The translations under genes and the position numbers were made by a program. A model generated the notes under the pieces. That model made no database searches. It was not told the origin of the DNA and saw nothing but the letters and a program-made list of their open reading frames with translations. DNA of 64,000 nucleotides from Haliotis asinina. Lineage: Eukaryota > Mollusca > Gastropoda > Lepetellida > Haliotidae. The DNA lies in assembly GCF_037392515.1 (NCBI RefSeq), contig NC_090287.1:7485501-7549500 (forward strand), read 5' to 3'. Position 1 is the stretch's first letter. Each line of letters starts with the position of its first letter. This document shows positions 1 to 64,000 of the stretch, in pieces.

Positions 1-1440
1 ATGCTGGACCTGAAGGATTCTGAAGCAGATGGAACAGAGGTAGCTGGGAAGATGCCGGGCGTGTCAGCTGAAGTTACATCAGCAGTGAACACTACACCCA
101 AAACTCCCACAAAACCTCAGCGCAGGAAGCGACCATCTAGCAGTACCAGTCCTAATAGTACCTTGTCATCGGAATCTCTCATTCAACCAGAGTTTGCTTT
201 TGATGTCAAGTCACCTGTTAAGATGGAAAATGTTGCACTTGAGGACATCATAGTGCCATCAGCTGTCAAAAGTGTTGCGAGCGCCCCAACAGCCTGGGAT
301 GATAGAGAGGAAGTAACAGAAGAGGAAATTGTACCAGAGACTGCAAAGAGGGAGATTCATATTGGTAGTGACAATATTCAGTTTTCTCCAAAGGACATAG
401 AGGTTTCTAGTCCACAAAGACCACCATCTCCTCTAGATGACCTTGAGACATTCAGTCTGAGCATGAGAACAGCTCGAGCAAAGCCTCCTGAAGGAGATCC
501 TGTGGTTGAAGATTTTATAGAGGCTGTTGTAGCTAAAAGAGATTCTTCTGCTCCTCCACCAAGAATTATTTATGATGAAATTGTGGCTGCAGAGTCATCA
601 GCAAATTTTTCAGCTCCCAACTTGGATGTGTCTGTGGAAAAGAAGAAAAAAGATAATCAAAAGAAACCTCCAGAGCTGGATGAGGAAATGTTGGAACAAA
701 TCATTTCCATGAATGCCCAGCCTCCAGGTACATCAGCTCTCAACTGGAGGAATGATAATGACATTCAGACTTTTGAAATTCCTGAAAAGGATCGCCCTAC
801 CTCTCCCAAGGGAATAGCATATGAAATAAGAGATGATATTATGACTGGTTTGCCCAGGGCTGTTGATCTAAATAAAAGCAATATAGCCAGAACTATGTCC
901 TATGATCTGAAACTTTCTGATAAGAGAGATGATAAGGGATCCATGCTCAGGGATGATCAAAACAGTACCTCAAGTGAAAGAATAGAATCACTGGATTGGT
1001 CTGGTAAGAGACTTGTGCGTTCTGGCTCATTTACCGACATTCCTCAAAATGCGTCTGCAAGTGACTGGACAGAACAGAACTTGTCTAGTGAAGGATACAT
1101 TAGGATCAAATCTGATGTCTTGGATTCAGATTCAGATTCAGACAAGGTGATAAAGAAAACCACAGATACCTTTACACCTCGCGAGAATCTGACCAATTTG
1201 TCACACATGTCAGATGCCCTGTCACCTCTGACCATCAGAAGTGCTTCTTCACCAGAAACAGCCAATGGACAGAGTCTTCAGTTTACTTCCACAGAACGAA
1301 CAGTGTCAAAGAACAACAACATTGATGGTCTGCCATCTTTGGAGAAAACATATGGAAGTAGCATATCATCTGACAAGAAGGGGAGTTACAGCATTAAACT
1401 GTCCATGGAGGGGAACGAAGATGAGGATGTGGAGTGCTAG
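1..1440 (+). CDS. C-terminal exon of an unidentified acidic, Ser/Pro-rich protein (5' end outside window)
   Basis: The frame is open from base 1 to a TAG at 1438-1440, 479 codons with no intron. An ATG lies at base 1, but because the frame is already open at the window edge this is probably the tail of a longer protein rather than a complete one. I do not recognise the family. The sequence has no signal peptide, membrane segment or folded domain that I can see. It looks disordered: many Ser, Thr, Pro, Asp and Glu, with Ser-Pro/Thr-Pro pairs (around residues 71, 128, 139 and 266), basic Arg-Arg-Lys-Arg near residue 41, Lys-rich patches, and an Asp-Ser repeat (DSDSDSDK) around residue 374. Repeated SP/TP and acidic clusters suggest a phosphorylated scaffold or adaptor tail; this is inference. 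Codon use and composition differ clearly from the AT-rich DNA that follows. Confidence 0.8.
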   Translation: MLDLKDSEADGTEVAGKMPGVSAEVTSAVNTTPKTPTKPQRRKRPSSSTSPNSTLSSESLIQPEFAFDVKSPVKMENVALEDIIVPSAVKSVASAPTAWDDREEVTEEEIVPETAKREIHIGSDNIQFSPKDIEVSSPQRPPSPLDDLETFSLSMRTARAKPPEGDPVVEDFIEAVVAKRDSSAPPPRIIYDEIVAAESSANFSAPNLDVSVEKKKKDNQKKPPELDEEMLEQIISMNAQPPGTSALNWRNDNDIQTFEIPEKDRPTSPKGIAYEIRDDIMTGLPRAVDLNKSNIARTMSYDLKLSDKRDDKGSMLRDDQNSTSSERIESLDWSGKRLVRSGSFTDIPQNASASDWTEQNLSSEGYIRIKSDVLDSDSDSDKVIKKTTDTFTPRENLTNLSHMSDALSPLTIRSASSPETANGQSLQFTSTERTVSKNNNIDGLPSLEKTYGSSISSDKKGSYSIKLSMEGNEDEDVEC

Positions 1441-2146
1441 AGCGTTGAGTGCCAGAAGGGAGAGTGGACCTCTCTGTAAACAGAGTCACTAAGCCAAAGA
1501 TGCCCAATGGCCATTGAAGGGTGTGTCATGCTCAGGTGATGTCATGCAGGTACTGTAGGACTTCAGTGCACATTTAGCATTACGTAGGCTCAGGATTCCA
1601 AGGTCAGGAATAAGTACAACTGCATGACTAGTAGGGATTGGTTGGCGTTTCGGATCAGGTAATGATAGTATTCAGGAGTGATGTCAAAAGTCTAGCATGT
1701 GTGATACTCTCATGACTACTACGCTAAGGTTAACGGTTTCATCTGTAATGGGATGACGTAGCTGGTTCCATATCATAAAGCAGGTCATGATTCAAGCATA
1801 TTCTGGTATCAGATGGCCCAAGTTGGGCTGTTTAGTGGAAATGACCCAAGCTTATTCCAAAATGACATGACCCAGGCTGGATCATTTTCAGGCCTAAACT
1901 TAATCTAAAATGAGATGGCCCAAAATGAGTATTTATGGGTAGGATGAAATCTGTGTGATATAGTGACAATGATGAAGTCTTTCCACATGGCAATACCTAT
2001 GGGAGCCAGTTTGCTATACATCTGTATAAGACTCAGTTTCACCAGCTGGTTGAGGACAGACTCTCCTGTACCAGGGTAGTACGTGGAAATCATCAGCAAA
2101 GTGTTTTTGAGGTAGACTGTTTAGTGATGGCATTTGTAATTTTTTT

Positions 2147-2149
<3 letters not shown>

Positions 2150-2198
<49 letters not shown>

Positions 2199-2222
2199 CA
2201 GAAAGAGAAAGAGAGAGAGAGA
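2150..2222. repeat. Compound microsatellite (GT)n(GA)n
   Basis: A run of about 16 GT units passes directly into GA/AGA-rich sequence. Short frames read through it on both strands only because dinucleotide repeats lack stops. Confidence 0.95.
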
Positions 2223-5200
2223 ATGGTGCCTGATTTGGGAAAATATTGTGAGATTGTCTGTATCAACAATATCATGTTATCATGGCAATCAGTTGCTGAA
2301 GGATAACCGTGAGAATGTTGCAAGGGACACAATATTCACTTGAAAACAATGTTCATAAAAATGTTACGGATTCTAACCTCACAATACTAATTTTGGAACA
2401 CAAAATCTCTGACATTGTCTAAAATTGCATTACCTATGTACTGGTTAGTGTGTAAGTACCTGCAATTCGGATGAAAGATGGTGAAAAAGGTAACTGTGGC
2501 TACAAGAGATCCTGGTTATTCCTTGACATGGTACCACTATTTGTGGAGGCTGGTTCTGAGCCATTTACTGGCCATTGTGAACATTCGTTAAACTGACGAC
2601 TGTAACACATAGTTATAGGGAAGACATGCATCAACAATAACCTGGTCAGGTGATAAAAATTTGTTGGTTCTGTTATTGTTGGGAGCACAATCAACAGGTT
2701 GAGTCCAGTTATCCTGATCAGTAACAAATCAATAACAAAGTGATAATGCACCATTGTAATTTTTATTTGTTATCCACTTAAAGAAGGTCAGTAGTATCTC
2801 ATTTCCCCAGAGCACTGGGTACGGTGAACTATATAGCAATAGAGCACTGAGATTACATTATATTTCATATTCAATACTCAGCTAGTTATTGCATGTAACA
2901 GATTCAGTTATTATTGTTTGTGTAATGAACAGGAACATGTTTCCATGGAGATGATATCCTGGAAGTCAGTTCCAGATTTTCCTATATTGGTCAGAAATGA
3001 GAAAGGAATTTTGGTGTGACCACTTTGCCGTCGGCCTGTTTATTCATGGACGTGGTCAAGAAAGAATATTTTATGTATGCTTCAATAAGAAGGTCATTAT
3101 TTGAACATCAGACTTGTCGAGAGTTGTATGGATGTTTTTTGTTGATATAACCATCTGTTTGTTATGTATTAGATACGTTTCCTATTTATACCCAGACTGA
3201 TGTTTATTCTTGAGAATAAATAAATGATGAACGGGATAATTTTGCAAAATATATTACGCATATAAAACACATATACTATATTAGAAAAACTGGTTTAAAG
3301 GGATTGAACTGACTGATGTCCATACTTGAACAAGTACTATATAATAATTTTGAAAGATATTATGCAAATATATTGTAAATAATCCATTTATTTTCCATTT
3401 GATCTTTTATATAAGTGTGCAATAATCAAGTAAATATGCAACACATAAAACCAATATGCAGATAGTCAGTAAATGAAGTCACTTGGCTCAACTTCGTATA
3501 TTTTGGTGTTAAAAGTTTTCTGTTTGACAAATTCATGTTTATCAGTGGGGAAAAGATTTCTGATAATGGAATTCTGGTTTTGAGGAAATTGAGATTACTT
3601 GAATTTCCCCTACTGCATGCACACTTCTTGTGATGAACGTGGAAGTTTGCATTTTAACATTAAAAAGATGCATTTCTGATACTTTTTGTTCCAGTTTGAA
3701 TTGTTTGGTCTGGGAATCAACACATCATTCAATATTTATAAAGTTTTTGTCTCAAAAATAAATAAATCTTGACAATTATATTTCAACTGGTTTGTTACAC
3801 AAGTTTTGGGTTCTTGTTGGGCATGTTTACAGTATAAGATGCTTGATTTGAGGGCATGATGATTTTTACCTCATTTGATGTTTTTCAATTAATATTGAAA
3901 AGGCAGCATGTTGTTAGTTACAAATGTTTGTTGATATAGAAATAGTATAGTTTTATTGTTCACAATGCATGAAGTCATTCATATTAGAAGAATATGACTC
4001 CAATGTTAAATTAGTATCCATCATGAAGTTATACAATCTTTAGATTTTTAGAAAAATATTTACGGAAATTGTACTTTCAAGATCATTCATGATATGTAGT
4101 TTTCTTCTGATTATCAGCTCATACTAGATCAACACCAGTTGCTTTAATATTTGATTGTACATAGATTCCGCATATGTAGGCTTCTGTTGTTGCAGAACTA
4201 ATCATATTGACACAAGTTGTCAGAAAATATATTCTCACATGCATATATATATCATGTATATATATACGTTCATATTTTTATCAAAGATATATGTTGTATT
4301 TTGTACATAGACATTATAACAGTAACTGTGAGAACAATGGCAACATTGATTATTAAATTTGATGAAAGTTGAAAGAATCAGTACCATGGACAATAACATA
4401 TTTCTTCACATGTTGTTTCTGTTACATACGTAAAAATCAATAACAAAAATAAATGAAATTTCAAATGTATATCTATCATGAACATAGATGGTAAAAGATA
4501 CTCATATTTCTTGAGAAGAATCAGACTGACACTGAAACTAAATTTACAGAAATTTTTGTAACTGGGATTGGTACAAACAGAAATATTTCTCAAGATGTTG
4601 GTCCTTTTTTCCTTATAAGGTAAGAACACTTAACAGATTCGTCCAAGATACTACTTCATACAACTACTTACACAGTGATGCCTGATATATCCCTGTAGAA
4701 ATAGACGATGTGCATGATATAATACCATTATATATAAGGTGATTCCTCATAATCATGGTCGTGTATCATGTTATTTACCCATTGGTCCATCATTCATATT
4801 TCATTAAGTTGTGATATGTTGTATAGAGAATATCATTTACCTCATTTACTGTTTATGTACAGATTTTAATAATCTGTTAACAGCCTCACAATGTCATGAG
4901 ATTCCGTTCTGTATATGGCAGATATGATTTATGAAAGACTTCCTGATCATATCACTATTTTAGGCACAGACATGCAACTGTATATTGTACATGGACATAG
5001 TGATTTATGCCCCCCAAATAATGTCTGACAAGTATATTATTGAGAGTTGCATGTTAATGTGTAAAACTGGGAATATGTTCATTCTAACTCTCCTGAACGG
5101 CTGGACAACCTATCAGAACTACTACAGAAATAGATACTTATCAGCTGCAGTTTACTGCTTGTTCCATCAAGTGAGTTTTGTGCTGGTCTTAGTGCTTTAA

Positions 5201-5224
5201 TAGTTGAAAATCTCAAACTGATAA

Positions 5225-5435
5225 CATACAATTAATAAATAGAAGGGAATTCTCCATTTTGCAAGCATAGCACTAGCCAGTGGCATTGCATATAGAGGAA
5301 AAAATTTCCAAAGGAATGAATAAATTGTCATTTTCCCATAATTTCTCTTCATCAACTGTTTCCTCCTTGTCTCCATCATTTGAAATTCTCTCAATCTTGT
5401 AAATCCAATATCCAATACATTGTTTGTTTTATTGG
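5225..5435 (+). repeat. Old dispersed repeat, copy 1 (pairs with 27895-28065)
   Basis: The stretch around the shared words AATTTCTCTTCATCA and CCAAGGAATG-like sequence aligns collinearly with 27895-28065 over roughly 170 bases, at a similarity I judge by eye to be about 65-70 percent. It has no coding capacity I can see. It is probably a fragment of an ancient transposable element. Confidence 0.5.
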
Positions 5436-6490
5436 TGCAGTTGAATCTCAAACATCATGATGTGACACAGGTTCAGGCCTCGCTCTACAAAATTTTCTCT
5501 GATACAAGCCTTTATTACAGAAGCAGTCTTAGTGCTAATGCCAACATAAGCTTGTGTAAGTTGTGTTCACTAAACACTTACTCGCTATGTTGAACAAGTT
5601 TAGGTGTAACAAAGCCTAGAGCTAATGGGTGTATGTGACATTCACAGAATGATAAGAATGCGACTCAAGAGCTCCCAGGACTGTGGAATGGCTGCAAACA
5701 TGCACAGCTGCATTCTCAGTCTTCCCCCTAAAGAACTCAACACACAAAGACACAGTCATCAGTGGTTTAACTGCTAAAATAGCCGAAGTTTAAGTCATGT
5801 CTTTGAAAATCTTGCATAATTGTTCCCTAAAAAAAATGAATCATTTCTTCCTTCAGTTTATATGTCTTCCACATCTGTGTGTTAAAAGAGCATTTCATTC
5901 TCACTGAAATCTTGATATTGTGAAATATTACTGAACATAAGCAGCTCACTTTTTCATAATTGTACTTCTCTAAACTTTATTCAGAATGTCATTGCTACCC
6001 CACTGTGGGGGGCAAGGGAGGTAACTCTGCTGTGTGCTAATCCCCTCATCAAGCTGTACAGTTTTGTACAATCTATCAGTTGAATGTTTGATGAACTCCA
6101 AGATCAATACAGACTTAATAAATGTTGGTAATGCTTGTAAAGCTTTCTTTAGATCCACTAAATATATAAATAAATATTTTTTCTTGAAAGTAAAGCAATA
6201 TTGTATCAGGCTTGTGAGATGTCAAGGACTTAGACAAGGACTTTATTCAGGCTAATGAAACCATTGCTACAACACTGCTAAATAAAAATAAACCTTGTTC
6301 TTCCTTTAGGAAATGCAAATTCTCACTTTATGACATTGTTTCTTGTCATAAAAGTACATGGTATCATTTTCCTAGTGACATAAAACAAGGTGTATTGTTT
6401 GTTGCTTGTTTAACAGTCTCCTGTTCGCTTGTATTTCACTACGTTTTGCCTGAATATTGCCTGTCAAAGCATCACTTACAGAAATATGTG

Positions 6491-6660
6491 CAGGGAACAT
6501 CATGTTTACAGAGAAAATGTCCAGGGAGCATCATGTATGCATAGAAAAATGTCCAGGGAGCATCATGCACATATTGAAATGTGTCCAGTCAGTATCATGT
6601 ATACACATGTCCATGGAACAAACTGCTTATGGAGAAATCTGTCCAATGAATGTTATGTCC
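6491..6660 (+). repeat. Degenerate 31-32 bp minisatellite, about 5 units
   Basis: Units begin with variants of CAGGGAGCATCATG and end with AAATGTC. The first three units are close to each other and the later ones are diverged. It lies in the presumed 3' UTR of the first gene. Confidence 0.75.
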
Positions 6661-6780
6661 TTATTATATATATATACATATATATCATCATTCATAGTGC
6701 AACTATTTTTGTAAAAAAAAAATACCATGTCCATTTAACGTTTATATATACAATAAAGCAATAACGTATATTCAAAATAC

Positions 6781-7580
6781 AACTCCTTTGTGTTTTTTAT
6801 TGTGGTGTTGCCAATGCCATCAAGATCTGAAAACGAAGAAAAAAAATCAGGTTTTAAGCAAATAAAAGAAAAGCCTTTAGAAGAGGGATTGAGTTATGAT
6901 CTTAGTAAGTGCTGAATGAACATCCCAAATTCATTACCAGTTGTTGGCATGTATGTACATGTCTACACAGTGTTTATCTGTGTTCAGTATACAATGAAGT
7001 GTGAAACAAACAAACAAACAAAAAATTGCAAGTCAGCAGTTATTATCACTGTAGGGGTTTTTGTTTGCACAGTTACTACAGGTACGTTTCTGTATACAGA
7101 AATGTACCCAAAACAATGTAAAGATACCAAAAAGTACCCAGTACTCTAAACATCAGATAGTCAATATTTCTGCAAGTTCACGCAATCAAATGTTTCTGGA
7201 ACATGTATGACACTGCCGATCAGAATAATGGAACAATGCAGACTGGACTTCTCCTACGGTATGTTTCTGTATTATGATTTGTGCTAAGTATGTTTCTGTC
7301 GTACCTTGCTGATAACAATCCCTTCAGCGTTATTAACACCCCAGGGTTTGTTTGGATTTAAACCGAGTGCATCCATCATCTTGTAAGCAGTAATAAACAT
7401 GGGATATAAGGAGTCTGGTTGAACTCAGCTTCCTTATGGCGCCAGGTACAAAACGTTAGACAGGGCAAAGAGGCGACAATTTCCCAACATGTTCATGTAC
7501 ACTGACTCATACTGTGAACAAATATGCTGCATAAGAACTCTCATTTAGATAACATTAAAATAACACCCTTGCATTTCAAA
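6781..7580. other. Gap between the converging 3' ends of two genes
   Basis: About 800 bases between the last poly(A) signal of the + gene and the distal poly(A) signal of the - gene. I see no exon, RNA gene or repeat here. Confidence 0.4.
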
Positions 7581-8402
7581 TATTTATTCAATAAACTTAA
7601 CAAAATCTATACCAACAAATGACAATATCACAGATCATTTAAGTATGACAACAAAAATAACATGGACCATACATGATAATATATACAGATGCATATATAT
7701 GTCATCACCAACTCCTGGTTGGAAAAATTGAAAAATGGTATCATAATTTTCTGAGTCATACATCAAAGAACATTGTTTGTACCATATACACAAAAAGACA
7801 CACTGATGAAAAGTGTCACAAACAGAAGAAAACAAATAACACAAACAATGACATGATTCAGGGAAGGTTTGCTTTCCTCTTTACAAGAATTCAGCAATAA
7901 TGAATTAATGATTACATGTCTTCACTACAAACACCCCTCTGCCACCATTTCATTGTCCAACAGTAGAGACACTTGTAAAACATGATCCTGTTCCACCTTT
8001 CCCAACCTGGACGGAATGCATCATGCAGAGTCCTCGGACACCTACTTGTCTTTGGGAAGTTGAAACAGATATGTATCTGTGTGCTGCCTCCCAGTTTGTG
8101 AGTGTAACAATAATATGATTAATGGCTACCCTAATTAGATAGAAATAGCTCTTTGTTTTTTGATGACAGAAACTCAGAAACGTTCCAGCTATATGACATC
8201 TTTCAGCAATGTAAACCTGGACTGTACAATCCAGTGACTGGCATCATCACTGTTGATGAATACACCATGCCACTTAGAAAGTGGTCAAACGAATCATATC
8301 ATTTTGGGGATTATACTTTCCCTGTAAAGTACAGATTCTAGTACTGTTGTTGGTTCACAAAGTCTGTCCAGGCTACCAGTTGGCCAACTTCCACTTTTGT
8401 TG

Positions 8403-8530
8403 AAGCCAGGGTGGCTAAGTGCATTTGATGTCTAACAATGTGTCCTGACGATTAGGTGCTTGACATCCTGAGGGTGTAGGTTGGAATCCCAGATGGGTCT
8501 CAACCAAACAAGTGTATTAGAATCTGTACT
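8403..8530 (+). repeat. tRNA-derived SINE head, diverged
   Basis: Begins with a TGGCTAAGTG-like A-box region and contains GGTTGGAATCCC, close to the RNA polymerase III B box GGTTCGAATCC. It lacks a foldable cloverleaf, so it is a SINE head rather than a tRNA gene. Confidence 0.45.
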
Positions 8531-8773
8531 TTACTGAGAAAGCGTAATCCCAGACATAACATATGTGACATCATGATGATCTACCTGTACAAGCAGGACA
8601 CGAAGACATGTATCATACAAGCTAACGAATTTGAACACCGAATCCCCATAGTGACCGCTTATGACAAGCATGAGTTACCGTAGATCATCTCTAACCCTTA
8701 CCTTCATTGGTTTAGACAAAAATACATCAGAGTTCTACATGTGGTTGTGATTACTACATCTGAACCTCATCTG

Positions 8774-8846
8774 AGTGAGTGAGTTTAATGCCGCTTTTAG
8801 CAATATTCCAGTAAAATCACAATGTGGGGTGCCAGAAATGGGCTTC
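8774..8846 (-). repeat. SINE 3' tail fragment
   Basis: Starts with the GAGTGAGTGAGTTTA tail and carries GCTTTTAGCAATATTCCAG and AAATGGGCTTCACAC, words shared with the copies at 27385, 37500 and 41130. The orientation is opposite to those at 37500 and 41130. Confidence 0.7.
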
Positions 8847-8847
8847 A

Positions 8848-8886
8848 CACACACACACACAGAGACAGAGAGAGAGACAGAGAGAG

Positions 8887-8945
<59 letters not shown>
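8848..8945. repeat. Compound microsatellite (CA)n(GA)n
   Basis: CA repeats pass into a long, nearly pure GA run broken by GACA. It sits directly at the end of a SINE tail, a common birthplace for microsatellites. Confidence 0.95.
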
Positions 8946-10054
8946 CGGGTTTAAGTGCTGCTGTGAAAAGCATTCCAGTTATGTGACAGCATGTCAGTTC
9001 AATGTTGGTAGAGAGCCCGAAGTAATAAAGGTATTAGATGTTTACCACTAGCGAAACTCTTGAGGCCTGGAATGGTTAGGACAAAACGAGAAACATATTC
9101 AAGACAATCCAGTCATCAGAAACTGTGAAGCTGGGAGCTCAACTCTGCAGTGACTTCCCCAACCATCCCACCCACTTGTGGAGGCTGGTGTCCCTAATCA
9201 CTAACACAATGTATAGCCAAATAGATATCATCAGAATCTTTATATCATTCCCCTGTAATAATGCTGTTAGTTGTGGACGGAAGTATTCGTGTAAATGTCA
9301 GTGCATCTAAATATGAAGATTTATTGGTGCTACACAGTCTCAAAAGTGTCGCAAAGAAATAATCATATACAAAACAAGAACATCATTGTTCAATGCACAA
9401 CCAAGCGAAGATATGAAGGTGAAAGCTTCATAGCAGAGTAAATGAGTACCCTACATCTGTGGGTAGCAAACTGTGACATTGTATAGGAGCATGCCATGTG
9501 ATTGAGAAATGTACAGTGACCTGACTACTATGAAACTGGACTGGAGTTCACCTCCCTTTAACACAATGAAAAACAAAGTCACCTATTCTGAACCACCACA
9601 GGTCTAAACAGGTGAACTGAAAGTTCATCAGGGGTAATTTCTGAGCCATTTTTCCATAATTCTGTTTAATTCCATAAAACTTGAGCACAACTTATTAACA
9701 TAATTAACTGATTAACCTATTACAAGAATAATTTTAGTAATAAAATGTTCACAACCAGCCAGTGAACGTACATACAGATTCAGGAACTCAGCATTTTAAC
9801 CACAGTAACAAGACCTTCAAATGAAACATGAAATTCAATGCTCTTGAAACCATCTACCATTTTCTTCAGGGCTTTGATAAGTCTTTTGAATATTCAAGTA
9901 TTTTCAAAATTAATATAAAAGTGCAGTGAATATTTACATAATTTAATGCATTTTCAAGAACAACATTGTACAAAAGTATTCATCAAAACAGGCAATAGGA
10001 TTCAGACCCATGCATTATGAGCTTTGGTTCAAGGAGAGATCCGTTGGAGGTCAG

Positions 10055-10245
10055 TTACGAGTGATACACTTTGATAATGTTGTTGATATCTTTGCGACAG
10101 ATTGGACATCCATCCTTACGGTTGTGGAGCATCTTGGAGCACTCATAGCATGTGACCATGTGGTGGCAGGGCTGCAGCAGACAGTTGCGCAGACGGTCCA
10201 TGCAGATGGCACAGTCGCGGTCCATGGCCTCACTGGACGCCATCG
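10055..10245 (-). CDS. Rossmann-RING gene, exon 8 (RING finger and stop)
   Basis: The acceptor CTTCCCCAG comes before CGATGGCG and is entered in phase 1. It encodes a full C3HC4 RING with spacing C-x2-C-x11-C-x-H-x3-C-x2-C-x10-C-x2-C, ending IIKVYHS and a stop at 10057-10055. Ending the protein about a dozen residues after the last Cys with an aromatic residue in the tail is typical of IAP, MUL1 and LRSAM1 RINGs. Confidence 0.9.
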
Positions 10246-13200
10246 CTGGGGAAGGAAAAATTAGCCCTTGAAATGAGGACTGGTTCTTAACATCCACTCA
10301 TCAGCACTGGTTGAAAAAGAAGTCTAAGTAATTCTTATATGACCCTGATCTCATCACAAATAACTCAAAACACTCCAAAATCTGTTAACACATACAGTGA
10401 TCTGCACTGTAAAGTATAACAGTAAGTGGCTTCCATTAATTCAAAATGGCGTAGCTCTACACAACAGTTTGAGCAGGTGGGCCACCATTAACAACTGATT
10501 GAACTAAAGGATCACCCATAGTATGTCCTGGGAAAGTTATGGATGCATGCTTAGATGTTGGTAGGTATTATTGAAAGCATTTTCCAAATCCTTCCCTCAA
10601 AAGTGTTACTTTTAAATCAAATTTGGCATATCTAGTAACATTGATGAAGAGGCAGCAGATGATTTCTCTGACCATCAGGCACTGAGTGGGTCAATATGTG
10701 AGCACCTTTTCACACCAATGTGTGTTACTGCGAGGGTTTGTCCATCATATGTGTATTTCTGTCTCAGTATTACCATCATCATCATGAACGCGTGGCGTGA
10801 CGTTTCCTCGATGCGACAAGGCTGGGATTGTGTTCTCCTTTGACTGCAGACTCTGAATCTGCTCCAGGCGAGCTGCAAGCAATACATCAGTATGAAAACA
10901 TATATTCTTCAGTGTATCCCCTCTACTAGATCTGTATAGGTTAATAGGAGAGAAACATTCACTGAGTCATTATAAAACATGTACACATGGTGCTTCATTT
11001 CATTCTTAAAAACTTACATAGAAATTTTCTCATCATTAAATATTGAGATTTGGTAAGACATCCCAGAGTGAGTGAGTATGGTATATGCTACTTTTAGCAA
11101 GATGCCTGTCATGTCTTGGTAGGGTACATCACAAACTGAGGTTGCTGATACTTTGAAGAGAATAGTCCTTGGGGTACTTTAAAATGTCCCTTAAAAATTC
11201 CTGTGGCAGTTGTAACTTTATTTTGAATAAAATATTCACAAAACAAAAAACTCCACAGCCAAGAGAAAGTAAGTCTAAGCTTCAGTCATGTAACATGTTT
11301 TCTATGCTGATCATGATCAGACATAAGGTGGGGTAGTGGGTGGCACTACTCCAAGGAGAACTCTCTTAAAAAATCAGCAGCCTCTGCAGGTTGGTTCAAT
11401 TCTGTTTCAGAAGAGGTCCTCCATGGGGTACTTTCAAGCATAGGACAGACTCCAGAGTGGCATTCTGTTTGGAAAAATTAATCCTAATTCAAGACTGATG
11501 CTCCACTTGATTAAGATTGTACCCAGTCACGTGATCTATGCTGATTAGTGATTAGTCAGGATCAGGGGTCGAACAATTGCTGAGCTAATAAGTTCTGCAA
11601 GCCAATGGCTCGAATGCACCTTTGATGTCTGGAAGAGCACTTTGCCAGGACATTGACAAAGCCCAGAAAAATTATTAGCCTTGCTAAATGTTTCTGAGGA
11701 CACTGAACAAGAGTAGACTCCATTGTACAAGTGAAAAGCAGGATAAATCACTCCAACCAAAACGCTCTCAGCATGAGGCAGGTAACAATAAAAACCACCA
11801 TCACCAAGTGCTGATTAACACAGACTCCCAAATACTGAAGTCTAGGGAAGAGGGGAAAGCTGTTAGTGTACAAAAATCCCCAGAATAGTGAAAAGCATAG
11901 CCGAACATGTGTTGGCTCACTATTACACTTACCTGATCATGTGACATGCGGTTCGAAGAGAGGCATTCCTAACAGTGACCATTGGGATTTGTACCTAGTT
12001 CCATCATAAGACGGGTTAACATCTTATGACTGGTTCAAGTATTCAAAGCCTGCCCTGCCCTCTTTTGCCTCTAGGTGAAGAGGATGTAAGGGAAGTGGGT
12101 ACAGCTAAATCCAACACAACCCAGAAGGGTGGTAAGGCTTACATTGAACACAGAACCGATACCAATGACTAGTTACCTGCTTGGTCAGGGTGGCATGACA
12201 CTCTCCACACACTCTCAATTCCAGCACACTGATATGCAAGTTGTGACTTCATTGTCCAGAGACCACAGGTTGCCAAGACCTCCCAACTCGGGAGGGATGT
12301 ATCTGTTTGGACTGAGTGAAGGCATCTTCAGTGGGAGCCCCTTAGAGACATCTGTCCATCACTGGAGATGAGGTATCAACCACTCTGGCATCTAGAGAAA
12401 CTTCTTATAGTTCTTTGAGTGTGACCCCAGGACCCCAGGAGGACCCCTTTGCAGGAGAATACAATAAACCCCTGCAGTCAGCAACATAACATTTTCCAGT
12501 CCCTAGCCAGCTGAGAGTCACCAATGAAGAGTTCTACCAGCACCCTCTGTAGAGCACAGAGATGCACTGAGAGGAGCATACAAAACTGAACTGTTAAGGG
12601 GAAAGTACTGCCGACTGAAGGTAGAATGTGTGGCTGTGTCCCAGATGCCTTGAGAAAGCTGGCTTCCCCCAGGAGGCGAGTCAAGCCGAGACCTGAGCTA
12701 TAAGCATCAAGGATTTGCATCATACCAGGCCATAAGCACCAGCTAGATGACGTCACAAATACTAACATGTAATGAGATGTAATTGTAATAATGTGATGAT
12801 CCTGAATCTAAGGCGTAGGAACATTCAAAGATAAAACGAACATAGAGAAAAGAGAAAGTAGGCCACCTTGTCTATAATCTTGCAAACACATGGTTTGAAG
12901 TGACAAGGCGACGGAAAATTTACAACATTTATGAAGGAAAATTACATGAAACGCGATCCATACAACATCCATGTGAATAGGCCAAAAAACCCCACACATA
13001 CATTATTCATTTCTTTCTCACTCATCTTTGTCTTTGTTTACTAGGAATTCAACTTAATAATGTTACAGGATGTCAAGCACGTCTTCACCGCTGGAATGAC
13101 AGCATGGAAAGAGAGTTACGAGGATGAAGCTTAGAGTTACTTTCTCTTGGCTGTGGGGTCCTGCTGGGCCCTGCAAGGGTGGTCCAACGAGATATTTTAT

Positions 13201-16200
13201 TAAAAATATTCAAAGGGTTACAACCGTTATAGGAAGTCTTAATGGACATAAAAATGCTTATAAGTACCTCAAAGAGGACCTCTTCTGAAAAAGAATGACC
13301 TTCAGTGTTGAACAAGTATATTGTTTGCAACACAGTTTGCTAAAAAAACCATCTTGGAAATAACTTTTCTAAGCATTAAACAAACACTGTTTCAGTCCTA
13401 ATGGCAGAAGGTTTAAAAGCATAAGTATTGGCTCACCCTGCTTTCGTTTGTCTCTCTCTTCCTCGGACAGGATTAAGGGGAATCCTCCAGACCGGAAAAA
13501 CAATGTCTTGCCCATCCTCTCCAGCATGATGCGCACTGTGGATGAGATGGAAACATATATACTTACACTGTCTTACAAACATCACTGTATGATACTTACC
13601 TTCACATTCTATGTATCTATACACAGGCCACTCCAAAAGTTGATGTGAAAATAATTAAGCACTGCAATCTGATCGGTTGAAAAATGTTGTTTTAGCAGGA
13701 TTAGAATTTAGGAATCTACAATTTGACCTCCACTCACGGGTCAGTTGCAAGACAGACTTGGGACAAACAAGGGAGATAACTCTGTGAGGCATGGCCATGT
13801 TGTACTGTGGTTTGTCCACTATTCTCATAGAGTGATATCAGCTAAATACAAGTAACTGTTCAACAGTAACACAATCTGTGTTTCGATGCAGTGATGACAA
13901 ATGGATGCTGAGAGAGAACTTTGCATACATATTTGTTGATTAACACTGAACCCACTGCATCCCATCTGTATTGTGGCAACCCGTGAAGGTCCCAGGGTAG
14001 AATAGGCCTTCAGCAACCCATGCTTGCCATAAAAAGTGACTATGCTTGTCGTAAGAGGCGACTAACGGGATCGGGTGGTCAGACTAGCTGACTTGGTTGA
14101 CACGTCATCGGTTCCCAATTACGCAGATCGATGCTCATGTTGTTGATCACTGGATTGTCTGGTCCAGACTTGATTATTTACAGACCGTCGCCATATAGCT
14201 GGAATATTGCTAAGTGCGACGTAAAACTAAACTCGCTCGCTCGCTGTATTGTGGCCTGTCCAGGACCTTAACAAACAAGTGACTGACATCATAAGCAATG
14301 GTTTACACAACTGGGATATAATGACATCCATCAAACAAGTCAATCAATAAGTCTGACCATTAAATTCACTCAGAGCACAAGCTTGTCAAGAACAGGACTG
14401 GGCAACTCAAATCTAATCAGAAATTTGCATGGTATGAAACAGCATCCACAACCATTATGTATTTACCAGATAGGATGACTCTTTATCTGTGTTATGGTGA
14501 ATGAAGGGATTAATGTCAATGCCAGCAAACAACCCATCCACTGAATACACGCCCATCGGTATTCCATGTAAGAGCGAGATCTCCTAAAGTCTTCCAGATC
14601 AGCAAGGCTCTTGTTAGTGTTTGTAAATACTGTAGTATACTGGACAAAATAATTTAGGGATATCAGTATTTTTATGACTGATATTTCATCAGATTGTAAA
14701 TGAATAAATAGATCATTATTCATATTTTCAAAATTACATATATCCCTAACTATTTTTGTCCAGTACATGCTATATGCAATTTGACCACAACACAGGGCAA
14801 GTAACCAGAACCAATAGAAGCAAGTGTTACATCCACTAGGTATTGTCAGGTGTGTACTTCATAAAAGCAGAGACCAGTAATTGCCAGAAGTTGCTTATTT
14901 CCTTGGTAACTTTGGTTCTCTGCTCTGTTGGCCCCCATGGATGACCTGGATACCTATAAGGGAATCCTCCAGGACGGAAAATGAGGGCTGGTAGCAGGAG
15001 CTCACTTTCTTGATGTGTTTCAATAGTCTTTGACTGGAACTACATGGTAACTCTTGAGGTAAGGCAAGACTGAGACCAGCTTAACAATAGACAGTATGTA
15101 CTCCTCATTGTTTTCAGGAAGCTTTAGAAAGAGATGATCAAAAGGAGATCTTAGTTCTTTTAGGACATCCTGCCTAGGCTAAGATCATGACTTTTTGTAA
15201 AGATATTAAAGCCTTACTAACGAAAAAAAAGATTGAAAGATATTAAAGTATTTGGAGCCTGTCAAGCAATTCCTCCAAACAAACCGCTTTCCCTGCCCAC
15301 ACATTTGCCAAAAGTACTCATATATATTAAGTGTCCTACCACAAATGCTGACAGGATTGGGAAAAGCAACAGCAGTCTGATCCCATGATCCCAGCAGATT
15401 TCAAAGCTAAGGTCAGATTATCTGCTTCCATGGATGAGCTGGCTTGTCATCTCATGTGTCTGAGTGTGATGGTGCTACAACTGGCAGGTTACATTAGAAA
15501 AGGCCACTGGACAGTGGTTTTGTTGACTTCTGTCATTCAAGCACATAGTTCTCCACAAAGAATGTGAAAAATCCTGTGGGACAACGTTTATCCTGCAGTC
15601 ATTCCTACCCTAGGAAGCATGTACTCCCGGGTACCATCAACTACTTCCCCTTGCATACATCCCACTATCATCTTCATAGTCCTTGCAGACAATCCTAGCT
15701 GTCAATTGTCTAAGGAATACATATAACAATTGCCTCAAGACATCCACAATCCAGCTTTTCATGAAGCAACCTTTACTAAATCTAATCTTAACTCCCACTC
15801 TTTAACACTGCACTAAGGTTATATTAGAGATTTAAGATCGCCTTACTGCTTTGTGAGAGGAGGCCCTGGTCATAAAACGATTTAACACAAACCCTTCTAA
15901 AACCCAGGTACTGACCATCTTCAGCTTTAAAAGCCAATAACAGCAGCAAAGGAAATGGTCTACATGTCTTTAGGACAGTGGTCTATGAGGATCAGGATTA
16001 AACTGAAAACTCCTATGTCTTGATGATCGATATCTTTGTTTACTAGGAATTCTACTTGAAATGTTACAGGACATAGGGCACGTCTTCAGCATGGGAATGA
16101 CAGCATGGAAAAAGAGTTACGAGGATGAAGCTTAGAGTTACTTTCTCCTGGCTGCTGGGCCTGCAGGGGTGGTCAACAAGATTTTTGTAAACATACTCAA

Positions 16201-19200
16201 AGGATTACAATTGTTGTTGTAGGATTAAACTGAAAACGCCAATGTCTGTATGAAGGTAGAGAGCCTGTGGAGCCAGGAGGCCAGCATCCACATAGGCTTC
16301 AAAGATATTCTTGGTCAGTACGCTTGATTAAATGTAAATGTAAGAAACAGGACACAAGAAGAGACTCTCAGTAAGTTGTGGAGAAGAATGGGAGACAAGG
16401 GTGCAATATGTACATCTTTCACCTTTGCTTGGAATTTGCACATCAGTCATAATTGAGCATCAACATTTTGAGCTTGAACAAAGCATCTAGAACATGAATA
16501 TCACTAACTTTAGCTGCAGTTGCCACAGCAATGTAGGACGATAAGGTTAGGCCTCTGTTGGTTACTGTAGAGGGTGACTCAGATGGTGTAAGATCCATTG
16601 AGATGAAGCGTGGCCTCCAGACAAAAGTTTATCCAGTAAAATGCCAACCTCAGCAGTCTTGGAAAGCTTCTTCACAGAAGACACCACCAAAATAGTATCA
16701 ACAGCTGACCAGTGGGGTGAACATGCAGGTGTTCGCCCTGTTCCAGTGTCTGGAGACCAGGAGACCGACAGAAACACTGGCTGAACAATGTGGTGATGTT
16801 ATGATTGCCATGGCTCTGTGAGCCAATGTGATGGATCTGATGAACATGGGCCACAAATGTTTGAACAGTATCAACAGCTTATTGGTAAGCCAGGCTTACA
16901 CAACACCCAACTTTCTTATGCAGCTTCCAGTCTGTGGTTAACTGTTAACTGTTAACTAATGGAGACATTAGGACAGCCATATGCCAGGAAGCTAGTTACT
17001 CCTGGGAAGTTTGAGATGCAAGAGAATCAACCAGCTGGTTGAACTGAAATGTGAATAGCTGTGGTGAGTACAAATGAGTGTTGATATTTTGTAATGTATG
17101 ATTAAATTTTGGTGCCAATGGCTGATTCTCAGAATCAATGCATAGTGTTTGTTGTTTGGTATCCTACGCCTGTCACTCTAAATTCTGTTTGTTGCCTGCT
17201 AAAAAGCGCTACATGAGTTTTGGAAAGTACATATTTGATGTTACAGATAAATTTTAATAAAATCTAAATATTTCAGATATTAAAATACTTACCTTACCAT
17301 ATGGCTTATGCATATTACCTCAAGCATCGCTTAAAAGAGATCCGACAGTTGTTGATACACCATTCTACCGAATGGCTACCTCATGTATCAACGATTGTAT
17401 AGGAACATGCGTGAACAATCCAAACAGTTCACTTTTACTGAAAACAAATAAGTCCAAAGAAGGCAAGAGTGGGGAGGAAAACATCCAACGTTGGGTGGGC
17501 ATAACCTCCCTACGGTAAGGTAAGTATTTAAATATCTAAAATATTTAGATTTTAATAATTTTTTAACTTACCTTACCATAGGGCTTATGCATATAAATTC
17601 GACAGACAGGATGGTGGTTTCAGGCTTCGGAAGGCCAACCTAATAGGAACCAAACGAGTCTGAAGAAAATCAAGACCGAGGAAACTAGCTGAAGCTTGGA
17701 GAAACTGGTAACTAGAACAAGAGACTGACAGTAATCCTCAGTCAAGTCAAATTCCGAAAGAAATCAGCAAATAAACAAATTTCACCAAAAATATCCACTT
17801 CCTTTAAAACCAAGGTAAGAAACCATAATTACCTAATAGGTGGAAGGTTGGGTGAGTTGTTGGGCCTCCACCAACGGGCCGAAAGATTGAAAACCCTCCA
17901 CATCTGCAACTGCTAAATCCCGAAAATAGTGGCTTGCAAACACCGTGGAGGAACACCAAAAACATCCCTCCATAATTGATGGTACAGAGCAATTTCTGTG
18001 CAGAGCCATGGTGGATGCTAAGGCATGAATCTCATGCGGGTTGTTGGCTGATGGGTGCGGTAAGTGTTTCACATCGCAGACTGCCAAAAAAGTCGCCCGT
18101 AACCATAAAGCCACAGTATTTCTGGACACCTCTCCTTTCATCGATGAGGAAAACAGGATGAAAAGTCTTTTATGAGACCATCTTCTCAATGCTGACTTGG
18201 AGATGTATAATTTCAATACCCTCACTGGACAAGGGCATAAGGAGGGCCATGGAGATGGTCTAAAACAACATTCAAATCCCTGGCAACAGGACGAAACCTC
18301 ACCTTCTGACCCTCCAACTTAAATGCCTTCAACATGGCAAGGAGTTCCGGCACCTTGGACACCTGCCAGTCACACTTGACTGTTAAGACGGAATTAAGAG
18401 CCGATAAGTACGTCACAATGGTACTGCCTCAAAGATGTTTGGACCTTCTCAAGTAGAGAAAAATTTCTGCCAGAAACTGAGGAGATACTGTTAAAGGATT
18501 CTGATTTCTGAGTGTACAAAACTTCTCAAAAGATGTCCACTTGTTATCATAAAGAGATCTAGTAGATAACTGGTGCGCGCCGCCCGAGTAGAGTAGCCCT
18601 TACCTCTGAAGGCTTTCTGCAGATGTTCCAAACATGTAGAAGAAACCTAGCCAGATCAGGATGCGGATGATAACTGTGCAGATGACATAGTAGCTGCGGC
18701 CAATCTGGTAGCGGTAGCGGGTCCCAGTCAGCGAGATGGTGCAAGTCGGGGAACACATTCTGGCCGGCCACGAGGACGCGACCAAAAGCAGATGAATCAG
18801 CCGGGTCTGCTTGATCTTGGCCACCACCCCTGGTAGAAGAACTGGTGGGGGAATGCATGCTTGTCCAGCCCTTCCCACGACATGGACATGGCGTCGATCG
18901 TCCAGGCCTGTGGATCCCATATGGGAGATGCGTACAAGGGAAGCTGACTGTTGAGACTTGAGTGACTGGTGTTGTTGACACAACAGACGAAAAGCCTCCA
19001 CGTGCAGCGTCCACTCTGTTGGCGATGGTCTGCCTGGTCTGGGGAGGGCGTTTGCCAGTACATTCCTGCAACCTGGGATATGGCGAACTTAAACTCGAAT
19101 GTTGCCGTCGTCGAGAATGTTGGCCAGCTGAAACATCTGGTCCAACAGCTGCTGGGATATTGTATTGCCTTGATTTTGAAACGCCCAGACGACCGTGGAG

Positions 19201-22200
19201 TTGTCAGACGCTATGAGAAGGTACATGTTCCGCAAAATCGACATTCAATGCTTAACAGTGAGAATCACCGCTTGAAACTCCAGACTGTTGATGTGCCACC
19301 TGCGTTTGGCGTCGGACCATAGCCCCGAGACCGTCTGACCGTTGAGGTGAGCATCCCAACCTTGAATGGAGGCGTCGACAAAAAGTGGTCATGATACAAG
19401 TCTGTCAAGGAGACGCTGACGCAAACGTTTGACTCTCAAGTCCACCATCAAAGATACTGGTGAAGATGGTCCGGTAGAGGGAACCTGACACGCAGATTGT
19501 CGGCCTGCATGTGAGGGACTAGAAAGTGCTACAACGGTCGAAGCATCAGATCCTCAGCGGATGTGAGAAGGCCTAGCAGGGACTGCCACTCCCTGAGGGT
19601 CATTGGCTGACAAAGTTATCTTTTCCCGGTGGGATTCTGCTGGTGGGATTCTGACAAGGTTGGAGTGTGTAAGGAATAGGCCTCTGATGAAAGTCAACTC
19701 CTGGGATGGTTCCATTTTGGATTTCTCACTGCTTACAATCCACCCCAGTTGCTCGAAGAGACAAGTGGCAAACGGCAACTGTTTGCGTAGCCAATGAGGA
19801 TTGAGATGATTTAGGAGACAGTCGTCTATGTATGGGTCGAAATCCACATTCCGGAAATGGAGAAACTGGGTGATAGGCGTTGTGATACGGGTGAATAGCC
19901 ATGGGGCCGTAGAAATGCCAAACAGGGGTACCTTCCATTGGTAGTGATGGTTGTTGAATACAAAGCGCAGGAACTTCCTGAGTGGCCGGTAAATTGGAAC
20001 GTGTAGATAGGCGTCCTGTAGGTCTAAACTGGCTGGCCAAGACCTGGGGCCGAGCTTGGCATGAAGTTGTCCCAAGGAGACCCTGTGGAAGTGCAGCGGG
20101 TCCTGAAGGTACAGCCTGTTGAATGTTGCCATGTTGTGAATCATTCGCATTTTCCCAGAAACCTTCTTGGGCACGAGGAAGATGGGTGAGTAGAACCCCG
20201 GGGACTGCTGGGGCTCTCACACTGTCTCTAGAGCATGAGTGTCTAATAGGGTCTGAATGCTGTCGTGTAAGAGCACACTTTGGACTGGAGAGTATACGCG
20301 TGACTGTGGCATTGTTGTCAGAGGCAGCGACACAGTAATGGGAAGCTTGTAACTGGTCCGAAGTATGTTGGTGATGACATTCAGTAGAATGGCGTATCAA
20401 TGACTGTCTGATCTAAGTGATGCTTGAGGCAATATGCATAAGCCCTATGGTAAGGTAAGTTAAAAATTTGAATTTATACATTATTACTAGCACTTTGAAA
20501 GCTGAGAGATTCTGACTTACATCAACATTCCAGTGAAGAAGTACAGTGCCGAAGAACTGGAGAAGGGTTGACAAGAGGTGTCAGTCAAGGAGGATGAACC
20601 AGCATGTATTCCCCATGTAAACAACACCGCAGAGATGAGCAAAAGACATTCTGCATTCTGGATCACTCATTCATACACCCACCACTCCATATATACATCA
20701 GTCCAAAAATCTCCACCCCCCTATCCTAATGGTCCATCAGCCAAGAGATTCTCCATTACCCTAATGGTCCATCAGCCAAGAGATTCTCCACCAATACCCT
20801 AATGGTGAATCAGCCAAGAGATTCTCCACCCACCACCCTTATGGTCCATCAGCCATGAGATTCTCCACCCATCACCCTAATGGTCCATCAGCCAAGAGAT
20901 TCTCCACCCATCACCCTAATGGTCCATCAGCCAAGAGATTCTCCACCCACCACCCTAATGGTCCATCAGCCAAGAGATTCTCCACCCACTACTGTACTGC
21001 TCCATAAGTTAGGGGTAAAACAGGGTATGCTCTTACTACCATACACTACGTATTGCAGTACAAGGCCTTCAGTCTGGTATGTTTCAGTCCACTATACGAC
21101 CATAATGCAGAAAAGCAAAGAAATGGACAGCTTTTGACAAAATGATTCCATTTCTAGACATTATATTTTCGAAAAGGCTTAAAAGGTAAAAAAATGATGG
21201 TATGAAAACTAAAAGTACCAATTTTCTTTGTCTGCATTAAGATCATGGTATACTAAATGTAAAATAGCAAGGCACACTGTTTCACCCCTACCTTCAGTCC
21301 ACATATTCCCAACAAACCCCTCTACCAACCTCAGACCTACCTTTCTCTATTGTTTCTGGCGAGGTATGTTTGCCAGCAGTGATCTCCACTTCAGGGATAT
21401 AGTATACGGGAAACAGGAAGCGAAGCCCTATAGTCCTCTGAGAAACAGTATAACAGTGAGTTATATTCTGTTCCAATACACTTGGAAAATTCTTTGATAA
21501 TACAATTAAATTATTATTTCACAGAATATACATGTATTAGTGTTACAGCACCACTCAGGACAAAGTTCAGATTTACTTGACTTGGGTTGAGACTCAAAAT
21601 GGGCATGTCATTGCCATGTCAATCCTTTCTGTTTGAGTTCCACTCTCAGGTTTGTGATGCCATACTTACTATCAATACAGTCTACTTTGTGTTATCATAA
21701 AATGTAGTTCATTACTTCCATGGATCCATTACAACTTGGATGCTGTGGATCAGTAACAACATGACTGGAACCAGAATAAAAAAACATGTTGTATCACACA
21801 CACAGTGGAAATTCTCTAAACCAGCATTCATTGGGATTGGCAAACAATGCCGGTATAGAGGGAGTGCTGGTTTAGAGAACGTTTCCTTTTTCAACCTGAG
21901 AATGATCCTCAGTGTGCAATAAATACGACTGAACGACATATCATTACCCTTTTTGAGTAGGCTGAGAGACTGCAGCAATATCTTTCATTAGCAGAAATTT
22001 CTGTTCAAGAGTTAATTCCAATCTAGCTCACTTGACAGATCTAGCCATCTTGACATGGTGAATGCTTGACAAATTGTGACATGACAACAGATCTATAATA
22101 CAAGTGACATGTGTCATTTATCAATTTTCATAATCCTTCTCCATACTCCTTTTATCGGGTAACATCAATGAGCATAATGCTGATGTAATCACAACAGGAG

Positions 22201-25200
22201 AGCCGAGATATCAAATGCTGGTTTAGAGAGTGTTAATTACTGTGCAAACAGTGAGTTGGGCCGTCTTTGTTGTGCCGAATTACAGAATAGACTGATGCCG
22301 GATTAGAGGGCATGTAAATGATCATAAATTGACTAGCTTCTGCCGGGACCAATTCTAGTGCAGATATTGAGAGCATGTCTGATTGGAGTGCTGCTGGTTT
22401 ACAGGGCTTCCACTGTATAGTATGATTATAACGCAACAAATTCACCGGTACCTCCTTGTTAACAGTCCTCTCTGAGATGTCTGTGACATTGAGGCAGAGT
22501 GTGTTGGTGGAGATGATGGCACCAGGCTTACAAAGATGTGATATACCTGTAACCATGGCAACAGATTAATCATCAGGTTGAACCAAACAGAACACAGAAC
22601 ATAAATAGCACACAGGTGTATTTGCACATAACATGGGATTAATCCTACAGAATGTTTAATCTGTGGATTAAGTTAACTCACGTTCAAATAGATCCTGCTT
22701 AATATTCAGGTTTTCCTTCACAACCTCAAAGATAACTTCTGCATCACTGACGGTCTCCTCCAGCCGACTCATGCACAATATCTGGCCCTGGAACACATCA
22801 AGGACCTCCAGTAAGATATGTAATATTTTATACTTCCCATCTGCACTGTCTTCATATCAAGGAGCGAGTGCTTGTCTGCCTTCAAACGTGCAAGTTATTT
22901 AATGCTGTACACAGTAATATTCCACCTGTATGGAGAAAACCAGTAACTAATCAGCTCTGGATCATACAAACCAGTGATTAATTGCACACACATAGACCCA
23001 CATGCCATCGACCAGTTCACCAAACCTGACATACAAGCCATTAAGTCACCTCACATTAGGAGCTTAAGTTGTTACATGTAGTCTAAATGGGTCATCATGT
23101 TATAACTTAAATGTTGTTAGCCCTCATTGGTTTCACTTGTTATCTTGACCAGATCTACATCCATAAGAGGTCTCCCTCCCTAGTAAAAAAAAAATTCAGG
23201 TTCCTGAAATTGAAAAGCGTGTTTCCACTAAAGAATCAAAGTATTTTTCCACCAATGAATTGGATATAATAGGATACAGTCTGATTAATTCATTAAAATA
23301 ATTAATCAATAAGCTGCAGTATAATCACTGCAATAATTCATGAATAATTAATTCAGTTTCTAAATGTCAACAGTGTTCCATTGATATCATTGTGAATTAT
23401 GAAAGAAAAATGAATTATAAATTTCTTCATAATTTGGAATTATGAATTATGAAATTATGTCAAAATTATACATTTATTATTTTAATCAATCTTATTAAAT
23501 TTAGCTTAAAATAATTCATTGATAAGTCACTAGTTTCCCACTATTCAGTTCTTATTTGCTTTCTTCAACACCGTGTTGAAGCTATGTGACTGAGGTTTGT
23601 CAATATTTCTCATGAAATTACAGTCAAGTTGGTCTGGTTTACATCGCTTCTATCAATATTCCCACAACAAAATGGGACCCATCTCGTGAATCAAACCCAA
23701 GCCTTAGAGGAAACAAATTAATTACTAGGCTTACTAGACTGTCACTTCATCGTTGAAACAATTTACTGAAAAACAAGGATAAGTCGAATGTGTTTACATG
23801 AAGTAGGCGGTTCACAGCAATAAGCAAGCCCATTTGTTTGTGAATGGGAGAGCAGGTTGTGAAAATGCAGTGCATGATGATGACATTGATTCCACACATA
23901 GCTGCACATGCCATGCTCATGAAGTCTACTCTCACGTGGTCAGTGTAGCCACTAGACTTGTGGACAACCTGCTTTCCCTTCGTTCACAATGGCGTGCTCC
24001 AGAGGTCTGCACTGACATATACCAATATGAGTCAATTGTCAGGTCAGTCCTCAACTTATCCTTGTTTGCCAGCAGTTAGACCAGTGCAGTCATGCTTTAT
24101 ACAGACAGAGAAGCCATATTACTGGTAAAGATAGCAGGAGTTGCAAGAACAGGTTTACACCAGGTAAAGTATTAGTGTCTAGGACTGAACCCAACTTTGA
24201 ACAGAATATCAGATATATCACTAGATGATGAAAAATGTCAGAACAGATAAAGGTCTTTGATGAAACCCACAAATACAGGTTCAACAAACCTAGAAACAGT
24301 ATGACAGCAAGTCTGGGATTTGAACTCAGGCTTAAGAAAGGTAATCTCAATCTTTCATAATTCTAAATGAATCATCCACTGAACACTGTTGTACTTTAGA
24401 AACTTAATAAATTTGTAAACAAGCATTGCCCATTTGCCAAAGTATCAGAACAATATCAACATAAAGCAAACATACAAAAAGTTGACGTTTCCTTCATGTC
24501 ATACATTGCAAACAGATAGAAAAGACATATTAATCCTACTAATAATAATGGATAGCATTTATATAGCGCTAATCTTCGAAAGGACTCTTTGCGCATATCT
24601 CTCACAAAAATTGGATGGAAAAGTACACATTAAGGGAAAGCCTGTTAAATTAGAATGTTTTTAAACCAGTCTTGAATGAACTTAGAGAAGGGGAATTGCA
24701 CAGTTCATTTGGAAGAGCACTCAAGACTGAGGGCGCACTGTATTTGAAAGAGGGCTTTCCTGATGACTTTAAGTTGTATTTTGGGACTTTTAACAGTTTC
24801 TCACTGGAAGAATGAAGAGTTCGTGTAGCCTTGTATGTAGAAAGTTCTCTGGACAGATATGGCGGTAATGAACCATCTAAATGGCGAAACACAAGTGTTG
24901 CAATCTTGTATTTGCATCGAAATGCGATAGGCAGCCAATGCAGATGCTGCAGCATGGGAGTTACATGATCATGCTTCCTTCTCTTCATCACGAGACGAGC
25001 TGCACCGTGCTGTATTCGTTTGAGTCGAGCGAGAGGAGACCAAAGAAAACTGAATTGCAAAAGTCCAACCTTGAAGTGATAAAGCAACTTACAAGACTGG
25101 TTGCTGCATCTTCAGTGAGATATGGTCTAATGAAAGCAAGTTGGCGCATCTCAAGGAAGCAAGCACGTGATACACTGGTGATGTGGTTGTGGAGAGTTAG

Positions 25201-28200
25201 TGATTGATCTAGGTGCACTTTTAGATACTTCACACAAGGTTGGAAGGGAATATCGCTCTCCACTACCACAACTGACTCATCTTTAATGAGTTTTAGACGG
25301 TTTGGTGCACCAACTGGCATAAGTTCTGTTTTTTCAGTGTTCAATTTCAGTTTATTACTGAGCATCTATTCCAAAACGTCATCAATGCATGATTGGATGC
25401 CATGTTTGACCACACCGAAGTCCTGTGGAAGATCACTTTTTGACAGTAGAGTGTCATCTGCATATTTCTCAAATTCAGTCATGGGAAGAGATGACCTCTG
25501 AGAGTGGTTGAACATACTGACATTTTAAGCATATTTGGTTAATAAATAGTTAAAATCAGTGCATGAAAAAGCATCTGCCCAGCTGCACACTGCTTGCTAG
25601 ATTCATGGCCGGCTTACTACTATATTTTATAGCTGGTCCTGTGAGCCAATACATTTTCCAACTGTATATATCTGACCATGTCATTGACTACAGGACATAC
25701 TTCGAAAATAGTTTACAATTGTGGTAGCTGGATGATGTCTGTATAGTTCATGATCAGTCAAACAGATCAGCCTACCCATTTATCTAACACTAATTGTGAC
25801 TGGTCTAGAGAATGCTTTAAGCCTATGAATAATGTCATTCTTTTCTGCTTTTCTGATTCAGATGGCACTGACACTTAACGAATCAACAGTGAGCACCCAG
25901 TTATCATTTTATTAAATTTGCTCTTGCACATGTTTATGTTTACCCACAATGAGTAATTCATTAATTACTTTATTTCAATGCCATATCTCAGTTTCCTATT
26001 TTTAATACAGGGCTGGTTACATGCTAACAGGGATGGCAACAGTTTTTAGTCATCAGCCCTGTGGGCTTCCTGACCTTTATAAGGAGTTTCATGCACTGTT
26101 AAAATGTTCTAAAAGGTCACCTGCTACCGATAATAAAGTAATAACCTAGTGAATTACTCATCATGTTAAAGTTAAAACTCACAATAAAATTTTTATGTGG
26201 CATGAGTTTTTCTGAGTGTAGCATCTTCTTGTCTTCTTGCAGTCTCTCATACACACTGTTGAGCGCCTTCACATCAATGTCAGTGATCTTCACTCGATGA
26301 CCATGATATGCCAGTTCTCCTGAACATAGAAATATCAGCACAATCTCAAACAAGAGCCACTTTGACCAATTCATTATTGATATTTTCTTTCTACATTTCC
26401 AAAATATATATCATGATAAATCTGACAGCTATTGCTGTGGTGCTAATCAAGTGATTAATAGCATAGAATTCTAGACACTGGTTTCACTGATCCACCATTA
26501 TGATTCACTAGGCATTGTAATACTCCTTGTAGTCTAGTGGTATAAGTGTTTGGTTGTCATGCTAAAGACCCTGGTTTGATTCCGCACAGGGGTACTTTGT
26601 GTGGGCATGCTGCTTTTAGCAATATTGCAGCAATATCATTCTGAGGGACACCAAAAATGGTACACATTGTACCAGTGTGAGGAATCAAACACGGGTCTTC
26701 GGCATGACAAGCAAACTCTTTAACATTGTTTAAACACTTGGCTACCCCAACAGCCCATGAAGGATTCCTCGGAAAACAGATCTCAGTTACAATAAATGGA
26801 CATGATTTGCATGTTTAGTGCTAAGACCAATATGCCTCTGTAACAAAGGCATTCACTAGTTTTTGATAACATCTGATTTCCCTCTTTAAAAGGTTTGCTT
26901 ACTGATTCCATTACAAGTATATGACACTGGTTATCTCAGTATTGTCATTTGCCTTCCTGGTGACATTTATCAGTTCAACTTCAACATAAACCCATCCACT
27001 TTTCCTGAATTCACATTTAATTAATATTTTTACAGATCCTTGAGGACAAAATGAGAGATCTGTGGAGTAACATTGTAGAACAGTATCTTCTGAAAATTTT
27101 TTGAGAGCTTGGAATGAATCATTGATTATATGAACTGATGTATGAAACAATGCTCATAACTGCTCAGAAAGAAACAACAAAACACTTATCTAAGTCATAG
27201 ATGTGTTGTATGCACCATGAATAATACTGTGCATTCCTCTGGACATAGTGAGTTTTTGTTATGTGTCCTTTCTCTACATTTGTACACACTGGATGCACGT
27301 TTGTGCCTCTTGTAAAAGTTTACTCTGGTCAGTGGATCATAGTGCACTCAGTTTCTATTCTCTTGAGTATAATGTCCAAGCTGCCTCATCAGTGAGTGTG
27401 AATAATATTCTACACCTCTTTTAGCAATGTTCCAGCAATAATATGACAGAGAACACCATTAATGGGCTTCACACATTGTGCCCATGTGGGGAACTGAACC
27501 CTGATCTTCGGTGTGACAAACAAATGCTTTAACCATTAGGCTACCCCACCACTCCTGACTCAGCAGATGCCAGACAATTAGCAATCACATTACTATCTCC
27601 TTTTGATGAGTTACAAATACTGTTTCTGGTTTCTTTTGATTAGAAGGCTAGATAACATTAAATGCTTTGACTGTCTGAAGACAATCTCAAGAGTTTCTTG
27701 TGACAAGTCTAGTACCTTAGCCACATAATCACTTCTTATTGTTTCATTGTTGACAAACATGTTTAACTTTCACTAGGAATGAATTCCACTGTCTTTCCTG
27801 CATGAATGCATTTCACTTCAGGACAGTATTAGTTACAAAAAGAAACAAACAATAATTACAGCAAAATTGGGGAAACCCCTAGAACACATTTAGGGCATAT
27901 TCCATTTTGTGAGCCACTGCACATGAGAAATGCATATCCATACAAATGAAACATTACCCAAGGAATGGGATAAACTGTAATATGTTCCCTTAATTTCTCT
28001 TCATCATCTCTTTCCCCCTGGCTTCATTCATTTTATAAATTTTGTGGATCCACTATCCCTTACTTTTTTATGGCATATTTTCAATTATAATCAATAATTG
28101 TTCACCACAAATTCTCAGACAATGAATAGTGGATTTGGTTTCTGATTCCTGACACTAGTGACTGATTGTAACAGAGGTCATGAGTCCTTGCAAACAAGGC

Positions 28201-28753
28201 TCAGAGTGGTCAGTGTACCCTCTCATACACATCCCAAAATCTAAAGGTGTAACACATTATATGTATCAGGTCTACTTTCACACAACGAAACACACCATAT
28301 CACAATTACATTCTTGGATCATATATTTTGGGCATCATGTTTACTTTCTTGTGCAATAACTGGGTGTGTTGTGTCCCAAAGAGGGAACAGGTCAAAGTGG
28401 CCACACAACAAAATGGCCACAACCCCTAGTCAAAATGGCCATACCATTACCAAAGACACTGCAAGTGTTAATACTTGGATGATGGCTTGTATTTGAGATA
28501 AAGTTACACATTCTAAGTTGGTAAAACATTTTACACTAAATTACAGCTGTTCATGTGATAAGTGTGACAACACATAAAGTTTCTTAAGCATCTAAAACTC
28601 TACCCTTGAGACACAATGCGGTCCAACTGAAACCTATTACACCATGAGAACAAATAGAATAGCATCTCAAGGACTGTGCTAGATCACCAGTATTGTAGAC
28701 CTACCTGCAATTCGTACGCCCATAGCCCCGCATCCAATAACTGCAACCTTCAT
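10055..28753 (-). CDS. Rossmann-RING fusion gene: NAD-binding 3-hydroxyacyl-CoA dehydrogenase-like domain plus C-terminal RING finger (8 exons)
   Basis: Assembled by hand from exons 28753-28705, 26319-26183, 22787-22682, 22546-22452, 21437-21341, 13535-13437, 10872-10774 and 10245-10055. All introns are GT-AG and every phase fits, giving 290 residues. Residues 1-190 resemble the NAD-binding domain of 3-hydroxyacyl-CoA dehydrogenases: MKVAVIGCGAMG (G7, G9, G12), then Asp30 after the second strand, an ISTNTLCLNVTDI strand near 108-120 and RTIGLRFLFPVYYIPEVEI at 130-148. The catalytic His equivalent is Arg135 and the following Asn is Phe138; the catalytic Glu survives as Glu147. Residues about 195-235 are a linker. 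Residues 239-277 form a C3HC4 RING (C239, C242, C254, H256, C260, C263, C274, C277), ending in a hydrophobic VYHS tail as in IAP/MUL1-type RINGs. The helical 3HCDH C-terminal domain is absent. Inferred role: a ubiquitin E3 ligase with a nucleotide-binding, probably inactive, sensor domain. An in-frame ATG at 28768 would add five residues. Confidence 0.87.
10774..10872 (-). CDS. Rossmann-RING gene, exon 7 (linker)
   Basis: The acceptor CTTGCAG comes before CTCGCCTGG and the donor GTAATA follows. It is 99 bases, phase 1 in and out. It encodes RLEQIQSLQSKENTIPALSH and RGNVTPRVHDDDG, a short possible helix followed by a polar, flexible stretch that joins the two domains. It has no match to any domain I know. 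Confidence 0.78.
11066..11150 (-). repeat. SINE 3' tail fragment
   Basis: GAGTGAGTGAGTATG followed by CTACTTTTAGCAAGATGCC, a diverged version of the SINE tail seen at 8774. Confidence 0.5.
12120..12770 (-). mobile_element. Possible heavily decayed retroelement fragment (RNase-H-like)
   Basis: On the - strand near 12.13-12.37 kb the translation shows scattered resemblance to the RNase H region of DIRS-type elements (a TD-x-SL pattern and a later LW/ES pattern). It is old and broken in many places. The call is weak and rests only on these scattered residues. Confidence 0.22.
13031..13234 (+). repeat. Dispersed repeat, copy 1 (pairs with 16033-16226)
   Basis: Shares TTTGTTTACTAGGAATTC, GAATGACAGCATGGAAA and GAGTTACGAGGATGAAGCTT with the second copy 3 kb away in the same orientation. 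I judge the similarity at about 80 percent with small indels. The family is unknown. Confidence 0.8.
13437..13535 (-). CDS. Rossmann-RING gene, exon 6
   Basis: The acceptor CCACAG is followed by TGCGCATC; GTGAGC is the donor. The exon is 99 bases, phase 1 in and phase 1 out, so it can be skipped without changing the frame. It encodes RIMLERMGKTLFFRSGGFPL and ILSEEERDKRK. The LERMGKT start matches the last helix-strand of the NAD domain. An intron of 7.8 kb filled with transposons separates it from exon 5. Confidence 0.86.
13978..14245 (+). repeat. 260-bp abalone-type repeat, near-complete copy
   Basis: Runs from CCCGTGAAGGTCCCAGGGTAG through AAGAGGCGACTAACGGGATC and GTTGATCACTGGATTGTCTG to GGAATATTGCTAAGTGCGAC and ends in CTCGCTCGCTCGC. 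Other copies in the window lie at 31.5, 40.5, 43.2, 44.9, 46.2, 47.15, 48.77 and 49.45 kb. No coding capacity; probably a SINE or another short non-autonomous element. Confidence 0.9.
14638..14765 (+). mobile_element. 128-bp mariner-like MITE, copy 1
   Basis: Terminal inverted repeats of about 27 bases: TACTGGACAAAATAATTTAG at the left and the complement of TTTTTGTCCAGTA at the right. It begins and ends with TA as in Tc1/mariner insertions. A second copy of identical length lies inverted at 37856-37983. Confidence 0.85.
14955..14988. repeat. Short echo of exon 6 inside intron 5
   Basis: AAGGGAATCCTCCAGGACGG here matches exon 6 near 13478-13500 with about two differences over 24 bases. It is flanked on the - strand by TACCAG and GTATCC, which could act as splice sites, but the phase (34 bases) would not fit the reading frame. 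Probably a relic of a local duplication. Confidence 0.35.
16033..16226 (+). repeat. Dispersed repeat, copy 2
   Basis: Same orientation as 13031-13234, with the same internal landmarks and a different 3' flank. Confidence 0.8.
16230..17250. other. Intron 5 stretch without recognisable gene
   Basis: A few open stretches on both strands (for example about 16.56-16.85 kb on -) have no start, splice context or family resemblance. It may be eroded transposon sequence. Confidence 0.3.
17259..17553 (+). mobile_element. 295-bp miniature element with DIRS-like ends
   Basis: About 43 bases at each end are inverted copies of each other, each containing TACTTACCTTACC. Just inside the left end lies GGCTTATGCATATTACCTCA, which matches the inverted right end of the neighbouring DIRS-type element. 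It contains no genes. It looks like an internally deleted relative of that element in the opposite orientation. Confidence 0.7.
17560..20466 (-). mobile_element. Fossil DIRS-type (tyrosine recombinase) retroelement
   Basis: About 2.9 kb bounded by 35-base inverted repeats (17560-17594 and 20432-20466) that contain AACTTACCTTACCATAGGGC. On the - strand I see, in order, a reverse transcriptase region (about 20.2-19.55 kb, with the YIDD motif), an RNase H region (about 19.1-18.8 kb) and the C-terminal part of a tyrosine recombinase (about 18.2-17.83 kb, with PHEIHALAS and the final active-site neighbourhood). No capsid-type gene is visible. The element is broken in several places and looks like a shortened, inactive copy; the well-matched ends suggest a moderate rather than ancient age. 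Inserted in intron 5 of the Rossmann-RING gene, same strand. Confidence 0.85.
20711..20992 (+). repeat. 39-bp minisatellite, about 7 units
   Basis: Units of the form CCCTAATGGTCCATCAGCCA followed by AGAGATTCTCCACC. Most are nearly identical, with scattered single-base changes. It lies in intron 5, about 350 bases upstream of exon 5 in + coordinates, and is likely length-polymorphic. Confidence 0.95.
21341..21437 (-). CDS. Rossmann-RING gene, exon 5 (former catalytic segment)
   Basis: The acceptor CTCAG comes before AGGACTATA and the donor GTAGGT follows. The exon enters in phase 0 and leaves in phase 1. It encodes RTIGLRFLFPVYYIPEVEI and TAGKHTSPETIEK. In active family members this segment reads GLHFFNPVPxMxLVEV; here His is Arg135 and Asn is Phe138, while Pro139 and Glu147 are kept. 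Confidence 0.88.
22452..22546 (-). CDS. Rossmann-RING gene, exon 4
   Basis: The acceptor TTACAG comes before GTATATCAC and the donor GTACCG, a weaker site, follows GAG. It encodes CKPGAIISTNTLCLNVTDIS, the family strand usually reading SNTSSL. Only 135 bases separate it from exon 3. Reading past the weak donor gives about 75 further in-frame codons, so intron retention would yield a truncated form. Confidence 0.87.
22682..22787 (-). CDS. Rossmann-RING gene, exon 3
   Basis: The acceptor TTCCAG comes before GGCCAGATA and the donor GTGAGT comes after GAAC. The exon enters in phase 0 and leaves in phase 1. It encodes SRLEETVSDAEVIFEVVKEN and then LNIKQDLFE, matching the family pattern in which a DA-D/E-x-(V/I)IE motif is followed by a helix with KxxLF. 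Confidence 0.88.
23160..23530. other. Very AT-rich intron 2 stretch
   Basis: Repeated AATTCATAATT/AATTATGAATT words. No gene or clear transposon is seen. Confidence 0.6.
24530..25515 (-). mobile_element. 3' end of a LINE (non-LTR retrotransposon), degraded
   Basis: On the - strand the reverse transcriptase core appears as KYADDTLLS near 25.45 kb, followed by MLSNKLKLNTEKTELM, a CVKYLKVHLDQSL segment (usually YLG), then LKRIQHGAARLV and HLHWLPIAFR, the typical C-terminus of CR1/L2/Rex-type LINEs. The 3' end finishes in TTTCGAAGATTAGCGCTATA and a short ATT-rich tail near 24.54 kb. A TAG replaces the usual Trp just before MLSNK, and the frame shifts near 25.04 kb, so it is dead. The 5' part is missing, as is normal for LINEs. 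It lies in intron 2. Confidence 0.88.
26183..26319 (-). CDS. Rossmann-RING gene, exon 2
   Basis: The acceptor TTCAG precedes GAGAACTGG and the donor GTGAGT follows ATT. The exon enters in phase 1 and leaves in phase 0. It encodes residues 17-62, including the helix after the glycine loop and KITDIDVKAL. Asp30 is the residue that in the family contacts the adenosine ribose and favours NAD over NADP. Confidence 0.87.
26530..26755. repeat. Two SINE pieces head to head
   Basis: The left half reads GTCTAGTGGTATAAGTG with a B-box-like GGTTTGATTCC and then the SINE body (CTTTTAGCAATATTGCAGC) on +. The right half is another head on -: AATCAAACACGGGTCTTCGG is the complement of a B-box region. An inverted pair like this could fold in the pre-mRNA of the Rossmann-RING gene. 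Confidence 0.65.
27385..27560 (-). repeat. tRNA-derived SINE, near-complete copy
   Basis: Tail GTGAGTGTG, body CTTTTAGCAATGTTCCAGC and GGGCTTCACACATTG, then GGGAACTGAACCCTG (complement of the B box) and a head ending GGCTACCCCACC. Intron 1 of the Rossmann-RING gene. Confidence 0.75.
27895..28065 (+). repeat. Old dispersed repeat, copy 2
   Basis: Collinear with 5225-5435, same orientation; see that entry. Confidence 0.5.
28705..28753 (-). CDS. Rossmann-RING gene, exon 1 (first strand and GxGxxG)
   Basis: Encodes MKVAVIGCGAMGVRIA plus one base. The donor GTAGGT follows, leaving phase 1. An in-frame TGA lies at 28780-28778, just upstream of an alternative ATG at 28768. The ATG at 28753 has A at -3 and places the first beta strand at the N-terminus, as usual in this family, so I prefer it. 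No mitochondrial or peroxisomal targeting sequence precedes it, so the product is probably cytosolic. Confidence 0.85.
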
Positions 28754-28768
28754 TATTGATAACAGCAT

Positions 28769-29300
28769 GAAATACCTTCAATACAAGAACATGGATCGAT
28801 AATTCTTTTACATTTTCGAGTTCAATTTTGAGTTTTTCTTCAGGTGAAAATAATATTATTGTATGGGGAACAATACATGTTAGGACCTGTGTCCCCCTTG
28901 GTGAGACTTTTCTCACTTCTTTTCCTGACTGCACAAGAGGAACGTGACACAGATGTTCAATATATGCAGCAACAAATTTTTGCTGAGACTGAGAGTCGGT
29001 GTACTGTCAATCCAGGTTTACATTACAACCAGTTGCTGTCCCCAGTCCCATTTGATAACATGTACTGATTCAAAAATCAAAACATATAAAACAGGGTCTA
29101 ATATGCTTATCTGCGTATTCGAAAACAAATCATGAAGATTATATCTTCGTAGATATCATAAAGACATTGGCAGATCGAAAATTGTATCGAGAAAAGCGGA
29201 TGTCGCTGCCAAACAAATGGGACATAACTCTTGCTAACTTCCGCTTTTCAGGGACGGTTGGGGGTTGGGGGGTGGGGGGTGGGGGGTGGGGAGGTGAAAC
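28769..29300 (-). promoter_or_regulatory. Upstream region of the Rossmann-RING gene
   Basis: No TATA box is evident. On the - strand an ETS-like GCGGAAGT occurs near 29244-29237, next to a C-rich run (29251-29296). This suggests a TATA-less promoter near 29.2 kb. An untranslated first exon further upstream is also possible; I cannot place the transcription start. Confidence 0.35.
29251..29296 (+). other. G-rich tract with G-quadruplex pattern
   Basis: Four or more runs of four to six G separated by one to two bases (GGGGTTGGGGGGTGGGG-type), meeting the simple G4 rule. On the - strand, the template sense of the Rossmann-RING gene, it is a matching C-rich run. Confidence 0.85.
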
Positions 29301-31332
29301 GAGAAGAGGCACCTGGATTTAGGCAGTTCTCCAACGCAAGAAACTGCGCAGTTTGAAATTTTACAATATGATACAAAAATGACCATGGGAATTATATTTT
29401 GGCTGAAGGGAAGCATATAGTAGCTGGAATAAGTCAATTATAACCAAGAAATAATAGAATTGAAAATTAATGCGAATACCAAAATATACAAGTACAAAAC
29501 ATACATCAGAATGCCTATGATAAATTATGCATGCCTAGGAATGGATGAAAAAATATTTAATGCGTTAGTATCAGTAAATGAACCTGACTAGATAATGATT
29601 ATTCTACACATGATAACTTGATATGGTGTCGATATCTGTACCTACTTGTAACACTGATACCTGTGTGCACTGATACATTTCTGCTATTTTGTAGCCGCTC
29701 GTGTTACCTGTTTATATGGAACTGTGGTATTATAACACCACTGGTGTAAAGTAGGGTGTCTGGGGCTCTAGTTTTGTTCCCTATACGAACAGATCTCGAC
29801 CGTTTCTGCGAGCTAATTTATCAGACGGCCAAATCAGCACCTGCCTGGGCGGCATACGATCTCTTATATAGAGCCCATGTCGCTGTCACCTGTCGAACCA
29901 AGGCTGGTATACTTTGGTTTAATACTGTGTATTTATTACATGCTGAGGAATAATGCACGGACAGGTCATATAAGTGGAACTCCTGCAGGCTGGTAACGTG
30001 CAGACTCTAACTGACATTTAGCATTGCCATTACAGTGTGCGTGTGTGTGTGCGTGCGCGGGCGTGTAGGGGCCGTTGCTCTTCTAAGCGAATATATGTTG
30101 TTGGTAACGCGCAGATCATCAGTCCACCCGACGACCCAACACCATTACACGACCCAGTGAGGAGAAACACTACCAATCTGTATGATATTAATAGGCCTGT
30201 GGCAGTGTGAGGGTCTTCCCATTTATATATATAGCTCCTGTTGTTTCAGTAGAAGAAATCACTGGGGCGCCATAATCCCGATTAATCCCTTATTTTGTTC
30301 CCTGTGAAATAATATGTGAGAAAAATATCAACAACTTTTGACTCAATGCATAACATTAGAGTTCTGGCACCAGTTGTTAATTCTCTCATGTTCTTATCCA
30401 AATATAGTTCAGTTCAAAGTATTTTCTCCCCCTAGGTGGGCGTCTGGCACCGTTTTGTACCTCTACCCAGGCATGTTCCTTCTAAAAAACATCATTGTCC
30501 TTACGAGTGTTGGGGTGGCTTTCGGCAAACATAATTAGATACTACCCCTATGCATGGTTAGTTGTCCTTGAACCATCGGTTCTGAAATGGTTCCACATTT
30601 CAAGGCCATGTACATCCTTGAAACTAATTTAAGGCTGCTTAGAAATAATTAAATGTTTCACGGGCACATTTTTTTTCAAGAGTGACGAGGGCGGTAGGAC
30701 TTTTTTAAAATATTTTTGATAGAAAAATGTTACAAGGAAGGAACGCATATTTATTTATTTATTTTTTGTTTCTTTCAGAAATACAGCTTGGGAAGTTTAG
30801 CGGGTGTTAATGAGTTGTAGATTCAATCACACTCGTTCTTACAGACACTCTTTCTTATAGTGGACAAATGGATGATCGGGAAGCGGCCATGTCGAATATA
30901 TTTTTTTCGGTGGCAGTAAAACGTTATTACACGCACAAAAAAAAGTGACGCGCCGAGACTCGAGAAACATTTCACTTTTCTAATTTATCCTAAGGTGTCA
31001 CCAGGGCATGTTCAGTATCGACAGTCTTTCTCACAATACTTTCAATGGATAAACGTGTTCCGTCTGATCTTGATACTGAATTTACAGGCCCTGTAGAAGA
31101 AGTACTGACAGCCACGTTCACTGGGAATGAAAAGAGTGTTTACTTATACGTTGCCATATTGCAATGGAGAAGCAAGGAAATCGTCATACTTTATAATACT
31201 TGTCGCTGGCATAGTATACTTAATCTAAATCCATTCTATAGTAGTGTGGTTTTTGTTATCAGTTTATGTTGTGAAATATGTTCACCTGTGGTAATGTGAC
31301 TGCTATGACTGGAGCGTTGGGTATGTCACAAC

Positions 31333-31333
<1 letters not shown>

Positions 31334-31422
<89 letters not shown>
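31334..31422. repeat. (CA)n microsatellite, about 44 units
   Basis: A pure CA run; frames through it are an artefact of the repeat. Confidence 0.98.
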
Positions 31423-31423
<1 letters not shown>

Positions 31424-31494
31424 CCCCTCAGTCTCAGTAAGTTGGGTATAGGTAATTGGTGAGCCGTCTCTGTTCCAAACTGATATTGTTTGTT

Positions 31495-31705
31495 TATTGT
31501 TTAACGCCAGACTAAACGATATTCCTTCTATATGGTCAGTAAATAATGAACCAGACAATCCAGTGATGAACAGTATAAGTCTCGATCTACTCCATTGGGA
31601 TGCGAGGACACGTAACAACCAAGACAGCGAGTGTGACCGTCCAACCTTACGGCAAGCAAGGGTTGCTGCGATCAGTCCCAAACCGGATCTTCATTGGCCT
31701 GTTCC
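31495..31705 (-). repeat. 260-bp repeat, partial copy, reverse
   Basis: Contains ACCAGACAATCCAGTGATGA and GGCAAGCAAGGGTTGCTGCG, the complement of landmarks in the 13978 copy. The tail end is diverged. Confidence 0.8.
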
Positions 31706-32499
31706 AAGCTGAAATACTTTTGTAACAACTGAACATCCGCCTTATAGGTAATTTCTAGATCCACCATCGTCACCATACTCGGATGTAAACTGTCTACGTT
31801 TGGGACAAACATAGTTACATATAGCCTGTCTCACAGTCCCTGAACCGCATTATTTTGCCTACTGCCTAGCCCTGCCTGCAATACTAATTTAAAGCATTAA
31901 ATGAAGAAAGCGTAGATTCCCTCATGTCCAAGCTCCCTTCTCATTGGGGTTCCCTTTCAGTGTAAATGGGTTTATTTGTTTCTCTCAACATAAATTGTTA
32001 GAATATATATAGTTCACTGACGTGACCTTCAAGTACAACACCAAAGTATGTATGCCACTGGGAAATCCCACTTAAAATATCTAAATGCCCTTCAAACATT
32101 TAATAAATCTTACAATACGATTTATTGAGCATCAAGTCCGCACCTAGACTGGATATATTTCTTATACAGACATTGTAATAAGGTTGTGAGTTGGTCGAAT
32201 GTTTTCCAAATTAAGGTGTAAATAAGGTGTAAAACGCGAAAAAAATACATTACATGAGTAAACAGAATACAGATTTGTATTCTGGATGGAAAATATAACT
32301 CATAAACATATTAAGGTTAACACAATTACACGATCTAATTTCTGAATATTATTTAGACATTAAAAATTATTTTTGTATATAATTGACGTCATAGAGTATT
32401 AAAGAGCAATGAATTTGCGCAAGTCGTGTAATTGACAGTGCACGTGCGAAACGTTTTTCACGAGCGTCACGTTGAGCAGTTTGTCATTGGTTCATGCAG

Positions 32500-32644
32500 A
32501 TTCGTCAAAGCAGCATGGTGCTTTTCGGTGTATCACCACCATCAATCAAAACCGGAGACGAACACTTTGCTGTGTTCCACAAGAACAGTCGGTCCGTTGT
32601 AGAAGAAATGAAGTGGGTTGAAGTCATGGTGGTCGATAACGGAG
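32500..32644 (+). CDS. Candidate exon, possibly start of a reprolysin (ADAM/ADAMTS-like) protease domain
   Basis: An open stretch of 145 bases between an acceptor (TTCATGCAG) and a donor (GTACGTG), leaving phase 1. It encodes VFHKNSRSVVEEMKWVEVMV followed by VDNGG. In ADAM and ADAMTS proteases the metalloprotease domain begins just after a basic/Arg-Ser stretch with a (K/R)xVEVxVVAD strand, which this resembles. The resemblance is short, and I find no zinc-binding HExxH exon nearby, so it may be coincidence or an isolated remnant. Confidence 0.28.
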
Positions 32645-33382
32645 GTACGTGTAGTATTTACTCCGTGTACAACGTTATAAACATGAAAACTCGTGACTTA
32701 TTTAATCTGCCGTCTTTAACGCAGTAGATACTATATGATTGTCAAACTGGCGAAATATGATTATTAATGTTTGTCGTTACTTTATTCCCGAAGCGTTACT
32801 CGAAGTAGGAACATGTTTAGTTTGAATTATTTAGGCACTTCAGTACACCATGGTCGCATGTGCTGTGCGAAGATCTGGTTGATTTCCAGACTGGCGTTTA
32901 ATCTCTCCGAACATTTATCAGTGTGTTGCAGAGCTACGCAAAGTATGGAAAGGCGATAAAAATAAGGACAATATACCGAAAAAAAAAACCCCTGAAGAAT
33001 TATACTTCATTCCTATAAAAGCAAGTGATCGCGAGAACTGATGGTAGATGTGACTTCTATGAAGGAGTAAAGACAAACACATCCAGCGATTTTCCTAGTC
33101 TTCAGAAACTTGGGAACAAAATACAAGGCGTGTAAAAGTGAAATGGGAGTATCCAAAAGCAATAATAAATATTATGGTTTTAAAAACGTCTACATGATGC
33201 AGTGTACAGGTCGTAAAATGGATCCCACGACATTCTTGAATTAAGACTACCGGAAAGATAAGATGGACATGTCTGTGAAGATAAATGATTACTAAATTCA
33301 ACATGTCCAGCATAACTGAAGTTCCTCATTCAAAACCACCCACCTATATAGGATATGAGATAATTTGTTGATATAACCAGAC

Positions 33383-33607
33383 CTCTAATGATAACGGGTT
33401 TCTCAACACCGAGAGAAGAAGGCAGAACAATAACTGTTTCCTGTCCCCCATGCTGCCAGGTCTCCTCGTACACAGGTGAATGGTCCTGTATTAATTTCAC
33501 CAACTTGAATAATGAATCATGTAGGTAACACTGTGTTACATCGCCGTGTTTGGACTGGCTAACCGACGGGCAATGTATACAGTCTGTAGACAGTTCGACC
33601 ATACGCA
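33383..33607 (-). CDS. Candidate unidentified exon
   Basis: On - an open frame of 225 bases lies between an acceptor-like CCCTAAACAG and a donor AGAG/GTCTGG, phase 1 at both ends. It encodes a plausible protein segment (DSLFKLVKLIQDHSPVYEE, ETVIVLPSSLGVEKPVII). I do not recognise it. Within it, in another frame, MGDRKQLLFCLLLSVL looks like a signal peptide start; only one of the two readings can be right. Confidence 0.22.
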
Positions 33608-35690
33608 CTGTTTAGGGTAAGACCCGTGTCCCCTCTAAATTTTAACAGTGCGGAAACATTGTTTCGAGTGGCATTTTAAAAAGTCTTTCTGAATGTTAAG
33701 GTACAATTAAAGACACGTGTAGAAACTCATTAGATGAAGAATATATATATTCAGGTGATGATCTGACAAGAATGAAATTTAAGGGCGATACGAGCGGAAG
33801 TGTTTCCGACACCATATTGTAATGGCGTGCAGATTCCGTTTTTGATAGTTGTGTAATGTTGTGAAAGTCCATGATCAAATGTTATGTTAAAGGCCGTCTG
33901 CACTTTGCCCCGATACATCTGCATATATAATGTGTTACGAATCTCCGTCTCCGTATCAATGATCAATTAAGCATTGATAGTTTCCCCTCTGCTCCCGTAC
34001 ACCGAAGTCATGGGTAGGGGTAAATAGCGGGTTTCTATCGCTGCCACATATAAACGACAGTTAGGAAAAGAACGGATGCTTTCATGTGCCAGTCGAGAAA
34101 CTTGGCGATAGCTATCTCCTGGCTCCCTCCATGATTAATGTTGTATTTTACGTGAACTCATCCTTACCACGCAGTTTCGATGACGACGGGCAGATACAAA
34201 CCAATCTGACTCTAGATCGCATTGTGTGAACCGGATGTAACGCAATACCTATAAACACTTCACAGTGCATCTGCGCAGATAGATGCATTTCTACCTTTTC
34301 GATAAAGGACGCATATAGACAGTTATACAGGGAACCATATAGGATGCATTTTCACAAGTATTAGTAATTGTCATGTCATTATAGCAGTGCCAAAATGCTT
34401 CACAAACTCCTAAAATATCGAAATATTTTTTAAGACTATCTATAGTTTGTTCGCATAGTTGTCCTGTAGCGTTTCAGTGTAATTTGGCACCATTGCAGCT
34501 ATCATTTATGACATTGTGTTATGCACAAATTCATAGTACCTGATCGGAATAATCTTCAATCACGTCATCATTGTAACATGAGCAGTCTGCCGGTCAGTCA
34601 CCATATTCATTGACTGGAAACTTACGTCCCAGTGACAGACTGTGCGTTAATGCACTGAACAAGACGGACGTCAATCGCAAAGTCGGACAAACGGATACTG
34701 CTTAATTAACGTTGGACCTGAGGCGAACTACCCTGTCGGGACCTGCAAGCTAAGGAAAACCTTCGTGTCTCAGTCCGCTAGCGATTGGGAAACATGCTTC
34801 CGCGTACTTGGCTATCATCGACGCTGTTGTCCAGAATATACTAGACAATTAATGTAAGCGTTTACGCAGTACCATAGTGACAGTAAGAATAGGCAGTTTC
34901 CTTGAAAGGCGTTGTACTTCTTTGAGGCTTATACACTAAGTAGCAGTAACTCAAGTCTGAATGGTCACATGTATATAACTTTCACATATAAATAGGTTCA
35001 ATAGTAAGTAATCATGTTTAATTATGCATGCCTTTGTATTATGTTCTGGATTCCTTACAGGAATTCCTTATTCACATGAGCTTATTTTCTCATTCGGACT
35101 GAGGTATTCCACCTGTCGAAGTCACTGAAGTATAGATATTCTCATGGCTGCATGGTCCTGTGACTAAGCATGCATGTGCATGTGTGTGAATATCCGTTTA
35201 TTATATATACATGTGAGAACATGTCTTCTAAAGGAACATGTACATGTCAATAGGGCTATGACAAAATATTAAAATATTTACACTTTCTCCACATTAATAT
35301 ACACTCGCCCAAATTGGATACAGCGTTGCCTGGCATATAACCAACCCACAATCTGCGTCGTAGGCACAGCTTCTGTAATATCACCAAATTCTTCAATGTT
35401 TAAATACAGTTTTAATTACTGGACTAATAACCACTTTGTACTGACAGAAAAATATAACGAAGTTAAAAAGAATTACCCAATATTTTCCTAACAATCAAAT
35501 CTAGACCATTTATATACGATAATTTCGCTTTGAAAGCATCAGTTATGTAATCAGCAATAAACTGCGATTAATTCTATATGCAAGTATCGCCTTTTGATAC
35601 TAAGCTTGATATATTTCATATATCCCTCGCATTCTTGCATTTTTCGTAACACTTTCTCTTGTAATAGAATCTAAGAATAGCCCCGAGTAC

Positions 35691-35801
35691 CTGCTGTGGA
35701 CGTTTTATAACGAGACCGTAGCTGTAAATAGCTGGAAGGGATGCGCAGAGACTTATTTTGTCAGCCGCATAGCTCGCTGCGGAACTACAGTCTGTTTCCA
35801 T
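35691..35801 (-). CDS. Candidate unidentified first exon
   Basis: On - an ATG at 35801 opens 37 codons (METDCSSAASYAADKISLCA and on) to CACAG/GTACTC, a good donor in phase 0. No partner exon fits in phase: the 33.4-kb candidate needs phase 1. No known family. Confidence 0.18.
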
Positions 35802-36274
35802 CCCCTCGTGTGTACAGTACTTACCTTAAACATAAACAATAATACTGTCAACACACAACACAAACTCCTTTATTTACTCGACTGCCCTGGAAATATTTCA
35901 GCAGGTCACGTTGAAATGTATTGACGTTGTTGGGTGTTTTCTCTAGAACGTCCTTACTTTGACATCCTGTCAGTATAGCTTATTTCCGAAATATACCTAC
36001 CAGTGATTATATATGTGCATTCCAGTGTAGCCGTCGGCCTTGGCAAAAAGTGGCGTTGATAGTATTTGATACTTTCAATAAGTAGATCCTAAATCTTTCA
36101 GAGAATCGCCCAAGAATGTGAGTGACCTATTGACAGACCTGAGTTTTCTTCAATGGTACTTCAATCTTTAAGTCAACGTATTCATCAACCAAAAGGACAC
36201 AGTTTTCTCAATTGTTTTGTTACCAAGAACCTGTTTGGAAACACTAGTATTTTGGACTTTTGTTTTGTGAGCCT

Positions 36275-36420
36275 CTACCAACCACTGCTGCTATTGCTAT
36301 CATTGTGTTCTACATCATAACGATTGTTGCTACCACCGCAACCATCACTGCTACTGTTCTGCTACCACCATTGTTACTGCTACTTCTACCGTTGATGCTA
36401 CTAATAAGACTTAATAGGTC
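36275..36420. repeat. Degenerate trinucleotide (CTA/ACC/GCT) tract
   Basis: Imperfect three-base periodicity such as GCTACCACCATTGTTACTGC. It creates an artificial hydrophobic frame. Confidence 0.65.
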
Positions 36421-36517
36421 ACATTCTGTTCATACTGTTTGTGTTGCTTTGATGTTCTGAACTGCAGGAAATAGTCAAGCTAATATTATATATTACACTA
36501 TAAACACTTTGTGTGTC

Positions 36518-36541
36518 ATATATATATATATATATATATAT
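36518..36541. repeat. (TA)n microsatellite
   Basis: A run of about 12 TA units. Confidence 0.9.
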
Positions 36542-37499
36542 TTGAATCAATACTCTTCTCTTATATCTACGATTTTAGAGAGTAAAGCTATTCAAATGTA
36601 AGATTAAAGACAATTTCAAAAAGGATTCTGGAAAATGTATCACCAGAAAGTCGAATGGCCACAATTCACAAACTGATTGCCTGTGATATTGGGAGAATGG
36701 AATGGCGAGCTTAGTGTAGGGACAACGCCTCTCCAATCGATATCGACGTGCAAGTGGCGTCCCATCCTTGATTGCCTGCCCACAAGTACCCAACAATGCA
36801 CAAGGCTGTGTCTGAATTCACGATATGCACTGTCCTCGGTCGTCACATGGTGACATCCAGATGCTTCCAGGTCTAGGAAAGGCCATGTAGTGGACACGAA
36901 CCGATCGTTAATAATACCAGGGCGTTTCCTTGAAGAGCCCCGTGGCCAGTATCTCGTCAAACTTACGCCTTGGTTGGTCAGTGTGATGTGATGGTGCTAT
37001 CTAACCTTACATCACCACCACTAGCGGTGTTGCTGCAGCCGTGGGCTGCTGTTGAAATTTTGATAGCGATACCTAAATACGGAAACATGTGATATCCGTT
37101 GATTTGGAATTACCTGTATGGTTTGGGATGAGAGAATTTTATTAAAAATTTATTGGTATATATGTGGATCTAGATATCACAGGAGTCCAATATGGGGTGT
37201 TGAAAACAGCTTTAATACGATTCAAGATAATAACAAGTTGTATGGTTTATTCCATTTATTTCTTTGTCTGATACACACAGGTCAAGTAGATGACATGGTA
37301 TTTTGTTAAAAATGTCATGAATTGGTAGGCAGATTAGAATATACTTTTGTTTCCGGTTTATTGACAAGGAAAAACAAACCTCACTTTCGGTTATATATGA
37401 TATTGCCTACCTTAATAAAAATGTTCAGTCTTGGGCTGGTAGTGTTGTCCAGATGTGACAGCTCTGGCTCCTCACGCTGATGGCCTGGCATCGGTCCCC

Positions 37500-37650
37500 A
37501 CAGACAAGTAGTTAAAGCGTTAGCTCGTTACGCTGATTACCCGGGTTCGATTCTCCACATGGGTACAATGTGTGAAGCCCATTTCTGGAGTCCCCCACAT
37601 TCGTGTTGCAGGAATATTGTTAAGAGCGGGGTAAAACCACACTCACTCGT
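37500..37650 (+). repeat. tRNA-derived SINE, near-complete copy
   Basis: Head with GTTAGCTCGTTACGC and a near-perfect B box GGGTTCGATTC, body CAATGTGTGAAGCCCATTTC, GGAATATTGTTAAGAGCGG and tail ACTCACTCG. This is the best-preserved copy here and defines the family order: tRNA head, GAAGCCCATTTC body, AATATTG core, ACTCACTC tail. Confidence 0.85.
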
Positions 37651-37855
37651 TCCCCGTGTGGATAACGTCTACTGGCTGTTTCATGTCAGGGTATCAGCAT
37701 CCAAACAGCGCCATATCTGGGTGAGCATCGTCAAGTGGTGTAACTCGGGACTGGTAAGGTCGTCCCTACAAACGCCTATCCAAAGTGCCATATAAGTTCA
37801 TAATGTAAAACCCATTTCGGCTCTCCAGTATAACAGTATGGAACTACATTATCTA

Positions 37856-37983
37856 TACTGGACAAAAATAGTTAGGATATACGTAAATTTTGAAATTGTG
37901 AATAATGATCGATCTACTCATTGACAACCTGATTAAATATCAATCATAAAAATACCAATATCCCTAACTTATTTTGTCCAGTA
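37856..37983 (-). mobile_element. 128-bp mariner-like MITE, copy 2
   Basis: The reverse complement aligns end to end with 14638-14765, with roughly 15 percent differences by eye and no net length change. TACTGGACAAAA ends both termini. Confidence 0.85.
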
Positions 37984-38945
37984 TATTCTCAATGCTTGCC
38001 ATCCTGACATCAGTTTCTTGGTGTTTTAAAAATCCTGTAGCATGGCCTTCTGGTGGTCTGTCTTGATGGTGTCCGGCACCGTAGTAAACCCAATCATAGC
38101 AGTGAAATAAAAATGAATTAGGATGGAAACACGCTCTACTAAATGTCAGCTCTTCAACATTTGAAACACTGCACCGCAATATAGCGGGTAACATATAGCC
38201 ACCCGTTGCAAATGCAGTATGTGAGAATCCGATTCGAACACCGACGAAGCTGCTGGCTAGAAAATCATCGTTGGAAATATTTTGAAGTAACTGGAACTGT
38301 GGTTGCGTTTACTGTTGTGACATTCAGATTAGAAGATAAAACCAGTGTTTTTAATTTTGTGGTCCTTTATCACATTTATATAATTTAAAATCCGAACTGA
38401 AAACCGTAGCTGTAACTGTAACGGGGGTGAGAGCTGCAGAAGTAACATACACGGAGATCTCATCACCTCATCCAAATCTTACTTCAGTTGGAAGGAAAAG
38501 CTACTCCAAATCACACTCCAGTATCATTCTTGCGTTAAACGTCGCAGGGGTATAGAGGAGTATATCTGATGTCATAGCCAAATGTACAGTTAGACTGATT
38601 CGTTCAGTGTGTTTGTACCAATGCACCTGTGTTAGACATTGACCTGCGTAAATAAGTCCATTGCATTTTTAAAACTCCAGAGATGAATAGTTTATCTAAA
38701 TATCAGCTACAAAGCACTTTCCATAATAAAAACATGACAGGCCACGGAACAATTCCAGCCATATAACGTCAGTCTGCTTGGAAACTACTACAACGCCGAC
38801 ATTAATCTGAACAATAATTATTCGCCATGTCCTGTGTGAGGAGCACATGTTGGTGGTTCATAATAGTATGAGGTAAAGATCGACACGACGGTACAGTAGT
38901 AGTAAAAATGTATGGGAGAACACATGCTGAACCTATCCGGTATAT

Positions 38946-39150
38946 GACCCCCCTCAACGACATATCATATACATGTACTTGAAAAATTGTTACAGATATG
39001 AACGATGATAGTTTTCCCCCTCAACGACATATCATATACATGTACTTACAAAAATGTTACAGATATGAACGATGATAGTTTTCCCCCTCAACGACATATC
39101 ACATACAAAGTACATGTGCTTAGGAAGTTGTTAGAGATATGACCGACGAT
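38946..39150 (+). repeat. Tandem repeat, about 68-bp unit, three units
   Basis: Each unit starts CCCCCTCAACGACATATCA and ends GATGATAGTTTT. Units 1 and 2 are nearly identical, unit 3 diverged. Confidence 0.9.
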
Positions 39151-40499
39151 TGTGTCACGATCGTTCCTTAGTCCACGCCTTGTGCTTACTTCGAGTAAGG
39201 GGCCGTGTAATATGGTTACATAAATAACTTGAACGTTGTCGTGTGTTCACTGAAACTATTCACATTTCGTTTAGTCTTTATACATGTATTTACTTTATAT
39301 TTCTATTCACTGCACTGTGCTCAGTCAAAATTAGCCTGTATTTGCGTGTAACGGTCAAGTGTCGTTGCGGACATGCACGAAGAGTCACGATCGATTACCT
39401 AGATGTCAAGTGGATTCCAGCACTGAAATATTCGGACTTGACGGTGTTCTGGTATAAGGGCGGGGTCGTAAATGCAGATACTACGTCGTACTTGAGCCGC
39501 ATGGCTTCAGCCAAGATGCTCGGCATTTGTAATTGAAATACGCCATTATAAAAGCAAGCTTCTTCACCTGGTTCGATTGTAAATTTAAGGTTGAGAGATG
39601 GGAACGCTGATTACATAATGGGGTTAACAGGAAAGATTCGCTGGAATTTGTGTATTGTAATTATCATTCTGCCGACATTAGAACGCGCGGTCCATATATG
39701 GACACGTACGACGGATCTTCTTAATTGTTTCTTCTGAAACAAACATTTCATCTCTAAGCACGGTTCATATAACTCGCAACCTGCTTTGACCTCGTAACCC
39801 GAGGATCCATCTCAAAATAGCACCCAGGCGGAGGTGTGCAGATAGGCCGACGCCATGTTGTTTCGGTAGGGTCGGAACCCTACCTGCTCATCAATGGCGT
39901 ATCGCGCTTCGCAGATTGGTAGCCCGAATCTGTCGGCCTGTGTGGTTTCGACGTTGGGCTACACGTACCTATAACGGCGTGCAAGTATGCCGCTGGTTCT
40001 CCGGGGTGGGTATTACGGGCGTTATGTTTGGTTGAATGCCACATGCTTGTCAGCCGAGACTTCTAATCGGTCAACTGGCCCGTGGACAAAACCAGCGGAG
40101 AATGCGATAGGAATGGGTTGTAATTACAAGTTGAAACCAGCAAAGGCTGGCATGCTACCCATACCTTTGATACTTATAGATAATAGAAACTAGAACCGAT
40201 TCTATTGGTGAAGAGATTAAAATGCTTGCTGTAAGCAGAGACAGAGCGCGGTCATGTTGTGCTAACACGGGATGCGAAATGACTGTGTATGGCTTTGAAG
40301 AGATTGGTTTTTCATTCTTTGATATTGATACTGACGACTTGCTCTATAACGTTCATTGAACACTGAAGGAGCGCTGTAATTTTGATACCACAAATTTATA
40401 TTTAGGAATCTCACAAGACTTGGCTGATTACTTCGGGAGCTGCTGTTCTGATTGTTTTGACACTGGTTTGCTTGATCCAGACTCGATCTATTACAGACC

Positions 40500-40745
40500 C
40501 AGGTTACCCCTGAAGAGGCGACTCAGATTTGGCCTTTACTAACACATGCTTGTAAGTCTCTGCTGGTCAGACTCGCTGATTTAGTTGACAGATCATCGTA
40601 ACCCCTTGAATCGCGTAGAAAATGCTCATGTTGTTGATCACTGGATTATCTGGTCAAGACTGGATTATTTACAGATCCGGGATGGAATAGGTCTTTGTCA
40701 ACTCATGCTTGCCACAAAAGGCGACTATTCCTTGTCAAGCTTCAT
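40500..40745 (+). repeat. 260-bp repeat, two diverged partial copies
   Basis: Contains CATGTTGTTGATCACTGGAT followed by CTCATGCTTGCCACAAAAGG, so the end of one copy is joined to the start of another. Confidence 0.7.
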
Positions 40746-41129
40746 GTGGGGAAAAAACCCCGAAGTGCACTTGAGTGAACCGGGCGTCATAAGATTGCAG
40801 TCTGCTATTGTGTGGGTGTAGATAGTTTACACTGTGACCCTACAAGTGTCCCTACCGCTATATTTCACTTGTAATGTCCTAGAAATAAGTCAATACAATA
40901 TTCACTTATTCTGCTATATTTGCAAAACTACCCATTCGCAAGATGAGATTTTGTAACAATGAAATGTTTGTGGCAGATAATTTTGCTTCTTTTCTTTGCA
41001 GTCTGAAGTGTTTTTCCGCTGATTGAAAATTTCTGTTCATCCATAAAATTGCAGGTCCATGTAATTCGTAACGCGCAAAACGTATTCACGGCATTTGTAT
41101 CAGTAATTTCAATATCTCTAATCACGTTT

Positions 41130-41250
41130 ATGGACGCTGGTGTAGACTAGTTGCCTCCGCTCGTCAAAGACCAGGTTCAATGTGTGAAGCCCATTTTAGG
41201 CGACCCCCACCGTTATACTGCTGCAATATATTACTAAAAGAGGAGTGAAC
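41130..41250 (+). repeat. SINE, partial copy
   Basis: CAATGTGTGAAGCCCATTTT and TACTAAAAGAGGAGTGAACTC match the 37500 copy; the head is short. Confidence 0.65.
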
Positions 41251-41979
41251 TCAGATCACTCTAATCGCATTGTTTGATGACTGAAATTAAGCTTTAATAA
41301 AATAAATAATATGGACTGTATGACATAACTGATTTGCCTTACTGTGATAACAGGTCGATTCTCAAACCAGGTTGGTGTATCGTGTCCAAGTCCCACTTCA
41401 AATGACATCCGTATCCTTATTAATGCATGTGGGAGATATATCTGAAGTTATATTTAACCTATTTGTAAATCACTCATCTGCATGTTGGTTTATAACACCA
41501 TTACAACTGTACACATTGATGTGTGTGTGTAGGGGTGGGGGACCCGCTATAGCTAATAAGCGGTTTTAACAAGAGAAAATCCCACAATAATATACATGTA
41601 CCACTCAAGTGTATAGGATCGCCCGTTTCTATCATAACACAGTAACCACCATGGCAACCTGTTCTTAAATCGTAAATAAGCCAGCGTTGTGTCCCATTGT
41701 GTACAGTAATCGTTTAACATACACATTTGAGAGCCGTGTGAGTGGAGCAAAAACATTCTTTACATTTGCCTTGTGTCAGTCTTGAATGCATGCTTTCATT
41801 AATGTTCACTGTTGCGGCGGGAATAATGCAGCGCGTCAGTGTCTCGTTCTGGCACACTGGTATTGGTTAATAGTACGTTCACCAGCAGTCGGATCGATCC
41901 GCCGAACCCGTTACAATGTTTCGGTTGTTCTTCAGGATGAGGTTGCATGCAAAGGGAGTCGAATGTTATCCCCGGATGC

Positions 41980-42035
41980 TCAGAGGTTCGTGTGGTTGCT
42001 AAGGCACAGATCCCGGGTTCGAATCACAAAATATT
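41980..42035 (+). repeat. tRNA-like SINE head
   Basis: GTGTGGTTGCTAAGGCAC and the perfect B box CGGGTTCGAATC, without the rest of the element. No cloverleaf with a paired acceptor stem, so not a tRNA gene. Confidence 0.45.
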
Positions 42036-43176
42036 TGTCAGGAAAAACAGACACTCGTTCTTGTATTACCCATATGGCAGCCTGGGATCACAACAAATAC
42101 TATAGGAATGAGGGACGTGTCGGAAGTATCAAGATGAATCCTTTGAAATATCACTCAGGGCTATTTCTAGGACGCAGTCACAGAAGTTTTCATAAATGTA
42201 TTTGGAAATTCAGGAAGCACACGCCTTGACCAGCTTAAAATTAAATGTATGTATGTGGACTTGAAGGCCTTTCTGGTACACTTATCAATCGCAACAGCTT
42301 TCCACACATCTTTAATACGTGATTTCTAAAGGGCTTCACGAAGTCAGCCTCTAATACATTATAGATGGACATCACGTTTGAACCTGGTTTTAGGCTTTGA
42401 CTGTATCTCCTTCTGTCGTTCGGGTCGACTCGGCTAAATTCGTTACTTTACACACAACACCTCGGAGAGCACTGGGATTGTAATGCCCACAGTAGTCGGT
42501 GTTGCATTATAGATCCTGTCGCATTAGTTTAAATAACACGGCAGCCGATCGTCTTTTTGTGAGTCTTTAACAATTACATAAACAATTATGATTTTGAGCA
42601 ACATTGATATCATGGTAACCACTTCTGCATGATTGCGACTGAACTGTGGGAGCCGGTGAATCCAGATTCAATATGGATTCCTGACCCGAGATGACCTTAG
42701 ATGGTTGAGATTGGCCGAGTGGACCCGATACTTGAGTAATTGAAGATTTTTGGGGCTGCTGTGTCAGTCATTGTCGTTAAACAAAGCTTACCAAACATCA
42801 TTTGATATATTTTAATGAATCTTTGAAATAATACTCCGATCGGTAAACAATCACCCTCTGAAACTGTTTGCTATTTCTGTGGAGACATGGCCAGATGCAA
42901 CTGTTTCCTTCCAGACAGAACCCCAAATATTCTAGAATCTTCAGTTAGCTACGTCTCAGTAGAGGAATAGCTCTAACGATAAAGTGTTCAAGCGTGTTCA
43001 TGAATCTTTTAAATGCTCTAGTGATGGCCTTGTCAACAATATTCAGATTTTCTAAACTTTTGTTTCCCGTTGTCCGACCCAAGGGGGAATAGTATCGTTC
43101 TTTATCCAGCAACACCGTCTGACATATCGTACGAAGTCGTCTTATATGCTGGATCAGTCAGAACAATACCCTTTCT

Positions 43177-43415
43177 GTTGCACCCGTGAAAGTCCGGGCA
43201 GAATAGGCATTCAGCAACCCATGCTTGCCGTGAAAGGCGACTATGCTTGTCTTGATCGGGTGGTCAGGCTGGTTGACTTGGTTGTCATCCATGCCCAATA
43301 GAGCAGATCGATGTTCATGCTATTGATCAGTGGATTGCCTGTTCCACTAGATTATTTACAGACCGTCGCCATGCAGCTGGAATATTGCTGAGTGCGGCAT
43401 CAACCTCAACTCACT
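43177..43415 (+). repeat. 260-bp repeat, near-complete copy
   Basis: CACCCGTGAAAGTCCGGGCAG to GAGTGCGGCATCAACCTCAA. Slightly shortened in the middle. Confidence 0.88.
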
Positions 43416-44934
43416 CCTTTCTGTTGCACCATCGACCACTCTGGGATTAAATGTTAAACGTGTTGTACCCGTTAAATAAGCATATCTTGTAGAATTGGGT
43501 GTATTGGGTATTACGTGTACATGGGTTTTATCCATGCTGGTAATATACATGCAGGCTGAAGTAGCCTCTTCGCCCGAAATCGTAGATTGATGTTCACATT
43601 ACCGGCGTCGTCGAAAGGATTGTCTTTTGCCAGACACTGTCTGGCGGGCTGGATTGTACTCAAATCATGACAGTTGCCTCATAGTTCATTACGAGAACAG
43701 TATCTGAGAGCTAAACATGTCAGGGACCCCAGACACGGAACATCCCTCGAATTCGCAGTGATTGGAACATATGCAAATACCTCATCTTGCGCTTCCATAT
43801 CAACTTATGCACGGTCACGACATGTATGTAAATTTTTTAAAAAGGTCGTAGAAAGGCTTTTAAAGTTTTAAAACCTTACTGAATCTTGTGACTGAATGTA
43901 CATTAAATGACACAAAGGGGTGATCAATACACGAATGTGAAGTCGTCTGGCCACCAAATTTGATAAAGACCCCTCTATTGCTTGAGGTCGGCGTTAACAT
44001 AGTTCCAATCCGTGGGTTTCAAATGAAGCTAAACGTACGCTGGTGTAGGTTTAGAAATTAAACAGTTTTATCATTCAAGTGATAATTTTGTGTAGGACTC
44101 CTGCGAACTGACGCCAACATTGATTTGAAACTGCGTGAGCGTTCTATCAAGGCTCCTACAATCGTATTTACGATGTCAAATATTGAGTAAATGTATATTG
44201 GGCGATCTCTGCACATCTCACACGGATCTAAGAAAGTGGGCAGTCCTTGAAGAACTACATAAATAAAGATCGATCATTGATTAAGCCAGCAAATGGTTTC
44301 CTATCGGTGTTTGCGCTACCGCTGATCTGCCAAGAGTACGGGGACTCTCAATCCATTTAACGCAGCACTAGTTTTACCCCTTGGCGGTTCCGAACCTCCA
44401 AAATGGCAGAATAAATGAGTTTGTCTTATTCGAGCCCGTAGACTTGACGCGATGACCTAGATCCTTTCACTGTTCGGCGCTGAATGACCCAAGGGCAACA
44501 GATCGAAGCAACTTTCCATCGTTGTCGTCTGCTAGTTGTCGTCTGCTACCTGCTGGTGTTGGCGTTTGAAGAACAATGTCGTCTGCTTTGATGAACATGA
44601 TATAATGAGTCTTTGTACATTGTTGAAGGTCACTCCTCACTATTCTGCATTCTCGGGCATACTCTCAAACTGTGCTCCTTGGAGTTCAATACTTCTGAAT
44701 TTGCATATTGCTGCGTCTACGATCTCACGTCACATCTCTTATCAGATGCGGATATGTCAGTGGCCAGCCACCCTTCAATAAAACATGTTGGTATCTGTAA
44801 TGCATGAGAATGGTCATAAGAATAGTCCTGGAACAGACTTCGTGGTAGAATTAATTCCAATAAGGACGCTTTCTGAATAAGGTAACGTTATGGATCGGCC
44901 GTCCGTAAACGTCAGTGACTCAAGCCTACCATCG

Positions 44935-45055
44935 TACCACGACGGGCTCGGGTAAGAGGTTACTCATGAATCACTGGGTTGTGTGATCGAGACCCGACTA
45001 TTTACACTGCACCGTCATATAGCAAGACAATAGGTGGTGTTAAACAAGCAAACCT
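44935..45055 (+). repeat. 260-bp repeat, partial copy (3' half)
   Basis: TCACTGGGTTGTGTGATCGA and CGTCATATAGCAAG match the 3' half of the consensus. Confidence 0.6.
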
Positions 45056-46214
45056 AAAATCTGTTTTACTGTTGGAAAAAATCTATAAGGCAGCCTATTT
45101 CGTCCAAGGGTTTAATAGTGACGTCAAATATATGCATGACATATAATGCAATAAAATCCCCAATTACCCGCTCATCATTCCATTGTCAGATGGGCAACTT
45201 CCTCGGTTACAAGAAGCCCCTAGGTAATGAAATGCTGGTGTTGCCTCAGACGAGGCGTGTTTGCATAGTGTGCTTCAGTTCAACCAGTTGTCACTTGCAG
45301 TGAGAAAGCTGGTTTCGTTGATGGGAGAATGTTTTTGCAAATTTGGTCCTATAGTGCGTGTGCCATGCATTATGCAACTGTGGCGTCTTTTTTGGTCGAA
45401 TCTGTTCGTTCAAACCACAAGCTAATCTGATTATTGGTAGCGGGTTTTTGATTCTGGGCCAAGCTAAACACTTATGGTACTAAACAGTTTTCACACCGGA
45501 TACAAGACTTGAATCGGCTCGTCTCAAACCATATCATCCCATACGAAGATTCCTCTCGCATAGTTGGCAACGCCGTAGTCCCGTCGGTGCACGCGACGAC
45601 TTCAAGTATTAGTGCCAAGAACTGAAACTTCAACAAGGTATTCCATCTCTAGCCTGGAAGGCAATGTTTCGGAAGACATCGGGTGTGTTTTCTGCGTATC
45701 CAATGGTCAAAATGGCGGCTATAAAACAGCGTGATATCGAGGTAAACATTGCCTGTTTAATGCACGCTGGATCCACGGTGCCGATGCTGGTGCTATAGCT
45801 GTTGTGATGCGTAAGGGTCTCAGGCATGTAGCCTACGTCGTCATAATTATGATGACTCCCAATTACAGTCATGCCGGAGTCATATTGTGATGCCTTGCGA
45901 GACTAAAATGACATTGCCGAGTTCGAATCCAAATTGATAAAAATGATCCTAACCGAAGTAGTCGTGCTTTATGAAGTGAATAAACTACTGATGACCACGT
46001 ACATAACTCTTCTGCTCACTATCGTTTCGTCACAAACAAAACCTAAAGCTGCTCTTGAGCAGCTCATGTTTGTAGAAAGAGGCGTCAAACTGGATCGATT
46101 GCACAGGGTCTTGTAACGTTAATGGTATCAGTGTACATCCTGTAACCTGTATACAATAAACGTGCGTGCCCTGATGCGAGTGCTTACGTTACACTGAGGT
46201 GGTAATTCTTGTCG

Positions 46215-46362
46215 ACTTCCTTGACGTATGCCTGCCACGTCCTCTTATTCCACCTGGGTTGATCGATGCTTATGTCAGTCACTGGATTGTCTGGTCTTGA
46301 CGAGGTTATTTTCAGACCGGTGTCTCGCGTATATATATTGCTGGGTTTGGCGTTAAACAGCA
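46215..46362 (+). repeat. 260-bp repeat, partial copy
   Basis: TCAGTCACTGGATTGTCTGG and TATTGCTGGGTTTGGCGTTA. Confidence 0.7.
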
Positions 46363-47146
46363 ACACTTCAAGGAACCGTGTTGATTTCGGCTGAAGTCAA
46401 AGGATCAGCTGAAATTGGGATCGGGTGCATGGTAGCTGACGTTACCATCCATGGATTTTCTTTGTCTGTACAATAACTTACACCGCCGCGTTTAAAACAG
46501 CCATCACATATCGCTTTATAAGGATATATGTATTCACCGACATACCCCTACTTCTATTCATCACGAATTGTGAAACGTTTGACACTGCGTGAGAATAATG
46601 ACAGCCATTATTCATCGTTCAACACGAATGCATGGAAAGCGAAGTGGGCACGTAGCTTGAATCTAACGCACCCAACCCACGCACTTGAAGCATCTAAACA
46701 TATCATCCACCCTCGTGTACAACAGTCGACCTCGAAGTATGTAGTCGTCGGTTGTTGACCTAATTTGGAACGCTTTACATTGGGCATGTCGCCGTCTGTA
46801 TACCTCCATACAGGGGAGTAGTATTTGATGATGCTAACCCGTCACAAACCGGTTTCAGTTTTGTCCCAAGTCTAACCTGCTTGTAGTGTACAAACCCATA
46901 TTTTCATATATAGTACAGAAGAAACAGGTTTGAGCTGGTCCATCAACATGTGTTGTACATTATACTTGCTCACTCACAAAGATAACACAGCAGCATATAT
47001 AACGCTTATGTTTAACATTTCTGATTTGGGGTTTACTGGGTTATTTGCGTGTACTTGTTAGGTCGAGCAAATCAATCATGATTGGAAAAAAAATCTTGTT
47101 TCTGAGAATTTGTTCACATCAACATTTGGTCGGTCTAGCGAGTCGT

Positions 47147-47397
47147 GACCCGTGAAGGTCCCGGGGTAGAATAGGCCTTCAGCAACCCATGCTTGCCATA
47201 AAAGGCGACTATGCTTGTCGTAAGAGGCGACTAACGGGATCGGGTGGTCAGGCTCGCTGACTTGGTTGACACATGTCATCGGTTCCCAATTGCGCAGACC
47301 GAAGCTCATGTTGTTGATCACTGGGTTGTCTGGTCCTGACCGCCGCCATATGGCTGGAATATTGCTGAGTGCGGCGTAAAAATAAACTCGCTCACTC
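47147..47397 (+). repeat. 260-bp repeat, best-preserved copy
   Basis: Reads from ACCCGTGAAGGTCCCGGGGT to AAACTCGCTCACTC with only a small internal deletion before the final third. Looks like the youngest copy in the window. Confidence 0.93.
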
Positions 47398-47552
47398 TAG
47401 CGCCTCGTTACAAATACTGACGTTCTGGTATTTTAAATTTGTATCAACCTTTTTTTTATAATTTCAGTGACAATTATACATATTGATCCATACTATGTTT
47501 AGAGGGGCGTTTACAGAAAAATTATTTAGCTTTTTTGTCCCTTAAACAGACC

Positions 47553-47625
47553 ACCGACGTGGTGTAGTCGAAAGTGGGAGCGGAAGATTGGAGTTTCGAT
47601 CCCGGTGGTGTCATACGAAATACGT
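47553..47625 (+). repeat. tRNA-like SINE head, diverged
   Basis: GTGGTGTAGTCGAAAGTGGG with B-box-like GTTTCGATCCCGG. Confidence 0.4.
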
Positions 47626-48129
47626 TAAAATGTTACTTGTTGCTACCCTTCCTGGCGTTCCGCACCAGTTGAATAAATCCAGTTCATGACGGCTCTCAGT
47701 GGAGCATCTCTGTTGTGAGGCATGGTAGCCCAATGTGGTCCGCACCAGTGCAACCACCGATAATCATGACTTCATGCACACGTCTCCATATAAGAGAATT
47801 AACTTGAATGCAACATTAAATCTAATATCCCCTCCCCTCTGCCTTCAGTTTCGCATGATTAATAGCAGCCCATTGGGACATACTTTGAAAAAATAGTAAA
47901 TTGCTTGTTTGTAGATTGTGTACAAGATTTAAAACTGATCAATGAACGTCTACATCTTGGCTTTTGGTCCATGGACGAAATGACATTTTCAGAGCTGAAG
48001 GTTTAGTTTACTATGTCAGGGTATAAATTCACCATTCTTGATTGAAATTCGACAAAGTGCACTAGGAACAAATCTCTATATATATTAATTAAAAGATATG
48101 GCGATCAAGTTCAGGAGTAAATGGGATAA

Positions 48130-48225
48130 ACAGGCTCCTGTTGTCATTAAGCTATGGTTTGCAGGCTCCTGTTGTCATTAAGCTATGGTTTGCAGGCTCC
48201 TGTTGTCATTAAGCTATGGTTTGCA
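48130..48225 (+). repeat. 31-bp tandem repeat, three exact units plus diverged neighbours
   Basis: Unit CAGGCTCCTGTTGTCATTAA followed by GCTATGGTTTG, three times without change. Degraded units continue, spaced out, to about 48375 (TGTCATTAAGCTATGGTTCT and others). Confidence 0.93.
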
Positions 48226-48767
48226 GGCATTTGTTATTATGGTACATTCAGACCTGATGAAACTGAATTAGGATTTTCAGACTGGCGTTGTCATTAAGCT
48301 ATGGTTCTCACGCCCCTGCTGTCATTAGCCAAATGTTTTCAGGCTCCTGTCATTGGACTGTATCTTCGGGCTCATGGTGCCGTTAGACTATAATTAAAGT
48401 GAAACAAGAACCGTTATTAATATCGATTTCAACATGTTTATTGACGTGTCGATCAGCGTTTGAAAAGCACATCATGCCCCAAGGACTCTCTAAAAGTAAC
48501 CTTTGATGATTGTTTAATATTCAATCTTTTTACAAAGCATTAAGAAATTACAATATGATCATTTACCATATTGAACTAATGGAGTACCTATCTTCCAGTT
48601 AAATATTTGACGGACAGCTTTAAATGTCATGTTGACGAAATCGATGCATTTACATTGCTAAGCAACTTGTCAGTGTCAAAGCTTATGCCACCTGTTAAGG
48701 AATTAGAAATTGACAACGAAATGAAGGTAGCTTCATGAATGCCTTAGATTTGCAGTAATACACATGA

Positions 48768-48955
48768 AGATCTGGGGTTAGAATCGGCCTTAAGTATCCC
48801 ACGCTTGTAAGAGGCGACTGTCATGGTATCCAAATTGTGTAGACTGATGCTGTTGTTGTTGATCATTGGATTATCCGGTCCAGGCTCGATTTTTTTTTGC
48901 AAACAGTTTGCTTCATAGACGGATTTATTGCTGAATGCGGCATAAAACAATGAAC
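48768..48955 (+). repeat. 260-bp repeat, diverged copy
   Basis: TTGTTGATCATTGGATTATC and TTGCTGAATGCGGCATAAAA. Confidence 0.75.
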
Positions 48956-49444
48956 CAACAACCATTAAACGCTCTGTTTTGTATCTGCAAAACATTGGCA
49001 AGAACGTAGATTGTTATTTTTGAATAATGATAACGGATAATATGTCAACGACACCTACCAAATCCATTTTCTGGTACACAAGTATGTAACCTGCTATCAA
49101 GATGCAGAATTAACTCCTGGTTATATATAGTTGCATCCAATAAGTTTATCATTTCTAAGGTATTAAATGAGACTGCATTTTATAGCGAAAACATGCATTG
49201 AGTGAAACCCCTTTGATACACACTGCTGTTAACGTGGAGGAATATCACCCGGAAGGGAACCCAAAGATTTCCCGTCCTTGTATGTAAATGTTCCTAGCAG
49301 AGTCCGACAAGGACGAACAGGTGTACGCTGACATGTTTTAGTTCGATGGATATTTATAGCTGTAACTAATTAAAGACTTTAATACATACGAGTTGTATGA
49401 TTGCTGGTAACTGCGCCAAACAATATTTCGGCAATATACAGGTT

Positions 49445-49580
49445 ATCTTAAGGTGGACCAAACAATCCAGCGATTGACATCGGCATCGATCCGCCCAGTT
49501 GTAATGCTGTGACATACATCATCCATGTCTCTCACCCTGACCATCCTATTATTCGCCTCTTGATACCACAAGCGTGGTTG
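49445..49580 (-). repeat. 260-bp repeat, partial copy, reverse
   Basis: ACCAAACAATCCAGCGATTG and TATTATTCGCCTCTTGATAC are complements of consensus landmarks. Confidence 0.7.
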
Positions 49581-49599
49581 ATGAGGGTGCACATTTAAT

Positions 49600-52500
49600 A
49601 TGAGCAAGTGTTTTCATAGATTTTAGTGCGAGTAACTAGCGGGCGAGAACATACACCTGCAGACACACCACCGCTCATGGCGTGATGACATAGGTACCTT
49701 GCATAATAATACATGCCTCATTAAAACAGTGGAGGAGGTAAATATACAGTCTGATTCATATTCACTGTGTTTAAGCAGTTCCGTTGGTAGAGGGAATAAA
49801 TGCGTCTGCGCTCATGTACAGGGAAATGTATTTGTGTGTGTACCTTGTGTATACAACCACGTGCGATGACGTGACTTAGCGGTAGTTAATTGATCGCCTG
49901 ATCCCGTTATAACGGGGCGCCACGCAGTAATTATTTGCGAAGAGTACAGCGGCTGTCTGTTGCAATACTTGAAGGCGGGGGTGGGGGAGAGGGGTATCGG
50001 GAAGGAATGCCTGTAGTTTTGACAATACCAGCCTGTGTTGATGGGCATGCGCTACTTCCATGGCATCAGTTGACTGCTAATCTCGTTTGTAAATAGGATA
50101 CATAGGTCTGAAAAGTAAGGCCTGCTATAACACAGCCAGGTTTCAATCGTGTGAATCGTCCACGAGTAATGGTTATGCTTCTGGGAATATTGTTGGACTT
50201 TACGCCCGCAAACATTCCCCATATACCCCATATCTATAACAGACCACTGAGCTCAGTTGAGGTGGTCAAGATGACAAGTGATGGCGTGTTCGTTGCTCTT
50301 ACGCCCATATATATAGCAATTGTTTAATCATTACCCACCTGAATATTTCACACAATGTTTCATATATGTAACTTGTGGAGTTTAGCATCCCAGTTTTCAC
50401 CACAGTCTGCGCATTTACCAGCCCGTAGCTTTGTTAGATCCCAAGCAGCATTACTTACCAAAATGATTCAAAGACATGGTCATTCTTTGGAAACGTAGCT
50501 ATACCATGCTTATCACTACTGTCATATAGACACTTATACTTGCATGTAATACATATTGGAAATAATTTGATATTTATTGATATTATAGCGAACTCTCTCG
50601 CAGGCAATTGTTTGTTTGATCCAGATTACAAGACCTTCGTGAAAACGTTCACTTCCTGTGGATAAGTTAAACTAGATACAGAACCGGCATGTCTGATTTC
50701 CCGAGATGCACGCACGCACGCGCAAGTTCATAGGTATTGATGAGCTGCGACACAGTATATTTGATCTACCCCCCCTTTACATATCTAGAATGCAGTTATC
50801 TCTTGTGTGCCATAAATTAGGTTAAATTATATACCATTAACATAATCTCGGTGTTATCACAAACGACGGAACAGCCAGTAACACCCCGCGAATCATTCGT
50901 CTCTTGCACATGCACGCAGTTCAGGAGCGGCGCGGACCCACCTGGCTGCCAGATCACTGACAGCATGCTCTATGTGTCAATACACTTATACAAGTGATAT
51001 CGATTACTCTGCCCCTCCTGTACTTTGCAAGTCTCTAATTCAATCTGCTTAAGTCCCAACTCTTGCTTGCCACAAGAAAACGATTTTGATTATTTACTTC
51101 GCACACATGAAGGCAGATTATGCTACCGATTGACACCCGGGCAATTGTAGGCGAGGCCACTTGTCACGAACAAAATCTCTCTAACATTATCAAACGAAGT
51201 CTCTTTCATGTTAAAAGTATATGCAACATACATAACTGGTTATTAAATACGTAAAAGTTTAATGGCCAAGTACGTAAAACTGCAACAATTAAATTTCCGC
51301 CGCCTCCCTAAAATATGCTTTGAAACGTTACAAATAGCACCTGGAGTCAGTTTTCGAATATACACAGTAAAAAATATACCCGAGTGCAATTTAATTTTTT
51401 TCCAACTATGTCTTCCTAAGTAACTGGTAATCTAAACAATAGCGGAATAGCGCATAACGGTACACTGCAGGAAAACAATTTTAAACTTTCCACGGAATAA
51501 TTTTTCCAGGGAACTAATCACATAGTTAACGGTAAAGTTTGTTCTATCGTTGAAGGAATAAACGTAGTATCACAACTAGAGTGACGGAATGTCGTGTGGA
51601 GAAAACACTCGTTGATTGCAGTCGCGAGGTTGAGACACCGATCGCTTATTTGCTTTGAAGAATTGTAGGATATTCCGTCACTGCGAGATTGATCGCAAAT
51701 CGTCTAAAAACGTGCCTGCGAAACCACCGGCAGCGCCTTTCGCTCTTGTCACGTGCGGTAAGACTTATCTGCAGTAGAGCCAATTTGATGCTAAATATAG
51801 CCTCAGATCGATATGGGGCTTTCCCCATCGGTGCATTAAATTTTCGATGTTGCGCGGACATCGTGTTATTGATTTAGCAAGGTATGCTGGGAACGTCTCA
51901 AAGGGGACTTTTTCTCCACTGGTGACACGTGGCTACTCAGATCTCTTATGTATGGGAAATGTCTGGGGAAATTTATAAATAAACGATGAATTTGGGTATG
52001 ATAGTGACGTGGAAGGCAAGGTGTGACTTCAGCATTTACATTCGAATAAAAACTGCCATGTCAGGATCGGCTCCTGTTTGCATGTAAACCTAATGAATAT
52101 TCATATCACCTTTATGAATATTCAGTGTGACCTCAACGACCTTGAACTCACTAGGCGAACTGTCATTCCGTACCGGTTTATTTTTTGTTCAGAAATCCAC
52201 TTTCTGGAAATTGTTTGGCATTTGTTGCATGTATTATTACTAACTGGGTGCGTTGTGTACATAACAGACCAGAAATAAGTGGGGTATAATATGGATTAAT
52301 GAAAAATATTGCTGATTTACTTTCGAGGGTGTGACTCGTGACGATCGAGTCACGTGAGTGCAATGAACATTTATTCCCAGCTGAAAGTCGAATCTGTCAA
52401 TCTGTCAGTTCATTTACTGTGAAATGTGTACATGCAGCGATCATACGTATAAATAAGTAAACAAGTACTGACATTCATTGTGTTCATGCCTGTTTGTACA

Positions 52501-53340
52501 GGAAAATGAGTTTATCAAAACTGCTGAATCAACAAATTCATTTGGGGAGTTATTGATATTCAGGTAATTTTAATCTAATAAAACTTAAATGACTGAATCT
52601 TCGCAACCAATATCCTGCATAAGGCCTTAAGAAATATGGATATTCTAGAATAGCATATGGCACGAGGTCAAGTATTTTAAGTATAAATAATCAGTCATAC
52701 TAATATATCAGTACTTGTTAACTAAGCTTACATGTTTTCATACTAGTGCAACCTAAGCAAACAATTCGCGATAAAATACTAAAATACGCAGTATTAAAGC
52801 ACGTCAGGTATAAGCATGTTATTATTTTATTTTAATTTTAAAATTCAACCACCTGTTGCATTACAGCATTTACTCAGTCTATTACCCCAACTGCAGATTG
52901 GAACCTTCTGTAATAACGAGGTAAATATGCTTTCATACGACCCTGACACCTTGAGAAATGTTTATTCCAGCATATATAATCAGATGACACTGGTGTTCTG
53001 ACAGATGTGTCAACAGGTATATCAAGGTGCTGTCGCGTATTGAGTCCACGGATTTGAGGGTCTAGCTGTTAATTAACTTAAACATTTCATTGCATAACAA
53101 GTAAAGAATTATTATTCTTTTTCCCCTGTAGATTGGTAAATATCCGCCAAATTGTGTTGAGCACGGACAGCTTATACGCATCGGTGCATACAGGGGGACA
53201 ACTTCATAGCGACGCAACTGATGGAATATAAGACATATTAACTGCAATTGTTTGGTTACTGTTTTTGTTTAATAACTCACTTGTAACATTTTGTGCAACA
53301 ATTGGTTTTTAATGAAAGTTTATAATCACTCCACGATTTG
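49600..53340. other. Region upstream of Nova exon 1
   Basis: No exon supported. It contains scattered motif-like sites (a CACGTG E-box at 51750-51755, GGGGCTTTCCCC at 51815-51826, a pair of ATGAATATTCA at about 52.09 and 52.11 kb) that could be regulatory, but nothing decides it. Confidence 0.4.
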
Positions 53341-53364
53341 CTCCGAAAAGTTGATTGGATGCAA

Positions 53365-53412
53365 GGGGGCGGGGCACCCCTGCATCTGAATCAGGTGAAG
53401 TGCCACGCCCCC
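53365..53412. promoter_or_regulatory. Inverted pair of GC boxes in the Nova promoter
   Basis: GGGGGCGGGGCAC at 53365-53377 and its near-complement GTGCCACGCCCCC at 53400-53412, one mismatch, 22 bases apart. GGGGCGGGG and GGGGCGTGG are classic Sp/KLF sites. An inverted CCAAT (GATTGG) lies just upstream at about 53353 and a TTTTAAAT TATA-like word just downstream near 53430, so the transcription start is probably between 53.45 and 53.55 kb. Confidence 0.55.
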
Positions 53413-53609
53413 TTCGATTTCCACGGCCTTTTAAATTGATATTGTATTAATTGGGTTGCTTTTCTAAAGTTTTTACCTCAAATATAAGCTTTTCAATCAA
53501 AAACAAGTAAAAGAATTCCCCAATCGTGTTAGGATGCGCCCTGACAAGTAAGTCTCGTGACTCATGCGCCGTCTGCTGCGTTACCCCACGAGAACTGGGC
53601 GAACTCAGG

Positions 53610-53727
53610 ATGGCTCTCAGCTACGACGGGATGAACGGGTCAGAAATGGACACTTCAGACTCGAGAAAAAGGCCTTTGGACGGGGAAACGGAAAATGGGG
53701 TCACCAAGAGATCGAACCAAGGAGGAG
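53610..53727 (+). CDS. NOVA1: Nova-family RNA-binding protein, first coding exon
   Basis: The ATG at 53610 has A at -3 and G at +4. It encodes MALSYDGMNGSEMDTSDSRK and RPLDGETENGVTKRSNQGG, then splices at G/GTCAGG in phase 1. Vertebrate NOVA1/2 start with a variable stretch followed by DSRKRPLEAPPEAGSTKRTN, and their first intron falls at the same place, just before the KH1 domain. The match DSRKRPL...TKRSN is decisive for me although short. The family binds YCAY RNA clusters through three KH domains and controls alternative splicing, chiefly in neurons; RKRP is the nuclear localisation signal. None of the KH domains is in the window. The frame stays open upstream to 53526, but the first good start is 53610. 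The symbol denotes the family, since invertebrates usually have one gene (pasilla in flies). Confidence 0.85.
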
Positions 53728-56700
53728 GTCAGGGTGCTAATTATCTAATTTAAGTACAGTAGCAAAGTTTGGGAACACACTAGTCACTGGTTTCAACCAA
53801 TATGGCGGCAGAACATGCAGTCCACGATCCGACCGTGGGCCGCGAAAATTTTTTGGAATTTCATCAAATACTCGTCAAGATCTAAATTTCCTGGTTGAAT
53901 CCTATTGTCGGATTATTCCTCTGATACCATGTTACGTTTGTGTGTCATTGAGAGATATGTGGATGTATATTTTAACTTTCTTCTGATCGGGCACTGTCTG
54001 CCCTTGTCAGTTTAGCTCGTTCGTGTAGGGACATGCATGTAGGAACATGTGTCAAAAAAATTGGACTGCCTATAGGACCCCTCGAGTTCTGATAGTAACA
54101 TTTATCGAATATTTATAGACATACACGTCGGAACTATCAATCCTGCAAGTCTCAGTTCATTTCGGCCACTTTCAAGGAGAGCAGTCACGGTCAAATCGGG
54201 CTTGTGTCTGCGCAACTCGACTGAAGGACGTGGAGATCTCTCGATACTGCAATTATGACGCCGGGCGACCTAAATTCTTGCCCCGGGATCCTCCACGAAT
54301 CCTTGGTAGACAACATGTATTCAAGTATGTTTACCATATGGAAAGGTAGCGTTTATTAATCAACTGGAATTTAGCGGATTTCATAGGAATCTGTTGCGTT
54401 ATATGCTTGGCTATTTCACGCAGGCAACCAGCGTACCACCCACTTGACAGAAACCGATGTTGATTTCAGTTACGCATTTCACTAGTTGCACACGTGTCAA
54501 AACCTATGTTGTGTTACTACGTATGTTTTAATTCATCGGATGGAATCTACAGGACTTTGGCATTCCCAATTTGGTCTTGCAGGGTGCACGGTTGCTAGAC
54601 CATGCCCTCCTAAAAATAGTTCGCCCGGCTTCAATAATGTCGAAAACGATAGCAACAGACGGTCGAGGTAAAAATCGGAACTGTGTTGCAAATGTTCATT
54701 TTTTCATGGGAATATAAGTATTTCGATGTTTTACATTGTGTTATCATAATTTATGTCTCTGTGTAACTGATCATGAGTGCTTAGTAACCTGTGTGTACAG
54801 TATATGTATTGTAGGTCGAACAGGTGCAATCTACCCAACGTTTGGATCTAACATGGCAGTATGGCACAAATCGTCAGTGTATTACATTTGTGGCTGGTAA
54901 CCTGTTTACTTTGTGATAATTTAGTCAGATCTTCGGGTGCCAACTTTGATATTGCAGTGACCTTGTTCACAGAAGTGAAATTTTATACAATGTATATTTG
55001 ATCAGTGTGATATTAATTGTAGAAACATTCTCGCCTTTACCAACAGTAATGTTCACTGAAGTTTCAGATTCTAAAAATGTATATGATCACTTAATAATTC
55101 ATATAAATAACATCGAGAAAGAAACTGTCTGCATGGCCATATATATGTTATGGGTAATGTTGACAGTTGTCATTTAGAATAGATATAATTTTGTATCTAA
55201 TCCTGTTTCAACTTTCTGGAGAGATTTAAGTCTGATTATTGGAAATATTTTCCTCTATCATAGCATTTTGCTTGGCTGTAGATTCCCATGAATTTTATCA
55301 CTTTTTGGTCATGTATTCTTGTATATCATTACTAAATTTGAAAACAGAAAATATGTATTATATTTTGGAATGAGTGTTCTTGAACATGAATGTTAAATCC
55401 TAAAGTTTAGTCACAAACTGTATGCCATATATGGAGTACCTATCATTCTGGAACACGAGTCCCCAGACCATAGTATTCTGCAACATGAGTCTCTCCTTTC
55501 ACTCCAACCCGCCCCTCAGATGTCATATACCCATCATACTCATACATGATAAAACATTCATCAATGCTTTGATTTGTGCCCAGTGTCAGAGAGATGCGTA
55601 TGTTTCATATCAACTGTCAGTCAAGTTTCAGTGTTGTGTTGAGTGATCATTTGGAAGCTGCATTCTCTCATTGCTGGTGCAGATTTAAAGCCATAGGCCC
55701 ATAGTACACATGGTACATTCTGTTCTATGAACATTGAGATGTGATACAAAGTTCATGTGCTTCTAGGCTTGGCTATTTGATATGTGGCACATTGGCTCAT
55801 CCTGTATGTATAGATTTTCCGAACATTATAATTCTTTCTGTTAGCATGTATAACATTTTAGGTTGTGTTATATGCAATGCTTAACTCCTCTTCCATCATT
55901 ATCATAAACAATCTTGATGGTAATAATTGAGATCATAAATCAATAAAAATGGAACTCGCTATCATCTCACTTCATCCAACTGTGTCCTGATCTCAAAGTG
56001 AATTTTGCCCTTACACCGTATATTTCGGTCATGACATTCCTTAAAGATCTTGTGAACATTCTACAGGCATTTACCGCTCAAGACTTTTAACTTTCTAATT
56101 AGCTATTCTGTGTAAAGTATAAATTTTCAGTGTATGCAGTTGACAAATTCAGAGCATCACATTATGGCTCTGTTAAATTAAGGTTAAGGGTTTTTCCCAA
56201 GCATACATAACAAATAGTTCAGTCATCTTTGTGAGATACTATATTGAAGTAAGAGATCTGATTTTGTGGAGAATTGTTGATGTTATTGGTCCTTTGTTTG
56301 ATGTAAAAGTGATGCTGATGTTCTTTTTTTGAGCAGGTTTCCATTTGAGCTCATGCCTCGACCTCCATTCACTTCTGTAAATCACCATGTACGACATCAA
56401 CCTGTAATCAATCTCCTTAGGTCACTGCACACAGCCATCGCCAGTTGTATGTTTGCATGTTTCCTGTTGACATCACAAGGCAGAGTTTGCTATGATTATT
56501 TGTTCAGGAAATGATAATAATATTCTAATGAAGCTATTATGAACCAGTGAATTATGAACCTACATACCTGCAGTACTGTGTAGAATGTGTGAAGGAAACA
56601 AGTTTTAATAATGAAGTGTCAAACAAATAGCTTTTTTTTTAGATTCTTAGGAATTCATCTTGGTTGGGTTTCTAGGTAAGATTAGACAGACATTTTCTTC

Positions 56701-56983
56701 TTTTTATGCGAATTACTGCATTACACTGTTAAAAGGATGTAAATACTTCAGATTTTAATGCAATATCTCTTCAAAAACTGATTCAGGTGCAATTTTGTGC
56801 TAATAATTGTGAAGTTGTTCCCCAGAGACATTATGTAATTTTGTTTTTTTTCCTTTGCATCTGTCATGGAGCGTCTATATCTTGTAGCCATGGTTACAAA
56901 TGTGAAGTCGAAGATAACTGGTATGCATGTACATATAGAACTTTGAGAAACTTCATAGCAGTTGTGCAAAGTTGTATGTAAGG

Positions 56984-57141
56984 AAAACCAAGTTCTATGG
57001 ATACTTCTTTATTGCAATGAGTTCAAGGTTTCGGTATAGGAATTAAAACCTTTCTCAAGCATGTGATATGGTGTATGTACCTGCACCAAAACATGGCATT
57101 TACTGCAATAAGGAAGTTGACTATCCATAGAACTTGGTGTT
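56984..57141. mobile_element. Fold-back MITE-like element, 158 bp
   Basis: The left arm ACCAAGTTCTATGGATACTT and the right arm, the complement of CTATCCATAGAACTTGGTG, pair over about 40 bases with a small indel, enclosing about 80 bases. No coding capacity. Superfamily unknown. Confidence 0.7.
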
Positions 57142-58004
57142 CTGTCACCTATACAACTTGTAAAATGCCTCTCAAAGAACTTGTATCTAGATATAAAAAT
57201 CATGCAGATGTGAGAATATAAATTGACCTGAAATGTAATTAATGCTACAACACTGAAATATATATTCACAATACATACAATGTATTGGAAATCAATCATT
57301 TCTTTATTTATGATTTTGTACACATTTATTGGCAGTCTAAGTAAGCTTAGTCACAGTATTATTTGTTTAAGTCCTCCACTCAGTCTAACAAACCCTAGTA
57401 GGTCACGTCAGGTAACCTTTGAGATTGACCAGTCAGAACGCTGCTTACCAAATAGCGTAAGTAGATGCTTGCAAATTCCTTTTGAAATTTTACCTCAAAG
57501 ATTTGTACCTGAATAATTCTGAATGCTATTTTCAGTACAGTTGTTTCTGAGTGATGCACATGGAACATGTTAAAACACTCTCAGCAGTGAGTAAACAGTC
57601 ACTGAGGTGCTTTTTTGTTAATGTTCATGGATGTTAGCTTGTGGAAATATTGGCTAATAGTATCCTTGTCATCAGAAAGCCCTAAGCGTATATACTGCTG
57701 GTCAAATTATCTTTGTTTTATGCGGAATTTCGTTTGAGGGATCAGTGTCAGTGATTGGGGGATTTTGTAAGTCCTGACAAACCCTAAACTGTAGCCATTG
57801 TCTGATTGGTTAAGTCCGTTCGCCGAAATTGCAGTTGATTGGATGGTCCTGGGTCACTCAAAGGTTACATGACATGACCTCCTAGGGTTTGTAAGAATCA
57901 GTCGAGTGTAACGAGTATTACTAAGGCTAAATTTACTTAGACTGGGTTCATTGGCAAACAGTAATCCTATCAATTTGAAACTTATGACTTGTTTCTGTTT
58001 TTGT

Positions 58005-58120
58005 TCCCCACAATATTCCAGCCTGAAAATAATCAAGTAAGGACTGGGCAATCCAGTGATTGACATCAGCAGTTATCCATGCTGTTGAACAATGATTGAT
58101 AATAACTAAGTCACTAACTA
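58005..58120 (-). repeat. 260-bp repeat, diverged fragment, reverse
   Basis: CACAATATTCCAGCC and GGGCAATCCAGTGATTGACA are complements of consensus landmarks. Confidence 0.6.
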
Positions 58121-61051
58121 CATCTTTGATCATCCAATCCTCAATCCTAACAAGGAGTCCTTGCAAGATATACCCTCTTAAAGTAATATCGTTAAAAGAG
58201 CTTGGAAACCCCTGACATGGTTGTTAGTACAACTGAGGTTAGATAATATTTCTGCAAAATTGCGTACAGCTTCAAAATTAAGGTTCACATTTGGCCTTCT
58301 ATGTTATTTATCTTGGTATAACCAAATTAAAAATATTTGGAATATTAGCATGGGTATCTTCACTTAAATGATTACTGATCACTGTTTATGCTGATGTCAT
58401 GGCACGACTATCTCCCATGAAGATATGCATTGTTATTCATGCTAAAACCCATACTGTGATACTTATTTGTGGATATTTTGTGTACATGTTCATATTTTGA
58501 ATAGCATAAACACTATGAAAAAGGTTTCAAATTTCCTGAATGTCTGGTCTCATGTTTGACATAAGACTGCCTCAATTCATCAGTAGGTATTTGGATAGAG
58601 CTTTACCAATGGGCCATTTTCAGGATTATTAGCGGTTTTCTGTATCCAGAATGGGCTACTGCCCTTGTATCAATAGTAAACCTCTAAACTTTAATGGGTC
58701 AGTTTTTATTGTAATGTGCGAAATGGTTAATAGCCCTTGCCTTTCCCAGTCCCTGCATCAGAATTTTATTTAGATAAACCATATTGGCAGCATTATATAT
58801 TTTCTATCACTCCATATAATAGTTAAATTAATGTTTAACAAAATATCACTTGAAATTGTTTTAAAATATGAATCAATACAGATAAGTGTGTATGACATAT
58901 CATTGTATGAGGAAGTTATTGATGCATTGGTGGATTGTGACACAACCATTTGGTTTTATCTGTGATTACTCTTCATGTGTAGATAACTTCAACAGTAAAT
59001 GGAGGATTGGATGGTTAGTGCTTGACATGGACTGATTGTGTCACAGGATGTCACTTGTGAACAATCCCAAACTGGTTTGACACGACCTGCCTTGATTGAC
59101 AGACTATTCTAATGCTGACAAAATATTGCTTACTTGCAAAAACATTCTACTGTTACATTAACCACTGTTCTTGAACTAGCTGTTGATTAGTTCAGAGTAT
59201 GAACCTCCCAAAAAATTCAGCCAGAGCACAGGTCTGATTAGATGTAAAACTTTCCAGCCCTGACCAAAACATACCTACCCACAGATTTAGTTTTGATAAG
59301 CAACATATTTTTCATCCAGTTGGATTTCATTTATTTTCATGAGTGAATTAATGATTTTTTTATCCTGAAATATGAATATCTTCATATCATGGATTGCAAT
59401 TTTCTGTGGATTTCTGCTGATTTTATTTCAGCTGAAAACCTATTTTCCTGTCATCATCCCTCTGATAAATTGCCTGTCTACATTTGTCCTGACTGTCTGG
59501 CAGGTGAATTTGGCAGTTCTGTTGGAAAATAACCCGTCCTGGACAGTTGGGCAGGTATTTCGACCGAGGATTTGTTTCACGAGCAATAATTTCAAAAGCT
59601 CGTGAAATAGCAATTGAAGTTACATGGTCAGTGCTTCCACGTCTTTTTCTTTTTTTTTCAAAACGTGTCCAAGCATGTGGAGCAGAGCAAACGCTATGGC
59701 TACCAAAAGCATCTGATTCTGACTAGTAACTTAGATGCAAGTCCCATAAGGATGCATATTGATTCATGGTGTTGGCAGTGTCTTGCCCACACCACGTTGG
59801 TCATGGATTTTATTGGTAATTTGCAACATCCCACTGTAAGGTGAATACGTCAACATAGCATGTCAGTGTCATGTTTGAAATTCGACTAAAACTGAAGGAT
59901 GTCCGGAGATTGTTCCTTCCAGTGGAGGACACCATTACATAAAGATACATCTTGTTCATTGCGTATTTCTGAAAAAGTTTGTACAGTCACTAAATTTGGG
60001 GGGGAAGTTGACTTGACAAACTATTTAGTAATTGGAAATGTGGTGGTCAAACATTGCCTCTTGACGTGGCTTTCAGTTTGTAGCCATGCTTGCCATCATC
60101 AGTTTGTAAATGCCATTCCAGTGGATACACATATGCTTCATATCATATGACCTCCATACGTGATGTGTTGTACATTAGAACTTTGGGATATTGGTTCATA
60201 CACACATTGTTGTCACATACCTAGATGTTTTACAGTGCTCTGGATAACTGGTCAGTACCTTATACTGCCTTTGATTCCAAACAAGTAAACCTCAACATGT
60301 TGAACGTGCTTGGATAGAAAAGATTTGGCATGTGTGTTTATGGAAATGAACCTGATATATTTTGCAAACAGTTTGTTTTCCATGCAGCCACTTTGCACAA
60401 GTCTTGCATACACAGCAACCACATTGAAGATATTAACACATTATCACCCTGCAAAAATATGGACTTGTGATATTGCTGGAACATTGCTGAAGGTGGCACA
60501 AAATCAAAATGGGCTTGAATTGACAGTGTGAAGTATATTTTGATGGGGTTGAAGCCAAAGTATTTTGTTTGCATGCTGACGACTGGTTTTACTTCCCAAC
60601 ATGGATGTTAATGCAAGAAGCTTACTGTCTGGAATACTGCTTCAAGTATTGTTGAACCATCATTTTACGTTAACTAGAGAACCAACATAATTAGGGGGAT
60701 ATGTGATGAACAATAAATTCTTAGTGTTTGGATGTTAAACATACCTTCACAAAGTAATTTGGCTTTATTCTGCATATATTACACCGTATATCATACCAAT
60801 ATTTTGCAATTTCTATAGCAATATGAGAATGTGAATGATTCTGTTAATTTGTCAGTGTGACAATATTGAGACAACCAATCCCTGTTTGGTACTGTCATGT
60901 CCTTACCATGCCCCTGTCAGAATTATCGACTAGAATAGTTCCACAGCAACCCTTGCTGGTAGCTATAACCATCTCAGGCCTGGTAGATGAACTCAGTTAC
61001 TCACTGTATTGTTTGTCATCGGTTGATTATTTACATTCTCTTTTCCCATAG

Positions 61052-61095
61052 CTGGAGTAAAGAGTCCATTAAAAATCCACCCACACCTTACAAGC
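61052..61095 (+). CDS. Possible Nova micro-exon (44 bases)
   Basis: The polypyrimidine stretch TTCTCTTTTCCCATAG precedes a 44-base segment that ends at GC/GTAAGT, a strong donor. Entered in phase 1 from Nova exon 1 it is open and leaves in phase 0 (AGVKSPLKIHPHLTS). It would change the phase for the next exon, so it only works if the KH1 exon starts in phase 0; no family homology is known to me. Confidence 0.22.
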
Positions 61096-64000
61096 GTAAG
61101 TTATTAATTTTTGTCATGGATTCATGATAGATACTTTGACAAAATACACAAGTTAAATTGATTTATGGCTTTCTGGCAGGAAATTCTGTGGTAAAGTGCA
61201 AGAAAAAGGATTATGTAAATGATTGCGGTTGTTTTGAAAGACTCTTCAGTTCAAATGCATTATGCTGTCTTTCCTCTTGTTTACTACAAGGGGTGAGTTG
61301 AACAGTGTACTCACCAATGTTATTGTCTTTCTGTCAGTCAATCATGTTATCTGCATGAATGTCAAACGTAACTGAAGTGTTGGCATTTGCTGGTCTTGTT
61401 GATTTGATGAAATTCTGATGTTTGTCATTGCCATGGAAAGTAGTGGAAGATGACTTTATTTTTCCTTCCTGAAGCATTTCATATATCCTAAGATAATGGT
61501 AATCACTGTACAGTTGTACGGCAAGCAAGAAATGTTTTTATTACAGGGATTGTGAACCTGTCATCAGTTGCATGTGGGTGGTATTTCAAAGGTCAGGGGT
61601 TACGCTAAATATTGCATATATACAAACACAATACAAATTAGTTATAGATCAAAATTTTAAAGATGATGGATTTATGGAATCGGCCTTGTGTTACTTGGTC
61701 CCCAGCATTGTATGTCACTTTGTAGCAGAACACCGGTAGTTGGAGTCATGTACTTGGGGTCTTGTAATCGAGTGACGTTGATCACAGCTAACTTACAGGA
61801 AAAGGACTAGTGGCTGGAGTCAGACTGACAGGTTATATATCTCTCATTTATTGAGGTGTTGTGCTGTTAAAGATTGTACCTTATGAGTGAATTCAGAGGA
61901 TTTATAAAAATATGGACTTGTTAAAAATGTGTTGGATTAAAATTAAGGTTGGACTTATTTTTATTAATGTGGATGATGATGTGCTTTTGTTTGTAACAGT
62001 TTCAATCATTGATTTACATGTCTTTCTAGTTGAAATATCTTGTGTAGTATTTTCATTTGAACTGAGATTGTGTAGCATTTTCATTTGAACTGAGATTGTG
62101 TAGCCAATTTTCAGTACAAGTTTGATGGTTAGACTGTTTAACTTGTGTCATTGTAACCATGTCATCCTGTAAACATGACATGCAATGCTGGTTCATGTCC
62201 GATAGACTTGCCAAGGCTGGTCATTGTAGGTGAACTCCATCCAGGAAATTCACCAATGATCAATACAGGCCATCTTTATTCAAATACTTATGTTACATGG
62301 TTATACACCACAGTTTTGAAATTTTTCCTAACACAGGATTTTGACTCTTATCAGGAGCATCACAAGGTATTCTTAGAAACTGGAAGTGGATGTACCCTGT
62401 GTTATCAGCAGTGTAAAGCATTATTGATCAGTGAATACCTTTGCTGCAGAGTTCAGAAAATTTGCTGAGTGAGCAAATTTTCCCAATTTTATGGCAACTG
62501 AATCTTTGCAACTATTCAATGTTTTTCCAACCTGCTTCAGAGTGGCTTAGTTTCCTGATGGTCTTTGAGATGTCTCATCTCATCTACTGATTTGTTTAAA
62601 TGCATTTTATGTCTGCCATGTATCTGTTTAACTGTTTTTGCTTTTGGCTTTATGCAACAAACCTGATGGTTTTTCAGTGCTTAAATTCCAAAATTGAAAT
62701 AGATATTAGTTACTCCACATTCATCATGTTTATATTGGTAAACTGTTTAGGCATAATAATCTGTAGAATAGCCCTGTATTGAAAATATGTATCTGGTAGT
62801 TAAGTTAGAACCAATTTGGAAACTGTATGCAGTACGTATAATGGAAGTACATCATACAGGACCCCCAGTCAACTTCCGAACAGATGTCCAACATTTATTG
62901 GTTATCAATGACAGCTGATGTTCTCAGCATGATTAGCAGATGCACTGTAATTTGGAATAGTACTGTCTTTTCTTAACATGAGGGCCAAATACATTAAAGT
63001 TTAGGGAAAGACGTGACAAGCAACAGTCAACTGGTATCTCTTGCTTTGTTTCGAAATCATTCCACAAATAGTATTCCAGCTTTAAATCTGTAAGTCGACA
63101 TCTTTTTTTTGATTAGCTGCTTTGGTTAAATATCACAGTTTATTAGTTAATATCACAGTTAATTAGTTTTCAAAAATGTCTGAAAAGAAGGAAATAAACG
63201 AAATTTTTATTGTATTTGTCATTCAAAAGCAGTTCACAATTTCTTTATACCATCTCCTGTGAAGTATTGTTATGCATAACAGAATATTGACATTAGTGGT
63301 GACCTTGCGAAGGTGAACACTACCACAAGCCAGCTGTTAATTTTGTGTTGTACGTCAGTGTGTCATGTGATTGTTATCAACTGACCGGAGAGTAAAAGAA
63401 CTGTTTTAGAAATTCCTTAATGTCTGGATAGATCATGTTTGAAGGATCACCAAAATGAAGCAAAAGTTGTAGTATGAGACAATTCTACTTACTGAATAGA
63501 CGTGCCCAGCATCATACGGTTTTGTTTGGTATCAAGAAATAAAGTAACTGGGTATCTTACAAGTCCAAGAATGTTAATCCTGAATGGATTTTTTTGGTCA
63601 GGTGACATTATGATGAAGCATCTTTCTGCCTTTAAGGGATTTGTTTGAACTGATTGTTTTATCTGTGTAATTGTCAATATAAGCATTTAAGTTGTATTTT
63701 TTTACTTTCACTTGCTGATGAAGAGTTTCTCCTGTTATCCTGGGCATGTACCTGGCACAAATGGCAAAGTTGACAGTGTTTCTAAAGCTACTGGCCTATG
63801 AGGCCAATAATAACTTTAATATTTGTGTCAGGTATTACGAAGGAAGGCATGGTGTGCTGCCAGTTGTCAAGGTAAAATGACATGGTAGCCTTTCCCGCAT
63901 TGTTTTCTATGATTTCCTTGAAGCATCATTCTATCCTTCATCAAAGATTCTGATGCCTTATTTGTGTAACGATCATTGCCCAGTGATCCCTGCCACTCCC

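Follow-up and report, generated by a model that had tools for sequence, protein, structure and literature searches.

The locus studied here raises the question of whether a dehydrogenase-type NAD domain and a RING finger are really encoded by one abalone gene and, if so, what such a protein could do. The window that we analyzed is the whole stretch of 64,000 nt from Haliotis asinina (NC_090287.1:7,485,501-7,549,500), and all coordinates are positions within it in forward-strand numbering. The gene runs on the minus strand (28753..10055). Its eight exons join through seven GT-AG junctions with phases 1, 0, 1, 0, 1, 1, 1 and give 290 codons and a stop, exactly as described in the initial annotation.

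All exons lie on the minus strand. Exon 1 (28705..28753) carries the start codon, the first Rossmann strand and turn and the GCGAMG motif (G-C-G-A-M-G, residues 7-12), and encodes residues 1-16 plus one base of codon 17. The Rossmann domain continues through exon 2 (26183..26319), which holds Asp30 at the position of the NAD-ribose aspartate, exon 3 (22682..22787), with Glu83, Glu87 (position of HADH Glu110) and Lys92, and exon 4 (22452..22546), in which the serine is lost and Leu114 occupies the position of HADH Ser137. Exon 5 (21341..21437) contains the RFLFPVYYIPEVE signature, with Arg135 at the position of the catalytic His158 and Glu147 at that of Glu170. Exon 6 (13437..13535) ends the Rossmann domain, bears the family signature MGKTLFFRSG..PLILSEE and begins a connecting helix, which ends in exon 7 (10774..10872) together with most of a linker predicted to be disordered. 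The end of this linker, a complete C3HC4 RING (Cys239 to Cys277), the linchpin Arg278, a tail ending in KVYHS and the stop codon are encoded by exon 8 (10055..10245). About 110 nt past the stop, on the same strand, an ATTAAA (9942..9947) picked out by eye is a weak candidate for the polyadenylation signal.

One could wonder whether a dehydrogenase fragment and a separate RING gene have been artificially joined, both by the initial annotation and by genome annotators. Such an error might be suspected from the 7.8-kb intron containing a reverse-transcriptase fragment that separates exons 5 and 6, and from the 18 of 120 listed homologues that show one domain alone. However, the separately annotated protein of Haliotis rufescens shares the junctions and is 93% identical to the spliced abalone protein, with zero gaps in any exon (15/16, 42/46, 34/35, 27/32, 29/32, 31/33, 32/33 and 61/63 identical residues for exons 1 to 8). 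Both 3HCDH_N and RING are present in 102 of the 120 homologues listed out of 121, and 36 of these 120 are near full length on contigs of only 0.9-2.4 kb. Exon 6 alone both completes the Rossmann domain and starts the linker helix. The junctions joining the Rossmann part to the RING (21341/13535, 13437/10872 and 10774/10245), which the initial annotation had singled out for checking, are read through by homologues from other phyla, and in six homologues compared exon by exon, gaps of 1-4 residues were confined to exons 7 and 8, that is, to the linker region and the RING exon. The gap-free H. rufescens match and the wide spread of both domains thus rule out two joined genes, an explanation to which we give hardly any credence; the single gene proposed at the outset stands, and the gene is real, well beyond chance. 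It is also apparently single-copy. A genome search with the abalone protein gave 17 matches, seven of which are exons of this gene, the other ten being weak (E 8.8e-9 to 7.5e-4) and confined to residues 203-290. A genome search with PF02737 hit exons of ordinary dehydrogenases on four contigs (20 of its 21 matches were given as loci), but its reach is limited since the exons of the present gene are missing from its matches.

Pfam profiles bore out the two domain identities previously proposed. 3HCDH_N covers residues 2-172 (E 4.5e-41, profile positions 1-173 of 180) and is thus a complete domain, and zf-C3HC4_3 (PF13920) covers residues 236-283 above the cut-off (E 2e-14), as a complete C3HC4 RING. 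The list of 20 Pfam families obtained for the abalone protein at E ≤1 does not include the 3HCDH C-terminal domain (PF00725). In the predicted monomer structure, the connecting helix spans residues 186-207, pLDDT falls below 50 at residues 218-231, where the linker is predicted to be disordered, and a short helix precedes the RING. The rows listed by the structure search mostly cover residues 1-185 of the model, so that this search bears on the Rossmann half alone; the lack of a RING chain among the 50 structural matches listed is no evidence against the RING.

Abalone is not alone in having the fusion. Other molluscs clearly carry both domains in one protein, contrary to what the initial annotation had set as a refuting outcome, and the named members among the matches listed span ten animal phyla, Cnidaria included, which rules out exon shuffling in abalone only. 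The fusion probably predates the cnidarian-bilaterian split. No vertebrate, insect or nematode was named among the listed matches (120/121, 120/180 and 55/55 rows), and the fusion seems to be missing from the usual model animals (vertebrates, flies, nematodes). Loss in vertebrates, insects and nematodes is not proven by these data, because many rows are nameless and the searches were word-limited, scoring being confined in one of them to the 7,996 candidates with the most words in common. The initial annotation had overlooked this spread and apparent age, as well as the very probable loss of dehydrogenase activity.

This loss is read from an alignment of 80 near-full-length dehydrogenase-RING members (A1). 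The position of the catalytic histidine is occupied by Arg, and that of the substrate serine by a hydrophobic residue (Leu, Met or Ile), in 80/80 sequences; Glu147 is as invariant as Arg135. An Arg pattern search matched 136 of 145 proteins, all with Arg, using a pattern that was built around this family and could miss a canonical His. A less biased count, on members taken without selection, gives Arg in 114/115, the lone exception being a RING-only fragment. The catalytic His, read by eye, is retained in 7/7 ordinary dehydrogenase exons of abalone. Because of the replacement of His by Arg and of Ser by Leu and the undetected C-terminal domain, the dehydrogenase half is very probably catalytically dead. 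We thus discarded the working dehydrogenase that many record names imply; labels such as "3-hydroxybutyryl-CoA dehydrogenase" appear to be mistaken. The NAD site has fared differently in A1: Gly7 (73/76), Gly9 (74/75), Gly12 (73/74) and Asp30 (72/80) are kept, and the positions of Glu87 and Lys92 are strongly conserved. Asp30 is replaced by Ser in 8/80 sequences; the five named ones all come from bivalves (Mya, Ruditapes, Dreissena, Mercenaria, Mactra), a group in which dinucleotide binding or the preferred cofactor may have shifted. Motif and predicted fold together suggest that the Rossmann half could bind a dinucleotide. It had been proposed that the protein links NAD(H) or acyl-CoA state to ubiquitination. 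The acyl-CoA version is disfavoured, since the substrate residues and the domain completing the substrate site are missing; a link with NAD(H) state is plausible.

In the RING half, each zinc ligand (Cys239, Cys242, Cys254, His256, Cys260, Cys263, Cys274 and Cys277) is found in 80/80 members of A1, with C3HC4 spacing. A linchpin Arg, common yet not universal in RING E3s, follows the last ligand in 126/126 RING-matching proteins. The tail extends 13 residues beyond the last Cys in 120/126 and ends in [RK]x[FY]xx in 103/126; among the 23 that depart from this strict form, 18 still have Y or F at the second-last or third-last position and five do not. As for the 19 of 145 proteins without a RING match, 12 have fewer than 240 residues, P0102 and P0103 break off shortly after the RING begins, the RING of P0111 is garbled, P0073 and P0075 have different ends, and the last two (P0144 and P0145) are canonical dehydrogenases that possess 3HCDH_C. 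By analogy with known families, E3 activity and a dimeric RING with a tail acting in trans would be expected.

The best reading is a dimeric RING E3 in which a pseudo-dehydrogenase serves as dinucleotide- or substrate-binding module. More precisely, we propose, with a probability of about 0.55, an ancient animal RING E3 whose pseudo-dehydrogenase binds NAD(H) and whose ligase output tracks NAD(H) state. The N-terminal half would be a 3-hydroxyacyl-CoA-dehydrogenase Rossmann domain that lost catalysis and kept its NAD-binding architecture, tied by the long helix and flexible linker to a C-terminal RING that is probably dimeric. The RING would bind E2~ubiquitin, with Arg278 holding the closed form, and, in the manner of cIAP1, Lys286 and Tyr288 in the tail of one subunit would push against the donor ubiquitin bound by its partner. 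NAD+ or NADH would most likely be the ligand of the Rossmann half, whose occupancy could alter how substrates bind or how the RING dimerises; ligase output would then follow NAD(H) state. This gating is speculative, and direct coupling of the Rossmann half to the RING is not obvious because of the predicted disorder of residues 218-231.

The same conservation could also be that of a protein-binding platform, in which any bound NAD is structural and the RING ubiquitinates whatever substrates the dead domain recognizes, perhaps HADH, EHHADH or relatives. RING E3s usually carry protein-binding domains, such a pairing being common, and the surface motifs RFLxPVYxIPEVE and FFRSGxxPLIL are, like the fold, nearly invariant although the catalytic residues are lost in all 80 sequences. 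We nevertheless consider a platform alone somewhat unlikely: a pure scaffold should drift at GxGxxG, Asp30 and Glu87/Lys92, which are strongly conserved, the Ser replacements of Asp30 set aside. That the protein is still an oxidoreductase, but for a different substrate and with Arg135 replacing His, the RING serving self-regulation or targeting, appears distinctly improbable. The invariant Arg135 and Glu147 could mean a re-tooled active site next to a preserved cofactor site, but the substrate serine is gone throughout and the C-terminal domain that completes the substrate site is undetected. The catalytic site of HADH itself lies between its two domains (PMC10988713).

If the NAD(H)-tracking ligase is the right reading, a RING partnered by a metabolic enzyme turned pseudo-enzyme would connect NAD(H) state to protein degradation by a short route that is open to testing, and might tie cell metabolism directly to protein tagging. 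We tentatively suggest, as a possibility that we would not yet favour, that a whole animal class of ligases has read NAD(H) directly through a RING-fused dead enzyme since the cnidarian-bilaterian ancestor. It would have been overlooked because standard model animals seem to lack it, and those seeking ligases would easily miss the family because many of its members are publicly named as dehydrogenases; these names merit correction. Members from sea urchin, Nematostella, oyster and octopus make experiments practical.

A parallel can be drawn with several known systems. The Rossmann NAD domain is that of HADH, bacterial Hbd, EHHADH/MFE1, the lambda-crystallin CRYL1 and FHMPC 5-dehydrogenase; in contrast with these, the abalone family has Arg for His and Leu, Met or Ile for Ser, and the abalone protein has a RING in place of a detected 3HCDH_C. 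In agreement with the initial annotation, a search of open-licence papers found, among those listed, no description of an E3 joining a 3HCDH domain to a RING. Like cIAP1/cIAP2, MDM2/MDM4, MUL1 and MGRN1, the abalone protein has a zf-C3HC4_3-type RING at its extreme C terminus, a linchpin Arg and a short tail whose aromatic residue lies at a fixed distance, as well as a short pre-RING helix in the model. The partner domains of these dimeric RING E3 families include BIR, p53-binding and membrane domains; Pfam found none of these, nor any other partner domain of those families, in the abalone protein, which has a pseudo-dehydrogenase instead. CtBP is a pseudo-enzyme or regulator of the NADH-sensing type, and Deltex is an NAD-linked E3; none of these systems is known to join a RING to a 3HCDH domain. 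Their architectures are not homologous to that of the abalone protein, but they share with it the principle that signalling can be steered by a module that resembles a dehydrogenase or uses NAD.

Re-splicing by script from the minus strand of the window gave back the gene structure proposed in the initial annotation: eight exons (28753-28705, 26319-26183, 22787-22682, 22546-22452, 21437-21341, 13535-13437, 10872-10774 and 10245-10055), introns that are all GT...AG, cumulative phases of 1,0,1,0,1,1,1 and a reading frame of 290 codons plus stop. The closest named homologue among the 120 of 121 homologues listed, a Haliotis rufescens protein (93% identical, with the full query length covered), aligns without gaps in each exon. 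Searching the same genome (a 1.14-Gb assembly) with the abalone protein yielded 17 matches, seven of them exons of the fusion gene itself; as the other 10 are weak and confined to the RING end, the gene looks single-copy. Exons 5 and 6 are separated by a 7.8-kb intron that holds a minus-strand reverse-transcriptase fragment (19554-20174; RVT_1, E 4.6e-12) and a 39-bp tandem array of 7.3 copies (20710-20989). Two overlapping minus-strand open frames between exons 2 and 3 (24650-25365) look by eye like retroelement debris, and a plus-strand 479-codon open frame touching the left edge of the window (1-1440) is perhaps an exon of another gene; Pfam searches of both returned nothing at E 0.01.

What the analysis shows for the protein is its sequence, the fusion of its domains, their conservation and a predicted fold. 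Both domains read initially from the DNA alone were recovered by Pfam, 3HCDH_N at residues 2-172 (E 4.5e-41) and a RING, zf-C3HC4_3, at residues 236-283 (E 2e-14), and no 3HCDH C-terminal domain appears in the list of 20 families with E values up to 1. Among the best 25 of 61 NCBIfam matches, the top ones are 3-hydroxyacyl-CoA dehydrogenases and their kin, all far under their own cut-offs (at best 105.5 bits for a cut-off of 508).

According to PMC10988713, human HADH has its catalytic site between the NAD and dimerisation domains, with His158 taking the proton and Glu170 holding His158. PDB titles among the structural matches name HADH mutants at Ser137, Glu110, Glu170 and Asn208. We placed Ser137 and Glu110 on the family provisionally, by their spacing from His158 and partly by known sequence. 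In an alignment of 80 near-full-length members chosen from 120 proteins, the family departs from HADH by an Arg at the His158 position and Leu, Met or Ile at the Ser137 position (80/80 each), and the Glu170 position is Glu (80/80). Glu or Asp occupies the Glu110 position in 80/80, Lys92 (abalone numbering) is invariant, and Gly7 (73/76), Gly9 (74/75), Gly12 (73/74) and Asp30 (72/80) are conserved. The unselected set of the query and all 120 proteins gave Arg at the His158 position in 114/115, the exception being a fragment of the RING alone, in which no genuine residue fills that position; a motif written around the family itself matched 136/145 fetched proteins, all 136 with this Arg. As a control, 15 of 20 same-genome PF02737 loci were translated: His is kept in the 7/7 whose exon spans the position, and the preceding stretch, where seen, is SNTS, SSTS or SSSS, so that the Ser137 position holds Ser. 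Taken together, the family-wide swaps, the retained cofactor residues and the His of the control loci suggest that catalysis was lost early and never regained, the cofactor site seemingly remaining constrained. Elsewhere in this genome, a cluster of 3HCDH exons (contig C6, 55953577-55975700) is lambda-crystallin-like by eye.

Ser replaces Asp30, the NAD-ribose Asp, in eight homologues (P0022, P0028, P0029, P0031, P0032, P0037, P0041 and P0048). The five that are named, from Mya, Ruditapes, Dreissena, Mercenaria and Mactra, are all bivalves, which looks like one change within one bivalve group; it might shift cofactor preference or loosen binding there.

The fusion itself is conserved, PF02737 and PF13920 occurring together in 102/120 listed homologues (the RING mark is missing in 12 and 3HCDH_N in 6). 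Named two-domain members among the matches listed extend beyond Mollusca to nine other phyla: Brachiopoda, Annelida, Nemertea, Platyhelminthes, Rotifera, Arthropoda (sea spider, mites, horseshoe crab, centipede, millipede), Hemichordata, Echinodermata and Cnidaria (corals and Nematostella). At least 270 residues with both domains are encoded on contigs of 0.9-2.4 kb for 36/120, two of which, P0086 and P0087, look like near-copies. Because the abalone gene spans 18.7 kb, these 36 are best read as spliced transcripts, compact genomes being possible for some, and they indirectly support a single mRNA carrying both domains. We also built a tree from the abalone protein and 38 named members (39 in all), whose bootstrap had not settled and whose midpoint root serves for drawing only. 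In it, Cnidaria (3; 100/100), Arthropoda (6; 98/96) and deuterostomes (8; 97/61) are each set apart from the rest by one branch; some inner forks are open, and odd ones set rotifers beside the limpet Patella (81/54) and the horseshoe crab beside a mite. Phylum spread, short contigs and tree together fit one fusion before the cnidarian-bilaterian split, then vertical inheritance. None of the named family matches among those listed is a vertebrate, insect or nematode, a hint of loss in these groups. One homologue, P0121 from the millipede Chamberlinius hualienensis, has a PX domain ahead of 3HCDH_N and RING, which points either to another fusion or to separate gene models run together.

Judged by its residues, the RING looks live. 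All eight zinc ligands are conserved in 80/80, and 126/145 fetched proteins match a RING pattern, all 126 with an Arg directly after the last zinc Cys; PMC12326332 describes this linchpin position as stabilising the closed E2~Ub state. The tail after that Cys is exactly 13 residues long in 120/126, and 103/126 end in [RK]x[FY]xx; of the other 23, 18 have Tyr or Phe at the second- or third-last position and 5 do not. That this terminal stretch keeps a fixed length across ten phyla argues for a functional tail. The nearest solved RINGs include Mdm2, MUL1, Mdm4, cIAP1 and cIAP2 by sequence, and MGRN1, the cIAPs and XIAP by profile.

Public collections already contain these sequences and both Pfam marks, though most records bear a dehydrogenase or a generic name; many members are called 3-hydroxybutyryl-CoA dehydrogenase, lambda-crystallin or AIM1-like despite the Arg in place of the catalytic His. 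Within the open-licence literature, which leaves out most subscription papers and all preprints, no description of such a 3HCDH_N-RING protein was found, in line with the initial statement that no described E3 of this build was known to its author. We file the abalone protein as a RING E3 candidate of new build and not as a 3-hydroxyacyl-CoA dehydrogenase, since it lacks two tested defining features of that enzyme. Most likely, it would be a dimeric RING E3 carrying a pseudo-dehydrogenase that binds NAD(H), this binding controlling partner binding or ligase output. The main rival explanation makes the pseudo-dehydrogenase half a pure substrate-binding platform. For the NAD(H)-binding dimeric E3, we infer ligase activity, dinucleotide binding and a dimer whose tail acts in trans; gating by NAD(H), like any choice of substrates, is speculative. 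A parallel for the tail can be drawn with cIAP1, where, as PMC6349121 reports, Arg614 and Phe616 in the C-terminal tail of one subunit act in trans to hold the donor ubiquitin: the abalone protein ends in KVYHS, and its Lys286 and Tyr288 have the same basic-x-aromatic spacing.
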